DNA from: Parvibaculum sp.
GTDB taxonomy: Bacteria; Pseudomonadota; Alphaproteobacteria; Parvibaculales; Parvibaculaceae
Direction: 5' to 3'
Assembly (NCBI GenBank): GCA_014359855.1
Contig: JACIYQ010000179.1
Coordinates: 1 to 51,810 of the forward strand
DNA length: 51,810 nucleotides
Below, piece after piece: positions 1 through 51,810 of this stretch. The stretch's first letter is position 1; the number at the start of each line of letters is the position of its first letter. Made by a program: the position numbers and the translations under genes. The notes beneath the pieces are model-generated. The model saw nothing but the letters and a program-made list of their open reading frames with translations. It did no database searches and was not told the DNA's origin.

Positions 1-464
1 GTGCGACTCTCAGCCAGCACCTCGCGCGCGGGCGGGGTCTCCATGGCGAAGGCCGCCTCGCGGACTGGGAACCGCTCACCCCACTGCCGAGCGGGCCCAA
101 GGTCGATATGCATGAAGCCCGACCGCGGATAGAAGCCGAAGCCCTTGAAGCCAACCGCGCGGGCCGCTGCCTCGAAGGCTACGGGATCGTGGTTCGTCAT
201 GGCGATGTCGAAGGCCGTGCCATCGAGATGCTTCGAGCGCGCCGCTCCGCCGACGGCGCGGTTGTGCGCCGGGCTGCGGTAGGCCGAGCGAACGATCAGC
301 GGCTTGCCCAGCCGATCGCGAAGGGCTTGCAGCTTGTCGAGCGCCTCATCGTGGATGCGCAAGCTACCGCTGCCGCGGCAGGCGATCTCCGCAGGCGAGA
401 AGTTCTTCCAACGCCAGCGGGCGGTCGGCACGTCGCGCCAGTGGTTGAAGGGGGTGGTCGTCAT
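1..464 (-). CDS. Peptidase M15A-like (D-Ala-D-Ala carboxypeptidase / endolysin), truncated at the window edge
   Basis: Reading frame from ATG at 464 stays open to position 1: MTTTPFNHWRDVPTARWRWKNFSPAEIACRG...LIVRSAYRSPAHNRAVGGAARSKHLDGTAFDIAM...FIHID-like end; SxHxxGxAxD and HxD-type M15 pattern. Confidence 0.85.
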   Translation of the reverse strand, partial: MTTTPFNHWRDVPTARWRWKNFSPAEIACRGSGSLRIHDEALDKLQALRDRLGKPLIVRSAYRSPAHNRAVGGAARSKHLDGTAFDIAMTNHDPVAFEAAARAVGFKGFGFYPRSGFMHIDLGPARQWGERFPVREAAFAMETPPAREVLAESR

Positions 465-532
465 GGCTGGTCTCCGCACATAAAAAAACTCGCCGAACGG
501 CGGGTCGGTGGGTTGAGGATCGGAAGCGCCGG

Positions 533-838
533 TCAGGGACCGTTGCCAAACAGTCTCAGCTTGATGGCAATGCCGGCCATGAGGGCGAGCAGGACGCCGG
601 TGGTGATGATGCGAACGGCGGTCTGCACGGCCGTCTGCCTGGCCAGCCGAAACCCGGCCAGCAGCGATCGCAGATCGCGGATGTCCTCGGCCGCCTCCGT
701 CCCGTCGAGCCCAACCTCATGCAGGGCACGGCGGGCGCCGGCTTCGGCGGCGCGTTCGAGCAGCGCCTCGAACTCGTCGCTCGGCAGACTGACCAGCCTG
801 CCGCTGTCGCGTTTCTGTTCCATCGTCGTGGTTCTCAA
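533..838 (-). CDS. Small phage protein with C-terminal TM segment (DUF6127/holin-like)
   Basis: 101 aa ORF, one hydrophobic segment (IITTGVLLALMAGIAIKL), next to the M15 endolysin. Confidence 0.55.
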   Translation of the reverse strand: MRTTTMEQKRDSGRLVSLPSDEFEALLERAAEAGARRALHEVGLDGTEAAEDIRDLRSLLAGFRLARQTAVQTAVRIITTGVLLALMAGIAIKLRLFGNGP

Positions 839-846
839 ACTGTCGA

Positions 847-2127
847 TCAGATCACCAGCGTCCCGGCGAGCGTGATCGCGATGTCGGCGAGCGTGGCGTC
901 GGGGCTCGCGGGCGCGATCACCTCGAGGAGGTCGCCCGGTTCGAGGGCGGTCTCGCTCACGGCGATGAAGACGGCGATGGAGGCGCTCGCCGCGAAGCGG
1001 ATGGTGCCGATGCTCGTGCCGTTGCGCTGGACATCGAGGTCCGTCTCTGCGGTGGCCGCGACCCCAGCCGTGCCCTGGCTGCCAGCAAGATCGACCTTGA
1101 GCCGCGAGCGCCGGGCCACGACCGTGCGCAGCAGCACCTCCGAGGCGGCGGTCGCGCCCGCCTTAGCGAAGGCGAAGTCCGCCGGCGGATCGGCGGCGTC
1201 CTCGGTCTCGACCACTTCGAGCGCGAGCCAGGTGCGCTCCATGCCCCGGAGCTCGCCTGAGGCGCTGACGAACACCGTAAGCTCGAACCAGTCGCCGGCG
1301 ACGACCGGGAGGACCGCGCTCGCGATGTTCCGCATCTGGTTGCTGTAGCCGCTGTCGCCGCGGACGATGAAGGAGCCGCCACCGATCACGCCGCCGCCGT
1401 TCATGCGAATCTCGACCAGCTGGCTCGTCGGCGAGGTCTGCCACTCGATATTGCCCGTGAGCCGGACCTTGGTTACACCGGCCGGCACGGTAAGCCGCGT
1501 CGGCTGGCCGGCGTCCCAGAGCGCGTCGCTATCGTAGACGGCGCTCTGCCAGGAGATCGGAACATAGGCGCCGGTCGTCGAGACGCTGAAGTTGGTGGTC
1601 CGCCGCACCAGCGCGCCCCGGAAGGGCAGCAGGGCGCGCTGGAAGATGCCGACACCGGCAGCACCCCAGAACACGCCATCGAACTGGAGCACGTCGCTGG
1701 CGACGGCGGCACCGATCGCGACGTCGGTCAGGTCGTTGAGAGCACCGGCGCCGCCGCCGACCCCGAAGAGATCGCTGCCATTGCCCTGCACCAGCACGGT
1801 GGCGTCGGGCAGGATGATGACCTCCGCGCCCGAACCCGCGTACTTGGCCCGGACCTCCTGGCCGCCGCTGGTCGCGTTCCGGATCGCGAGCCGCCGGTGA
1901 TTGGCGGGCAGCGTCAGGACGCGCGCAGCCGTGAGCGTGCCGGTGAGGACGATCAGGCCGTTGCGGTTGGCTTGCGCGCTGGTCAACGTCACGTTGGCGT
2001 CAGCCATAGCCAGTGACAACGCCCGATTCATGGAGTTGTCGAGGGCATCGACCGCGTCGTTGATCGTGACCTCCTTCTGGTTCTGGGCGGCGGCGACATG
2101 GGTCACGGCCAGATTGGGGCTGGGCAT
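847..2127 (-). CDS. DUF2793-like phage tail/fibre protein
   Basis: 426 aa; N-term NLAVTHVAAAQNQKEVTINDAVDALD resembles DUF2793; follows the large tail protein. Confidence 0.6.
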   Translation of the reverse strand: MPSPNLAVTHVAAAQNQKEVTINDAVDALDNSMNRALSLAMADANVTLTSAQANRNGLIVLTGTLTAARVLTLPANHRRLAIRNATSGGQEVRAKYAGSGAEVIILPDATVLVQGNGSDLFGVGGGAGALNDLTDVAIGAAVASDVLQFDGVFWGAAGVGIFQRALLPFRGALVRRTTNFSVSTTGAYVPISWQSAVYDSDALWDAGQPTRLTVPAGVTKVRLTGNIEWQTSPTSQLVEIRMNGGGVIGGGSFIVRGDSGYSNQMRNIASAVLPVVAGDWFELTVFVSASGELRGMERTWLALEVVETEDAADPPADFAFAKAGATAASEVLLRTVVARRSRLKVDLAGSQGTAGVAATAETDLDVQRNGTSIGTIRFAASASIAVFIAVSETALEPGDLLEVIAPASPDATLADIAITLAGTLVI

Positions 2128-5100
2128 CAGGTAACCTCCAAGGTGACGGCGCGCGGAAACCCGCGACCCACGACCGCGCTCATTTGATGGACGGCGACCG
2201 AAAGTTCCGTGGGAACAGCGCCGAAATCGGCCAGGATGTCAGCATTGGCGTAGACGGCGCTCGGGCTGGTGGAGGTGAGCGTGCGCTTCACCGCACCGCC
2301 GGGACCATCGAGGATGTCGACCTCATATGCTTCGCTGGCTTCCCCAAGCGGCACCACGCCGGTCCCATCCTTCAGCTCGCCGCCAATACGCGTGCGACGG
2401 ATCCAGGAGAGCGTGATGTTCGCTGGGCTGCCGCTCGTAGTCGCGCGAACGTTCCACGGCGCGTAGGGTCTGAGGTCGCGGCCGCCGTGGCTCTGGACGA
2501 GCGTCTCGGCATCCTCGAACAGCGTGCCGAAGCCGACGGCGCGCCAGGATCGCGGCAGTCCGAGATCGCCGAGCGCCGTGACAAGCGTCTCGACGTCATC
2601 AGGATCAAGCAGCACGAAGACCTCACCTGCCGCATGGCCATCGACGAAGACGTCCGTGCCGCGTCGGCCGCGCAGCAAGCCGGTGAGCGTGTAGGAGCCA
2701 TCCGGGTTCAGCGTGACATCACGGAACTGGATGATCTCGGGCTCGCCATTGGCCTTCAGCACGAGGGCCGCATTGGCGCCATTGACCAGAGCCTCCTGAG
2801 TGACGCTCTCCAAGCGCTCGCCGCCGGTGGTCATGAAGACGGTGAGGCTGTTCTCCTCGTCGGTGCCGAACGGCGAACGAGGCGCGCCCAGAGCATTCGC
2901 CGTGGCGCCCCATGCTGCTTCGCTGAGGGCCCGCCCGACCTGCGCCCATGCGGAGCCGTCGGCGCTGCGATAGAGGGCAGCGCCCGGCCAGCCGGGACCG
3001 CCGAACCCCGCCATCAGATAGTAGATCCGCGAGCCCGCACCGCCCGCATCATCGACATCGCGCAGGAGCGGCAGGTCGGGCAGGATAAGCCGCGTGGCGG
3101 CGTTCGCGCCCACCAGCTGGACGGGTTTGCCGGAACCGCCATCGGCGACGACCGAGGAGACATAGGTGGCGGACGTCTCCGAGACGCCCTTCACCGCGAG
3201 CGAGAAATCCGCGCCCACATCGAGCCGGTTGATCCGCGTCCGGAAGGTCGATCCGGTGGCGAAGGCCACATCCACCACATCGGTCGGATCGAGCCGCAGC
3301 CAGTCTGGCGGCAGTTCGGCTTCGTAGGCGCTGCGCTCGATCCAGGCGCTGTAGAGCGTCTTGGCGGCGATGCGCTTGGCCGTTGTGGCGTCGATGGCGA
3401 GCGCCAGTTCGAGGCTCGCCTGGTTGCGCGAGTGCATGGTGGGGAGCGGCAGCGAGGCCCGCTTCTCGCTCTGCGTGCCTTGTTGGTAGTCGGCGTCACG
3501 GTCCATGTAGACGACGGCGACGCGCTCGGGCAGCTCGACTTCCTGCGTGCGGCGCTCGCGCCAGCTTTCGCCCGTCTGGCTGTCGAGCGGCACGAGGTAT
3601 TCGGCCGGGATGGTGGCGACCGGCGCGCGCCCGCGATTTCGGAAGCGAAGCGTGTCGTCGGTTTCGGCGGCGTCGAAGAAATAGGCCTGCGCCAGCGGCT
3701 CGATCGCGCCGCGCACGGTGGTCTGCCGGCCGATCACATAGCCGGGCACGGATGGCGTGAGCTCGGCGACGTCAATGTCGGCGAGCCCGAGGCCGGCGCG
3801 CCCGCAGAGATCGGCGACGATGGACGACAGCGCCTCACCCTCGCCACCGCCGCGATTGAGGAACAGCCGGGCCCAGCCGCTGCTGCCGCGCACCAGATGG
3901 GTGTCGGTGACGGCGTCGTAGACCTGCGCGCCCTGTTCGCTGACCGCACCCGGCCAGATCTCATTGAGCATGATGGCGCCCGTTGCCGTGTCGAGCTGGA
4001 CGACGCGCGTCGAGCGCATCAGCGTCCAGCGCTGGCCCCGCAAGCGGCTCTGACCGAAGAACGGGCCCTCGTAGTTGATCTTGTGCGGGACCGCCGTCTT
4101 CCAGACGATGCCGGTGTCGGCGCGCCACTTGATCGTGTAGATCGTCCCGGCCGAGCCGCCGTTCGACATCGTGATCTGGAAGATGACGCTGTCGTCGGTG
4201 GCGTCGTAGGTCAGTCCGCCGGCATCGCTGTAGAACCCCGTCGCGCCAGCTTCGATCTGCGCAGGCGTGAAGCTCGCCACTTTCTCGAAGGTGACGCCGA
4301 GCGACTGGCCGGTGAGACCGTCATACTGCGCGAAGGCTGAAACCCGGATGCGGTAGAGCCCGAGGCTGGTGTGGTTCAGACTGCTCGATGTCGCGCTCGC
4401 CAGAATCCAGCCATCGCCATAACCCTCTCCGACGGCGCCGCCGATTGCACCCCGGATGCGGGATTCCGTCACAGTCTGGCCGGCGCCCCAGACGTAGCCC
4501 ATGCTGTCGGCGCGCAAGAGCCCGATGTCGTTGAACAGCGATCCGGTCAGCAGGAAATCGACCCGACCGGACGGCCCGTAGGCCGAGATCATTCCCATCC
4601 ACGTCGTCGTCACGAAGCGGGTCGTGGTGTTGGAAAGGCCGGTGCTGGTGAAGCCGAAGCGGCCCACTTCCTTCAGCGCGTTCGGCTCGACACGGATGAT
4701 CGGCCGCGAGTTGCCCGAGCCTACCGTCAGGTAGAGGTGACCGTCCTCGCCGCAGAACAGCGTGCTCGGGAAATTGTTGGGCGTGACGGCGGCAACGTCC
4801 GTCATTCGCGCCTGGCGGTCCTCCGCCATGGTGCGCAGATCGAAACGGCGGATGCCGGCGGCTTCGGCGTTGCTGCTCGACGAGACGAAATAGCCGTAGC
4901 CGCGCCGCCAATCGATCGCGAGGTCGCTGATCTGGTAGGACCCGAAATAGCCGCCTTCGCCCGTCGTGATGAAATCCAGCAGCTGATAGGGCTGCTGCGC
5001 GGCGCGGCGATAGGTGATTTCCGCCGTGATGTTTGGGATGCGGTTGCCGAAATCGGCGAGCGCCAGATCCTCGAAGACAATGACGCAGAGCCCGCGATGC

Positions 5101-5639
5101 GCAGGTGCGCGACCGGCGCCCACATGCGCTTCGATCAGCGGATCCGGTAATTGAGCCTCGCTGCCGCGATGAAAACGGAAGCGCAGGTTTGGCTTGGCGA
5201 CGTCAGGGCTCGATCCGGTCTTGTCATAAATGAGCTTGCCGTCGGCCCAGATGCGCAGCACGTCCTCGGCTGGGCCCTCACCGAAGCTCAGCGCGAAGGA
5301 CGCGAAATAGGAATAGCTGATCGATGTCTGGGTGCTGCGCCCGCCGCCGCCCTTTCCGCCTGAGCGGGTGCGGGTGACGTTCTGCTGCTCGCGGATCCCC
5401 GACGACCAGATCATGTTGCCGGCCATGCGCAGCGTGCCGTAGCCGATCGGGATCGATGCGCCGTAGGCGGAGGACGAGACGGTCAGATCGCCGAGCCGCG
5501 GACCCTCGGTCGTGACGTTCTGTCCCTTGGCGGGAAACAAGAGGCTGCCGACGACAGAGCCCACCAGCCAGCCGGCTTGCCAGCCGAGACCGACGGCGGA
5601 GCCGAGCGCGGCGCCGCCCACTGCAACGAGGATGGCCAT
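2127..5639 (-). CDS. Phage tail tip / host-specificity protein (GTA rcc01698 / gpJ-like)
   Basis: 1170 aa, Gly-rich membrane-like N-terminus, position after NlpC/P60 and DUF2163 genes. Confidence 0.8.
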   Translation of the reverse strand: MAILVAVGGAALGSAVGLGWQAGWLVGSVVGSLLFPAKGQNVTTEGPRLGDLTVSSSAYGASIPIGYGTLRMAGNMIWSSGIREQQNVTRTRSGGKGGGGRSTQTSISYSYFASFALSFGEGPAEDVLRIWADGKLIYDKTGSSPDVAKPNLRFRFHRGSEAQLPDPLIEAHVGAGRAPAHRGLCVIVFEDLALADFGNRIPNITAEITYRRAAQQPYQLLDFITTGEGGYFGSYQISDLAIDWRRGYGYFVSSSSNAEAAGIRRFDLRTMAEDRQARMTDVAAVTPNNFPSTLFCGEDGHLYLTVGSGNSRPIIRVEPNALKEVGRFGFTSTGLSNTTTRFVTTTWMGMISAYGPSGRVDFLLTGSLFNDIGLLRADSMGYVWGAGQTVTESRIRGAIGGAVGEGYGDGWILASATSSSLNHTSLGLYRIRVSAFAQYDGLTGQSLGVTFEKVASFTPAQIEAGATGFYSDAGGLTYDATDDSVIFQITMSNGGSAGTIYTIKWRADTGIVWKTAVPHKINYEGPFFGQSRLRGQRWTLMRSTRVVQLDTATGAIMLNEIWPGAVSEQGAQVYDAVTDTHLVRGSSGWARLFLNRGGGEGEALSSIVADLCGRAGLGLADIDVAELTPSVPGYVIGRQTTVRGAIEPLAQAYFFDAAETDDTLRFRNRGRAPVATIPAEYLVPLDSQTGESWRERRTQEVELPERVAVVYMDRDADYQQGTQSEKRASLPLPTMHSRNQASLELALAIDATTAKRIAAKTLYSAWIERSAYEAELPPDWLRLDPTDVVDVAFATGSTFRTRINRLDVGADFSLAVKGVSETSATYVSSVVADGGSGKPVQLVGANAATRLILPDLPLLRDVDDAGGAGSRIYYLMAGFGGPGWPGAALYRSADGSAWAQVGRALSEAAWGATANALGAPRSPFGTDEENSLTVFMTTGGERLESVTQEALVNGANAALVLKANGEPEIIQFRDVTLNPDGSYTLTGLLRGRRGTDVFVDGHAAGEVFVLLDPDDVETLVTALGDLGLPRSWRAVGFGTLFEDAETLVQSHGGRDLRPYAPWNVRATTSGSPANITLSWIRRTRIGGELKDGTGVVPLGEASEAYEVDILDGPGGAVKRTLTSTSPSAVYANADILADFGAVPTELSVAVHQMSAVVGRGFPRAVTLEVT

Positions 5640-5645
5640 GAGAAT

Positions 5646-6080
5646 TCAGTGTCCGGGAGAGCGAAAGCGAAAGGCGAACTTGATCTTGTCCGGCCATTCG
5701 CCGGCATAGGGCTCTTCGATCACCTGCCGGCGCGTCGCATGGGCGTGCAGCAGATGGGGATGGCCGAGCCGCTCGGTCAGGAAGCCGCAGTGGCAGGGAT
5801 AGGCCTGGTCGGCGAAGACGAGCACGTCGCCGGGGCGGGCTTCCGGGATGGCGACGCCGTCCATGTTGGACCGGAAATGCTCGACGAACCCCTGACCCTG
5901 CGCGCGGCGGCTGTAGCCAGTGCTGTCATAGTCTGAAAGATCGAGCGCCCGGGCGACGCAGACCACCAGCCCGACGCAGTCGATGCCCGAGCGCGTCCGC
6001 CCCTGATGTCGCCAGGGCACGCCGAGCCAGCCGCGCGCCTCGGCGACGATCCTCTCAGGGATGATGATCTCAGCGGGCAT
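5646..6080 (-). CDS. NlpC/P60 family phage cell-wall peptidase
   Basis: 144 aa; GIDCVGLV catalytic Cys motif and HCGFL; classic GTA/siphophage order. Confidence 0.85.
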   Translation of the reverse strand: MPAEIIIPERIVAEARGWLGVPWRHQGRTRSGIDCVGLVVCVARALDLSDYDSTGYSRRAQGQGFVEHFRSNMDGVAIPEARPGDVLVFADQAYPCHCGFLTERLGHPHLLHAHATRRQVIEEPYAGEWPDKIKFAFRFRSPGH

Positions 6081-7650
6081 CGGGATAGCTCATCATGGCG
6101 TCCTGTCCCGGCACGTAGGGCTCGCCGCGGAAGTTGAGGACGTTGGCAAAGCGGGCGACGCAGGTGTCGAGGCGCTTGTCGCAGCCCGGGTGGATGCGGA
6201 AGAGGTCGCCGACCCGGATCGCGTAACCCATGGGCAGGAACAGCTCGGCGCGGCCCGTCGCTTGGGTCCACGCTTTCACCTCAATCGAGCGTCCGGCATT
6301 GGGTCCGCTCTCCCAGGTCAGCACGCCGCCGGCGAACCAGCCGTCACTCGCGCGGGACTCGTCGACCGATGCCGTGATCACCGCCCGGTCGACGACATCG
6401 GTGACAATGCCGGCACGGCTCCACGACTCCATGGCCGCGAAAACGGCCGTTCCGTCGGTGGTCTGCTGGCCGACGGAAGTGTCGTAGGCGGGCTGGTCAG
6501 CAGCGGTCGTACCCGCACCGACGCAGCGGTAGACGCGGTCCTCAAACACTGCCGCCGTGCCGACGCCTGTCGTCGTGTCGGTGAAGAAGCCGCTGACGGC
6601 GTCGAGCGCGGCGTTGCACACCGAGCCACTGACCCTCGTGCCGTTGAAGATGACGCGCAGCTGCCGGGTGCCCGAGGGGACCAGCGCGTCGGCGACCTGG
6701 CGGAGCGTCCAGACGCCGGTCATCGCCTCATTGCCGGTGTCGAGCGGCGTGGCCAGCACAGCGCCCAATTCATCGAGCAGCTGCACGCGCAGCCGTCCCT
6801 GATCGACGGTGTTGCCGCCGCCATTGGCCCGCCAGCCGCCCACGGTCAGGCGGTAGTCGCCGGCATCGAGGATGGCCTCATCGAGAACATCGGCGAGATC
6901 GACGGTCTGGCGCAGCTCGAAGTTCGCGACATTGCCGCCTTCGAGGAAATGCGTGCCGGACTTCGGCCCGAGCGTGCCGCTCGCGGTCTTGGCGGCCGCC
7001 GACCCGGAGGCGACAGTCCAGCCGGAGACATTGCCTGCGTCGAAACCAGGATTGACGAAGGGAATCCCCGTCGTCGCGAGCGCCGAGGAGGTTCGTACTC
7101 GGACGGTGTCGCCGACAGCATAGGACGTCGAACGCTGGATCTCGGGCGGGTGGATCGGCACCTTGCAGCGCGGGTCGCCGAGATCGGCGCGGCATTCCGG
7201 GCTGTAGAGCTCGCCGATACGCTGGGAGAGCGCCTGCGTCATGCCGCGCAGCTCGGTGCGGAAGACGCCTTGCTCGGTCAGCACCACCTCGCCAAACCAG
7301 CCGCGCCGCATGCGCAGCGCGCCCATGGACGGATCGGCCCAGTTGACGAGGAAGATGCGCACCTCCGCCTGATCAAAGAGACCCGCGCGCAGCTCCTCCT
7401 CGGTGATGGCCTCGTCATCGAACACGCCCTCGACGTCGAGATTGTCGACGCTCAGGCTCGCATCGTTGGCGATGGCCGTGCGCGAATAGCCGGAACTCGC
7501 CTTGTAGACCTTGCCTTCAAACGACAGATCGCGGTCGTGGTCGGTGAAGAAGAACTCCTTACCGTCCAAGCGTGAGATGCGCCAGCAGGTGGCGAGCGTC
7601 GTCACCGGTCCGGCGAGATGCGCCGCGAGGGCCGCCGAGGTCGATTTCAT
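6070..7650 (-). CDS. DUF2163 (baseplate hub-like) tail protein with inserted domain
   Basis: N-term MKSTSAALAAHLAGPVTTLATCWRISRLDGKEFFFTDHDRDL and C-term GCDKRLDTCVARFANVLNFRGEPYVPG; start placed at 7650. Confidence 0.85.
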   Translation of the reverse strand: MKSTSAALAAHLAGPVTTLATCWRISRLDGKEFFFTDHDRDLSFEGKVYKASSGYSRTAIANDASLSVDNLDVEGVFDDEAITEEELRAGLFDQAEVRIFLVNWADPSMGALRMRRGWFGEVVLTEQGVFRTELRGMTQALSQRIGELYSPECRADLGDPRCKVPIHPPEIQRSTSYAVGDTVRVRTSSALATTGIPFVNPGFDAGNVSGWTVASGSAAAKTASGTLGPKSGTHFLEGGNVANFELRQTVDLADVLDEAILDAGDYRLTVGGWRANGGGNTVDQGRLRVQLLDELGAVLATPLDTGNEAMTGVWTLRQVADALVPSGTRQLRVIFNGTRVSGSVCNAALDAVSGFFTDTTTGVGTAAVFEDRVYRCVGAGTTAADQPAYDTSVGQQTTDGTAVFAAMESWSRAGIVTDVVDRAVITASVDESRASDGWFAGGVLTWESGPNAGRSIEVKAWTQATGRAELFLPMGYAIRVGDLFRIHPGCDKRLDTCVARFANVLNFRGEPYVPGQDAMMSYPDAR

Positions 7651-8249
7651 GGTCTGATCTCCAGCACTGGGATCTGGCCCCAACTGCCGAGCTGATAGGT
7701 TTCGATCGTGAGGTCCATCTGATCGCTGTCGAAGCGGACGGGCACGTCGAACTCGAAGTCCGCCGTCACCTGGACGCCGGATATGGGGGCGACGGTGAAG
7801 GTCACGAGGCCGGTCGCCGTGTTGACGCTCCAGCCAGAGACCGCCTCGGCGCCGTCAAGGGTGATCTTCACCGTTCCGGGAACGGGCTTGGTGATGACCC
7901 GGGTTTCGACCTCGCCACCGCTCGCGTAGGTCTTCACGAGCTGGAACGTCTTGGTCGCGCCGTCGCCTTGCCCGATCAGCTGGGCCAGCGCCTGGTAGTC
8001 GGTCCAGTCCTTGAAGCGGAAGCCGTAGGCGCGTCCGCGTCGCGCGCGAAAGAAGGCGATGAGGGCGGCCACCTGATCGCGTTTCTTCAGGCCGTGCGCC
8101 ACGTTCCATTTGCCCCGCGCGGCGGCCCAGTTGGCGTTGCGCCGCTCGTGTCCCGAAACCGTCGTCACCACGGTGGTCGAGTAGCCGGGGCCGCCGGACG
8201 CCCCGTAGGAGATGTCCGGCGGGAACTGAACTTCGTGAAAGCCGCTCAT
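7647..8249 (-). CDS. DUF2460 / TIGR02217 family tail protein
   Basis: 200 aa; FHEVQFPPDISYGASGGPGYSTTVV..GHERRNANW. Confidence 0.9.
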   Translation of the reverse strand: MSGFHEVQFPPDISYGASGGPGYSTTVVTTVSGHERRNANWAAARGKWNVAHGLKKRDQVAALIAFFRARRGRAYGFRFKDWTDYQALAQLIGQGDGATKTFQLVKTYASGGEVETRVITKPVPGTVKITLDGAEAVSGWSVNTATGLVTFTVAPISGVQVTADFEFDVPVRFDSDQMDLTIETYQLGSWGQIPVLEIRP

Positions 8250-8276
8250 CTGTAGATCCGTCAGAGATTGCCCAGT

Positions 8277-10778
8277 TCAGAGATTACGCCGCGCCCGCTC
8301 CATGGCGCGGGCGGCGTCGGCGGCGAGCTGCCCCTGGGCGTAGCGAAAGCTGCCAACATCCGGGGTGGAGATGTTCATCACCACGTTGACCGGTGGACGG
8401 GTTTCGCGTGCGGCGCCGATCGCGGCGAGCTGAGCCCGCGACAGCACCATCTCACCGCGCTGCAGGATCGCGGGCACCTCGTCGGCACGAAGCCCCGCGA
8501 GACCGCCGTCGTGGAAGCGCGGCGCACCCGCAAAGGCGAGTGCCGGGACGAGCCGCTGCTGGGCGGGACCCCCGGCGACGCCGCCTTGATGGAATATGCC
8601 GGCGAACAGCCCGCCTCCGCCGCCGAACAAGCCGCCGAGCAGTCCTCCGTTGCCTCCGCCGAGCGCATTGGCTAGAGGCCCGAGGATCGCGGAACGAACC
8701 GCGATGCGGGTGATGTCGGCGAGGATGCTGTCAGCGAGCGCCTTGAAGTCGATCTTGCCGCCGGTCACGAAGTTGGCGATGGCGTCCTCTGCGCTGCGAA
8801 AGGCGCTGGTGAGAGCGCTTCCTAGCCCCTTGCCCCAATCCATCGCCTCGCCAGCATAGCGAGACAGCTCCTCGCGAACCGCCGCCCAGCCGGTTGCCGC
8901 CTGCGTGGCCGCCGAAGCCGCCGCTTCACCGGCGGCGCGGCTTGCCTCCGCGGCGCGTGCGGCGGAACCGGCCGAGCCTTCGCCATCTCCTGCGGCATCG
9001 CCTCCGGCGCCGCCCCCGGTACCAGCAATGGCTGCGAAGGCTTCATCGAGGCGCTCCGTCGCGCCGGCCGCATTGTCGATCTCGGTGTTCGCGCCCGCCA
9101 TGGCCTCCCGGAGCGCCGCGATTGACGCGAGGGGCGCGCCCGCCAGCTCTCCCAGCGCCGTCGCCGTCTCTCGCGCACTGTCGGCGGCAGCGCGCGCATC
9201 CTCGGCGAAAGCCGACAGACCGAAATCCGGCGTCGCGAAGGTATCGGTCTCGAACGCGGCGGCGAAGGCATCACGCGCGGCGTTGCCAGCCCGGCTCGCG
9301 GCGCCCGCAAACTCGTTCTCGATCCGGCCGAGATCGACGTCCGGCACCAGCTCGATGGCCCGCTCGATGCCGATCGCAGCCAGACCCGCGTTGACGCCTT
9401 CGAGGAGCGCGTTGATGCCGTCGACCGCGCCGTTCAGCATCGACTCCAGCCCGGCTACAGCCAAGTTCGCCGCCTGGATCGTCAGATCGCCGATCGCCCG
9501 AGGCAGGTTGCTCCAGATGACGACCATCGCATCGAAAGCGCCCTGAAACGTCCCGATGGTGCGGTTGCCGAAGGCGACGACGGCTTGCGTAGCGGCCTGC
9601 AGCACGTCGGCGATGCTCGCTTGAATGCCGCTCCAGGCGGCGTCGATGCGCGCTTTCAGGACGCCGGCCAGCAGTCCGATCCTGTCCCAGACCTCGGCTG
9701 CCACGTCACCCAGAAGGCCGAGCGCGGCGCCGAAGCCGCCGGTCGCCTGCACCAGCCGACCGAACTGGTAGATCAGCTCACCCGCCGCCACGATGAGCGC
9801 GCCGATGCCGGTTCGGATCAACGCGCCGCGCAGGAAGACCAGCGCGGTGGCAAGACCGCGAACCGAGGCGGCGGCCACAACCATACCGGCGACCCAGCGC
9901 CCGGCGATGAAGGCGGCGAAGGCAGCAGCGGTCGAGGCGAGCCGACCGATGTTGTCGAACAGGAGCCGAATGCCCTGACCAAGCGGACCGGTCGTGCGCG
10001 AGATCGCCGCCAGCGCGTCGGCGACGGCTTCGAGCGCCGGGGCGGCGGCAACGGCCAGCTGGTTCGACAGCCCGCGCCAGATCAGACCGAGGCGTGAGAT
10101 CGCATCGTTCGTTCGCTCGATCTGATCGGCGTCCTGCTCGGACACGACCACGCCGAAATCGCGAACGTCCTGTGTCGCCTGCCGGAGGGTCGCCGTGTCG
10201 ATCCGGGAGATGGCGATGCTGCCTTCCTCCCCGAACAGCTGCCCGGCGACCGCTGCACGCTCAGCCGCGGGCACGAAGTCTTCAATCGCCTGATTGATAC
10301 GACCGACACGCTCATCCAGCGGCAAGGCCAGCAAGGCCGAGGCCGAAAGCCCGAGCCGTTCGAGCGCCGCGACGGCAGGACCGGTCCCGGCGGCCGCCTG
10401 GCTGAGGCGGCGGGTGAGGTCCTTGGTCGCCTGCTCGATGCCGGACATCGACACGCCGGCCAATTCGCCGGCTCGTTCGAGAACCTGAATGCTCTCGACG
10501 GTGGTCCCGAGCGATTGGGCGAGCTTGGCCTGCGCATCGACGACCTGAAGACCGGAGCGGATCATGGCCGCAGCGCCCGCGGCGAAGGCAGTCGCCGCGG
10601 CGGCGGCTGCGATCTGCACGCGCCGATAAAAGGCCGCGACACGGCCATTGGCGGCGTCCATCTCCCGCGACAGCCGACGGAAGCCTTGCTCCCCTGCGTC
10701 GCCGATGCCTTGCAACTCAGCGCGGACTTCACGCCCCCCGACCACGGCAAGGCGAACGGAGACGCGTTTCTCAGCCAT
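8277..10778 (-). CDS. Phage tail tape measure protein
   Basis: 833 aa, Ala-rich coiled-coil N-term, hydrophobic middle, directly after the frameshifted tail chaperone. Confidence 0.85.
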   Translation of the reverse strand: MAEKRVSVRLAVVGGREVRAELQGIGDAGEQGFRRLSREMDAANGRVAAFYRRVQIAAAAAATAFAAGAAAMIRSGLQVVDAQAKLAQSLGTTVESIQVLERAGELAGVSMSGIEQATKDLTRRLSQAAAGTGPAVAALERLGLSASALLALPLDERVGRINQAIEDFVPAAERAAVAGQLFGEEGSIAISRIDTATLRQATQDVRDFGVVVSEQDADQIERTNDAISRLGLIWRGLSNQLAVAAAPALEAVADALAAISRTTGPLGQGIRLLFDNIGRLASTAAAFAAFIAGRWVAGMVVAAASVRGLATALVFLRGALIRTGIGALIVAAGELIYQFGRLVQATGGFGAALGLLGDVAAEVWDRIGLLAGVLKARIDAAWSGIQASIADVLQAATQAVVAFGNRTIGTFQGAFDAMVVIWSNLPRAIGDLTIQAANLAVAGLESMLNGAVDGINALLEGVNAGLAAIGIERAIELVPDVDLGRIENEFAGAASRAGNAARDAFAAAFETDTFATPDFGLSAFAEDARAAADSARETATALGELAGAPLASIAALREAMAGANTEIDNAAGATERLDEAFAAIAGTGGGAGGDAAGDGEGSAGSAARAAEASRAAGEAAASAATQAATGWAAVREELSRYAGEAMDWGKGLGSALTSAFRSAEDAIANFVTGGKIDFKALADSILADITRIAVRSAILGPLANALGGGNGGLLGGLFGGGGGLFAGIFHQGGVAGGPAQQRLVPALAFAGAPRFHDGGLAGLRADEVPAILQRGEMVLSRAQLAAIGAARETRPPVNVVMNISTPDVGSFRYAQGQLAADAARAMERARRNL

Positions 10779-11453
10779 CTTGATCAGTCCTGATTTGCGC
10801 GTTCAGTCCGCGCACCATCATGCCCTCCACCTCGGGCAGCAGTTCCGCGCAGACGAGGGTGTCCAATCCAAGCGCGTGCGCGCAGGCGAGCGCGGCCGTC
10901 ATGTCGAGGCCGAGGATCGCACCGGGGACAGCACGCAGCTGCCCCGTGAGCTTTTTGGCGAGATCCCAGACCTGCCAGCCTTCGATCGTCTGCGGACGAT
11001 TCAGGACGGCGGGGCATTCGCTGCAGGTGCCGCGACAGGATCGGCAATACTGGTCGCCCCCGCTGAAATGCCATTCGGCGAGGGCGCGGAGCCGTTTTTT
11101 TCCGCTTCCAGCAGAAGGCCCTTGGACACGTAGCGGACCTGGAATGCCTCGAAGATCGGCAGGATGTCCAGCAGCGCGTCGATGCCTTCCGGTGTGACGG
11201 GAACCGGATTGCCTTCAGCGTCGCCCACCCCCTCCCATTCCAGCACGACCAGCCGTGCCAGGGCCTTGGCCATGGTGACCGCGATGGTCTCGTTCGACGC
11301 GCCTTCGGGCAAGGCAGCCACCGCCGGATCACTGCGGGCGGCGGCCATGAGCGAGGTGGTCAGGGGAGCGACGCGCACGCGCACGTCATGTCCGAGGTCG
11401 AGCCAGCTCGGCTCGCGCGACAGGTTCAGGCGGATCATGCGTATTGTCCTCAT
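10771..11453 (-). CDS. Predicted G-T tail assembly chaperone fusion made by -1 ribosomal frameshift (about 227 aa)
   Basis: After A_AAA_AAC the -1 frame is open as RLRALAEWHFSGGDQYCRSCRGTCSECPAVLNRPQTIEGWQVWDLAKKLTGQLRAVPGAILGLDMTAALACAHALGLDTLVCAELLPEVEGMMVRGLNAQIRTDQDG*, TGA at 10773-10771 overlapping the tape measure start. Confidence 0.75.
11001..11453 (-). CDS. Tail assembly chaperone (G-type, zero frame product)
   Basis: 150 aa between tail tube and tape measure; contains A_AAA_AAC slippery site at 11100-11094. Confidence 0.75.
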   Translation of the reverse strand: MRTIRMIRLNLSREPSWLDLGHDVRVRVAPLTTSLMAAARSDPAVAALPEGASNETIAVTMAKALARLVVLEWEGVGDAEGNPVPVTPEGIDALLDILPIFEAFQVRYVSKGLLLEAEKNGSAPSPNGISAGATSIADPVAAPAANAPPS

Positions 11454-11489
11454 AAAGGGCGTGGAGGGCCGAAGGCCCGACAGGGATGA

Positions 11490-12761
11490 TCAGACGTAGC
11501 TCGCGACGTCGTTCAGGAGATGCGCGCGCAGCATGGTGCCTTCGACATCGTCGAAGGCGGCGCGCCAGTCGAAGCTCGCCTCGACCCCGCCGGGGCCGGA
11601 GACGGCGTATTTCGGTTTGGGCAGAAAGACCCGCGGCAGCTCGAAGCGGAGCGCATAGCCTTCCGGGAAGGTGAACCCGTATTCGAGTCCGACAGGATCG
11701 CCATTGGCGGCCTCGGCCACGAGCGTCGCGCCATCGAAGCGTACCGACATCGATCCTTCAGCCGAGGCGAAAGTGGGATCGGCCGCCTCGATTTTGCCGT
11801 CCTCGCGAATGACCCGGACGCGTTCGAGATTGTTGGAGAAGGTCAGACTGCCGCCAGTGACGCCGGCGAGCGCCGCACCGTCGCGTCGGATGAAGCCGCG
11901 CCCCTGGCTGAAGCGCCGGAGCGCGTAGGCCGTCGGATTGGCGTCGACCGTCGCAGAGAAGCGTTCCTCGCCTTGGGCCACGAGCTGGAGGCGGGCATTT
12001 GCCGGTCCCTCCTGGCCCATCTCGAAGTTCAGGCTCTCCATCACCGTGCCGAGGTGACGGAAGAACACCGGCGTCGTGAGCTTCGGATGGCCGACTTCGA
12101 TCGTGTAGCTCGGGATGTCGTCAGCGCCGCTCTCCCAGACATGGGCATAGCCGCCGCCGGTCAGGGTCGCCGCCGAAGCTGCCGCGGCAGAGGCGGAGAT
12201 CGTGAAGGCGTTCCCGGCCGGCCCGACGACATCGAATGCGATGACGAGGGTCTGCGTGCTCGTCGGCCGCGAATACGTGCATTTGGCGATTTCGGGATCG
12301 GCCGATGCGTTGAGGTCGCTGACCAGCTGATCGACGGTCTGCGTGACCGTTCCCTGGATCTGCGTCTCCTCTGCGCCGGCAGTACCGGAGACGAACGTCC
12401 AGACCGTACCGTTCAAGGTGATCGTGTCGCCCGCCGTGGGATTGACGGCGAAGACGATCGAGCCGCTGGCGCTCGTGGGCGTGGTCACCGGGTCTCCGAA
12501 AAGGCCCGTCAGCCAGAAGCCCGTTCCACGCAGGTCGAGCGGGATGTCCAACTGGCCCTCGTCGGTGATGAGGCCGCGATAGGGATCCTGCGCATTGCGC
12601 CCGCGTCCGAGCAGCGGGTCGTCCCCGAGCGGCTGGGCCGAGGAGAGATCGGTCGATTTGAAATCGAGGCTCTGATAGCCGGTGAGCGGCGCGACCCCGT
12701 AGCTTGCCTCCCGGCACGCCTTGAGGGTGGCGTCCGCGCCATATGCGCGCGCCTTGGGCAT
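11490..12761 (-). CDS. Phage tail tube (major tail) protein
   Basis: 423 aa; position and N-term KARAYGADATLKACREASYGVAPLTGYQSLDFKSTDLSS. Confidence 0.75.
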   Translation of the reverse strand: MPKARAYGADATLKACREASYGVAPLTGYQSLDFKSTDLSSAQPLGDDPLLGRGRNAQDPYRGLITDEGQLDIPLDLRGTGFWLTGLFGDPVTTPTSASGSIVFAVNPTAGDTITLNGTVWTFVSGTAGAEETQIQGTVTQTVDQLVSDLNASADPEIAKCTYSRPTSTQTLVIAFDVVGPAGNAFTISASAAAASAATLTGGGYAHVWESGADDIPSYTIEVGHPKLTTPVFFRHLGTVMESLNFEMGQEGPANARLQLVAQGEERFSATVDANPTAYALRRFSQGRGFIRRDGAALAGVTGGSLTFSNNLERVRVIREDGKIEAADPTFASAEGSMSVRFDGATLVAEAANGDPVGLEYGFTFPEGYALRFELPRVFLPKPKYAVSGPGGVEASFDWRAAFDDVEGTMLRAHLLNDVASYV

Positions 12762-12800
12762 GGTTGACTCCCGTCTTGTCGTGATTGGGTCGTGGTTGGG

Positions 12801-13235
12801 TCAGGCGGTGAGCGGATCGCTCACCAGGTATTCGATCGTGACGATGATCCGGGCGGTCAGCATCGGCGGCGCTCCTTCGAGAGCGAGCGCACCCGTTTCC
12901 GGGGCTGACGGCGTCAGGTTCTCGGCGAGGCCGCCGAGCGTCTCATCGACACGCAGGGCGGCCCCGATCGCACCAAGCAGCTGATCGAGCGCCGTTTCGC
13001 CGCCGCCGCTGGGATCTCGCGGCACATAGACTTCCAGCTCGACCCGGTGCGCGTAGAACTCGGTGCGGGGATTGAGGGTGATGTCGGGTTCGCCGGGTTC
13101 GCCATCGCGCAGGATGACGAGACCGGCGGTGGGCACCTTCTCGGGAAGGACCTCATTTCGACGCACGTTCGCGTCCAACGCGTTGTCGAGCGTCTGGAAG
13201 AGAGCTCCGAGAATGGCTTCACGACGGCTGGACAC
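12801..13235 (-). CDS. Tail terminator/minor tail-like protein
   Basis: 144 aa; position between tail tube and DUF6441-like protein. Confidence 0.6.
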   Translation of the reverse strand: MSSRREAILGALFQTLDNALDANVRRNEVLPEKVPTAGLVILRDGEPGEPDITLNPRTEFYAHRVELEVYVPRDPSGGGETALDQLLGAIGAALRVDETLGGLAENLTPSAPETGALALEGAPPMLTARIIVTIEYLVSDPLTA

Positions 13236-13329
13236 TGGTTTTCCTCAGGCTTGCGGGCAATGCAGGTGATCGCTCCGCACGCGGTGCGGCGCGCACATGC
13301 ACCGGGATGCGAAGAAGGCGACGGCGGGG

Positions 13330-13977
13330 CTACCGCCCATCGACCCAGTTGCGGACGACCAGGCCGGGCAGCCGCTCCTGCCAGGTGTTCGCTGCGGAGG
13401 CGACGTCGAGCCGCTTCCTGAATGTCACCTGCGGCACCAGAATGAAGATCGGCACGGTCACCAAGCCGCGCCCGCTCCGCACAGCGGCGGCACTGGCCCT
13501 GGCGTATCCGCCGCGCTTGCCCGTCCGTGCCCGCATGTTGTCGGCGACGAGCAGAGACGCAGCGTTGCGCCGGTAGACGAAGCGCAGCCGCTGCCCGGTC
13601 CGCCGTTCCCATCCGCCGGGCGTAATCTTGCGGCCACCGTCGCCAAAGCGTCCGGCGGCAGAGGTCGGGATGGCCAGGAAGAAGCCCTTGGTCGACCGGA
13701 TGGTGGCGCCGTCTTCGTAAATGCGAATGATGCCCGGCGCCTTCGACCAGACGAGCCCCGCCGCCCGGATGCTGTTCTGGCCCTTGGGGAAGGTCTCGGA
13801 CCGCCAGGTGCGCGCCAGCCGAGGGCCGAGCCCCGCATTGGTGATCTGCGTTCTGAGATCGGCCTTGAGTCCCTCCGCCGCCTCACCGACACCGGCCGTG
13901 ACAGCCTTTTCGGCCGCCTTGACCTCCTCGGCCATGATGCGACCGAGGTCACCGACGATGGTCGCGGACAGCCTCAT
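13330..13977 (-). CDS. DUF6441-like head-tail/neck protein
   Basis: 215 aa from ATG at 13977 (MRLSATIVGDLGRIMAEEVKAAEKAVT...). Confidence 0.6.
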   Translation of the reverse strand: MRLSATIVGDLGRIMAEEVKAAEKAVTAGVGEAAEGLKADLRTQITNAGLGPRLARTWRSETFPKGQNSIRAAGLVWSKAPGIIRIYEDGATIRSTKGFFLAIPTSAAGRFGDGGRKITPGGWERRTGQRLRFVYRRNAASLLVADNMRARTGKRGGYARASAAAVRSGRGLVTVPIFILVPQVTFRKRLDVASAANTWQERLPGLVVRNWVDGR

Positions 13978-14288
13978 ACCGGTCTCAACTCCACAGTCCA
14001 GACAAGGCGTTCGCTGTCGCGCACGGGCTCTCCCTGGATTACGTAGTCGGCGCCGTCGATTTCGAAGGCATCGGATTCCGCCAGGTTCGGGGCGTCGCGC
14101 GTTCGCACATCGCCAATGACGCTTTCGCTCCAGATGCGCGTCTCGCCGAAGCTCTCGACACGATCCGGCTGGCGCAAGACAATCCGGACCGTCACCGGCG
14201 CACCCGTGCCGCCCGCCCGCCAGAAGGCATCCCGCGCGAGATTTGGATCGGCGAAGAGGTCGTCGATCGCCGCGGCAAAGATGCTCAT
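13974..14288 (-). CDS. Head-tail joining protein
   Basis: 104 aa between capsid and neck genes; ATGA-type overlap with downstream gene. Confidence 0.6.
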   Translation of the reverse strand: MSIFAAAIDDLFADPNLARDAFWRAGGTGAPVTVRIVLRQPDRVESFGETRIWSESVIGDVRTRDAPNLAESDAFEIDGADYVIQGEPVRDSERLVWTVELRPV

Positions 14289-14290
14289 GC

Positions 14291-15313
14291 TCAGTTGCTG
14301 GAGAAGATGCGCACGGCGAGACGCGGACGCTTGTTGATCGGCAGGATCGAGGCCTCGGTCTTGACCTCAATGGCGCTGCCGTCGGGTCGAGCGATCTGCC
14401 GCGCGTAGATCGGAAGGCCGACCGTGTTGACCGTCTCGATCAGGTTGGCCGGGGCGCCGTGGGTGACGAAGGTGTCGAGCGTGCCGAGCGGGAACGCGAT
14501 GCCCTCGCCAGAGGGGATCAGCGTTTCCGTTGCGCCGGTCGAGAGCGTGACGGTGGCGTTGTACTCCTCGAACAGGATGCCGGCGAAGGGGAAGCGCCGG
14601 CGGGTGTCCTCGCGCAGCGGCTGCGCCCCGGTCGAGGAATAGTACTTGTAGGCCTCCTCCACCTTGGCGTGGCCGATCAGCTTGTCGAAGAACTCGGGGC
14701 TCACCATCGCCAGCACACCGGTCATGGTCTCCCCCTTGAGCTCGGTCTCGACCTTGCGCAGAACGTCGCGCACCTTGCCCTGGACCTGGGTGCCGGCGGT
14801 GCCGAGCACGAAGTCGGTTTCGAGCTGCGCCAGCCCGAACTCGGTGAAGTAGTTGTAGAGCGTGGTGCCGGCGCCGTCCTTGACGATGCCGCGCAGCGCG
14901 TTGACCTCCATGTACTCGCGCGTCTGGGCGTGCTTGACCCGCATGCGGGTGAGCTTGCGCTCCATGACGGTGGCGAGCGGGTCGGCAGCATCGGCCACGC
15001 CGAAGCCGCGCACGCCCTGGATGTCCTGGGGCGTGATCACGTCGTCGTGGGGAATCCACGGCACCGTGAAGGAGCGCATCGAGCGCGTGTCGCGATTGGC
15101 GACGGTGGCGGGGCCGCCGAGCGGCACGGTGGGCAAGAGGTTGAGCACGCCTTCCGCCTGCTCGATGACGACGGAGCGCTGTGTGACGCCCTCGAAGCGG
15201 AACAGGCCCATCTGCCCGAGCCGCGTATAGATATTGGGCAGGATGTTGATGGCCTGGGTCATCTCGGCGAGCGAGTAGCCGCCCGCGTCGAACGGGTTGA
15301 TCATGGCGACCAT
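14291..15313 (-). CDS. Major capsid protein E (lambda gpE family)
   Basis: 340 aa; NPFDAGGYSLAEMTQAINILPNIYTRLGQMGLF...VPWIPHDDVITPQDIQGVRGFG. Confidence 0.9.
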   Translation of the reverse strand: MVAMINPFDAGGYSLAEMTQAINILPNIYTRLGQMGLFRFEGVTQRSVVIEQAEGVLNLLPTVPLGGPATVANRDTRSMRSFTVPWIPHDDVITPQDIQGVRGFGVADAADPLATVMERKLTRMRVKHAQTREYMEVNALRGIVKDGAGTTLYNYFTEFGLAQLETDFVLGTAGTQVQGKVRDVLRKVETELKGETMTGVLAMVSPEFFDKLIGHAKVEEAYKYYSSTGAQPLREDTRRRFPFAGILFEEYNATVTLSTGATETLIPSGEGIAFPLGTLDTFVTHGAPANLIETVNTVGLPIYARQIARPDGSAIEVKTEASILPINKRPRLAVRIFSSN

Positions 15314-15407
15314 GATGTCGGGTCTCCTTGGGATGGAACGGGCATGAAAAAGGCCACGAAGGCGGACGCCTCGGAGCCGGTGACGGATTGGATCTGACGA
15401 GCGCGGA

Positions 15408-15797
15408 TCAGGCGGTGTCGCGCGGCACGATGCCGGCAGAGCTCAACTCGGCGTGCTTGACGGCCGTCTTGGCCGCGTCATCGACGGAGGCGTCGAAGAC
15501 GAGCGCCGCCTTGGAGACGATCGCCGGACCGCGGGCAACCACGAGGCCGGTCCTGTCGCCGGCCGTCGCGTCGACCGCCTCGATCAGGACGGCCGTTGCG
15601 ACCTCTGCACCCTCATCTCCGACGACCTCGGCGTCCGGCGACAGGCGGTACTTGCCCGAGGCGGTGATCCGGCCGAGGACGGATCCGAGCGCGTAGTTCG
15701 TGCCAGCCTTGAGGGTCACAGCCTCGCGGCAGTAGCTCGCGTTGAGCTCGTATTTGAGCAGGTCGCCGAGGGTCGGCGACATGGTGAGAACGGTCAT
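15408..15797 (-). CDS. Head decoration protein (lambda gpD-like)
   Basis: 129 aa; GDLLKYELNASYCREAVTLKAGTNYALGSVLGRIT; upstream of capsid. Confidence 0.85.
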   Translation of the reverse strand: MTVLTMSPTLGDLLKYELNASYCREAVTLKAGTNYALGSVLGRITASGKYRLSPDAEVVGDEGAEVATAVLIEAVDATAGDRTGLVVARGPAIVSKAALVFDASVDDAAKTAVKHAELSSAGIVPRDTA

Positions 15798-15814
15798 GAT
15801 GATCCTCCTTGTCG

Positions 15815-16234
15815 TCAGCTGCGGTTGGCCGAGGCGCGCTCACGCGCACGACGCACAATGGGGCTTTCGCCGCCGTTCGAGGCCGGCGAGCCGGCCGGTG
15901 ACGGCCCCACGGCGACCACAGAGCTCGCCTCGGCGCGTGCCGCGAGGGCATCGAGGATGGAGCTTCGCAGCGCGTGCGGCGCCACCCCTTTCGCCATGGC
16001 GTCGGCGGCGTCGATGGCGACCCCCAGCCGGGCGCCTTGGGCGGCGATGGCGGCGATCTCCGCATATTCGGCGCGCAGCCGCTCGGCCGTTTGATCCGTC
16101 TGCGCCTCCGTCGCCTCCGGCGGCGCGGCGGGCGCCGCTGGTTGCGGCGTTCCGAGAGTTTCCGGATCGGACGCGTTCGTCTCCTCGACAGCCGCGTCTT
16201 CGGCAGCCGGGTTGAGGTCGGATTCTACTGTCAT
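15815..16234 (-). CDS. Putative nested in-frame scaffold protein (lambda Nu3-like)
   Basis: Internal ATG at 16234 preceded by AAGGAG at 16250-16245 (10 nt spacer) in frame with the protease; product MTVESDLNPAAEDAAVEETNAS... 139 aa, acidic/Ala-rich. Confidence 0.6.
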   Translation of the reverse strand: MTVESDLNPAAEDAAVEETNASDPETLGTPQPAAPAAPPEATEAQTDQTAERLRAEYAEIAAIAAQGARLGVAIDAADAMAKGVAPHALRSSILDALAARAEASSVVAVGPSPAGSPASNGGESPIVRRARERASANRS

Positions 16235-17188
16235 TGCGGTCTTTCTCCTTGAAGGTTGATGAGCGCGGGCGCGTTGCGATGCGCCCATGATGAGGCGTGG
16301 CGGGTCCAGCGCCCGGGCGAGATCCACAAGAGCGAGATCGACAGTGCCGAGCTTGTCGGCCAGGCTGGCGTCTATGCCGCGCTGACCCCGATAGATCGCG
16401 GCTTCGGTGGCGCGCACGGCGTCGGGACTCATGTTCCGATTGCGCGCCACCAGGGTGACGAGGTCGGCATGGAGCGCGTCGACATCCGCCTGGATCGCCA
16501 ACAACGCCGTATCCGAGAGCGGCTCGTGGGCATTGCCCTCGATCTTGCGATCGCCCGCGTGAACGAGCGTCCATTTGAGGCCAGCCATGACGTCGGCGAC
16601 GCTCTCGTCGACATGGATGGCCACGACGCCGATGGATCCGACCTCCGCCGTCCGGGTGACGTAGAGGCGGTCCGCCACGCTGGCGATGGCAAAGGCAGCC
16701 GACAGCGCGCTTTCGCTCGCGACAGCCCAGAGCGGCTTCTGCGCGGCTTCGCGCAACGACACGAGGCGATCGACCAGGTCGAAGAGACCGCCGACCTCGC
16801 CGCCCGGCGAGTCGATCTCCAACAACACGGCCCGCACAGAAGGATCGGCCAGCGCGGCTTCCACGGCGGAGGCGATCTCGCCATAGTCGCTGGCGCCCAG
16901 AAGACTGGTGAGCCAGTCGCCACGCGTCACCAACGGTCCGAGGATCGGCACCACGGCGATGCCGGGACCGGTAACGGAATGGCTCGCCACCGGCGGCGCA
17001 TCGCGGGCCGGAAGCATGGCCGGCCGTGTATCGAGCATTGGGCCGGCGGCGAGCAGGCCGTCGAGCGCCCGCGGGGCGATCGCCAAGGGCCGGCCGCCGA
17101 GCCGGGTGAGCAGCGGATTCAATCGCGTCATGGAAACCTCAGTCGGCGGCGACTTTCGCCTGGTTGTCCGCTGGTGCTGCCTGAGCAT
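15815..17188 (-). CDS. S49 (ClpP/SppA-like) prohead protease with C-terminal scaffold region
   Basis: 457 aa; VPILGPLVTRG...VLLEIDSPGGEVGG...ALSAAFAIASVADRLYVT. Confidence 0.9.
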   Translation of the reverse strand: MLRQHQRTTRRKSPPTEVSMTRLNPLLTRLGGRPLAIAPRALDGLLAAGPMLDTRPAMLPARDAPPVASHSVTGPGIAVVPILGPLVTRGDWLTSLLGASDYGEIASAVEAALADPSVRAVLLEIDSPGGEVGGLFDLVDRLVSLREAAQKPLWAVASESALSAAFAIASVADRLYVTRTAEVGSIGVVAIHVDESVADVMAGLKWTLVHAGDRKIEGNAHEPLSDTALLAIQADVDALHADLVTLVARNRNMSPDAVRATEAAIYRGQRGIDASLADKLGTVDLALVDLARALDPPRLIMGASQRARAHQPSRRKTAMTVESDLNPAAEDAAVEETNASDPETLGTPQPAAPAAPPEATEAQTDQTAERLRAEYAEIAAIAAQGARLGVAIDAADAMAKGVAPHALRSSILDALAARAEASSVVAVGPSPAGSPASNGGESPIVRRARERASANRS

Positions 17189-18614
17189 CGTTCAGCAGCG
17201 TGGGGTCGGAGGATGCGCTGCCGAAGGAGAGGCCAAGCTGACGCTCTCGCGCACGGTCCGCAGCAATCTCGGCATCGACCTGATCGGCGTCATAGCCGCG
17301 CTCGGCGAGCGCCTGCGTCCGGCTCTTCAGCCCGGCCTCGATCTGTTCGATCTCGGCGCGGGCGTCCTTCAGCGGATCGACCCAGTCCCATTTGGGCGGC
17401 AGCCAGGAACAGCCGAGATAAACGCGCCTCTGCTGTTCGTAATCGGGCAAGGCAATCGCGCCCGCCATGACCGCCGTATCGAGCCATCGCGCCCAGACCC
17501 GTCGACAGATTTGCCAGACCATGACCGAGTGCTGGTAGGCCTCGATGCGGCGGCGGAACTCGAGGAGCGCGAGCCGCGAGTTCGAGTAGTTTGCCTTCAG
17601 CATGTCATTCGACAGATACGCATACGGGATGCCGAGCGCCGCCGAGACCTGCAGCAACGTGCGGTACTGGAACGGCTCGTAGGTCTGGCCGACATCGGCA
17701 GGCGCCGAGGTCTGCACTTCCTCGCCCGGCTCCAGCATGACGATCTGGCCGGGCTGCAGGTCCATCGTTCTTTCGCCACCTTCGTCACTCTCGGCAATGT
17801 CGAAGGGCTCCGCCGGCGCCGGCGTGGTGATGAAGAGCGCATGCATCGCCGCGACCTTCTTCCGGTCGAGCTCGGCATCGTCGTACTGATCGAGCAGGAA
17901 CAGCTTCACGATGCCCGGCGCAAAGCGGGAAATCCCGCGCAACTGCCCAGCATCGACCGGATCGATGACGTGGATGACCTCGGCCGCCGGCACCCGCACG
18001 GTCTCGCCGGCGAGCCCTGGATCGGTCACGTCACCCGGATGGCGGCGCAGGAAGTGGTAGGCGACGCGCCTGCCGATCCGGTCGAACTCGATGCCCTGAC
18101 GGACGACATTGCCGCCGGGAAGCTGCTCGTTGCGGCTGAGCGGCAGCATCTCGGAGGGGATCATCTGCAGCTGCAGCGGCACCATGAGCCCGTCCTCGGG
18201 CCGGCGCGGACGGAAGCGGAAGAACACTTCGCCGGCGATGAATACCTCGCGCGCGGCGCGCCGCTGCTGGCCATAGAAATCGGTGAACCCCTCGGCGTCG
18301 CTGTCGTCGGTCCAGTCGAGCCAGAGGCGCTGCACGCGCGCCTTGAGTTCGGCATCGGCGATCAGGGACGACGGCTTGATGCCGTCGCCCACCACATTGC
18401 CGGCCCAACTCTCGATGGCGTTCGCCGCATAGCCGTTGTTCCGGACCAGCCATCGGGCGCGCGCGGTGATGTCGGCGCCGGCGGCGGCGATCAGCGTGTT
18501 GAGATGCGCCCGGCTCGGTTGGAAGTGCCGCAGCCTTCGGCTTGCCTGTCCCGCTTCAAAGCCGCCCACCAGAGCGCCGATGCGGCGGCGCCACCGTGTG
18601 ATCGATTCCAGCAC
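17139..18614 (-). CDS. Phage portal protein (lambda family)
   Basis: 491 aa; ITARARWLVRNNGYAANAIESWAGNVVGDGIKP. Confidence 0.95.
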   Translation of the reverse strand: MLESITRWRRRIGALVGGFEAGQASRRLRHFQPSRAHLNTLIAAAGADITARARWLVRNNGYAANAIESWAGNVVGDGIKPSSLIADAELKARVQRLWLDWTDDSDAEGFTDFYGQQRRAAREVFIAGEVFFRFRPRRPEDGLMVPLQLQMIPSEMLPLSRNEQLPGGNVVRQGIEFDRIGRRVAYHFLRRHPGDVTDPGLAGETVRVPAAEVIHVIDPVDAGQLRGISRFAPGIVKLFLLDQYDDAELDRKKVAAMHALFITTPAPAEPFDIAESDEGGERTMDLQPGQIVMLEPGEEVQTSAPADVGQTYEPFQYRTLLQVSAALGIPYAYLSNDMLKANYSNSRLALLEFRRRIEAYQHSVMVWQICRRVWARWLDTAVMAGAIALPDYEQQRRVYLGCSWLPPKWDWVDPLKDARAEIEQIEAGLKSRTQALAERGYDADQVDAEIAADRARERQLGLSFGSASSDPTLLNDAQAAPADNQAKVAAD

Positions 18615-18617
18615 GAG

Positions 18618-18830
18618 TCAGAGCCCCTTGCTTGCCGTCGTGCGAACGATGCGACGGCGCGCGCCGGTTTGCTCCTCGGCGATCCGCCGTTCGAGGTCGC
18701 CGAGGGCGGCCGCCATTTCGGCATCGCTCGCATAGGTGATGCGGCGCCCCTCGACCTCGACGGTGCGCACGCCGCGCCATCGGGCGGCGAGCAGCGCATC
18801 GCGGCGCGCGATCATGTCCTCAAGCGTCAT
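18618..18830 (-). CDS. gpW-like head completion protein
   Basis: 70 aa, MTLEDMIARRDALLAARWRGVRTVEVEGRRITYASDAEMAAALGDLERRIA. Confidence 0.8.
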   Translation of the reverse strand: MTLEDMIARRDALLAARWRGVRTVEVEGRRITYASDAEMAAALGDLERRIAEEQTGARRRIVRTTASKGL

Positions 18831-18840
18831 GGTCTCGGTC

Positions 18841-20817
18841 TCAACTCAGATAGCTGGGCGTGAACACCCGTCGGCCGCGCCGGGCAGGCGCTCGTCGCAC
18901 CAGTCCCGCGGAGGCGATCTCTGGCGCGCCGGGGTCAGAGGCCGTCGTCTCTGGCGCCGCTGTGTTGCTCGGATCGAGCGAGCCGACCTGGCGTTCGAGA
19001 TCGCGCCATTTCTCCTCGCCCCAGCGGTCGGCGCCGGCGATCCAGGCGGCGGCACGGGCATAGACCCGGCAATCCAGCGCCTCGTTGCGTTCGCGCAGCT
19101 TCTGCCATTCGAGCCGCTGAAACCCGCGCCTGGTCTTCACCGTCACCAGCTGCTCGGCGACGAACTGCTTGCACCACTCGCTGTCGGCCCAAGCCGGCAG
19201 GTGGATGGTCCCTGCGGGAAAGCGCGCGCCTCCGGCACGCTCCTCGTCGGTCGGCCGTCCGAGCCGGAGGTAGCGATAGGTCTCGGCCTTGAAAGTCGAG
19301 ACCGCGACCGACCACAGCCGCGCGCCGCGCCGCAGTCGCTTGCCGCCGGCTGTCGCATCGACAAAGGTCGGCCCGGAGACCGGGCTCGCCCGATTGAAAC
19401 CCTCGACACCCTTGACCGGCGCCACCTGCGCGAAGCCGGCGCGCCGGGCCCAGCCGTAGACCGAAGGCGCCTCGAAGCCGGTGTCGATCGCGAGGCGCGA
19501 CAGGCCCATCGCCGTCCCCGAGGCGTGCGGCCAGTTGCGGCCCAAGAGACCGTCCAACGCGGACCATGCGGCGGCATGTTCGGGGCCGCCCTCGATGACA
19601 ATGTGGTCGACGAGCCAGCTCTCCAGCCCGCGCCCCCAGGCCCAGACGTCGACCTCGATCCGGTCCTTCTGGACGTCGGCGCCGGCGGTGAGAAACAAGC
19701 CGCCCATCGGCACTGTGCCGGCTGGCCAGCTCTCCCTGCGATCGTAGAGCCGCTGCCAGTCCGGCGCCTCGCCCGTCTCGACCCAGGTCTCCCCCAGCGA
19801 GGTGTTGACGAAGGTCTTCATCGCCTCGTCGCCGTGATCCTTCGCTGACAGAAAGGTGCGCACCATGGCTTCCAGACGGACCCAGGAGGAGTAGACCTCG
19901 TTCAGGTGAAAGCCGGCGATGCCGTCGAACGGGGCCTCGGCCCGCCATTCGCCCCTGCGCACGGCGGCCCAGCGCTCGGCGTCGCTCCAATGCGCGCCGC
20001 AATGGCGGCATTGGTATCGCGCGGTCTCCGGCCGGTGGGCGCCGTCCGCCTCGCGGTCCCAGCGAACCTGCTCCCAGACCAGCGTCTGATGCTCGCCGCA
20101 TTCCGGGCACGGCACGAAGAAGCGGCGCCTGTCGCTTTCGGCATAGGCGGTCTCGATCCGGCTCGCGCCACGGATGGTCGGCGTCGAGACCAGCACGATC
20201 TTGCGGTTCCAGAAGGTGACGGTGCGCTTCTTCGCCAGATTGACCGGATCGCCCTCGGCGCCGGCGCTGAACGGATAGCGGTCGACCTCGTCGCACAGAA
20301 GGATGCGGATCGGCCGGCTGGCGAGGCCCGAAGGCGCATTGGCGCCGACGATGGTCAGATGCCCGCCGGGAAACTTCTTGTGCAGGATCTTGTTCGACCC
20401 GTCCCGCGACTTCGGATCCGAGATTCGCCCATGCAGACAGGGCGTATCGCGCGCCATCGGCGAGAAACGGTCCTTCGACCAGGTCTCCGCATCGCGTTCC
20501 GTCGGCATCACCACCATCACCGGCGCCGGGTCCTGGTCGATGTGGAATGCAACGGTGTTGAGCAGCACCTCCGTCTTGCCGGTCTGGCTCGACGACATCA
20601 CGACGACGCTTTCGACCGCTGGATCGGAGATCGCGTCCATGATGCCGCGCTGGTAGATGGCCCGCTCCGTGCGCCAGCGGCCGGGCTCGGCGCTGGCTTC
20701 GGAACTCAGGCGGCGCCTGGCGTCGGCCCACTCACTGATCGTCAGGGTCGGCGGCGGCGCCAGGATCGTCAGCGCCTTGCGCGTCGCCTGCGCCAGCCGC
20801 GCCGGCCCCTTCAGCAT
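18841..20817 (-). CDS. Terminase large subunit (GpA family)
   Basis: SSSQTGKTEVLLNTVAFHIDQDPAPVMVVMPT; ILLCDEVDRYP; CPECGEHQ zinc motif; start placed at 20817. Confidence 0.95.
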   Translation of the reverse strand: MLKGPARLAQATRKALTILAPPPTLTISEWADARRRLSSEASAEPGRWRTERAIYQRGIMDAISDPAVESVVVMSSSQTGKTEVLLNTVAFHIDQDPAPVMVVMPTERDAETWSKDRFSPMARDTPCLHGRISDPKSRDGSNKILHKKFPGGHLTIVGANAPSGLASRPIRILLCDEVDRYPFSAGAEGDPVNLAKKRTVTFWNRKIVLVSTPTIRGASRIETAYAESDRRRFFVPCPECGEHQTLVWEQVRWDREADGAHRPETARYQCRHCGAHWSDAERWAAVRRGEWRAEAPFDGIAGFHLNEVYSSWVRLEAMVRTFLSAKDHGDEAMKTFVNTSLGETWVETGEAPDWQRLYDRRESWPAGTVPMGGLFLTAGADVQKDRIEVDVWAWGRGLESWLVDHIVIEGGPEHAAAWSALDGLLGRNWPHASGTAMGLSRLAIDTGFEAPSVYGWARRAGFAQVAPVKGVEGFNRASPVSGPTFVDATAGGKRLRRGARLWSVAVSTFKAETYRYLRLGRPTDEERAGGARFPAGTIHLPAWADSEWCKQFVAEQLVTVKTRRGFQRLEWQKLRERNEALDCRVYARAAAWIAGADRWGEEKWRDLERQVGSLDPSNTAAPETTASDPGAPEIASAGLVRRAPARRGRRVFTPSYLS

Positions 20818-21301
20818 CAACGGCGATGGTCGGGAGGCTGGCGAGTTCCGCGAGCGCTTCGGTGATCGCGTCGCGGATCTGCGCGCGCGTGCCGGCAATG
20901 GTGGACTCCTCATGGACCAGCGGCGCCAGCCTGTCGGGCAGGACCAGCAAACGTGCGCGCAGGCGGGCCAGCACGGCGATCCACGCCTCCTCGACCTGAG
21001 CGGCCGGCAAGAGGTCGCCGCGCCGGACAGCTGCGTCCATTTCGGCGAGATCGGCCTTGGCCTTGATCAGCCGGGCGCGCTCGACACCGAAATCCGCGGC
21101 GCCCGTCTGCGACCGCGTCGCCAGCTCGCGCAGGTAGCGCACATAGCCGCGCACCGTGCCGACGAGGTCGTAGCGCCCACGTTCGGGGCCGGTGCGAGCT
21201 GACGCCGGGATGATCCCGTCGCGCGCCAGCTGCTGGACCCGCCTTTCGGTCAGGTCCAGGAGCCGGGCGATGACCGCGATGGGTTGGGTATTGGTCGCCA
21301 T
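20732..21301 (-). CDS. Terminase small subunit (Nu1-like)
   Basis: 189 aa; N-term HTH IAVIARLLDLTERRVQQLARDGIIP; precedes large subunit. Confidence 0.8.
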   Translation of the reverse strand: MATNTQPIAVIARLLDLTERRVQQLARDGIIPASARTGPERGRYDLVGTVRGYVRYLRELATRSQTGAADFGVERARLIKAKADLAEMDAAVRRGDLLPAAQVEEAWIAVLARLRARLLVLPDRLAPLVHEESTIAGTRAQIRDAITEALAELASLPTIAVDAEGAGAAGAGDAQGADDPGAAADPDDQ

Positions 21302-21448
21302 GAACGGGGGCCGCTCCCGGGCAAGATCAGGTCATGTCGGGAGCCCCGCCATCACTGCAGAAAAAGCAATGAAATGATGCACTTATCGACTTGATGAGGG
21401 TGCCGATCAGAGCCTGTATGGCGTCACCATCAAGCGCTGGAGACCGCC

Positions 21449-21670
21449 ATGACCAAGTCCCGAAACACCGCTTCCGCCCTCGACGCTTTCATCGCCAAGA
21501 AGGCGGAGATCGACGCGATGCTGGAGCGCATCAAGGCCCTGAGCGACGACCATTTCGACACCAGCCCCGACGAGATCAATTGGGGCCACGTCGGAACCCT
21601 CGCGCACTATGCCGAACTCCTGAAGCGCATCACCGACGCAGCCTTCAAGGAGGGCGAGCACGCCGATTAG
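21449..21670 (+). CDS. Hypothetical small protein
   Basis: 73 aa ORF in plus-strand cluster with the DUF3489 gene. Confidence 0.55.
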   Translation: MTKSRNTASALDAFIAKKAEIDAMLERIKALSDDHFDTSPDEINWGHVGTLAHYAELLKRITDAAFKEGEHAD

Positions 21671-21773
21671 GCGCACCACTTCCCGCCTTCGCCCCGATGG
21701 GATCGCCCTCGGGGCTCGGGGCAGTAGTAGGTCCGCGATGGTCGCGCGCCTCTCCTGAAGAAGGATTGCCCCA

Positions 21774-22319
21774 ATGACCAAACTCTCCGACACACAGACG
21801 ATCGTCCTCAGCGCCGCTGCGCAGCGCGCGAACATGCTGGCTCTACCGCTCCCGAAGAACCTCAAGGGCGGCGCAGCGCAGAAAGTGATCGCCTCGCTCA
21901 TCAAGCAGGGCCTGCTCGAAGAGATCGATGCCGACACGCGCATCGGCGAACACATCTGGCGCGAGACCGGCGACGGCCACGGCGTCACACTCGCGATCAC
22001 CGAGCACGGGCTCGCCGCCATCGGCATCGAGCCGGAGGCCTCGCGTGACGCTGCGGAATCGACGCAAAGCGATCATGCTGCCGTCAAGACGCCATCGAAG
22101 CCAAATGCCCGCGAAGGCAGCAAGCAGGCCCAGCTGATCGCCATGCTGCAGGGCGCCGACGGAGCAACCATCGCCGAAATCGCTGCCGCATTCGGCTGGC
22201 AACCGCATACTGTGCGCGGCGCCATCGCCGGGGCGCTCAAGAAGAAGCTCGGGCTCGATGTGACCTCCGAGAAGGTCGACGGACGCGGTCGGGTCTACCG
22301 CCTCAGCCGGGAGGGCTGA
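21774..22319 (+). CDS. DUF3489 domain protein
   Basis: SKQAQLIAMLQGADGATIAEIAAAFGWQPHTVRGAIAGALKKKLGLDVTSEKVDGRGRVYRL. Confidence 0.85.
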   Translation: MTKLSDTQTIVLSAAAQRANMLALPLPKNLKGGAAQKVIASLIKQGLLEEIDADTRIGEHIWRETGDGHGVTLAITEHGLAAIGIEPEASRDAAESTQSDHAAVKTPSKPNAREGSKQAQLIAMLQGADGATIAEIAAAFGWQPHTVRGAIAGALKKKLGLDVTSEKVDGRGRVYRLSREG

Positions 22320-22323
22320 GGCT

Positions 22324-22569
22324 ATGGCGAGGATCACCATCCACGACCGTCTCGTCGCCGCCCTACAGCACCGAGGCGAAGCGATCATCGCTGATGCACG
22401 CTCGACCCGCTACACGGTCCTCACGCGAACGCGCCGGGAAACCGGCGAGCAGGTCGGCTTCTATTTCGTCGGCCGTGCCGGCGCGCTCCGGGCCGGCCGC
22501 ACCGTTGCCGAGAGCCGGCCGGTGGGCGCCGACTTCCGGGCGAAGCTGCTCGGCATAACGACCAGCTGA
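22324..22569 (+). CDS. Hypothetical protein
   Basis: 81 aa ORF 4 nt after the DUF3489 gene, same strand. Confidence 0.55.
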   Translation: MARITIHDRLVAALQHRGEAIIADARSTRYTVLTRTRRETGEQVGFYFVGRAGALRAGRTVAESRPVGADFRAKLLGITTS

Positions 22570-22588
22570 CACGTCATCCTCACTGAGC

Positions 22589-22619
22589 CGCCGCTGCCCG
22601 CCATGGGCGGCGGCGTTTT
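22589..22619. terminator. Rho-independent-like terminator between convergent genes
   Basis: CGCCGCTGCCC-gccat-GGGCGGCGGCG then TTTT; 11-bp stem with one G:U pair. Confidence 0.7.
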
Positions 22620-22621
22620 GC

Positions 22622-22843
22622 TTATGCAGTCCAAGAGCGCATCCTCTCGAACATGCGCCGCACGGCATAGCTGCGCGCCACGGATACCAGCGTGAATAGA
22701 GCGCCGATCAACAGATTGTCGCTCAGGGACACCTGCAGACCGAACAGCGGGAAGACCGCGATCTGGGTCAGCACGGCCACGCCGTAACCGATCGCGACAT
22801 TGCTCAACGCCTCGATCAGGGACATTCGGCGCGACTGCATCAT
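22622..22843 (-). CDS. Small membrane protein (DUF7220-like)
   Basis: 73 aa, two hydrophobic segments; stop/start overlap with MTase gene. Confidence 0.6.
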   Translation of the reverse strand: MMQSRRMSLIEALSNVAIGYGVAVLTQIAVFPLFGLQVSLSDNLLIGALFTLVSVARSYAVRRMFERMRSWTA

Positions 22844-24162
22844 GCGGCGTCCTGATCGCTGTCACGAGTGCCGACGCGCTCGGTCTTCACCTCGTCGAAG
22901 CTGCGATTCTCGCCCTCCAGCCTTGCCGATTTCCCGGTGAAGGCCTGCCAGCGGTTGACGATCACGTCACAAAAGGTCTCGGAGAGCTCAAGCCCGAAGA
23001 CGCGTCTCCCCGTCCGCTCGCCTGCGATGAGTTGCGAGCCCGAGCCGGAGAACGGCTCGTAGCAGATTTCCCCCGGCACGGTGTGCAGCTCCATCGGCAG
23101 CGTGAACACGCGCACCGGTTTCGAGGTCGGGTGCTCCCGCGTCTCGATCTCGCTCGACGGGATGGACCACACCGTCGTCGGCCAGTTCTCGAAGCCTTCG
23201 CGGTTGACGCGCGGCTTGTTGCCCGAGCGCCAGCCGAACAGGCAGGGCTCGTGCGCCCACAGCATGATCGAGCGCGTGAGCACCGGACGGCTCTTGGCCC
23301 AGATGATCTGCTGGTGATGCAGCACGTCGAACTTGGACCAGCAGGCTTCCAGCATTGCCTGGCGCCGCGAGGCATGCCAGCAATACCAGGCCGCGTCCTC
23401 CTTGATGGCGCAGTCGATGGCGACCTGCATGAAGGCCTCGTAGAACTGCGGCCCCTGGGATGAATCGTCCCAGTGCTTCTGCTCGATGTAGTCGTCGGAC
23501 CAGTCCTTGTTCGCGATCTTCTTGGCGCGGGCGGACGCGTTCTTCTTCGTCGGATGGTTGGTGCCGTCATAGTCGACGAGATAGGGCGGATCGGTCGCGA
23601 ACAGCGCGGCGCGCTCGCCGTTCATCAGGCGGGTGACGTCCTCGGCCGAGGTCGAGTCTCCGCAGAGCAGGCGGTGGTCCCCGAGGATCCAGAGATCGCC
23701 GCGGCGGGTGACGGGCGTGGCGGGCGGCTCCGGAACCTCGTCTTCGTCCACCAGCCCCTCGACGGGCGCCTCGGCCAGGAGACGGGCCAGTTCGTCGTCC
23801 TCGAAACCGGTCAGCGCCAGGTCGAACTCGTCGAGCTTCAGATCGGCCAGTTCGAGCTTGAGCAGCTCGTCGTCCCAGCTCGCATTCTGATGCGAGCGGT
23901 TGTCCATCAGCCGGTAGGCGCGCAGCTGCGCCGGCGTCAGGCCATGCGCGACATGCACCGGCACGCTCGTCATGCCGAGGCGCTTGGCCGCCTCGTAGCG
24001 GGTGTGACCGACGATGATCACCATGTCCTCGTCGACGACGATCGGCTGACGCCAGCCGAACTCGGCCAGCGAGGCGGCGACCGTGGCGACAGCCTCCTCA
24101 TTGCGGCGCGGGTTGCGCGCATAGGGCACAAGCTTGTCGATCGGCGTTTCGACGACGTCCAT
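22840..24162 (-). CDS. ParB/Srx N-terminal domain fused to DNA methyltransferase
   Basis: PIDKLVPYARNPRRNEEAV..VVDEDMVIIVGHTRYEAAKRLGM; DPPY motif (FATDPPYLVDYDG) and FSGSGSQLIAGERTGRRVFGLELS; start placed at 24162. Confidence 0.9.
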   Translation of the reverse strand: MDVVETPIDKLVPYARNPRRNEEAVATVAASLAEFGWRQPIVVDEDMVIIVGHTRYEAAKRLGMTSVPVHVAHGLTPAQLRAYRLMDNRSHQNASWDDELLKLELADLKLDEFDLALTGFEDDELARLLAEAPVEGLVDEDEVPEPPATPVTRRGDLWILGDHRLLCGDSTSAEDVTRLMNGERAALFATDPPYLVDYDGTNHPTKKNASARAKKIANKDWSDDYIEQKHWDDSSQGPQFYEAFMQVAIDCAIKEDAAWYCWHASRRQAMLEACWSKFDVLHHQQIIWAKSRPVLTRSIMLWAHEPCLFGWRSGNKPRVNREGFENWPTTVWSIPSSEIETREHPTSKPVRVFTLPMELHTVPGEICYEPFSGSGSQLIAGERTGRRVFGLELSETFCDVIVNRWQAFTGKSARLEGENRSFDEVKTERVGTRDSDQDAA

Positions 24163-24554
24163 GGTCGGTCCGGTGCGATGGGTGAAGGATCTGATCCGGC
24201 GGTCGCGAAGCCCGCCGTTGTTCTGTGCCGGCGAAACGGGTCCCGCTTCGCCGATGCGCTCGAAACGAAACGCCCCCGACCGGCGGCTTCGCCATCGTCG
24301 AGGCACGCAGACGCCTAAGTGTTTGGATTCACGAGCGCGAGGATGCTGGCGAAACGAAATGGCCTATTTCGGCGCCGTCACTGGGCAAGCGTCGCGCCAT
24401 TGCCGCCAGCATACGATTTCGGCCAGGGAGGAACCGTGCATCGCCGGTCGGTGGTCATCCCCGCACGCGGCTCGCCCGAGCATGACCAAGAACTAGCCCA
24501 AATCGCCGATCTGTGTCTCGCCGGGAAATGTCTCAGCGAAAATTGTCTCACGCA

Positions 24555-24995
24555 TCAAAATGAACTTGACGACCGAACGCGGTCGACGAGAAAGGCGCGC
24601 GAACGCTTCGCCGGCACTTGCTGTCCATTCAGCTTCCAGGTGATGACGCTGAGGCCGTACTCCCAGCGGCGGCACGCCGTGGCGCGGGAGATCCCGAAGC
24701 GCCAGCAGATCGGCTTCCACGGCGTGCCCTCGGCGCGCGCCCAGACAAGCCGGGCATCGTCGGGCTCCAGCCATCTGAGCCAGGGCAGCGTCGCCTCCAT
24801 GCGGCTGATGGCGTCCGGCAAGGGCGGCGGACGCTTCATGCGCGGCGGCTCCTGACCGACGAGATCAGCGAACTCATGCACGATCTTCGGCCACACCGAG
24901 AAATACCCCTGCACCCGAACCTCGGGGAGGCGCTTCATGACGTCAGCAGCTTCGATCAGCCGCTCCTCGACCTGTTCGCGAGTCCAATCAGCCAT
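24555..24995 (-). CDS. DUF6362-like phage protein
   Basis: MADWTREQVEERLIEAADVMKRLPEVRVQGYFSVWPKIVHEFADLVGQEP; start placed at 24995. Confidence 0.65.
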   Translation of the reverse strand: MADWTREQVEERLIEAADVMKRLPEVRVQGYFSVWPKIVHEFADLVGQEPPRMKRPPPLPDAISRMEATLPWLRWLEPDDARLVWARAEGTPWKPICWRFGISRATACRRWEYGLSVITWKLNGQQVPAKRSRAFLVDRVRSSSSF

Positions 24996-25188
24996 GCCGT
25001 TGCTCCGTCGGCTGGCGCCGTCCGCCATAGAGCTTCTCGCCGAGCTGGCGAACCAGTTCTCGCTCGGGCCAGGTGAGGCGCGGATCGGTGGGGCTGACGA
25101 CGAGGAGGCCCTGCTCGCGCCAGCCCTCCCGCTTGACCTCTTCGGCCGACCGGCGTTCGCCGCCATATCCTTTCGGCAGCCATCTCAT
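24988..25188 (-). CDS. Hypothetical small protein
   Basis: 66 aa (MRWLPKGYGGERRSAEEVKREGWREQGLLVVSPTDPRLTWPERELVRQLGEKLYG), overlapping stop/start with neighbours. Confidence 0.5.
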   Translation of the reverse strand: MRWLPKGYGGERRSAEEVKREGWREQGLLVVSPTDPRLTWPERELVRQLGEKLYGGRRQPTEQRHG

Positions 25189-25442
25189 CGTCCGACCTCC
25201 TGCAGCACCGCTGCATAGCCGGCGATATCGAGGATCGAATCCTGATGCTTCGGATCGTGCCCGAGCCGCGCCAGCTTCAGATCGATGAGGCAGAGCACGA
25301 CCTCCGCCGACGTGATGGGCCGGCCGAGCGTGATCGACCAGCGTCTGGCGACCACGGCCATTGCGGCGGCCGGTTCTCCGTAGATCTTGCGGCGCTCGGC
25401 CACGACCGACGCGGCATGCCTGAGCATCGTCTCCCCGCTCAT
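25185..25442 (-). CDS. DUF6378-like phage protein
   Basis: MSGETMLRHAASVVAERRKIYGEPAAAMAVVARRWSITLGRPITSAEVVLCLIDLKLARLGHDPKHQDSILDIAGYAAV. Confidence 0.7.
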   Translation of the reverse strand: MSGETMLRHAASVVAERRKIYGEPAAAMAVVARRWSITLGRPITSAEVVLCLIDLKLARLGHDPKHQDSILDIAGYAAVLQEVGR

Positions 25443-25978
25443 CGCACGCCTCCATCGGTCTCGATGGCCCACAGCAGGATGGCGATGGCGTCGGCTTCGT
25501 TATCGTCCGCGGGTGAGAAGCCGCGGGCGCGAACGGCGGCCATGACGGCGGCCTTGTCGGCGTTGCCCTTGGCGGCGACGTGCCGCTTGATCGTGCCGGC
25601 GGGCACGCCCTGATAGGCGATTGCGTGGCTCTCGCACCAGGCGCTCAGCGTCGCCAGAAAGCCGCCATAGAGATGGGCCGCGTCGGTGCCGACATGCCGA
25701 CGAACCTCCTCGAAGTAAGTCGCCGCGAGACCGCCGGCGTCGGCGGCGATCTGGTCCAGCCAGCTTCGGAAGCGAAGGTATCGCATGCCACCGCCGTCAT
25801 AGCGGCTCGGTCGGAACGAGACCGTTCCGCTCGTGATCAGGCCGTCATGGCTGCGCAACGCCCAGCCAGTCGTGGTGCCGAGATCGAGGCTGAGAATGGC
25901 GCGATGCGCATGAGCCGGATGCGGACGGAATGTGATGACCCCCGCTTCGGCGGGGCCGGTTTCGATGGTCGAGATCAT
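25439..25978 (-). CDS. RuvC-like Holliday junction resolvase
   Basis: AILSLDLGTTTGWAL; YFEEVRRH; DDNEADAIAILLWAI acidic residues of RNase H fold; start placed at 25978. Confidence 0.8.
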   Translation of the reverse strand: MISTIETGPAEAGVITFRPHPAHAHRAILSLDLGTTTGWALRSHDGLITSGTVSFRPSRYDGGGMRYLRFRSWLDQIAADAGGLAATYFEEVRRHVGTDAAHLYGGFLATLSAWCESHAIAYQGVPAGTIKRHVAAKGNADKAAVMAAVRARGFSPADDNEADAIAILLWAIETDGGVR

Positions 25979-26085
25979 GATTGTCTCCAAGGAGCGCGAG
26001 CAAGGGTCGGGTTTCGGATCGAAGACCCATCGCGGCGGACCGGTCGCTGCCGCCTGGAGACGGCCGAGTTGACGGAGCATGCCCA

Positions 26086-29013
26086 TCAGAGCACCTCCTT
26101 GAGCCAGTCCGGCGCAGCGCCGTTCGGGGAACGTGGTGAGGGATGTTCCCCCGCACGTTCCCCGGTGCAAGCCGTTGAGGAACAAGCGCTTTGGGAAGGT
26201 GACGAAGGTGGGGAACGTTTTTCCCTATCCTCCATCGCGTGGGCGCAGCCGCGCACATGCGTTAGTGTCGAAAAACGTTCCCCATGTTCCCCACGTTCCC
26301 CGGAGCCTTTTGTTTCAATGGGTTGTGCCGGGGAACGTTGGTTTTCGACGTTCCCCTCCTCGCCACAACGTTCCCCGCCCGATGCCGCGACACCTTGCGG
26401 AAAACGTTCCCCACGTTCCCCTTCGATCGTGAGCTGCCAGCGCTTGGCCTGATGGGAGACGCCCAGCGTGCGCACGCGCATCTTGCGGCCGTCGATATCG
26501 AAGACCCGGTCGCGCATGCGGGCGAGCGCCTTGCCGAGCCGTGTGCGCTGTGACCGGTCGCCCCCGGTGCCGAGCGGCAGCGGCGGCTCGCAGGCCAACG
26601 CCACCTCATAGAGATCGCCGGTGCCGACCTCCGCGGTCCCGAAGCGGTCCCACCAGGCGCCGATGAAACTGCGCCAGATCGCGCCCTCGCCATCGGCGGC
26701 AGCGAGCATCTCGTCGAGATTGGCGAGAAACCCTTCGATCCCGGCGACCTCGAGCACGCCGCCCATGACGCGCGACCAGGTCTCGTAGCTCCCGATCATG
26801 CGCGCGCCCCGTGGACGGCCGGCGGCCAGCCAGGCGCGGCAAAGCGTGAGGCAGGCCGCGACGAGGCGCGGCCGGTTGGCGCGAACCCAGCTCATGAGAT
26901 CGGGGTGGCGGAACCCCTCGCGCCGCCAGGGTTGATCCACCCGGGCATCGAGGCGGATGCGCACGATGCGGCGCGCCATCTCGTTGGAGAACTCGGGATT
27001 GTTGCCGGTCGCGATCCAGACGCAGCGGATCGGCAATCGCGTCATCTCGGACGCCCCGAGAATCCGGTCCTCCCAGAAGGGCGCGGTGAGCGCTGCCGCG
27101 AGCGCGGAGGAGTCGAGCGGGTGACGCAGATTGTCGATAAGCACGAGGGAGGGAATCTGGCGGAGCTTTGCCGTGACGCGCTTGCGCCACTCTTCGTCGT
27201 CGCGGCCCTCGGTCATCACGGAGGCGCTGACGCCGGTGAGCACCGTCGCGATCGCGTCGACCATCAGGGTCGCACCGGTGCCGGGCGTCGGCTTCTCGAT
27301 CAGATGCAGCGGCGTCGGCGCGTCGATCATGGCCCGCAGGAAGCCAAGCAGCAGCAATGCCACCGCATGCGCCCGCTCCGCAGGGCCGGTGAAGGGGAAC
27401 TCGCCCAGCATGTCGTCGACGATGAGACTGCGCGCGGTCGCGATCTCCGCCGGCGACGGGCGCTCCGGAACCTGCGGCACGGCAAAGCATGGTGTCGGCT
27501 GGTAGAGCAGCCGCGCATCGGGGTGGTAGCCGGGCTCGGTCAGGAGGGCGCCATTGCGGCCGAAGACCGGCGTGGTGACGATCCCCGCCAGGACCGGCAG
27601 GCCGGGATCGGGCGTCGCCAGCAGCGACTTGATGAGCGGCGTCGGCGGATGCGCGGGAACGAGATCGCCGTTTCGCGCCAGACGCCGCCAATCGGCGAGC
27701 TTGGCCAGCATGTGCCGCAGGCGCTCTTCCGTCACCGGCCGGGCCATGGGCAGGCCGTCATCGTCGTGCACGGCCCATGTCGGCATGCCGCCGCTGCGAA
27801 AGAGCCAGGGCATCCTGTTCGAGGCGAGCAGCAAACCCCAGCTGCGAGCATGGGCGCGGGCGAGATCGCCCTCATCGGCACGCAGTTGCGGCAAGCGCCC
27901 CTGGGGCTCGACGAAGCCGATCGGGCGGTTTCGGGCGCCATCCTGCGCATCGACGGCATCCGCCACTGCACACGGCTCGGCCGCGTCGATGATCTGGCGG
28001 ACCGCGCCCGCGCCGTTGCGCAGCAGAACGTCGTTGAAATCCTCGCCTTCCGCCCGCGGCAAGGCGATGGCGACGCTGCGGCCTTCGGCGCGGAGACGTT
28101 GCGCCGCCGCTTCGGCTGCACGAAGGCCAGCGCCCGACGCATCGTGGTCGGCGAGCAGAACGACACGCCGGGCCTCCGGCGGCAGGACGACCTGTTCGAG
28201 GTTGGTGGCCGAGAGCGTCGCCCATACCGCCATGCCCGGGCAGGCCGTCATAACGGCGAGCGCCGTTTCGATGCCTTCGGTCAAACCGATGGCACCGTCC
28301 TCTCCGATCGGCGCCAGGCGCACGGCGCCGCCGCCGACCCGGCCCAGCATCTTCTTCGGCTTTTCGACCTCGGCTTTCGCCGCCCCATCCGGGCGCAGGT
28401 AGATGCGGTGCAGGGCAACCACGCTGCCGGAGCGATCGCGAACCAGGCCGACGATGGCCGGGAACCCGGTCCTCGTATCCCAATGCGCGAGATCCGGATG
28501 GAACAGTAGGTCGGACGGTGGCGGGACCGTGAGACCTCGTGCACGCAGATAAGCCTCCCCCGGTGTGCCGGCGATCGGGAGGGCCCGCGAGAGGATGATC
28601 TCGATTTCTCGGGCAGAGTCTTTCTCCGGCTTCGCGGAAACCGCCGAGGGTTCGCGCCGCGCTGGCGCTGCGGCGGTCCATCCGACCAGATCTGCGGCAT
28701 AAGCAAAAAGGTCGCGGCCCTTGAGGCCGGTCGCCTGTTCGAGTGTGCTCAGTGGCCCGCCGCCCTGGCCGCCGTCGAAGTCGATCCAGTCGCCGGCGTG
28801 CTCGCCTCTGAGCGTGATCACGCAGGAGCCGTTCTTTCGCGGCGCAGCGCCATTGATATTGGCGAGACGCCATTCGTCGCCGTTGCGCCGGCCGTTCGGG
28901 AAGTGCTGCGGCACCCAGGCGTCGGTCCTGTCACGCAGGCCGGCCACGATGGCGTCGAGATCGTAATGGACCGCAGGCGTTCTGGCGGGTGCGATGTCGT
29001 TGAAGTCAATCAA
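26086..29013 (-). CDS. Toprim primase with C-terminal helicase-like ATPase domain and low-complexity tail
   Basis: 975 aa; IGLTEGIETALAVM, VVLLADHDASGAGLRAAEAAAQRLRAEGRSVAIALP (Toprim); GATLMVDAIATVLTG and WIATGNNPEFSNEMARRIVRIRLD (ATPase). Confidence 0.85.
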   Translation of the reverse strand: MIDFNDIAPARTPAVHYDLDAIVAGLRDRTDAWVPQHFPNGRRNGDEWRLANINGAAPRKNGSCVITLRGEHAGDWIDFDGGQGGGPLSTLEQATGLKGRDLFAYAADLVGWTAAAPARREPSAVSAKPEKDSAREIEIILSRALPIAGTPGEAYLRARGLTVPPPSDLLFHPDLAHWDTRTGFPAIVGLVRDRSGSVVALHRIYLRPDGAAKAEVEKPKKMLGRVGGGAVRLAPIGEDGAIGLTEGIETALAVMTACPGMAVWATLSATNLEQVVLPPEARRVVLLADHDASGAGLRAAEAAAQRLRAEGRSVAIALPRAEGEDFNDVLLRNGAGAVRQIIDAAEPCAVADAVDAQDGARNRPIGFVEPQGRLPQLRADEGDLARAHARSWGLLLASNRMPWLFRSGGMPTWAVHDDDGLPMARPVTEERLRHMLAKLADWRRLARNGDLVPAHPPTPLIKSLLATPDPGLPVLAGIVTTPVFGRNGALLTEPGYHPDARLLYQPTPCFAVPQVPERPSPAEIATARSLIVDDMLGEFPFTGPAERAHAVALLLLGFLRAMIDAPTPLHLIEKPTPGTGATLMVDAIATVLTGVSASVMTEGRDDEEWRKRVTAKLRQIPSLVLIDNLRHPLDSSALAAALTAPFWEDRILGASEMTRLPIRCVWIATGNNPEFSNEMARRIVRIRLDARVDQPWRREGFRHPDLMSWVRANRPRLVAACLTLCRAWLAAGRPRGARMIGSYETWSRVMGGVLEVAGIEGFLANLDEMLAAADGEGAIWRSFIGAWWDRFGTAEVGTGDLYEVALACEPPLPLGTGGDRSQRTRLGKALARMRDRVFDIDGRKMRVRTLGVSHQAKRWQLTIEGERGERFPQGVAASGGERCGEEGNVENQRSPAQPIETKGSGERGEHGERFSTLTHVRGCAHAMEDREKRSPPSSPSQSACSSTACTGERAGEHPSPRSPNGAAPDWLKEVL
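26126..26421. repeat. Cluster of twelve 9-bp sites RYGTTCCCC/GGGGAACRY (candidate iterons)
   Basis: Sites at 26126(inv), 26143, 26155, 26210(inv), 26275, 26284, 26293, 26330(inv), 26348, 26368, 26404, 26413; ten ACGTTCCCC, two ATGTTCCCC; tandem 9-bp runs at 26275-26301 and 26404-26421. Confidence 0.9.
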
Positions 29014-30286
29014 GGATCACCAGCCCTTGCTCCGCGCGCGTAATGGCGGTGTAGAGCCAGCGGGCGCGGTCCTCGGCGGTCCGCCCGAGGCCGTCGTCGT
29101 AGACGATCACGTTCTCCCACTGCGACCCTTGGGCCTTGTGGCAGGTGATGGCGTAGCCCCAGACGCTCTCGACAAGTCCCCGCATGTCGCGCCAATCGCG
29201 GCGCAGGCGCTCGGCGTCGTAGGCGACGTGGTCGTCGAAATGCCCCTTGTAGAACCATTGGCGGCCGGGGACGCTCGTCCCGTCCTCGGTGCGCACCATC
29301 GCGCTGAAGGCGAGCGGGCTTTCGTCGCGGATGTCCGAAAGGTCGAGGAACATGCCGTTGACGAGACCGAGATCGTGCCGGTTCTTGAGGCAGATGATCT
29401 TCTCGCCGAGCCCGCGCGGATAAGCGTCCGGAAAGCCGGCCGCCTGCTTCATCGCGGTATTCAGAAAGAGCCGCGTCGCATTGCGGCCGCAGATCACCTG
29501 GCCGCCCTTGAGGAATTGATGCGGGCCGATGTCGGAGCGCCGCATCTTCCAGACGAAGTCGTCATGCTCGCCGTAGGGAATGGGCATGCTCTGCCGTGCG
29601 AGCGTCGCGAGGCGGATGATCGCGCTGGTCTCGGCCTGGCGATGGATATCGGTCAGCATCACGTCGGGATCGGCGTCGGTGAAGGCGCCGTCGCCTTTGA
29701 TCGGCGGCAACTGGCCGGGGTCGCCGAGCACCAGGATCGGCTTGCCGAAGGCGAGCAGATCGCTCGCCATTTCGGCGCCGACCATGGAGACCTCGTCGAG
29801 CACGATCAGGTCGGCGTCGCGGACCAGCGACTGCTCGTTCAGAATGAAACGGGGCTGATGGATGTCGGCGAGCCGGAGCTCGAGGCGGCGGATCTGGGTC
29901 TCGGCGAAGGAGCGCTCCGCCGGCCCCATGCTGCGCAGGCCTTTGCGCAGCGTCTCCAACTCGCGGGTAACACGCTCGATCTCCTCGGGCGTCGCCTCGG
30001 AGACCTTGTAGATCAGGCTGTGGATCGTCGATGCCGGCGTTCCCTTCCGGGTCATCACCAGGGCCGCCTTGCCGGTGAAGGCGGCATAGAGCACGCCGCC
30101 CGAGCCGCCCGTGCGATCCATCGGTTCGAGACCGAGCTCGCCGATCGCATGCCGGGTGATGGTGGTCTTGCCCGTTCCTGCGTAACCGAACAGGCGGAAC
30201 ACCTGCTGATCGCGCGTGCGGCGCCGAAACCAGTCCTCGATCGCGGCGATTGCCGCCGCCTGCTGCGGAGACGGGATGAAGCTCAT
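29006..30286 (-). CDS. RecD-like SF1 helicase / AAA ATPase
   Basis: LFGYAGTGKTTITRHA Walker A; LIVLDEVSMVG; LVLGDPGQLPPI; YAITCHKAQGSQWENVIVYDD; start placed at 30286. Confidence 0.9.
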   Translation of the reverse strand: MSFIPSPQQAAAIAAIEDWFRRRTRDQQVFRLFGYAGTGKTTITRHAIGELGLEPMDRTGGSGGVLYAAFTGKAALVMTRKGTPASTIHSLIYKVSEATPEEIERVTRELETLRKGLRSMGPAERSFAETQIRRLELRLADIHQPRFILNEQSLVRDADLIVLDEVSMVGAEMASDLLAFGKPILVLGDPGQLPPIKGDGAFTDADPDVMLTDIHRQAETSAIIRLATLARQSMPIPYGEHDDFVWKMRRSDIGPHQFLKGGQVICGRNATRLFLNTAMKQAAGFPDAYPRGLGEKIICLKNRHDLGLVNGMFLDLSDIRDESPLAFSAMVRTEDGTSVPGRQWFYKGHFDDHVAYDAERLRRDWRDMRGLVESVWGYAITCHKAQGSQWENVIVYDDGLGRTAEDRARWLYTAITRAEQGLVILD

Positions 30287-31053
30287 CGCTCGCCCTCCCA
30301 GCAGCGCTCCGCATAGGCGCACATGCGGCAGAGATAGAAGTCCTGGGCTGCGGCGATCCGCGGTGGGAGTTCGCCGACTGCCGCAGCGCGCAGGATATCG
30401 ACGGCCTTGTCGGACAGCGCCTGCGCGCAGGGCGGATCGAACGCGACCACTTCGTGGTGGAGCGCCTCGGTGTCCTTGTTAAGGGCCGTGACGAGGGCGG
30501 TCTCCAGCTCCAGGTAGCCCATGTAGAGCTGGACCTGCGCGAAGTAGACCGGCTTGGAGGCGCGCAAGCCACGCTTGACCAGGTCGTTCCAGGATTTGGC
30601 GTTCAGCGCCTTGTGCTCCCAGAGCACGGGCCAGCGCAGGCCGACATCGGGGCCGGCGACGATCACGCCGTCGATGTGGCCGCGCAGCTTGCCGCCCGCC
30701 GCCTCGAACCCGAATTGTCCGCCGTCCGCGCGTTCGGTGCGAAGGTCGAAGCCCGCGCTGCGCAGCCAGCGGATGGAGAGCGTCTCGAACTGGTGGCCGG
30801 CGTCGAAGATACGCAGGATCGCGCCATCGAAATCCCGTCCCTCATCCTTGGGCGTATGGGTCACCTCGTAGACGAGCTTGCGCACGCAGGGCTCGCCGAT
30901 CCGGCTGCCCCCGAGATAGTCGCGCGGCGTCTGCCGACGATTGCGTGCCACCAGCGCCGCATCGATCAGGGCATTGATCCGATCGGACACGCTGATCGCG
31001 TGGCCGATGCGGCCATAGATGAAGCCGGAGCCGTGGTTGAGATCGACGATCAT
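30283..31053 (-). CDS. PD-(D/E)XK (Cas4/RecB-like) nuclease
   Basis: IDGVIVAGPDVGLRWPVLWEHKALNAKSW core and C-terminal cysteines (DFYLCRMCAYAERCWEGER). Confidence 0.8.
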   Translation of the reverse strand: MIVDLNHGSGFIYGRIGHAISVSDRINALIDAALVARNRRQTPRDYLGGSRIGEPCVRKLVYEVTHTPKDEGRDFDGAILRIFDAGHQFETLSIRWLRSAGFDLRTERADGGQFGFEAAGGKLRGHIDGVIVAGPDVGLRWPVLWEHKALNAKSWNDLVKRGLRASKPVYFAQVQLYMGYLELETALVTALNKDTEALHHEVVAFDPPCAQALSDKAVDILRAAAVGELPPRIAAAQDFYLCRMCAYAERCWEGER

Positions 31054-31469
31054 GAGCGCGACCTCGCCCGAGCCTTGGCGGCGGGGTGCTGGTCTCCGGT
31101 GCGCGAACGGCAGTAGTCGAGAAATCCCGGCGCGTTGAGATTCTCCCGTTGCGTGCCCCAGCGAAGATTGTCAGCGCGATTATTGGCTGCGTTCTCATCG
31201 AGGTGCATGACCACGGCGCCCTCAAAGGGCGGGCTGCCATGGAATGCCTCGGCTACCAGCCGGGCGACCTTGTAGGTGCGATCGCCAATCGTGACGATAA
31301 AACGACCATCGGCCTTGTTCCACACGCCGAATGTCGGCGTTCCGCCATAGGGACGCTGCCCACCACGTGGCATCGCGCCACGATATGGGACCAGCATGAT
31401 ACGTCCCTCATTGCTGGCGAGAACGCCAGGCAGTGACGGAATATCTCTCCAGATTTCTCCATTGGGCAT
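31050..31469 (-). CDS. NUMOD4/HNH homing-type endonuclease
   Basis: IWRDIPSLPGVLASNEGRI (NUMOD4-like) and VVMHLDENAANNRADNLRWGTQRENLNA (HNH_3-like). Confidence 0.8.
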   Translation of the reverse strand: MPNGEIWRDIPSLPGVLASNEGRIMLVPYRGAMPRGGQRPYGGTPTFGVWNKADGRFIVTIGDRTYKVARLVAEAFHGSPPFEGAVVMHLDENAANNRADNLRWGTQRENLNAPGFLDYCRSRTGDQHPAAKARARSRS

Positions 31470-31484
31470 GGCTATTCGTCGTCT

Positions 31485-31845
31485 CTAAAAGGGCAAAGGA
31501 TCGTCGAGCGGATCGCGGGCGGCTGCCTGGCGCTGCATCGACTCCTGAAACCCGTCGACGCAGGCCTCGATGATGCGATCGATCTCTTCCGGCTTCCGGT
31601 CGTAGAACGGCGCCATCAGGTCGAGCTCGGTGAGCGTCTCGGCGAGAAACCGGCGCGCCTCCTTGATCGCTCGAGTCTCCATGTCGGTCTTGTCGATCAT
31701 CCCGTTGTTCCTGTTGGCGAGCGCCGCGCCGACATCGAGGCAGCGCATCGAGCAGAAGCGGTGGTAAGGAAAGCGGCCCCAGCGCAGCTGGTGGACGTAG
31801 CCGAAGCCCCGCGCCTGACGTCCGCAGACGGCGCAGACGGCTACC
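31485..31845 (-). CDS. Zinc-binding phage protein (DUF6511-like); start uncertain
   Basis: CAVCGRQARGFGYVHQLRWGRFPYHRFCSMRCLDVG; no clear ATG/GTG/TTG near the upstream stop. Confidence 0.55.
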
Positions 31846-32068
31846 CGAGCAAGAGCCGGGTCAGGTCCTCTGCGTCGTCCGGCTGATCCTTGATCCGGTG
31901 CGAGGCCAGGACGATGAACCGCGCGATCGCGTTCGCCGCCATGGCTTCCAGTTCGGGGAGCGTGAGAGCGGCGATGGGCTGGTGAAGCCTTCCGCGTCCT
32001 TCGAGCCATTGTCCCATCGCCTTCGCTGCCTCGCGCGTGACGTGCGCCTGCCACTCATCGGCCGTCAT
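31841..32068 (-). CDS. Hypothetical small protein
   Basis: 75 aa MTADEWQAHVTREAAKAMGQWLEGRGRLHQPIAALTLPELEAMAANAIARFIVLASHRI. Confidence 0.5.
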   Translation of the reverse strand: MTADEWQAHVTREAAKAMGQWLEGRGRLHQPIAALTLPELEAMAANAIARFIVLASHRIKDQPDDAEDLTRLLLG

Positions 32069-32073
32069 GACGG

Positions 32074-32817
32074 TCAGGTGTTGAGCCAGGCCGGGCCACT
32101 CGGGACCGGCGTCGCTGCAGGCGCGGCTGCCGGGGCCGTTGCCGGAGCCGTGCCCGGCTGTGCCGGCCGGCTCCAGGCTGGCGCAGCGTTCGCGGGCGGC
32201 GAAGCGGCGGGCTGCCCCCAGGCCGGGGCTGTGGTCGATGCGGGTGAGGCAGTCTTCGGCCGCGCACGGGTGCTGGGGCTCGGCGCCAGGACCTCGCCGT
32301 CCATCACCTTCCGCCATTCCGGCTCGCTCGGCAGAACTACGCGGTCGAGCTTGTTGCTGTCGCCGTAGCGCGGGTCGTCGCTGGGCTCAACCTTGATCTT
32401 GGCGACAAAGGTGATGCCGCTGAGGTCGGCCAGACCGCGCAGGATTCGCTTCGCCTTCGCCGCGTCGCTCATGTCCTGCGGATCGAGCCCGAGCGCGCTG
32501 TCGATCATCGCGCGGAAGCTCCCCTTCGAGATCTTCCAGCCTATCGAGACACCCTGCTCGTCGACCTTGCCGCCGGAGACGGTGAACATCTGCCAGAACT
32601 TGCGCCGGACGTGAGGGCCCTCGGCGACGGTGAACTCGGCATCCACCATCAGCACGTCGCTGCCGGGCGCGTTCGAGGCCTTGAGCAGCCCCCGGTCGAT
32701 CTCGCTCTGGCCGTCTGTCCCGCCCGGCCGGATGGTCATGGTGACCTTGGCGAAGGTGCCGTCGGGGATCAGTTCGCCGCTCTTCTGCGGCTCGGCGTCG
32801 TTCATGTCGAAGCTCAT
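32074..32817 (-). CDS. Putative phage ssDNA-binding-like protein (DUF669-like) with Pro/Ala-rich tail
   Basis: 247 aa between recombination ATPase and nuclease genes; GSDVLMVDAEFTVAEGPHVRRKFWQMFTVSG. Confidence 0.5.
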   Translation of the reverse strand: MSFDMNDAEPQKSGELIPDGTFAKVTMTIRPGGTDGQSEIDRGLLKASNAPGSDVLMVDAEFTVAEGPHVRRKFWQMFTVSGGKVDEQGVSIGWKISKGSFRAMIDSALGLDPQDMSDAAKAKRILRGLADLSGITFVAKIKVEPSDDPRYGDSNKLDRVVLPSEPEWRKVMDGEVLAPSPSTRARPKTASPASTTAPAWGQPAASPPANAAPAWSRPAQPGTAPATAPAAAPAATPVPSGPAWLNT

Positions 32818-32823
32818 GGCTCG

Positions 32824-33657
32824 TCATCCTTTCCGGGTTGAATTGATCTTGGAGAGCAGCGCGCCGAGATCGGGCGGCTCGGTGACATCGAGACGGCCGC
32901 TGCGATCCTTCGCCGGCAGGCCGAAGGGATTGCCGGCGCGGCAGACGAGGCGGCGTTCTTCGCCGCGCTCGGGCTCATGCCGCCAGCCGTCCCCGTCGCG
33001 CGCGAACAGGCTCATGGTGATGACCTGATCGACGATGCCGGGAAGCTCGCGGCCGGCCTTGCCGCCTTCCATCTGCGGCTGCCAGGTCGTGCGGTTGAAC
33101 TCGTCGGTGACGCGTTCGAGGATGCCGACGAAGATCGCGGTCTTCGCCTGCGCGTGCTGCAGATGCTTGAGGAGACCGATGACCTCGCGCGCCAGCAGGC
33201 CGTAGGCGCCGCGCGTGTCGGGTTTGCCGGTCTTGTCGGAGAAAGCCTCGGGCCGGGTCTTCGCCCAGGCCATGGCCTGGCGCGTGAGATCGGTAATGCT
33301 GTCGACGAAGATGATGCGCTTGCCCGCGATCATCTGAACGAGATCCGGATAGCTCTCCCTGAGATGCTGGTAATGCGCCTCGGAGAAGAAGCCGCTCGGG
33401 TCGGCGGACGGATTGACCCCGCCGACGAGGCAGCCGATGTCGAGGGCGTCGGCGAAGGTGCGCACCGGGATGCTGTCGCCGGGCCAGTCCTGGACAGACT
33501 TCATGCCGGCCTCGAGGTCGATGCAAAGCGTCTCCGCCGGCGGCAGCGATTTCAGCAAGGACGTCTTGCCGACGCCGCTCGGACCGAAGATCGCCATGGT
33601 GGTCTTGGCGCCGGCCGCGGACAGCCGTTCGTCGGCGCTGACGATGCGCAGCGCCAT
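32824..33657 (-). CDS. Sak4/RecA-like phage recombination ATPase
   Basis: GPSGVGKTSLLKSLPPAETLCIDLEAGMKSV; IIFVDSITDLTRQAM; 277 aa. Confidence 0.75.
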   Translation of the reverse strand: MALRIVSADERLSAAGAKTTMAIFGPSGVGKTSLLKSLPPAETLCIDLEAGMKSVQDWPGDSIPVRTFADALDIGCLVGGVNPSADPSGFFSEAHYQHLRESYPDLVQMIAGKRIIFVDSITDLTRQAMAWAKTRPEAFSDKTGKPDTRGAYGLLAREVIGLLKHLQHAQAKTAIFVGILERVTDEFNRTTWQPQMEGGKAGRELPGIVDQVITMSLFARDGDGWRHEPERGEERRLVCRAGNPFGLPAKDRSGRLDVTEPPDLGALLSKINSTRKG

Positions 33658-33956
33658 CAGCGGCCTCCAGCGTCGCGTGACGCCATATCAAGAGCGCACT
33701 CGCTTCCGCGCGCGCCCGCTTGCCGGGCAAGACCATAGAGTTTGCGCAGAGCGTGCAGGCGGTCGCCGACCGCGCTGAACTCGGCTTCGACACCCAGCAA
33801 GGCGAAGGCGATATCGTCGAGCGTGGCGTCCTCGATCGGCTTGACGACCTGTTCGCGGCGGATTTCGCCGAGCACGGGAATGACGATGGTGTCGGGCAGC
33901 GCTTCGAGCGCGTAGTGGCGCTTGCGGATCTCGGTCAGGGCAGCAGAGCTGGTCAT
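33657..33956 (-). CDS. Hypothetical phage protein
   Basis: MTSSAALTEIRKRHYALEALPDTIVIPVLGEIRREQVVKPIEDATLDDIAFALLGVEAEF; start placed at 33956. Confidence 0.55.
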   Translation of the reverse strand: MTSSAALTEIRKRHYALEALPDTIVIPVLGEIRREQVVKPIEDATLDDIAFALLGVEAEFSAVGDRLHALRKLYGLARQAGARGSECALDMASRDAGGR

Positions 33957-34447
33957 CGGGTATCCTCGGACTTGATGGTGAGACGGAAGGTCGGCTTGGC
34001 GGTCCGCACCGTGCGGGCGGCGGCGAAGGCCTCGCGGATGGCGGTGGGCCAGGCGGTGTATTTGCGCTCGGGGACCTTGAAGCCGATGTCGACGTAATCG
34101 GCCGGGTTCTCCCCGCCCGCACGGATCCGCTCGACGAGTGCGGCGAGCAGCGACTGGTCCCAGTCGACCTTCTTCGGGAGATCGGCCGCGACGACGACGG
34201 CGCCGTCCTCGAAACGGACGAGGCCGGTGTCCTTGCCCTCGGCCCGGCGCACCGTCGCTGCCGCGTCGGCGTAGCGAAGCGCGATCGCGCCTTCGAGCCA
34301 CTCCTTGAGCCGCTTGGCGGCATCCAGGGCGGCGTCGGCATCCTCCTGGAGCAGCGCCAGATGCTCCGCCGGAAGCTTTGCGATCTCGCCGACCGGCATG
34401 GTGCGGATGTCGTCGAGGCTGGGGCGGTTGCCGCGAGCTGGTGCCAT
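33953..34447 (-). CDS. Hypothetical phage protein
   Basis: 164 aa MAPARGNRPSLDDIRTMPVGEIAKLPAEHLALLQEDADAALDAAKRLKEWLEGAIALRYAD. Confidence 0.6.
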   Translation of the reverse strand: MAPARGNRPSLDDIRTMPVGEIAKLPAEHLALLQEDADAALDAAKRLKEWLEGAIALRYADAAATVRRAEGKDTGLVRFEDGAVVVAADLPKKVDWDQSLLAALVERIRAGGENPADYVDIGFKVPERKYTAWPTAIREAFAAARTVRTAKPTFRLTIKSEDTR

Positions 34448-34788
34448 CACGCCACCTCCGCCAACAGGAGTGTGGACAGCGAGACCGAGGCCTGCTTCGG
34501 CTTCGGGCGGGCGATGGCGAGATAGCTGTAATCGTCCGACCGGTGGCGACGCTGCACGAGATGGATCAGTCCGCGCTCGGCCGCCCACCAGGCGCGGCGC
34601 GCGACGCGGGCGAGTTCCGCCCGCTCCCGTTCGGCAAGGCGCGTGCCCTGCGGCATGGTATCGAGCGCGAGGAAGCCACGGTGATATTCGAGGATGTCGC
34701 CGGGTGCTGCCTGACCGACCCAGCCGCAGAGATCGATCTCGGTGAGCGGGTTCCGGACAGCGGGGAATCTGGATGCAATGACGTTCAT
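34447..34788 (-). CDS. Hypothetical phage protein
   Basis: 113 aa ORF with overlapping start/stop in the early operon. Confidence 0.55.
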   Translation of the reverse strand: MNVIASRFPAVRNPLTEIDLCGWVGQAAPGDILEYHRGFLALDTMPQGTRLAERERAELARVARRAWWAAERGLIHLVQRRHRSDDYSYLAIARPKPKQASVSLSTLLLAEVA

Positions 34789-34822
34789 GATGGGCTCCTA
34801 CTCACGCGCTCGCCGAACCGTC

Positions 34823-35398
34823 TCACGCGGCCCGGACACCGATCGCCGTCAGGGCAAGGCGGATGTCCTTGACGCGGCGGTAGAGGCTGCTGCGGGCGCC
34901 ATGGCCGCTCGCCGCAAGGCGATCGACGGTGGTCCGGGAGAGGGCTGCACAGAGAGCGCCGTCGGCGGGTTCGAGCGAGCCAAGACCGCGCTCGACATCG
35001 AGACGCTCCTCGGCGGTGGCGAACGCATCGACGGGCTGGCCGAAGAGCGCTGACAGCCCGTCGGCTTCGGCGATGAGGTCGCCGCGGGTCTGCCCGTCGC
35101 TCTCGGGAATGACCTCATCGAGCGAGATCGGCGCCGCGCCATACATCCGGCGCTCCCGCTTCACCTTGTTGGCGATGCGCGTCGCCCTGTTGGTGAGGAT
35201 GGCGCCCGCAAAGGCACCGAGCGTGCCACGATCAGCGTCGTAGGCGGGAAGCCGGGCGATCAGATCAACGAGCAGGTCCTGGCGGACATCGTCGAGATCG
35301 GCGCGAGGAAGCCGCAGCTGGCGGACGAGGCGGCGGGCCGCAATGTCCGCCTCATGAAGAAGGATCTGAAGGTCGTCTCGGGAAATCGAAGAGTGCAT
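34823..35398 (-). CDS. Sigma-70 family (ECF-like) sigma factor
   Basis: Region-2-like RLPRADLDDVRQDLLVDLIARLPAYDADRGTLGAFAGAILTNRATRIANKVKRERR, plus C-terminal region-4-like HTH. Confidence 0.7.
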   Translation of the reverse strand: MHSSISRDDLQILLHEADIAARRLVRQLRLPRADLDDVRQDLLVDLIARLPAYDADRGTLGAFAGAILTNRATRIANKVKRERRMYGAAPISLDEVIPESDGQTRGDLIAEADGLSALFGQPVDAFATAEERLDVERGLGSLEPADGALCAALSRTTVDRLAASGHGARSSLYRRVKDIRLALTAIGVRAA

Positions 35399-35588
35399 CG
35401 GTCAACGCCTCGGTCATCGTTCGTGATGTCCGCAGGTTGCCGATGCGCGCGCCAGGATAGGTGGGCACGACGTGGTGATGATGTGGGCGAAGTGTGGGTA
35501 CTTGGCCCGCGACCACCGGAGACTTCCTGCGATTGGCCGATATCCATCGGCGCCGCAGATTTGACTGACCGGTTAGGTGTTGCGCAGC

Positions 35589-36302
35589 TTATTTCGTTTG
35601 CAACGGTCGTCGGGTGATGTCCGAGAGGCTTCGCATCTGGCCGTTCTCGTCGAACCAGGTGGACACCCGCGCGATCTCCTCCTCGAACTCACCATCCGGG
35701 AACCAGCGCATGACGGTGGTGGGAGAAACCTTGAGAATTTTGGCGAGCATTCTGAAGCTTGGCTCGATCCCCCGTGCCTTGAGTTGACCACCGATGATGA
35801 TCGCGGACCATCGCTTCTGGTGAGCAGCGGACGCCTGTTCGTATTCGAGGTTGGATCCGCCCAAGCGCTCGCGGATCAGGACGATAAGATCCCTTGGGAT
35901 GTAAAGCTCATCAGTCCAGCTCAAGGAATCCAGCATGCATGCGATTAGCCAATTGATCAGCTTGTCAGGGACGACCAAACCGCGTCTCGTCAGGTGGGTC
36001 TGACCTGATCGGGCGAGATCCCGAGCTTCAATCATTCTTTCCATGATCTGCAACGAGAGCGCACTTATCGCCTCAGGGTCTGCATCCAAGACGCCGGCAA
36101 CAATTTGAAGGTCGAAGCCGAACTTTCTGAGTTCAGGCTCCATGAACATCAGTTGGTCCATCCCGCCGACAACAGAGACTTCGATTTCGGCGTCCGGGTT
36201 TTCGCGCCGCAGCTTTACATAGTGCTCAATTGTCGGATCGTTCTTGTAGGATCGGCTAATGGCGTTGAAACCACCGCCTTCATCGGTGCCGAAATCGGCC
36301 AC
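35589..36302 (-). CDS. Uncharacterised protein with C-terminal HTH-like segment
   Basis: 237 aa; ARGIEPSFRMLAKILKVSPTTVMRWFPDGEFEEEI. Confidence 0.6.
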   Translation of the reverse strand: MADFGTDEGGGFNAISRSYKNDPTIEHYVKLRRENPDAEIEVSVVGGMDQLMFMEPELRKFGFDLQIVAGVLDADPEAISALSLQIMERMIEARDLARSGQTHLTRRGLVVPDKLINWLIACMLDSLSWTDELYIPRDLIVLIRERLGGSNLEYEQASAAHQKRWSAIIIGGQLKARGIEPSFRMLAKILKVSPTTVMRWFPDGEFEEEIARVSTWFDENGQMRSLSDITRRPLQTK

Positions 36303-36330
36303 GCTTCCCTCCTGCTGCGTTCACCAGCGG

Positions 36331-37311
36331 CTACTTGATCAATTCGATTTCCTCCGGAGGCAGAGCCAGCCGGTAGCCGTTCGGATTTCGCCGATTCTCG
36401 ATCAATGCGCGTACGGACGTGGCATCCGTACTTCCGCGAGCCAGCGCATCCCGAAGCGCGCGCACGGGTTCGCGCACCTGCGACGAAATCCTATGGATGC
36501 TCGCTCCCCAGATGTGCGCTTCGATCGCACGATTCTCGACGATAGCGGGCGACTTCAACGCATGCTCCGCCAGAAAGACCAACAGTTGGAATTCCTGATC
36601 GGATAGGGTTTTGGGCGTTCCGTCGAGAGATACGGTCTTTGCGGCGCGTTGAATCACCAATCGGGGCGCCAAGCTCGGTTGCGATTCCAGTTTGGACTGA
36701 TCGATGGCCAATCCAGGTGCAGCTCCATCGCAAGCAATGCAGTGCGATACATCGACAACATGAAGCCCCGCGTCGACCAAGCGCGCCCGGTCATCTGCAG
36801 CCATCGCCGGCGCGATCACCGTGAAGGGCGATGACCGGGCGAGCGAACGCATCAGGCCAATCAATCCCGGTTGAAGCGCTGCATCCTGCGACAGTGCGAG
36901 GAACAGCGCCCGCTGGTTCGATGTTTCCCCCAGATGCCAGACACCGGTCGCGACCGGCGCCGGCTCGCCACCGAACCCGGACGCCATGGCGATTTCGCGG
37001 ACCAGCGCGGAGGGATGAATCCGAAAGCTCCGCAGATCGTCATCGCCGAGAACGGCGTCGCTGCGCCGGTCCGTCGGGCAAACCGCGATGTGTTGCCCAT
37101 TGACCTGCTGGACAGGCCGCGCGTCGAGACCGCAATCACAGGCTGGGCACACATCCCACTCTGTTGCTGGCGCCTGCTCGACCAGGACGCCGTGATCGAG
37201 CAGCCGCTCGAAATCGCGCCCGGCATGAGGCGCCGCCTCTCGGCCCCAAAGGATTGCGGGATCGCCCGTCTCACTCAGCCGCAACAGCAGCCTGGGCAGC
37301 GTCTCGGTCAT
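36331..37311 (-). CDS. Uncharacterised Zn-ribbon-like + OmpR-type winged-helix protein
   Basis: CPACDCGLDARPVQQVNGQHIAVCPTD near N-term; C-terminal SLDGTPKTLSDQEFQLLVFLAEHA...IEAHIWG...NGYRLALP. Confidence 0.65.
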   Translation of the reverse strand: MTETLPRLLLRLSETGDPAILWGREAAPHAGRDFERLLDHGVLVEQAPATEWDVCPACDCGLDARPVQQVNGQHIAVCPTDRRSDAVLGDDDLRSFRIHPSALVREIAMASGFGGEPAPVATGVWHLGETSNQRALFLALSQDAALQPGLIGLMRSLARSSPFTVIAPAMAADDRARLVDAGLHVVDVSHCIACDGAAPGLAIDQSKLESQPSLAPRLVIQRAAKTVSLDGTPKTLSDQEFQLLVFLAEHALKSPAIVENRAIEAHIWGASIHRISSQVREPVRALRDALARGSTDATSVRALIENRRNPNGYRLALPPEEIELIK

Positions 37312-38518
37312 TGAGCAGTCCGTTGCGGCGAAGGAGCGTCATGATCCGGCCCTCGAACTGCTGACGCTTGAACATGGCGTGTGCCGGCGGCTTCAGCTTG
37401 ACGGTCACCTTCTTCGCCGACTTGCCGCCGGTCGCGAAATGGACGCGGATGACGATGTGGTTGAGGCGCCAATCCGACCCGAGACTAGCGCCCCGCATCA
37501 TCTCGCCCAACCTGGCCAGGGCATTGTCGCGTCCGTCGCGCGCAACATAGGAGTAGAAGGTTCGTGTCTCGCCGGTCTTCGGATCGGCGCCGACGCGGTC
37601 GACCTGGACCTCGGTGATCTGGACCCGCTGGATGCCCGGATCGAAATCATGGTTGAACGCGAAGCCGAAGCCCGCGCGCTGCACCGGGTCGAGCGTGTAG
37701 AGGTTCTGGGCGTCGTCGCCGGCGAAGAATTCGGGTTTTCCGAGAATCTTGTGGGCGAACAGTTCCGCGAGGTCGCCGCGACGCGCCTTGGCGATGCCGC
37801 CGATCTTCAACAGGCCCGTCGTTGAGTTGTAGGACAGCACCGCGTGTTCGGCGGCGCGGAAGCTGATTACTCGCTTCTGGTCCTTTTGCAGGACATCGGT
37901 CGTGGTGATCGGAGAACCGTGCTCGATCACCAGAACGAGTTCGTCGGCATCGTCATACCAGCCGGCGCGGCAATAGTTGCTGCGGAGATCCTGTTCGAAC
38001 ATCGCGGCGGCGGCGGTTTCAAATTCGGCCTTTGCGCGATCGTCCATGATCGCCTCGACGCCTTCGTCGCGGCCTACGAACTCGGCGAGCGACGTGCGCG
38101 CCATGAGCGCCATCATGTCCGACGCGGCGTCAAAAACGTCGGGATGATCGAGGAAGACGCGCAGGGCGACGTGCTTGGGATCCTGGTGAACCTCCGGCTC
38201 GTCATCCTTCGCTTCGGGTGTCACGCGGATCCCGAGCCGCGCGGCCTGCTGAAGAATAATGTCGAGGCCTGCCGCGTTACCGATCTCCGCGATCCGGTGC
38301 AGGTCGGCGACGAGTCCTTCCGGGTAGTTCTCCTCCGGGCCTGCGAAGAAATCCTGGACGGCGCTGCGTGCCTCGTCCTGCGCGGCCTCGTTCCTGAAGA
38401 TCCCAAGGTCCAGCCCGTTCAGGGCATCGCCGTGGCGCTCGAACAGGCGGCCCAGCAGGCCGAGATCGACGGTTCGGGTAAACTTGGGATTGACGAATTT
38501 CTTCAGGTTCTTAGCCAT
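37271..38518 (-). CDS. Uncharacterised 415-aa protein, first gene of the leftward cluster
   Basis: Long ORF overlapping the wHTH gene by 41 nt; no family recognised. Confidence 0.6.
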   Translation of the reverse strand: MAKNLKKFVNPKFTRTVDLGLLGRLFERHGDALNGLDLGIFRNEAAQDEARSAVQDFFAGPEENYPEGLVADLHRIAEIGNAAGLDIILQQAARLGIRVTPEAKDDEPEVHQDPKHVALRVFLDHPDVFDAASDMMALMARTSLAEFVGRDEGVEAIMDDRAKAEFETAAAAMFEQDLRSNYCRAGWYDDADELVLVIEHGSPITTTDVLQKDQKRVISFRAAEHAVLSYNSTTGLLKIGGIAKARRGDLAELFAHKILGKPEFFAGDDAQNLYTLDPVQRAGFGFAFNHDFDPGIQRVQITEVQVDRVGADPKTGETRTFYSYVARDGRDNALARLGEMMRGASLGSDWRLNHIVIRVHFATGGKSAKKVTVKLKPPAHAMFKRQQFEGRIMTLLRRNGLLNDRDAAQAAVAAE

Positions 38519-38540
38519 CTCAGCCGCCCATAATTGCCTC

Positions 38541-38574
38541 GCATTTGTTCATCTTACGTTCTTATCGCAAATGC
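38541..38574. promoter_or_regulatory. Inverted repeat upstream of the 415-aa gene (candidate operator)
   Basis: GCATTTG (38541-38547) and CAAATGC (38568-38574), 20-nt spacer with AT-rich -10-like GATAAG/TAAGAT on the minus strand. Confidence 0.4.
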
Positions 38575-38657
38575 CTAGCGGAGTCGATTCAAAAGCCATC
38601 GCCTTGGGACGGATCGTCCACACCGTGAGTAGAGGCCAAGGGAATCCAATCCCTTAG

Positions 38658-38879
38658 GTGACCTCTGCGATGGACATGCCGAACCCGATCCACCCCTGGA
38701 ATATGACGCCGGACGAGCGAATCGGGGAGGTCTGCAGGATTCTTGCGCGCGGGCTGGTTCGGCTCAAGGCACGCCAGTCAAGGCAAGTATCTGGCGACCG
38801 CGGAGAAAGTTGCCTTCACTTCCCGCCCGACCGGAGCGGTCATGGAACTCCAATTTGCAAAGGAGACGCACGACCATGA
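38658..38879 (+). CDS. Hypothetical small protein upstream of DUF2924 gene
   Basis: 73 aa ORF (MTSAMDMPNPIHPWNMTPDERIGEVCRILARGLVRLKARQS), overlaps next start. Confidence 0.5.
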   Translation: MTSAMDMPNPIHPWNMTPDERIGEVCRILARGLVRLKARQSRQVSGDRGESCLHFPPDRSGHGTPICKGDARP

Positions 38880-39322
38880 CAGAAAACATCCTGTCCCGGC
38901 TGGCCGCGCTGAAGACCACGCCGACGCCCGACCTCAAGAAGCAGTGGCGCGAACTCTTCGACACGGAGGCGCCGCCTTACAATCGGCGCTTCCTCGAAAG
39001 CCGGCTCGCCTATCGGATCCAGGAATTGGCTTATGGCGGTTTGAAACCGGCGACCATCGAACGCCTCGAGGCCTTGGGCGAGCAACTCGACGGCGGCAAC
39101 ATCGTGCTGCGCCGGATCCGCGCCGACGACAAGCCGATCGCCGGCACGCGGCTGATCCGCGAATGGCAGGGCGTCGAGCACACGGTCACGGTGCTGAACG
39201 ACGGTTATGAATGGCAAGGGCGTCCCTACCGCTCGCTCTCCGCCATCGCGCGCGCCATCACCGGGACGCGCTGGAACGGCTGGGTCTTTTTCGGCCTCAA
39301 GAACCGGCGAGGCCAAGCATGA
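38876..39322 (+). CDS. DUF2924 domain protein
   Basis: MTENILSRLAALKTTPTPDLKKQWRELFDTEAPPYNRRFLESRLAYRIQELAYGGL; start placed at 38876. Confidence 0.85.
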   Translation: MTENILSRLAALKTTPTPDLKKQWRELFDTEAPPYNRRFLESRLAYRIQELAYGGLKPATIERLEALGEQLDGGNIVLRRIRADDKPIAGTRLIREWQGVEHTVTVLNDGYEWQGRPYRSLSAIARAITGTRWNGWVFFGLKNRRGQA

Positions 39323-40650
39323 CGAAATCGCCCGCATCCGCCAAATCCATCCGAAAGCTGCGCTGCGCGGTCTATACGCGCAAGTCGACGGAAGAAGGGC
39401 TGGAGATGGAGTTCAACAGCCTCGATGCCCAGCGCGAGGCCTGCGAAGCGTATATCGCCAGCCAGAAGCCCGAAGGCTGGGTGCTCTATCCTGAGTCCTA
39501 TGATGACGGCGGCTTCTCGGGCGGGACGCTGGACCGGCCTGCGCTGAAGCGCCTGCTCGCCGACATCGAGGACGGCCGGATCGACGTGGTCGTCGTCTAC
39601 AAGATCGACCGGCTCAGCCGCTCGCTGATGGATTTCGCGAAGCTCGTCGAGGTGTTCGATCGCGGCGGGGTCACCTTCGTCAGCGTGACCCAGTCGTTCA
39701 ACACGACGACGTCCATGGGGCGGCTGACGCTCAACATCCTGCTCAGCTTCGCCCAGTTCGAGCGCGAGGTGATCGGCGAGCGCATCCGCGACAAGATCGC
39801 CGCCTCGCGCAAACGCGGCATGTGGATGGGCGGCTTCGTGCCGCTCGGCTACGAGGTCAGGGACCGCAAGCTGGTGATCAATGATGCCGAGGCCGCGACG
39901 GTCCGAATGATCTTCGAGCGCTTCGTCGAGGTGGGTTCGGCGACCGCGTTGGCCCGGGCGCTCGCGGCCGAGGGCGTGCGGACGCGGCGCGGACGGCTCG
40001 TCGACAAGGGCTTCCTCTACAAGCTGCTCAACAACCGGGTCTATATCGGCGACGTCGTGCACAAGGGGACGGCCTATCCCGGCGAGCACGAAGCCATCAT
40101 CACGCGCGCCTTTTGGGACAAGGTGCACGGAATCCTGCGCGAAAGCCCGAGGATGCGCGCGGGCCGGACACGGGCCGCGACCCCGGCTCTTCTGAAGGGC
40201 CTCATCTTCGGGCCGACCGGCTGCGCCATGACGCCGACGCACACGCGGCGCGGCGACAAGCTCTACCGCTACTACGTCAGCCAGTCGGTTCTGAAGCGCG
40301 GCGCCGATGCTTGCCCGGTGGGACGCGTGCCCGCCGCCGAGATCGAGGGCGCGGTGGTCGACCAACTACGCGGCCTCCTTCGTGCCCCGGAGGTGATCGT
40401 CGGCACATGGCGGTCGGCGCGACCCGAGATCGACGGTTTGTCCGAGGCCGAGGTGAGGGACGCGCTCGAAGGGCTCGACCCGCTGTGGGACGAGCTGTTC
40501 CCCGCCGAGCAGGCCCGCATCGTCCAGCTCCTCGTGGAGCGCGTCGAGGTCGGACAGGGAGGCGTCGATATCCGCCTCCGCGTCGATGGGCTGGCTCGTC
40601 TGGTTCATGAGCTTGGCGGCATGGCCGACGATCCGCGGAGGGCAGCATGA
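39319..40650 (+). CDS. Large serine recombinase
   Basis: AVYTRKSTEEGLEMEFNSLDAQREAC; YKIDRLSRSLMDFAKL; SMGRLTLNILLSFAQFEREVIGERIRDKIAASRKRGMWMGG; start placed at 39319. Confidence 0.95.
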   Translation: MTKSPASAKSIRKLRCAVYTRKSTEEGLEMEFNSLDAQREACEAYIASQKPEGWVLYPESYDDGGFSGGTLDRPALKRLLADIEDGRIDVVVVYKIDRLSRSLMDFAKLVEVFDRGGVTFVSVTQSFNTTTSMGRLTLNILLSFAQFEREVIGERIRDKIAASRKRGMWMGGFVPLGYEVRDRKLVINDAEAATVRMIFERFVEVGSATALARALAAEGVRTRRGRLVDKGFLYKLLNNRVYIGDVVHKGTAYPGEHEAIITRAFWDKVHGILRESPRMRAGRTRAATPALLKGLIFGPTGCAMTPTHTRRGDKLYRYYVSQSVLKRGADACPVGRVPAAEIEGAVVDQLRGLLRAPEVIVGTWRSARPEIDGLSEAEVRDALEGLDPLWDELFPAEQARIVQLLVERVEVGQGGVDIRLRVDGLARLVHELGGMADDPRRAA

Positions 40651-41075
40651 GAGCCGGCGACGCCGCCACCGATGACGGGCGCACGCTGACGGTCCGTGTT
40701 CCCCTGACCCTCCGGAAGCGCGGCGGGCGCAAGCAGGTGGTCATGCCCGACGGGGCGTGTTGGGGCCAGCCCCGCCCGCGCGTCGACAACACCATGGTGA
40801 AGGCGATCGCCCGAGCCCACCGCTGGAAGCGGCTCATGGAGAGCGGCCGATTCGCCTCGGTGACCGAGCTGGCCGAAGCGGAGAAGATCAACCAGTCCTA
40901 TCTGTGCCGGGTTCTGCGTCTGGCCCTGCTCGCCCCGGACATCGTCGAGGCGATTCTCGACGGAAGGCAGCCATCAACCTGGCAGCTCGAACTACTCCTC
41001 AAGCCGTTTCCTAGCGATTGGTCGGCGCAGCGGGCAGCGCTGGCCTCAGAACATAAATATGAATCAAAGACTTAG
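40647..41075 (+). CDS. Small HTH protein coupled to the recombinase
   Basis: 142 aa; RFASVTELAEAEKINQSYLCRVLRLALLAPDIVEAILDGRQP; ATGA overlap with recombinase stop. Confidence 0.7.
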   Translation: MRAGDAATDDGRTLTVRVPLTLRKRGGRKQVVMPDGACWGQPRPRVDNTMVKAIARAHRWKRLMESGRFASVTELAEAEKINQSYLCRVLRLALLAPDIVEAILDGRQPSTWQLELLLKPFPSDWSAQRAALASEHKYESKT

Positions 41076-41150
41076 CAGCATACGCCTGCGCCAAGCCCCC
41101 ACCTTTTGCGCGCTTTTTACGTTTGCAGCAACGGCGTGTCTGCAGCAAGA

Positions 41151-41179
41151 TTGACGGGCCGCTTGCCAGCGATTATATT
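41151..41179 (+). promoter_or_regulatory. Sigma70-type promoter of the type I R-M locus
   Basis: TTGACG (41151-41156), 17-nt spacer, TATATT (41174-41179), 31 nt before ATG at 41211. Confidence 0.65.
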
Positions 41180-41210
41180 CTTTGCAGACAAGCGTTGGCG
41201 TGGTGAAGAA

Positions 41211-41837
41211 ATGCTTCTGTCCGAAGTCGTCGAGATCCTGCCGGGGGTTCCGTTCCGCACTCGCATCGAGAGCGAAAAGAACGGCGCCTGCATCGTCGTG
41301 CAGGCGCGCGACCTCGTCGGCGACGGCACGGTCGACCTCGCAGGCGCCGCCCGCATCGCGGCCCCACCCAGTTCGACACGGGGACTTTTGCGGCCGGGCG
41401 ACGTCGTGCTGCAGCCGCGCGGCAATCGCTACTCGGTCGGCAAGGTGGAGGAGGTCAAAGGTCCTGCCGTGGCGGCGGCGCCCCTCTATATCCTCCGACG
41501 CCGCGCAAGGGGCATCGATCCCGACTTCCTCGTCGCCTTCCTGGAGGCGGCGTCGACCCAGAGCGCATTGCGCCAAGATGCCGTCGGAACCCATGTTCCG
41601 CAGATTCCCAGGCAGGCCCTCGAAGCCCTGCACATCGAGCTTCCCGACCTCTCAAGCCAGATCAGGCTCGCCGACCTCGCCCGGCTCGAACGGCGCGAGA
41701 TCGAGGTGATGGACCGCCTTCGCGTAGCGCGGGGCCGGCTATTCGACCTGGCTCTGCGGGAGATCGCGAAGAAAAGCCGGAAGCGCGCCAACGCTCCCGG
41801 CTCCATCTCGGGCCTCAAAGGTGCGTCAACACCCTGA
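41211..41837 (+). CDS. Half-size HsdS-like (single target recognition domain) protein
   Basis: 208 aa MLLSEVVEILPGVPFRTRIES...DLVGDGTVDL..LRPGDVVLQPRGNRYSVGKV...HVPQIPRQALEALHIELPDLSSQIRLADL. Confidence 0.75.
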   Translation: MLLSEVVEILPGVPFRTRIESEKNGACIVVQARDLVGDGTVDLAGAARIAAPPSSTRGLLRPGDVVLQPRGNRYSVGKVEEVKGPAVAAAPLYILRRRARGIDPDFLVAFLEAASTQSALRQDAVGTHVPQIPRQALEALHIELPDLSSQIRLADLARLERREIEVMDRLRVARGRLFDLALREIAKKSRKRANAPGSISGLKGASTP

Positions 41838-41878
41838 GGTCCTTTGTCCAATTGTCTTAGACGAAAGGCAATCTACGC

Positions 41879-42184
41879 ATGTCCATCACGATCGGCAACT
41901 ACAGCTTCGAGGGCCCCTTCGGCAACACGGCCAACCTTCGCAACAATTCCGGCGTCTATGCGATCCTCAGCCGGCGGACCGACGCGGACCGCTACACGGT
42001 GATCGACATCGGCGAGGCCGGCTGGATCCAGGACCGTGTGGCCAACCACGACCGACGGGATCAGTGGGGGCGCAACAACCACGGTACTCTCGCGGTCGCG
42101 GCGCTTTACTGCGACGAGCCGGCGCGGATGCGGATCGAGCGGGAGCTCCGGGCGCAGTTCAATCCGGTGTGCGGCGTACGCTGA
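41879..42184 (+). CDS. GIY-YIG-like small protein
   Basis: SGVYAILSRRTDADRYTVIDIGEAGWIQDRVANHDRRDQW...ERELRAQFNPVCG. Confidence 0.5.
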   Translation: MSITIGNYSFEGPFGNTANLRNNSGVYAILSRRTDADRYTVIDIGEAGWIQDRVANHDRRDQWGRNNHGTLAVAALYCDEPARMRIERELRAQFNPVCGVR

Positions 42185-42240
42185 CAGCAATCGAGGACGG
42201 GCGGGCGCGCCGGCGCCCGCCCGATCCCAGGGAGAAAACC

Positions 42241-43779
42241 ATGGCAGACAGAACCACCCTCGACGACGTCAAGCGGATCGCCTGGGCGGCATGCGACACC
42301 TTCCGCGGCGTGATTGACGCCTCGGAATACAAGGACTTCATCCTCGTCTTCCTGTTCTACAAGTACGTCAGCGACGTCTGGAAGGAGCACTACCAGGAAG
42401 CGGACCAGCGCTATAAGGGTGATCAGCTTCGCGTCGAGCGGAAGATGGCGCGCGAGCGTTTCGTCATCCCGAAAGGCGCCAGCTTCGACGACCTCTATCG
42501 CCAGCGCAACGCCGACAACATCGGCGAGCTGATCGACCAGGCGCTGGACGCCATCGCCGAGCGGAACAAGACCAAGATTGGCGACGCCTTCGCCGACGTC
42601 ATGTTCAACAGCGAGACGAAGCTTGGCGACACCAGGAACCGCAACCGGCGCCTCAAGTCGCTGATTGAGGACTTCGCGAAGCTGGATCTGCGGCCCTCGC
42701 GGGTGGTCGGTGACGGCGAGGATCACAAGACCGCCGAGGACGTCATCGGCGAAGCCTACATCTACCTGATCGAGCGCTTCGGCTCGGAGGCGGGCAAGAA
42801 GGCTGGCGAGTTCTATACGCCGCGTCAGGTCGCCCGTGTGCTGGCCAGGATCGCGGCACCGCAGCCGGGCGATCGCATCTGCGACCCAGCCTGCGGCTCG
42901 GGCTCCCTGCTGATCAAGGCTGCGGAAGAGGTCGGCTCGCGGGACTTCGCTCTGTTTGGGCAGGAAGTGAACCGCGGCACGTGGGGCCTCGCGCGCCTCA
43001 ACATGTTCCTGCACGGCATCGACGGAGCCCGGCTGGAATGGGGCGACACGCTCAACGATCCGAAGCTCGTGGACGGCGCCAACCTGATGAAGTTCGACGT
43101 CGTCGTCGCCAACCCGCCGTTCAGCCTGGACAAGTGGGGCGCCGAGAATGCCGAGAACGACCGCTTCGGACGCTTCTGGCGGGGCGTGCCGCCGAAGTCC
43201 AAGGGCGACTGGGCCTTCATCACCCACATGATCGAAGCCGCGAAGACGCGCGAGGGGCGCGTCGCGGTGGTCGTCCCGCATGGGGTGCTGTTCCGGGCCG
43301 GCAAGGAAGGCATCATCCGCAAGGCGGTGATCGAGGAGAACCTGCTCGACGCCGTCATCGGCCTGCCGCCGAACCTGTTCCAGACCACCACCATCCCCGT
43401 CGCGGTGTTGTTGTTCGACCGCCGGCGCGAGAAGGGCGGCGCGCTGGCAGACCGGCGTGACATCTACTTCATCGACGCGAGCCGGGACTTCCAGCAGGGC
43501 AAGAACCAGAACCAGCTCCTCGACAGCCATGTCGATCGCATCATCTCGGCGCTGGCCGCGCGGGAGGATGTGGAGAGGTACGCCCGTGCCGTCCCGATCG
43601 ACGAGGTGAAGGAAAACGGGTTCAATCTCAACATTCCCCGTTACGTCGATACGTTCGAACCGGCAGTGGAAGTCGACATCGCCGAAGTTCAGAGGGAAAT
43701 CGACGCCCTGGAGGATGAGCTCACCACCCTGCGCGCAAAGATGCGGGAGCATCTGAAGGAGCTGGGGCTCAATGGCTGA
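42241..43779 (+). CDS. hsdM: Type I restriction-modification DNA methyltransferase HsdM
   Basis: 512 aa; GEFYTPRQVARVLARIAAPQPGDRICDPACGSGSLLI; VVANPPFSLDKWG (NPPF). Confidence 0.97.
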   Translation: MADRTTLDDVKRIAWAACDTFRGVIDASEYKDFILVFLFYKYVSDVWKEHYQEADQRYKGDQLRVERKMARERFVIPKGASFDDLYRQRNADNIGELIDQALDAIAERNKTKIGDAFADVMFNSETKLGDTRNRNRRLKSLIEDFAKLDLRPSRVVGDGEDHKTAEDVIGEAYIYLIERFGSEAGKKAGEFYTPRQVARVLARIAAPQPGDRICDPACGSGSLLIKAAEEVGSRDFALFGQEVNRGTWGLARLNMFLHGIDGARLEWGDTLNDPKLVDGANLMKFDVVVANPPFSLDKWGAENAENDRFGRFWRGVPPKSKGDWAFITHMIEAAKTREGRVAVVVPHGVLFRAGKEGIIRKAVIEENLLDAVIGLPPNLFQTTTIPVAVLLFDRRREKGGALADRRDIYFIDASRDFQQGKNQNQLLDSHVDRIISALAAREDVERYARAVPIDEVKENGFNLNIPRYVDTFEPAVEVDIAEVQREIDALEDELTTLRAKMREHLKELGLNG

Positions 43780-44986
43780 CAGCTCTTGTTCTCTACCCCA
43801 TGGATGGCTGCGCAAGCCATTTTCCGCATTGGCAGACGTCTCCTTCAGTGGCGTCGACAAGAAGTCGACGCCCGGAGAAATTCCCGTTCGCCTCTGCAAT
43901 TATGTCGATGTCTTCCACAATCACCGTATTCATAGCGGTATCGACTTCATGGCGGCGACCGCCACCGAGAGAGAGATAGCGAAATTTAGTCTACTGAGGG
44001 GCGACGTCGTCTTCACCAAGGACTCTGAAACGTCCGAGGAGATTGCTGAACCCGCATACGTTGCAGAGGATTTGGACGGCGTTGTCTGCGGCTACCACCT
44101 CGCCATTGCGCGCCCTAAAAAGGATGTCGACGGCCGCTTTCTTTACTATGCGATGAAGGAAACGGGTGTCCGCCGGCAGTTCATGCGTTCAGCAAACGGT
44201 GTCACCCGCTTCGGTCTTACACTCGACGCCTTCGACCAGATTCTCGTCCCCACGCCGCTGTTGAAGGAGCAGATCCGCATCGCCGATATCCTCGCCACGT
44301 GGGATGCGGCGATTGAAGCAGCAAGGCAGGCGCGAGACTTGCTCGATATGCAGTACCGGGCGATAGCCGCGGAAGGGATCCATCTACGGGGCCCCAATAT
44401 GCGATCGCTCAAGGATCTTCTTACTCCTGATCGCATGCAGACGGTCGAGCCGAATGGCCCGTTCCGTGCTCTCGGGGTGCGTAGTCATGGCAAGGGGACG
44501 TTTCAGCGTGAGGACGACCTGACGGCCAACGGGAGCACCAAGACCGTCTACCGGGTCGAGGCAGATCGTTTCATTGTGAATATCGTTTTCGCTTGGGAGG
44601 GAGCCGCGGCGATCACGTCTCAAGATGACGCTGGGTGCCTTGTCTCTCACCGGTTTCCAACCTTCACAATTAACCGCGAAGCGCTCTCATTGGAGTATTT
44701 CCAACATTTGATCCGGACGGAACCTTTCAGGCAGCTGCTTGCTCTTGCTTCGCCCGGCGGAGCGGGACGAAACAAAACCCTCAATCGCAATGATCTTCTG
44801 AAGTTTGAGATCCACGTCCCACCACTACCGGAGCAAACGGCTGTGGCGACTGCGCTAGGGACGTTGGATCGACGGATCACGCTGCTGGATGAATATCTAC
44901 AACGGCTCACGATTCAGCGAGATGCGCTCGCGACCGAGCTGCTGACGGGGCGCCTCCGGGTGCCACAGGCGGAGGCAGCGTCATGA
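43772..44986 (+). CDS. hsdS: Type I restriction-modification specificity subunit HsdS
   Basis: 404 aa with two TRD halves; PTPLLKEQIRIADILATWDAAIEAARQARDLLD; PLPEQTAVATALGTLDRRITLLDEYLQRLTIQRDALATELLTGRLRV. Confidence 0.92.
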   Translation: MADSSCSLPHGWLRKPFSALADVSFSGVDKKSTPGEIPVRLCNYVDVFHNHRIHSGIDFMAATATEREIAKFSLLRGDVVFTKDSETSEEIAEPAYVAEDLDGVVCGYHLAIARPKKDVDGRFLYYAMKETGVRRQFMRSANGVTRFGLTLDAFDQILVPTPLLKEQIRIADILATWDAAIEAARQARDLLDMQYRAIAAEGIHLRGPNMRSLKDLLTPDRMQTVEPNGPFRALGVRSHGKGTFQREDDLTANGSTKTVYRVEADRFIVNIVFAWEGAAAITSQDDAGCLVSHRFPTFTINREALSLEYFQHLIRTEPFRQLLALASPGGAGRNKTLNRNDLLKFEIHVPPLPEQTAVATALGTLDRRITLLDEYLQRLTIQRDALATELLTGRLRVPQAEAAS

Positions 44987-45684
44987 AGTTCGAGGTCTAC
45001 TGCGACGAGGCCCTTCCGGACCTCTTCACCTCCCAGCGCCCGCGCGCCCGATACCTGATGATCGGCAGCCTCTGGCTGCCCGCCGAGATGCGCGAGGAGG
45101 CCAAGGCCAGGATCGCCGCGCTGCGAGCGCGGCATGCCGTTTGGGGGGAGATGAAGTGGACGAAGATCTCGCCGTCAAAGCAGGCCTTCTACGAGGAATT
45201 GGTCGACGTGTTCATGTCCTTCGGAATGAACATGCGCTTTCGCTGCATCGCCGTCGATCGCGAACAGGTGAACCTCGCACTGCATCAGAACGACGGCGAG
45301 CTTGGCTTCTACAAGTTCTACTACCAGCTCCTGCACCACTGGATCCTGGACTTCAACGAGTACCGCATCTTCTGCGACCTGAAGACTAACCGGGACCGGA
45401 AGCGACTGCACGACCTCCAGCGCTGCCTGCACTATTCCAACCTCTCCGCCACGATCGCCGACATCCAGTCGCTGCCGTCGCCGGAGGTCGCTCTGCTTCA
45501 GCTGTGCGACGTGCTGCTCGGCGCCGCCTCCAGTCGCATCAACGAGACCCTTGGTGCGGGAACCGCCAAGGAGGCCGTCGTCCGGAGACTGGAGGAGCGG
45601 CTCAACCGCAGGCAGATCGGGCCGACATCGAGGACGGAAGAGAAGTTCAACGTCTTCAAGATCCGTCTGGGCGGAGGCTGGTAA
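44983..45684 (+). CDS. DUF3800 (RNase H-like) protein
   Basis: MKFEVYCDEALPDLFTSQRPRARYLMIGSLWLP...YRIFCDLKTNRDRKRLHDL...LPSPEVALLQLCDVLLGA. Confidence 0.8.
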   Translation: MKFEVYCDEALPDLFTSQRPRARYLMIGSLWLPAEMREEAKARIAALRARHAVWGEMKWTKISPSKQAFYEELVDVFMSFGMNMRFRCIAVDREQVNLALHQNDGELGFYKFYYQLLHHWILDFNEYRIFCDLKTNRDRKRLHDLQRCLHYSNLSATIADIQSLPSPEVALLQLCDVLLGAASSRINETLGAGTAKEAVVRRLEERLNRRQIGPTSRTEEKFNVFKIRLGGGW

Positions 45685-46145
45685 TGCCGTTGCCGCCGCT
45701 TCTCCAACTGCCCGACGAGGCCGCCTATCGGCAGCATTTTGTTGGCACCTACTGCCGTGGAGTGATCGAGACGCATGACGGTATTCGCGTCTTCTTCCGG
45801 CAGAATCAGTTTGACCACGCGTTCTACGAAAGCACCAGCCGCGACGGCGCCAAGGACGCGTTCTCGTGGGTGCGGGCTGAGCGCATGAACTGGATCGGCG
45901 CCACGCTGACCGATCCGGCGGCCGTCCGTTACCAGGGGTGGGTTGCCAGGACGCGGAGCTACGACCCGGCGCGAAGGGTCGATCTTCTCTATGAGGACTT
46001 CGTGGTCGTTCTGGCGCTGGGGCTGAACCGCGACGGGGCGCTGAGGGCGAACTTCGTCACCTGCTTTCAGGCGGACAACAGCGTGGCCAAGATCCGCACA
46101 TCGCCCCTCTGGACCCGGGAGGCCTGCCTGAATGCGCTGCGCTGA
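45684..46145 (+). CDS. Uncharacterised protein, possibly BECR-fold RNase-like
   Basis: 153 aa; RVFFRQNQFDHAFYES...AERMNWIGATLTDP...LLYEDFVVVLALGL...ANFVTCFQADNSVAKIRTSPLW; TAATG coupling to DUF3800 gene. Confidence 0.45.
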   Translation: MPLPPLLQLPDEAAYRQHFVGTYCRGVIETHDGIRVFFRQNQFDHAFYESTSRDGAKDAFSWVRAERMNWIGATLTDPAAVRYQGWVARTRSYDPARRVDLLYEDFVVVLALGLNRDGALRANFVTCFQADNSVAKIRTSPLWTREACLNALR

Positions 46146-46153
46146 AAGAAATT

Positions 46154-46185
46154 GGGCGCTGATTCGCCATGCTGGCTCAGCGCCC
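46154..46185. other. Strong intergenic hairpin upstream of hsdR
   Basis: GGGCGCTGA-ttc-GCCA-tgc-TGGC-TCAGCGCCC; perfect 9-bp outer arms and 4-bp inner arms; no T tract. Confidence 0.55.
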
Positions 46186-46406
46186 GAAGCCTCGATTGGT
46201 TCAAAGCCGCTAGGCAGTGAACTCGCGGATATACATGCGAGCATAGCGCCCGAATGTCAAGGATTTGTTGATGGGCGGGTGGCCCGGTCCAAGGGCGAAG
46301 CCTGTAGGACCCATTCCATCGGACCGGCTCAAGCCTCTGAACTGAAACATCATTTTACCGGTCATCGAGTTCATCTAGCGAATCCGGGCCGACCGGGAGC
46401 CTGCCA

Positions 46407-49400
46407 ATGACCAAGGCATCAACCGCCCGCATCCAGGACACCGAGAAGCACCTGTCGCAGCTTCCGGCGCTGCACCTGCTCCAGAAGATGGAGCCCCGCT
46501 GGCGGCTGCTCACACGCGAGGAGGCGGAGCGCGAGCGAGGCGGCAAGCGCGCCAATGTCTACCTGGATGGCATCCTGAAGGAGGGCCTTGCGCGCATCAA
46601 CCGGGTGGAGCTCCGCGGGCAGTTCTACCCCTTCACCGAAGGCGGACTTGCGGAGGCCATAGAGCGGCTGAAGCGGCCGCGCCCGTCCGGCCTGCTCCGC
46701 ATCAACGAGGAACTGACGGACCTGCTGCTCCTGGGGACGGCGGTAGAGCAGACGGTGGACGGGATCACGCGGGCGTTCCAGGTCAAGTTCGTCGACTGGG
46801 CAGATCCGTCGGCAAACGTGTTTCATGTCTGTGCCGAGTTCGATGTCGAGCGCGAGCACACGACGGATACGCGGCGCCCGGACCTTGTGCTGTTCGTGAA
46901 CGGCATTCCCTTCGCGGTGATCGAGTGCAAGGGCCCGTCGACAGGGGTGGAGCAGGCGGTTTCGCAGCACATCCGTAACCAGCAGGACGGAGAGATTCCC
47001 GGTCTCTTCCGGACGGTCCAGCTTCTCGTCGCGACCAACAAGAATGACGTGCGCTATGGCACCGTCGGCACTGCGGCATCCTTCTGGTCGAAATGGGCCG
47101 AGTTGGAGGACCGCGAGGCCGACGTCCTGGCCGCGATCAATGCGCCACTCGATGCCGACCAGAACCGTCAGACCTTCGCAGACGGCTTTCGCGAGGACCG
47201 CGCCTCCTACGACGCGCGGTTCGGACAAGGCGACAGACTCGTCACCGAACAGGACCGGGTGTTGTGGGCGCTCGCCCGCCCGGAGCGTCTGCTCGATCTG
47301 GCGCGCCGCTTCACGCTGTTCGACGCCGGTGAGAAGAAGATCGCGCGCTACCAGCAGTTCTTCGCTGTCCGCAAGATCCTTCGCCGCGTGACAGGCGAGC
47401 GCGACGAGGAAGGGCGCCGCCGTGGCGGCGTGATCTGGCACACCCAGGGCTCCGGCAAGTCGTTGACGATGGTCATGCTGGCGCGCGCCCTCGGCCTCGA
47501 ACCGTCGATCCCCGATCCTCGCATCGTCCTGGTGACCGACCGGATCGATCTGGACGAACAGCTAGAGGGCACGTTCAAGGCGTGCGGCCTGGAGCCCAAG
47601 CGCGCGACCACAGGCCGAAACCTGCTCGATCTCGTCGCAACCGAGAAGCGGGCCGTCGTCACCACCCTCATCAACAAGTTCGACACCGCCCTGAACGTCC
47701 GCGACTTTTCCGATCCGTCGGAGGACGTCTTCCTGCTGGTCGACGAGAGCCATCGCGGACAGTACGGCCGGCTGCATTCCCGGATGCGGAAGATCTTCCC
47801 GAACGCCTGCTATCTGGGCTTCACCGGCACGCCGATTCTCAAGACCGAGAAGAATACCGCCGCCAAGTTCGGCGGCATCATTGACGTCTACGCGATCGAC
47901 CAGGCGGTCAAGGACAAGGCGGTCGTGCCGCTCCTGTACGAGGGCCGTCATGTCGAGCAGCGTGTCGACGAGACCGCCATCGACGCTTGGTTCGAGCGGG
48001 TGTGCGCCGGCCTTTCCGAGGACCAGAAGGCGGACCTCAAGCGGAAATACGCCAGGACGGCGCGGCTGTTCCAGACGGAGCAGACCATCGCGCTTATCGC
48101 GTTCGACGTGTCGGAGCATTTCCGCCGCACCTGGAAAGGGACGGGATTCAAGGGACAGCTTGTCACGCCTTCCAAGCGGTCCGCCATCCTCTACAAGCGC
48201 GCACTGGACGAGCTGGGCGTGGTCACCTCCGAAGTCATCATCTCGGCGCCCGACGACCGCGAAGGCGAAGAGCGGATCGACGAGGCCTCGTCGGACGAAG
48301 TCAAGCGCTTCTGGAAGACCGCGATGGACCGCTACGGCGACGAGGCGACCTACAACTCGCGCATCATCGAGGCGTTCAAGAAACGGGAAGATCCCGAGAT
48401 CCTGATCGTGGTCTCGAAGCTGCTGACCGGCTTCGACGCTCCCCGCAACACCGTCCTCTACCTGGCGCGCCCGCTCACCGAACATAACCTGTTGCAGGCG
48501 ATCGCACGGGTGAACCGGGTCGCGGAAGGCAAGGACTACGGTTACATCGTCGACTATTGCAGCGTTCTCGGCGAGCTGAACCAGGCCCTGTCGAGCTACT
48601 CGGCGCTCGAAGGCTTCGATGAGGCCGACCTCGCTGGGACGGTCACGTCGATCAACACCGAGATCGAGAAGCTCGGCCAACGGCATTCGGAATTGTGGGA
48701 CGTCTTCAGGGGCGTTGCGAATACGGCGGATGAGGAGGCGCTGGAGCAGCATCTGGCCGACGAGGCCCGGCGCGACGAGTTCTACGACCGTCTCAATGCC
48801 TTCTCCAGGACCCTGGCCATCGCGCTGTCGAGCCACGAGTTCGCGAACGAGCCCTCGAACCAGCGTCGCATCGCCGGCTATCGCGACGACCTTCGCCGTT
48901 TCGAGAACCTGCGCCGCGCCGTGAGAACGCGCTACCAGGATGCCGTGGACTACGGCCAGTACCGCAAGCGGATCGAAAAGCTGCTCGATACCTACGTCGT
49001 CGCGGACGACGTCCGGCCGATGACCGACCTCGTCAACATCTTCGATGAAGATGCGTTTGCCGAGGTTCTGAACTCCAACGCATCGGCGGCAAGCCGGGCG
49101 GACTCCATCGCCCATGCCACGAAGCGGACCATCGACGAGCGGTGGGAGGAAGATCCGACATACTACAAGCGGTTCTCGGAGCTCATCCGCCAGGCGATCG
49201 AGGATTTCCGGGCCAAGAGCATCTCCGACGTCGAGTATCTCAAACGCGTGCGCGACATCCGCAACCAGATGGTGCGACGAGATACGACGGATATCCCCGA
49301 ACCGATCAGGGACGATCCGCTCGGGCGAGCTTTCTACGGTTGCCTTCGCGAAGCTTTGTCTGGCGTCCAGGGCTCCGGCGAGGCCAGCACCGAGACATTG

Positions 49401-49616
49401 AGCGCGGAAGCCGCCGCCCACCTGGTCGGCATCATCAACAGCCATCGGCGTGTGGACTGGGCGCAGGATCCGGACGTCGAGAACGCCATGAAGAATGACA
49501 TCGACGATTACATCTTCGATGTGATCCGGGGTGAGCACAACGTACCGATTTCGCCGGAGGCGATCGACGCCCTCATCGATCGCCTGTTGATGGTCGCTCG
49601 CCGTCAGGCAGCGTGA
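46407..49616 (+). CDS. hsdR: Type I restriction endonuclease subunit HsdR
   Basis: 1069 aa; FAVIECKGPS nuclease motif; HTQGSGKSLTMVMLARAL; LVDESHRGQYG; LGFTGTPI. Confidence 0.97.
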   Translation: MTKASTARIQDTEKHLSQLPALHLLQKMEPRWRLLTREEAERERGGKRANVYLDGILKEGLARINRVELRGQFYPFTEGGLAEAIERLKRPRPSGLLRINEELTDLLLLGTAVEQTVDGITRAFQVKFVDWADPSANVFHVCAEFDVEREHTTDTRRPDLVLFVNGIPFAVIECKGPSTGVEQAVSQHIRNQQDGEIPGLFRTVQLLVATNKNDVRYGTVGTAASFWSKWAELEDREADVLAAINAPLDADQNRQTFADGFREDRASYDARFGQGDRLVTEQDRVLWALARPERLLDLARRFTLFDAGEKKIARYQQFFAVRKILRRVTGERDEEGRRRGGVIWHTQGSGKSLTMVMLARALGLEPSIPDPRIVLVTDRIDLDEQLEGTFKACGLEPKRATTGRNLLDLVATEKRAVVTTLINKFDTALNVRDFSDPSEDVFLLVDESHRGQYGRLHSRMRKIFPNACYLGFTGTPILKTEKNTAAKFGGIIDVYAIDQAVKDKAVVPLLYEGRHVEQRVDETAIDAWFERVCAGLSEDQKADLKRKYARTARLFQTEQTIALIAFDVSEHFRRTWKGTGFKGQLVTPSKRSAILYKRALDELGVVTSEVIISAPDDREGEERIDEASSDEVKRFWKTAMDRYGDEATYNSRIIEAFKKREDPEILIVVSKLLTGFDAPRNTVLYLARPLTEHNLLQAIARVNRVAEGKDYGYIVDYCSVLGELNQALSSYSALEGFDEADLAGTVTSINTEIEKLGQRHSELWDVFRGVANTADEEALEQHLADEARRDEFYDRLNAFSRTLAIALSSHEFANEPSNQRRIAGYRDDLRRFENLRRAVRTRYQDAVDYGQYRKRIEKLLDTYVVADDVRPMTDLVNIFDEDAFAEVLNSNASAASRADSIAHATKRTIDERWEEDPTYYKRFSELIRQAIEDFRAKSISDVEYLKRVRDIRNQMVRRDTTDIPEPIRDDPLGRAFYGCLREALSGVQGSGEASTETLSAEAAAHLVGIINSHRRVDWAQDPDVENAMKNDIDDYIFDVIRGEHNVPISPEAIDALIDRLLMVARRQAA

Positions 49617-50320
49617 TGATCAGGTCGACGAGCTACGGCAGCGCGGTCATCGAATACACTCTTACCCAAAGTCCGCGCTCGTCTCTTTCGATCTCGGTAC
49701 TCCCGGATGGCGCCGTCACCGTCGCGGCTCCAGAAGAGGCGGATCCGGCCGAGATCGACGAGCGCGTTCGACGGCGCGCGCGCTGGATCTTGCGGCAGCA
49801 GAGGCGGTTCGCGGAGTTTCGGCCGAGAACGCCCCCACGGCAGTTCATCGGCGGAGAAACTCATCGCTATCTAGGCCGGCAGTACCGCCTGAAGATCGAT
49901 ACCGCCGAAAAGGATCGGGTTCTGATCCGGTCCGGCCGACTCGTGGTCGAGACGCGGTTTCCGGACGATCGCGACTGGACCCGGGTGCTGGTTCGCCGCT
50001 GGATGCGCCAGCGCGCGCGGAAGGTGCTCAAGGAGCGCTATGACGAAGCGCGCCCCATCATGGCGGCTCTGGGAATCGAACCGCCGCCGTTGATGATCTG
50101 TCCCATGAAGAAGCGTTGGGGCAGCCACACGTCGTCGGGACGGGTCCTGCTGAATGACATGCTGATAGCGGCGCGGCGAGATTGCATCGATTATGTGATC
50201 GTGCATGAGCTCTGCCATGTCGTCGAGCCGAACCACTCACCTCGCTTCTTCCGCCTCCTGAACCGCCACATGCCTGATTGGGAGCGCCGCAAGGAACTCC
50301 TCGAAAAGTCGATGATCTAG
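49613..50320 (+). CDS. YgjP/WLM-type metallopeptidase
   Basis: 235 aa; CPMKKRWGSHTSSGRVLLNDMLIAARRDCIDYVIVHELCHVVEPNHSPRFFRLL (HExxH). Confidence 0.9.
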   Translation: MMIRSTSYGSAVIEYTLTQSPRSSLSISVLPDGAVTVAAPEEADPAEIDERVRRRARWILRQQRRFAEFRPRTPPRQFIGGETHRYLGRQYRLKIDTAEKDRVLIRSGRLVVETRFPDDRDWTRVLVRRWMRQRARKVLKERYDEARPIMAALGIEPPPLMICPMKKRWGSHTSSGRVLLNDMLIAARRDCIDYVIVHELCHVVEPNHSPRFFRLLNRHMPDWERRKELLEKSMI

Positions 50321-50596
50321 AATCCAAAGGAGCCGCGTTGGATGGAGGGTTTTCCCGGCCGCCGAACAGCATTCGAAATTCGAGCTCAGCGCGTCCGAAT
50401 CTTTCGTTTAAGTACAATGCTCTAGAAGCCGTACCAGAACGGCCGCAGTCCAGAGGTCGAGAGAAAGAGGGCGGAGAGAGAACGCTCAAAGCCGAGTGTG
50501 CCGACGTCGCAGTTCAGAGGTTCGCGCCCGAACCGCGCGGTTCCTTGGCGTTTCAGCGCCGCGTCCGCGTGCGGAGAACGTTCGACAGGGTAGAAA

Positions 50597-50686
<90 letters not shown>

Positions 50687-50849
50687 GCAGAGGACGGGCA
50701 GACCGTTGAGGCCGCCCGTGAGGTCGAAACGGCGCGGAATGTAAACGCCACACGGGCCCCGCACAAGACCGGATCGAGGCTTTTGCAGCCCGTAGGTGAA
50801 GGCCGTCCGTCCTGCTAGACTGCATGGCTTCGGGGGAGCGGGAAGGGAC

Positions 50850-51617
50850 ATGAGCGAAGCGGAACGAGAGAGCGGCGAAGGGGGCAAGCGGCCGGCGGCA
50901 CGCGTGGCGGCGGCCTGGGCGGTTCACGCCTTTACGGCATCGGGCGTCGTCACCGCGCTTCTGGCGATCGCGGCGTTGATCGCGGGCGATCTTCGCCTCG
51001 CCCTCTTGTGGCTCGGCGCCGCCCTCATCATCGACGGCTTCGACGGGCCCATGGCCCGCAAGGTCCGGGTAACGGAATACGCGCCGCGCTTCGACGGGGC
51101 GGTGCTCGACCTCGTGATCGACTATCTCACCTATACGGTGATCCCCGCGCTGCTGATCTACCGTTTCGGCATGGTGCCCGACGGCTGGGGCATTCCGGCG
51201 GCGGCCTTCATCATGACGACCTCCCTCTATTGCTTCGGCAACAGGGAGATGAAGACCCACGACAATTATTTTTCAGGCTTTCCGGCGACCTGGAACCTGA
51301 TCGTGCTCTGCTTCTACGTGCTGGGCACGGGCCCCTGGACAAGTCTCGCGGTCATCGCCCTGTTGGGCATCCTGACCTTCGTGCCCTTCAAATATATCCA
51401 CCCCTTCCGGGTGACGGCGTTCAGGCCGCTGACGCTGGCGGTGACGGCGCTCTGGGCCTTCGCGACCTTCTGGCTGGTGCTGCGCAGCGGACCGGGCCTC
51501 CCCCCGGCGGAGGCCTCACCCGCCGCCTGGTGGACCTTTCTGGCGGCATCGCTCTATTTTCTGGCGATCTGCGCCTGGCGCACGCTGAAGGACCGGGAAC
51601 GGCCGGGAAAGCCTTGA
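50850..51617 (+). CDS. pcs: Phosphatidylcholine synthase (CDP-alcohol phosphatidyltransferase)
   Basis: IIDGFDGPMARKVRVTEYAPRFDGAVLDLVIDYLTYTVIPALL; 255 aa from ATG at 50850. Confidence 0.9.
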   Translation: MSEAERESGEGGKRPAARVAAAWAVHAFTASGVVTALLAIAALIAGDLRLALLWLGAALIIDGFDGPMARKVRVTEYAPRFDGAVLDLVIDYLTYTVIPALLIYRFGMVPDGWGIPAAAFIMTTSLYCFGNREMKTHDNYFSGFPATWNLIVLCFYVLGTGPWTSLAVIALLGILTFVPFKYIHPFRVTAFRPLTLAVTALWAFATFWLVLRSGPGLPPAEASPAAWWTFLAASLYFLAICAWRTLKDRERPGKP

Positions 51618-51636
51618 AATCAGGCCCTTTCGCGGC

Positions 51637-51664
51637 TTGACAGGGCGACCTCCCCCTGTATATT
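51637..51664 (+). promoter_or_regulatory. Sigma70-type promoter upstream of rplU
   Basis: TTGACA (51637-51642), 16-nt spacer, TATATT (51659-51664). Confidence 0.6.
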
Positions 51665-51676
51665 GCCCGCCAATTC

Positions 51677-51715
51677 GGCCCGTGCCGCTGTCACCGGCGG
51701 CCGCAGGGCCTTTTT
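51677..51715 (+). terminator. Terminator-like hairpin in the rplU leader (possible attenuator)
   Basis: GGCCC-gt-GCCGC-tgtcaccg-GCGGC-cgca-GGGCC followed by TTTTT, between promoter and ATG. Confidence 0.55.
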
Positions 51716-51736
51716 CGTTACATGGTGGTATCAACG

Positions 51737-51810
51737 ATGTTCGCAGTCATCCGGACAGGCGGCAAGCAATACAAAGTCGCGAAAGACGATCTCCTCGAGA
51801 TCGAACGCCT
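51737..51810 (+). CDS. rplU: 50S ribosomal protein L21, truncated at window edge
   Basis: [25 protein letters not shown]. Confidence 0.95.
   Translation, partial: [24 protein letters not shown]

Follow-up and report, generated by a model that had tools for sequence, protein, structure and literature searches.

Sequence evidence for a probable programmed −1 frameshift at A_AAA_AAC, predicted to yield a G–T tail assembly chaperone with a DUF7697 C-terminal half in an alphaproteobacterial prophage

Frameshifted tail chaperones are well established (reviewed in PMC5009743), and in the lambda system the genes for gpG and gpGT lie between those for the tail tube and the tape measure protein, with a −1 frameshift in the 3′-terminal part of G adding a C-terminal T domain (PMC5009743, together with general knowledge). 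The window examined here—the whole 51,810-nucleotide stretch of Parvibaculum DNA that was analysed—has the same layout, its gene order being tail tube, G, T, and tape measure. Lambda slips at GGGAAAG, a heptamer that differs from the AAAAAAC of the window, and the likeness described here is one of layout; we know of no cysteine cluster in lambda T. Homologous genes are found in the Rhodobacter capsulatus phages RcOceanus, RcBaka, RcDormio, and their relatives (MW677520 and others), whose G is about 44% identical and whose T is 46% identical to that of the window. Gene order, the −1 slip point, and the four cysteines are the same in these phages, although RcOceanus has G_GGA_AAC in place of A_AAA_AAC. 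The genes were deposited as two tail assembly chaperone coding sequences, one of them joined from two pieces, and the accompanying genome paper refers to the frameshift usual in these genes (PMC8601537). Finally, for the tail chaperone genes gp12/gp13 of Acinetobacter phage Loki, a −1 slip at AAAAAAC itself has been proposed (PMC5313236); the Loki chaperone resembles T weakly in fold (TMq 0.66, E 0.47), with no sequence relation detected, and that phage differs from the window in having gp14 between the chaperones and the tape measure. The reading of the window pair as an ordinary lambda-style G/GT arrangement is well supported, with a hairpin, a metal-site pattern, and a reassignment of DUF7697 as the additions.

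The features of the locus, with the evidence that defines each, are as follows.

11490–12761, minus strand: tail tube protein gene, immediately upstream of G (Phage_tube_2, E 6.4e-47)
11001–11438, minus strand: gene G, tail assembly chaperone, zero-frame product (phrog_313; start shared with relatives)
11094–11100, minus strand: slippery heptamer A_AAA_AAC (sequence and conservation among T-encoding loci)
11001–11093, minus strand: zero-frame tail of G past the slip site, made up of 30 codons and the stop and overlapped by T (pN/pS, pLDDT)
10771–11094, minus strand: T part in the −1 frame, 107 codons plus TGA (open frame, T-frame pN/pS, AlphaFold model)
11055–11086, minus strand: hairpin, 7 nt downstream of the heptamer (minimum free energy, stability scan, synonymous constraint)
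11014–11046, minus strand: four-cysteine cluster CxxC-x3-CxxC, T codons 19, 22, 26, and 29 (sequence and relatives)
10774–10929, minus strand: DUF7697 (PF24752)/phrog_11212 region, C-terminal half of T (profile matches)
8277–10778, minus strand: tape measure protein gene (Tape_meas_lam_C, E 8.7e-23)

Seven A residues at 11101–11095 are followed by C at 11094, giving the in-frame codons GAA AAA AAC at 11102–11094. A sequence-only reading of this DNA had placed the heptamer at 11100–11094 and, beyond it, a −1 frame of 107 codons that ends in TGA at 10773–10771 and overlaps the tape measure start; re-reading the minus strand reproduced both to the base, with an overlap of 8 nt between the T stop and the gene starting at ATG 10778. 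As it had also remarked, T is absent from the list of open reading frames, which has no T-frame entry of at least 60 aa. The junction, given there as K/RLRALAEW, is among the details that required amendment: it is likely EKN-RLRALAEW, because AAC has already been decoded as Asn when both tRNAs slip together. The fused product is predicted from the sequence at about 222 aa. By composition alone, chance occurrence of the heptamer is not significant (two in the window versus 0.75 expected, with 19 of 100 shuffles reaching two), and it is conservation that decides.

The zero-frame product matches the PHROG family “Tail assembly chaperone” (phrog_313, E 1.9e-21); searches of the PDB by sequence and by fold gave no convincing match for G. 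An open reading frame of 150 aa upstream of the tape measure gene, as first described, is indeed present at 11453–11001, but its full length is probably not used: translation is likely to begin at the second ATG, 11438, to give 145 aa, because relatives begin there (MIRLNLS) and AGGA stands just ahead of that ATG. The 30 zero-frame codons past the slip site have pN/pS of at least 1.0 among pairs of relatives and are predicted to be disordered (pLDDT 43–52); this tail looks like a passenger without constraint at the protein level.

In the mechanism that we infer, for the slip and its efficiency as well as for the role in assembly, most ribosomes would read G to its own stop, and a minority would slip by −1 at A_AAA_AAC, where tRNA-Lys would re-pair from AAA to AAA and tRNA-Asn from AAC to AAA. 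The slip would probably be aided by the stable hairpin that starts 7 nt downstream, and slipped ribosomes would go on to make G–T. By analogy with lambda, many copies of G and few of GT may coat the tape measure protein, the T domain—here carrying a four-cysteine element that probably binds zinc—recruiting the tail tube protein.

Conservation of the site was compared among homologues, as the sequence-only reading had proposed. When IMG/VR was scanned with G by itself, it returned 74 loci, of which two cut by contig ends were left out; A_AAA_AAC is found at the same point in 71 of the other 72. The exception (L037; metagenomic, 3339) is missing the C of the heptamer, AAAAAAAG, and a −1 slip there no longer enters T, the lost base being either a sequencing error or the mark of a dead copy. 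A larger set of 171 T-encoding loci was formed from these loci, phage records, genome contigs found by T, and loci that the DUF7697 model retrieved across the class. A heptamer occupies the same register in 170 of the 171: A_AAA_AAC in 164, among which are the window itself and two extracts of it, G_GGA_AAC in three, and A_AAA_AAA in three, one of these damaged. The genome-contig set is partly biased, its search pattern having contained KKR, whereas the G-based viral set is free of that bias. The sole T locus without a heptamer (L088) is a short contig with T broken across frames. Searching the whole class with a G profile added more distant G genes (L186, L187, and L188–L191); among them, L186 has A_AAA_AAC with T, and L187 has T in the −1 frame but GAG GGG GAA in the heptamer’s place. 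The earlier reading had named as counter-evidence any homologues whose two frames are separate and that lack a slippery site; these were also sought, and L187 and the broken L088 were the only loci without a canonical heptamer.

Protein-level selection acts on the T frame throughout. In pairs of relatives, its pN/pS is 0.23 where it overlaps G, 0.22 from the overlap to DUF7697, and 0.25 within DUF7697, as against 1.4–2.9 for the zero frame and third frame across T. The peptide ALAEWHFSGGDQYCR lies within T. Columns in which start codons are common were absent from the first 61 codons of T in 143 relatives and appear from codon 62 on; codon 67, ATG 10902 in the window, is ATG in 134 of the 143. 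With a selected T frame and no conserved start before codon 62, the N-terminal half of T can come only by frameshift from G. A 182-aa open reading frame in the third frame (10784–11332) was rejected, since its frame has pN/pS of 1.8–2.9 and 105 of the 143 relatives have stop codons in it.

Downstream of the heptamer, stem arms at 11086–11074 and 11067–11055 (13 positions, with one C/A mismatch here) enclose a 6-nt loop at 11073–11068, and the region folds with a minimum free energy of −26.2 kcal/mol over 60 nt (z −2.11). Its position is distinctive across 46 loci: among all 36-nt offsets within 600 nt either side (mean −9.7 kcal/mol, sd 2.3), the one at +12 is the most stable, with a mean of −22.4 kcal/mol compared with −14.9 for the next best. 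Synonymous variation is likewise depressed, with pS of 0.205 in T codons 4–16 versus 0.53–0.58 elsewhere; zero-frame coding does not explain this, because codons 17–32 overlap the zero frame equally and have pS of 0.58. Paired states fill 84.8% of stem cells, versus at most 52.9% when the partner is slid, and covariation in the stem is modest (score 0.152 versus 0.116 in shuffles, a value that none of 500 shuffles reached). Applied to the most diverse set of 40 sequences, RNAalifold failed to return the hairpin, a search of Rfam gave a chance-level match only, and dinucleotide shuffling is weak evidence when taken alone (mean z −1.44 at the hairpin and −1.29 in a control stretch of T). Taken as a whole, the position and conservation of this element make it a probable frameshift stimulator. 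A conserved CTGGA upstream of the slip site resembles a Shine-Dalgarno sequence and is not separable from coding constraint.

These observations bear on other ways in which T could arise. It might be translated separately from an internal start such as ATG 10902, by coupling or re-initiation, with the heptamer incidental; this would fit the frequent ATG at codon 67, the DUF7697 and phrog_11212 models, which begin slightly ahead of that codon, and the separate second coding sequence annotated in cyanophage records. However, constraint between the heptamer and codon 55 matches that in the remainder of T, this stretch contains the four cysteines and has no conserved start, and the AAA-rich heptamer is conserved even though AAG is the usual lysine codon upstream in the same genes (239 of 304 cases). 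We therefore regard a separate start as very unlikely. Slippage during transcription, rather than ribosomal frameshifting, might also make the fusion, given that a run of seven A residues comes close to the length needed for RNA polymerase to slip. Yet the register is exactly that of X_XXY_YYZ, some relatives have G_GGA_AAC and thus no long homopolymer, and a hairpin at a distance of 7 nt fits ribosomal frameshifting, and we rate this explanation slightly lower again.

Least credible, to the point of being negligible, is a miscalled A tract that breaks one continuous open reading frame. A seven-A homopolymer in a draft assembly of 389 contigs and 71.7% completeness would invite such an error, but the same tract and two-frame layout recur in 164 records, many of them named isolate genomes, and these independent records contradict it.

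We hold, with little doubt, that the locus encodes a programmed −1 frameshift at A_AAA_AAC, predicted to yield the G–T tail assembly chaperone of a siphophage-type prophage. The frameshifted G/GT chaperone proposed at the outset is upheld by the phrog_313 match, the gene order, the conserved site with its selected −1 frame, and the joined coding sequences of the Rhodobacter phages.

The cysteine cluster, YCRSCRGTCSEC, spans T codons 18–29 as counted from the heptamer. A CxxC-xn-CxxC pattern is present in 142 of 150 distinct T proteins, with n = 3 in 123, 7 in 10, and 9 in 9; the other eight, which are the most distant, have several cysteines in the same stretch at different spacing. Because the cysteine pairs are fixed while the linker between them varies in length, a metal site is suggested, and we describe the element as a putative metal site, probably for zinc and zinc-ribbon-like. 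The cluster had earlier been likened to a zinc knuckle: its presence is confirmed by conservation in relatives, but the CCHC pattern of a knuckle (C-x2-C-x4-H-x4-C) does not apply to an element of four cysteines with no conserved histidine. In the AlphaFold model of T (pLDDT 91.9), the cysteines form a loop between two helices, followed by a short strand pair and two further helices. Searches of the PDB by sequence and by fold returned no usable match for T, and among the better viral fold matches, at weak E-values, are chaperones of the tape-measure and tail-assembly kinds from phages F20, Solomon, and Loki. The open-access literature yielded no publication that links zinc to a T domain of this kind or describes its cysteine cluster or hairpin; use of a metal site by T is a testable idea.

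The C-terminal half of T matches DUF7697 (E 2.9e-21; 75.6 bits versus a curated cut-off of 27) and phrog_11212 (E 5.9e-25), as do all of 40 diverse T sequences for both families. Both models omit the cysteine-bearing N-terminal half and are filed without assigned function, and no publication on DUF7697 was found in the open-access literature. We consider it likely that DUF7697 is not a free-standing protein but the C-terminal half of a distinct, metal-binding class of T, produced in alphaproteobacterial prophages solely through a −1 frameshift dependent on A_AAA_AAC and a strong 3′ hairpin, and that elsewhere G of this family is joined, at the same site, to an unrelated cysteine-free T. A likely function for DUF7697 and phrog_11212 would then be as part of a frameshifted tail chaperone, with a corrected gene model for a common prophage chaperone found at at least 581 related places in a bacterial genome collection. 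In E. coli, A_AAA_AAC is far less slippery than A_AAA_AAG (PMC5009743), a point that tells against the frameshift reading. The locus offers, from GC-rich bacteria, an A_AAA_AAC site that occurs naturally together with a conserved hairpin, beyond the host in which this heptamer is only weakly slippery.

Related records vary in the T that follows G and in annotation. Burkholderia phage BcepGomr (L077; EF523948, 2872) has the G-family heptamer leading into a differing, cysteine-free T, and its two parts are annotated separately as gp13 and gp14. In L188–L191, A_AAA_AAC or G_GGA_AAC leads from G into an unrelated cysteine-free T of 113–131 codons, or 112–131 when BcepGomr is included. Nostoc phage Nsp-JY21 and Synechococcus phage Sc-Yong805-1 have homologous G and T with A_AAA_AAA, and in both records T is annotated as a separate, truncated coding sequence starting at the G stop. 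The plasmid records that contain T are unannotated and were uninformative.

The surrounding genes are those of a prophage. Upstream of G lie the Phage_tube_2 tail tube gene and genes for head-tail attachment, capsid (Phage_cap_E), portal, and terminase gpA; downstream of T, the tape measure gene is followed by GTA-like tail-tip genes (DUF2460, phiJL001 Gp84-like, and Rcc01698-like, at 2127–8249). Lambda-type head genes for head decoration protein D, capsid protein E, and head-tail attachment (13974–15797, minus strand) adjoin the GTA-like tail genes. Near the terminase, one protein combines a ParB N-terminal domain with a DNA methylase domain (22840–24306, minus strand). On the plus strand, a large serine recombinase with Resolvase, Recombinase, and zinc ribbon domains (39211–40650) is a candidate prophage integrase, and a type I restriction-modification set of HsdM, HsdS, and HsdR (41821–49616) lies beside the prophage. 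A tRNA-Ser gene is located at 50597–50686.
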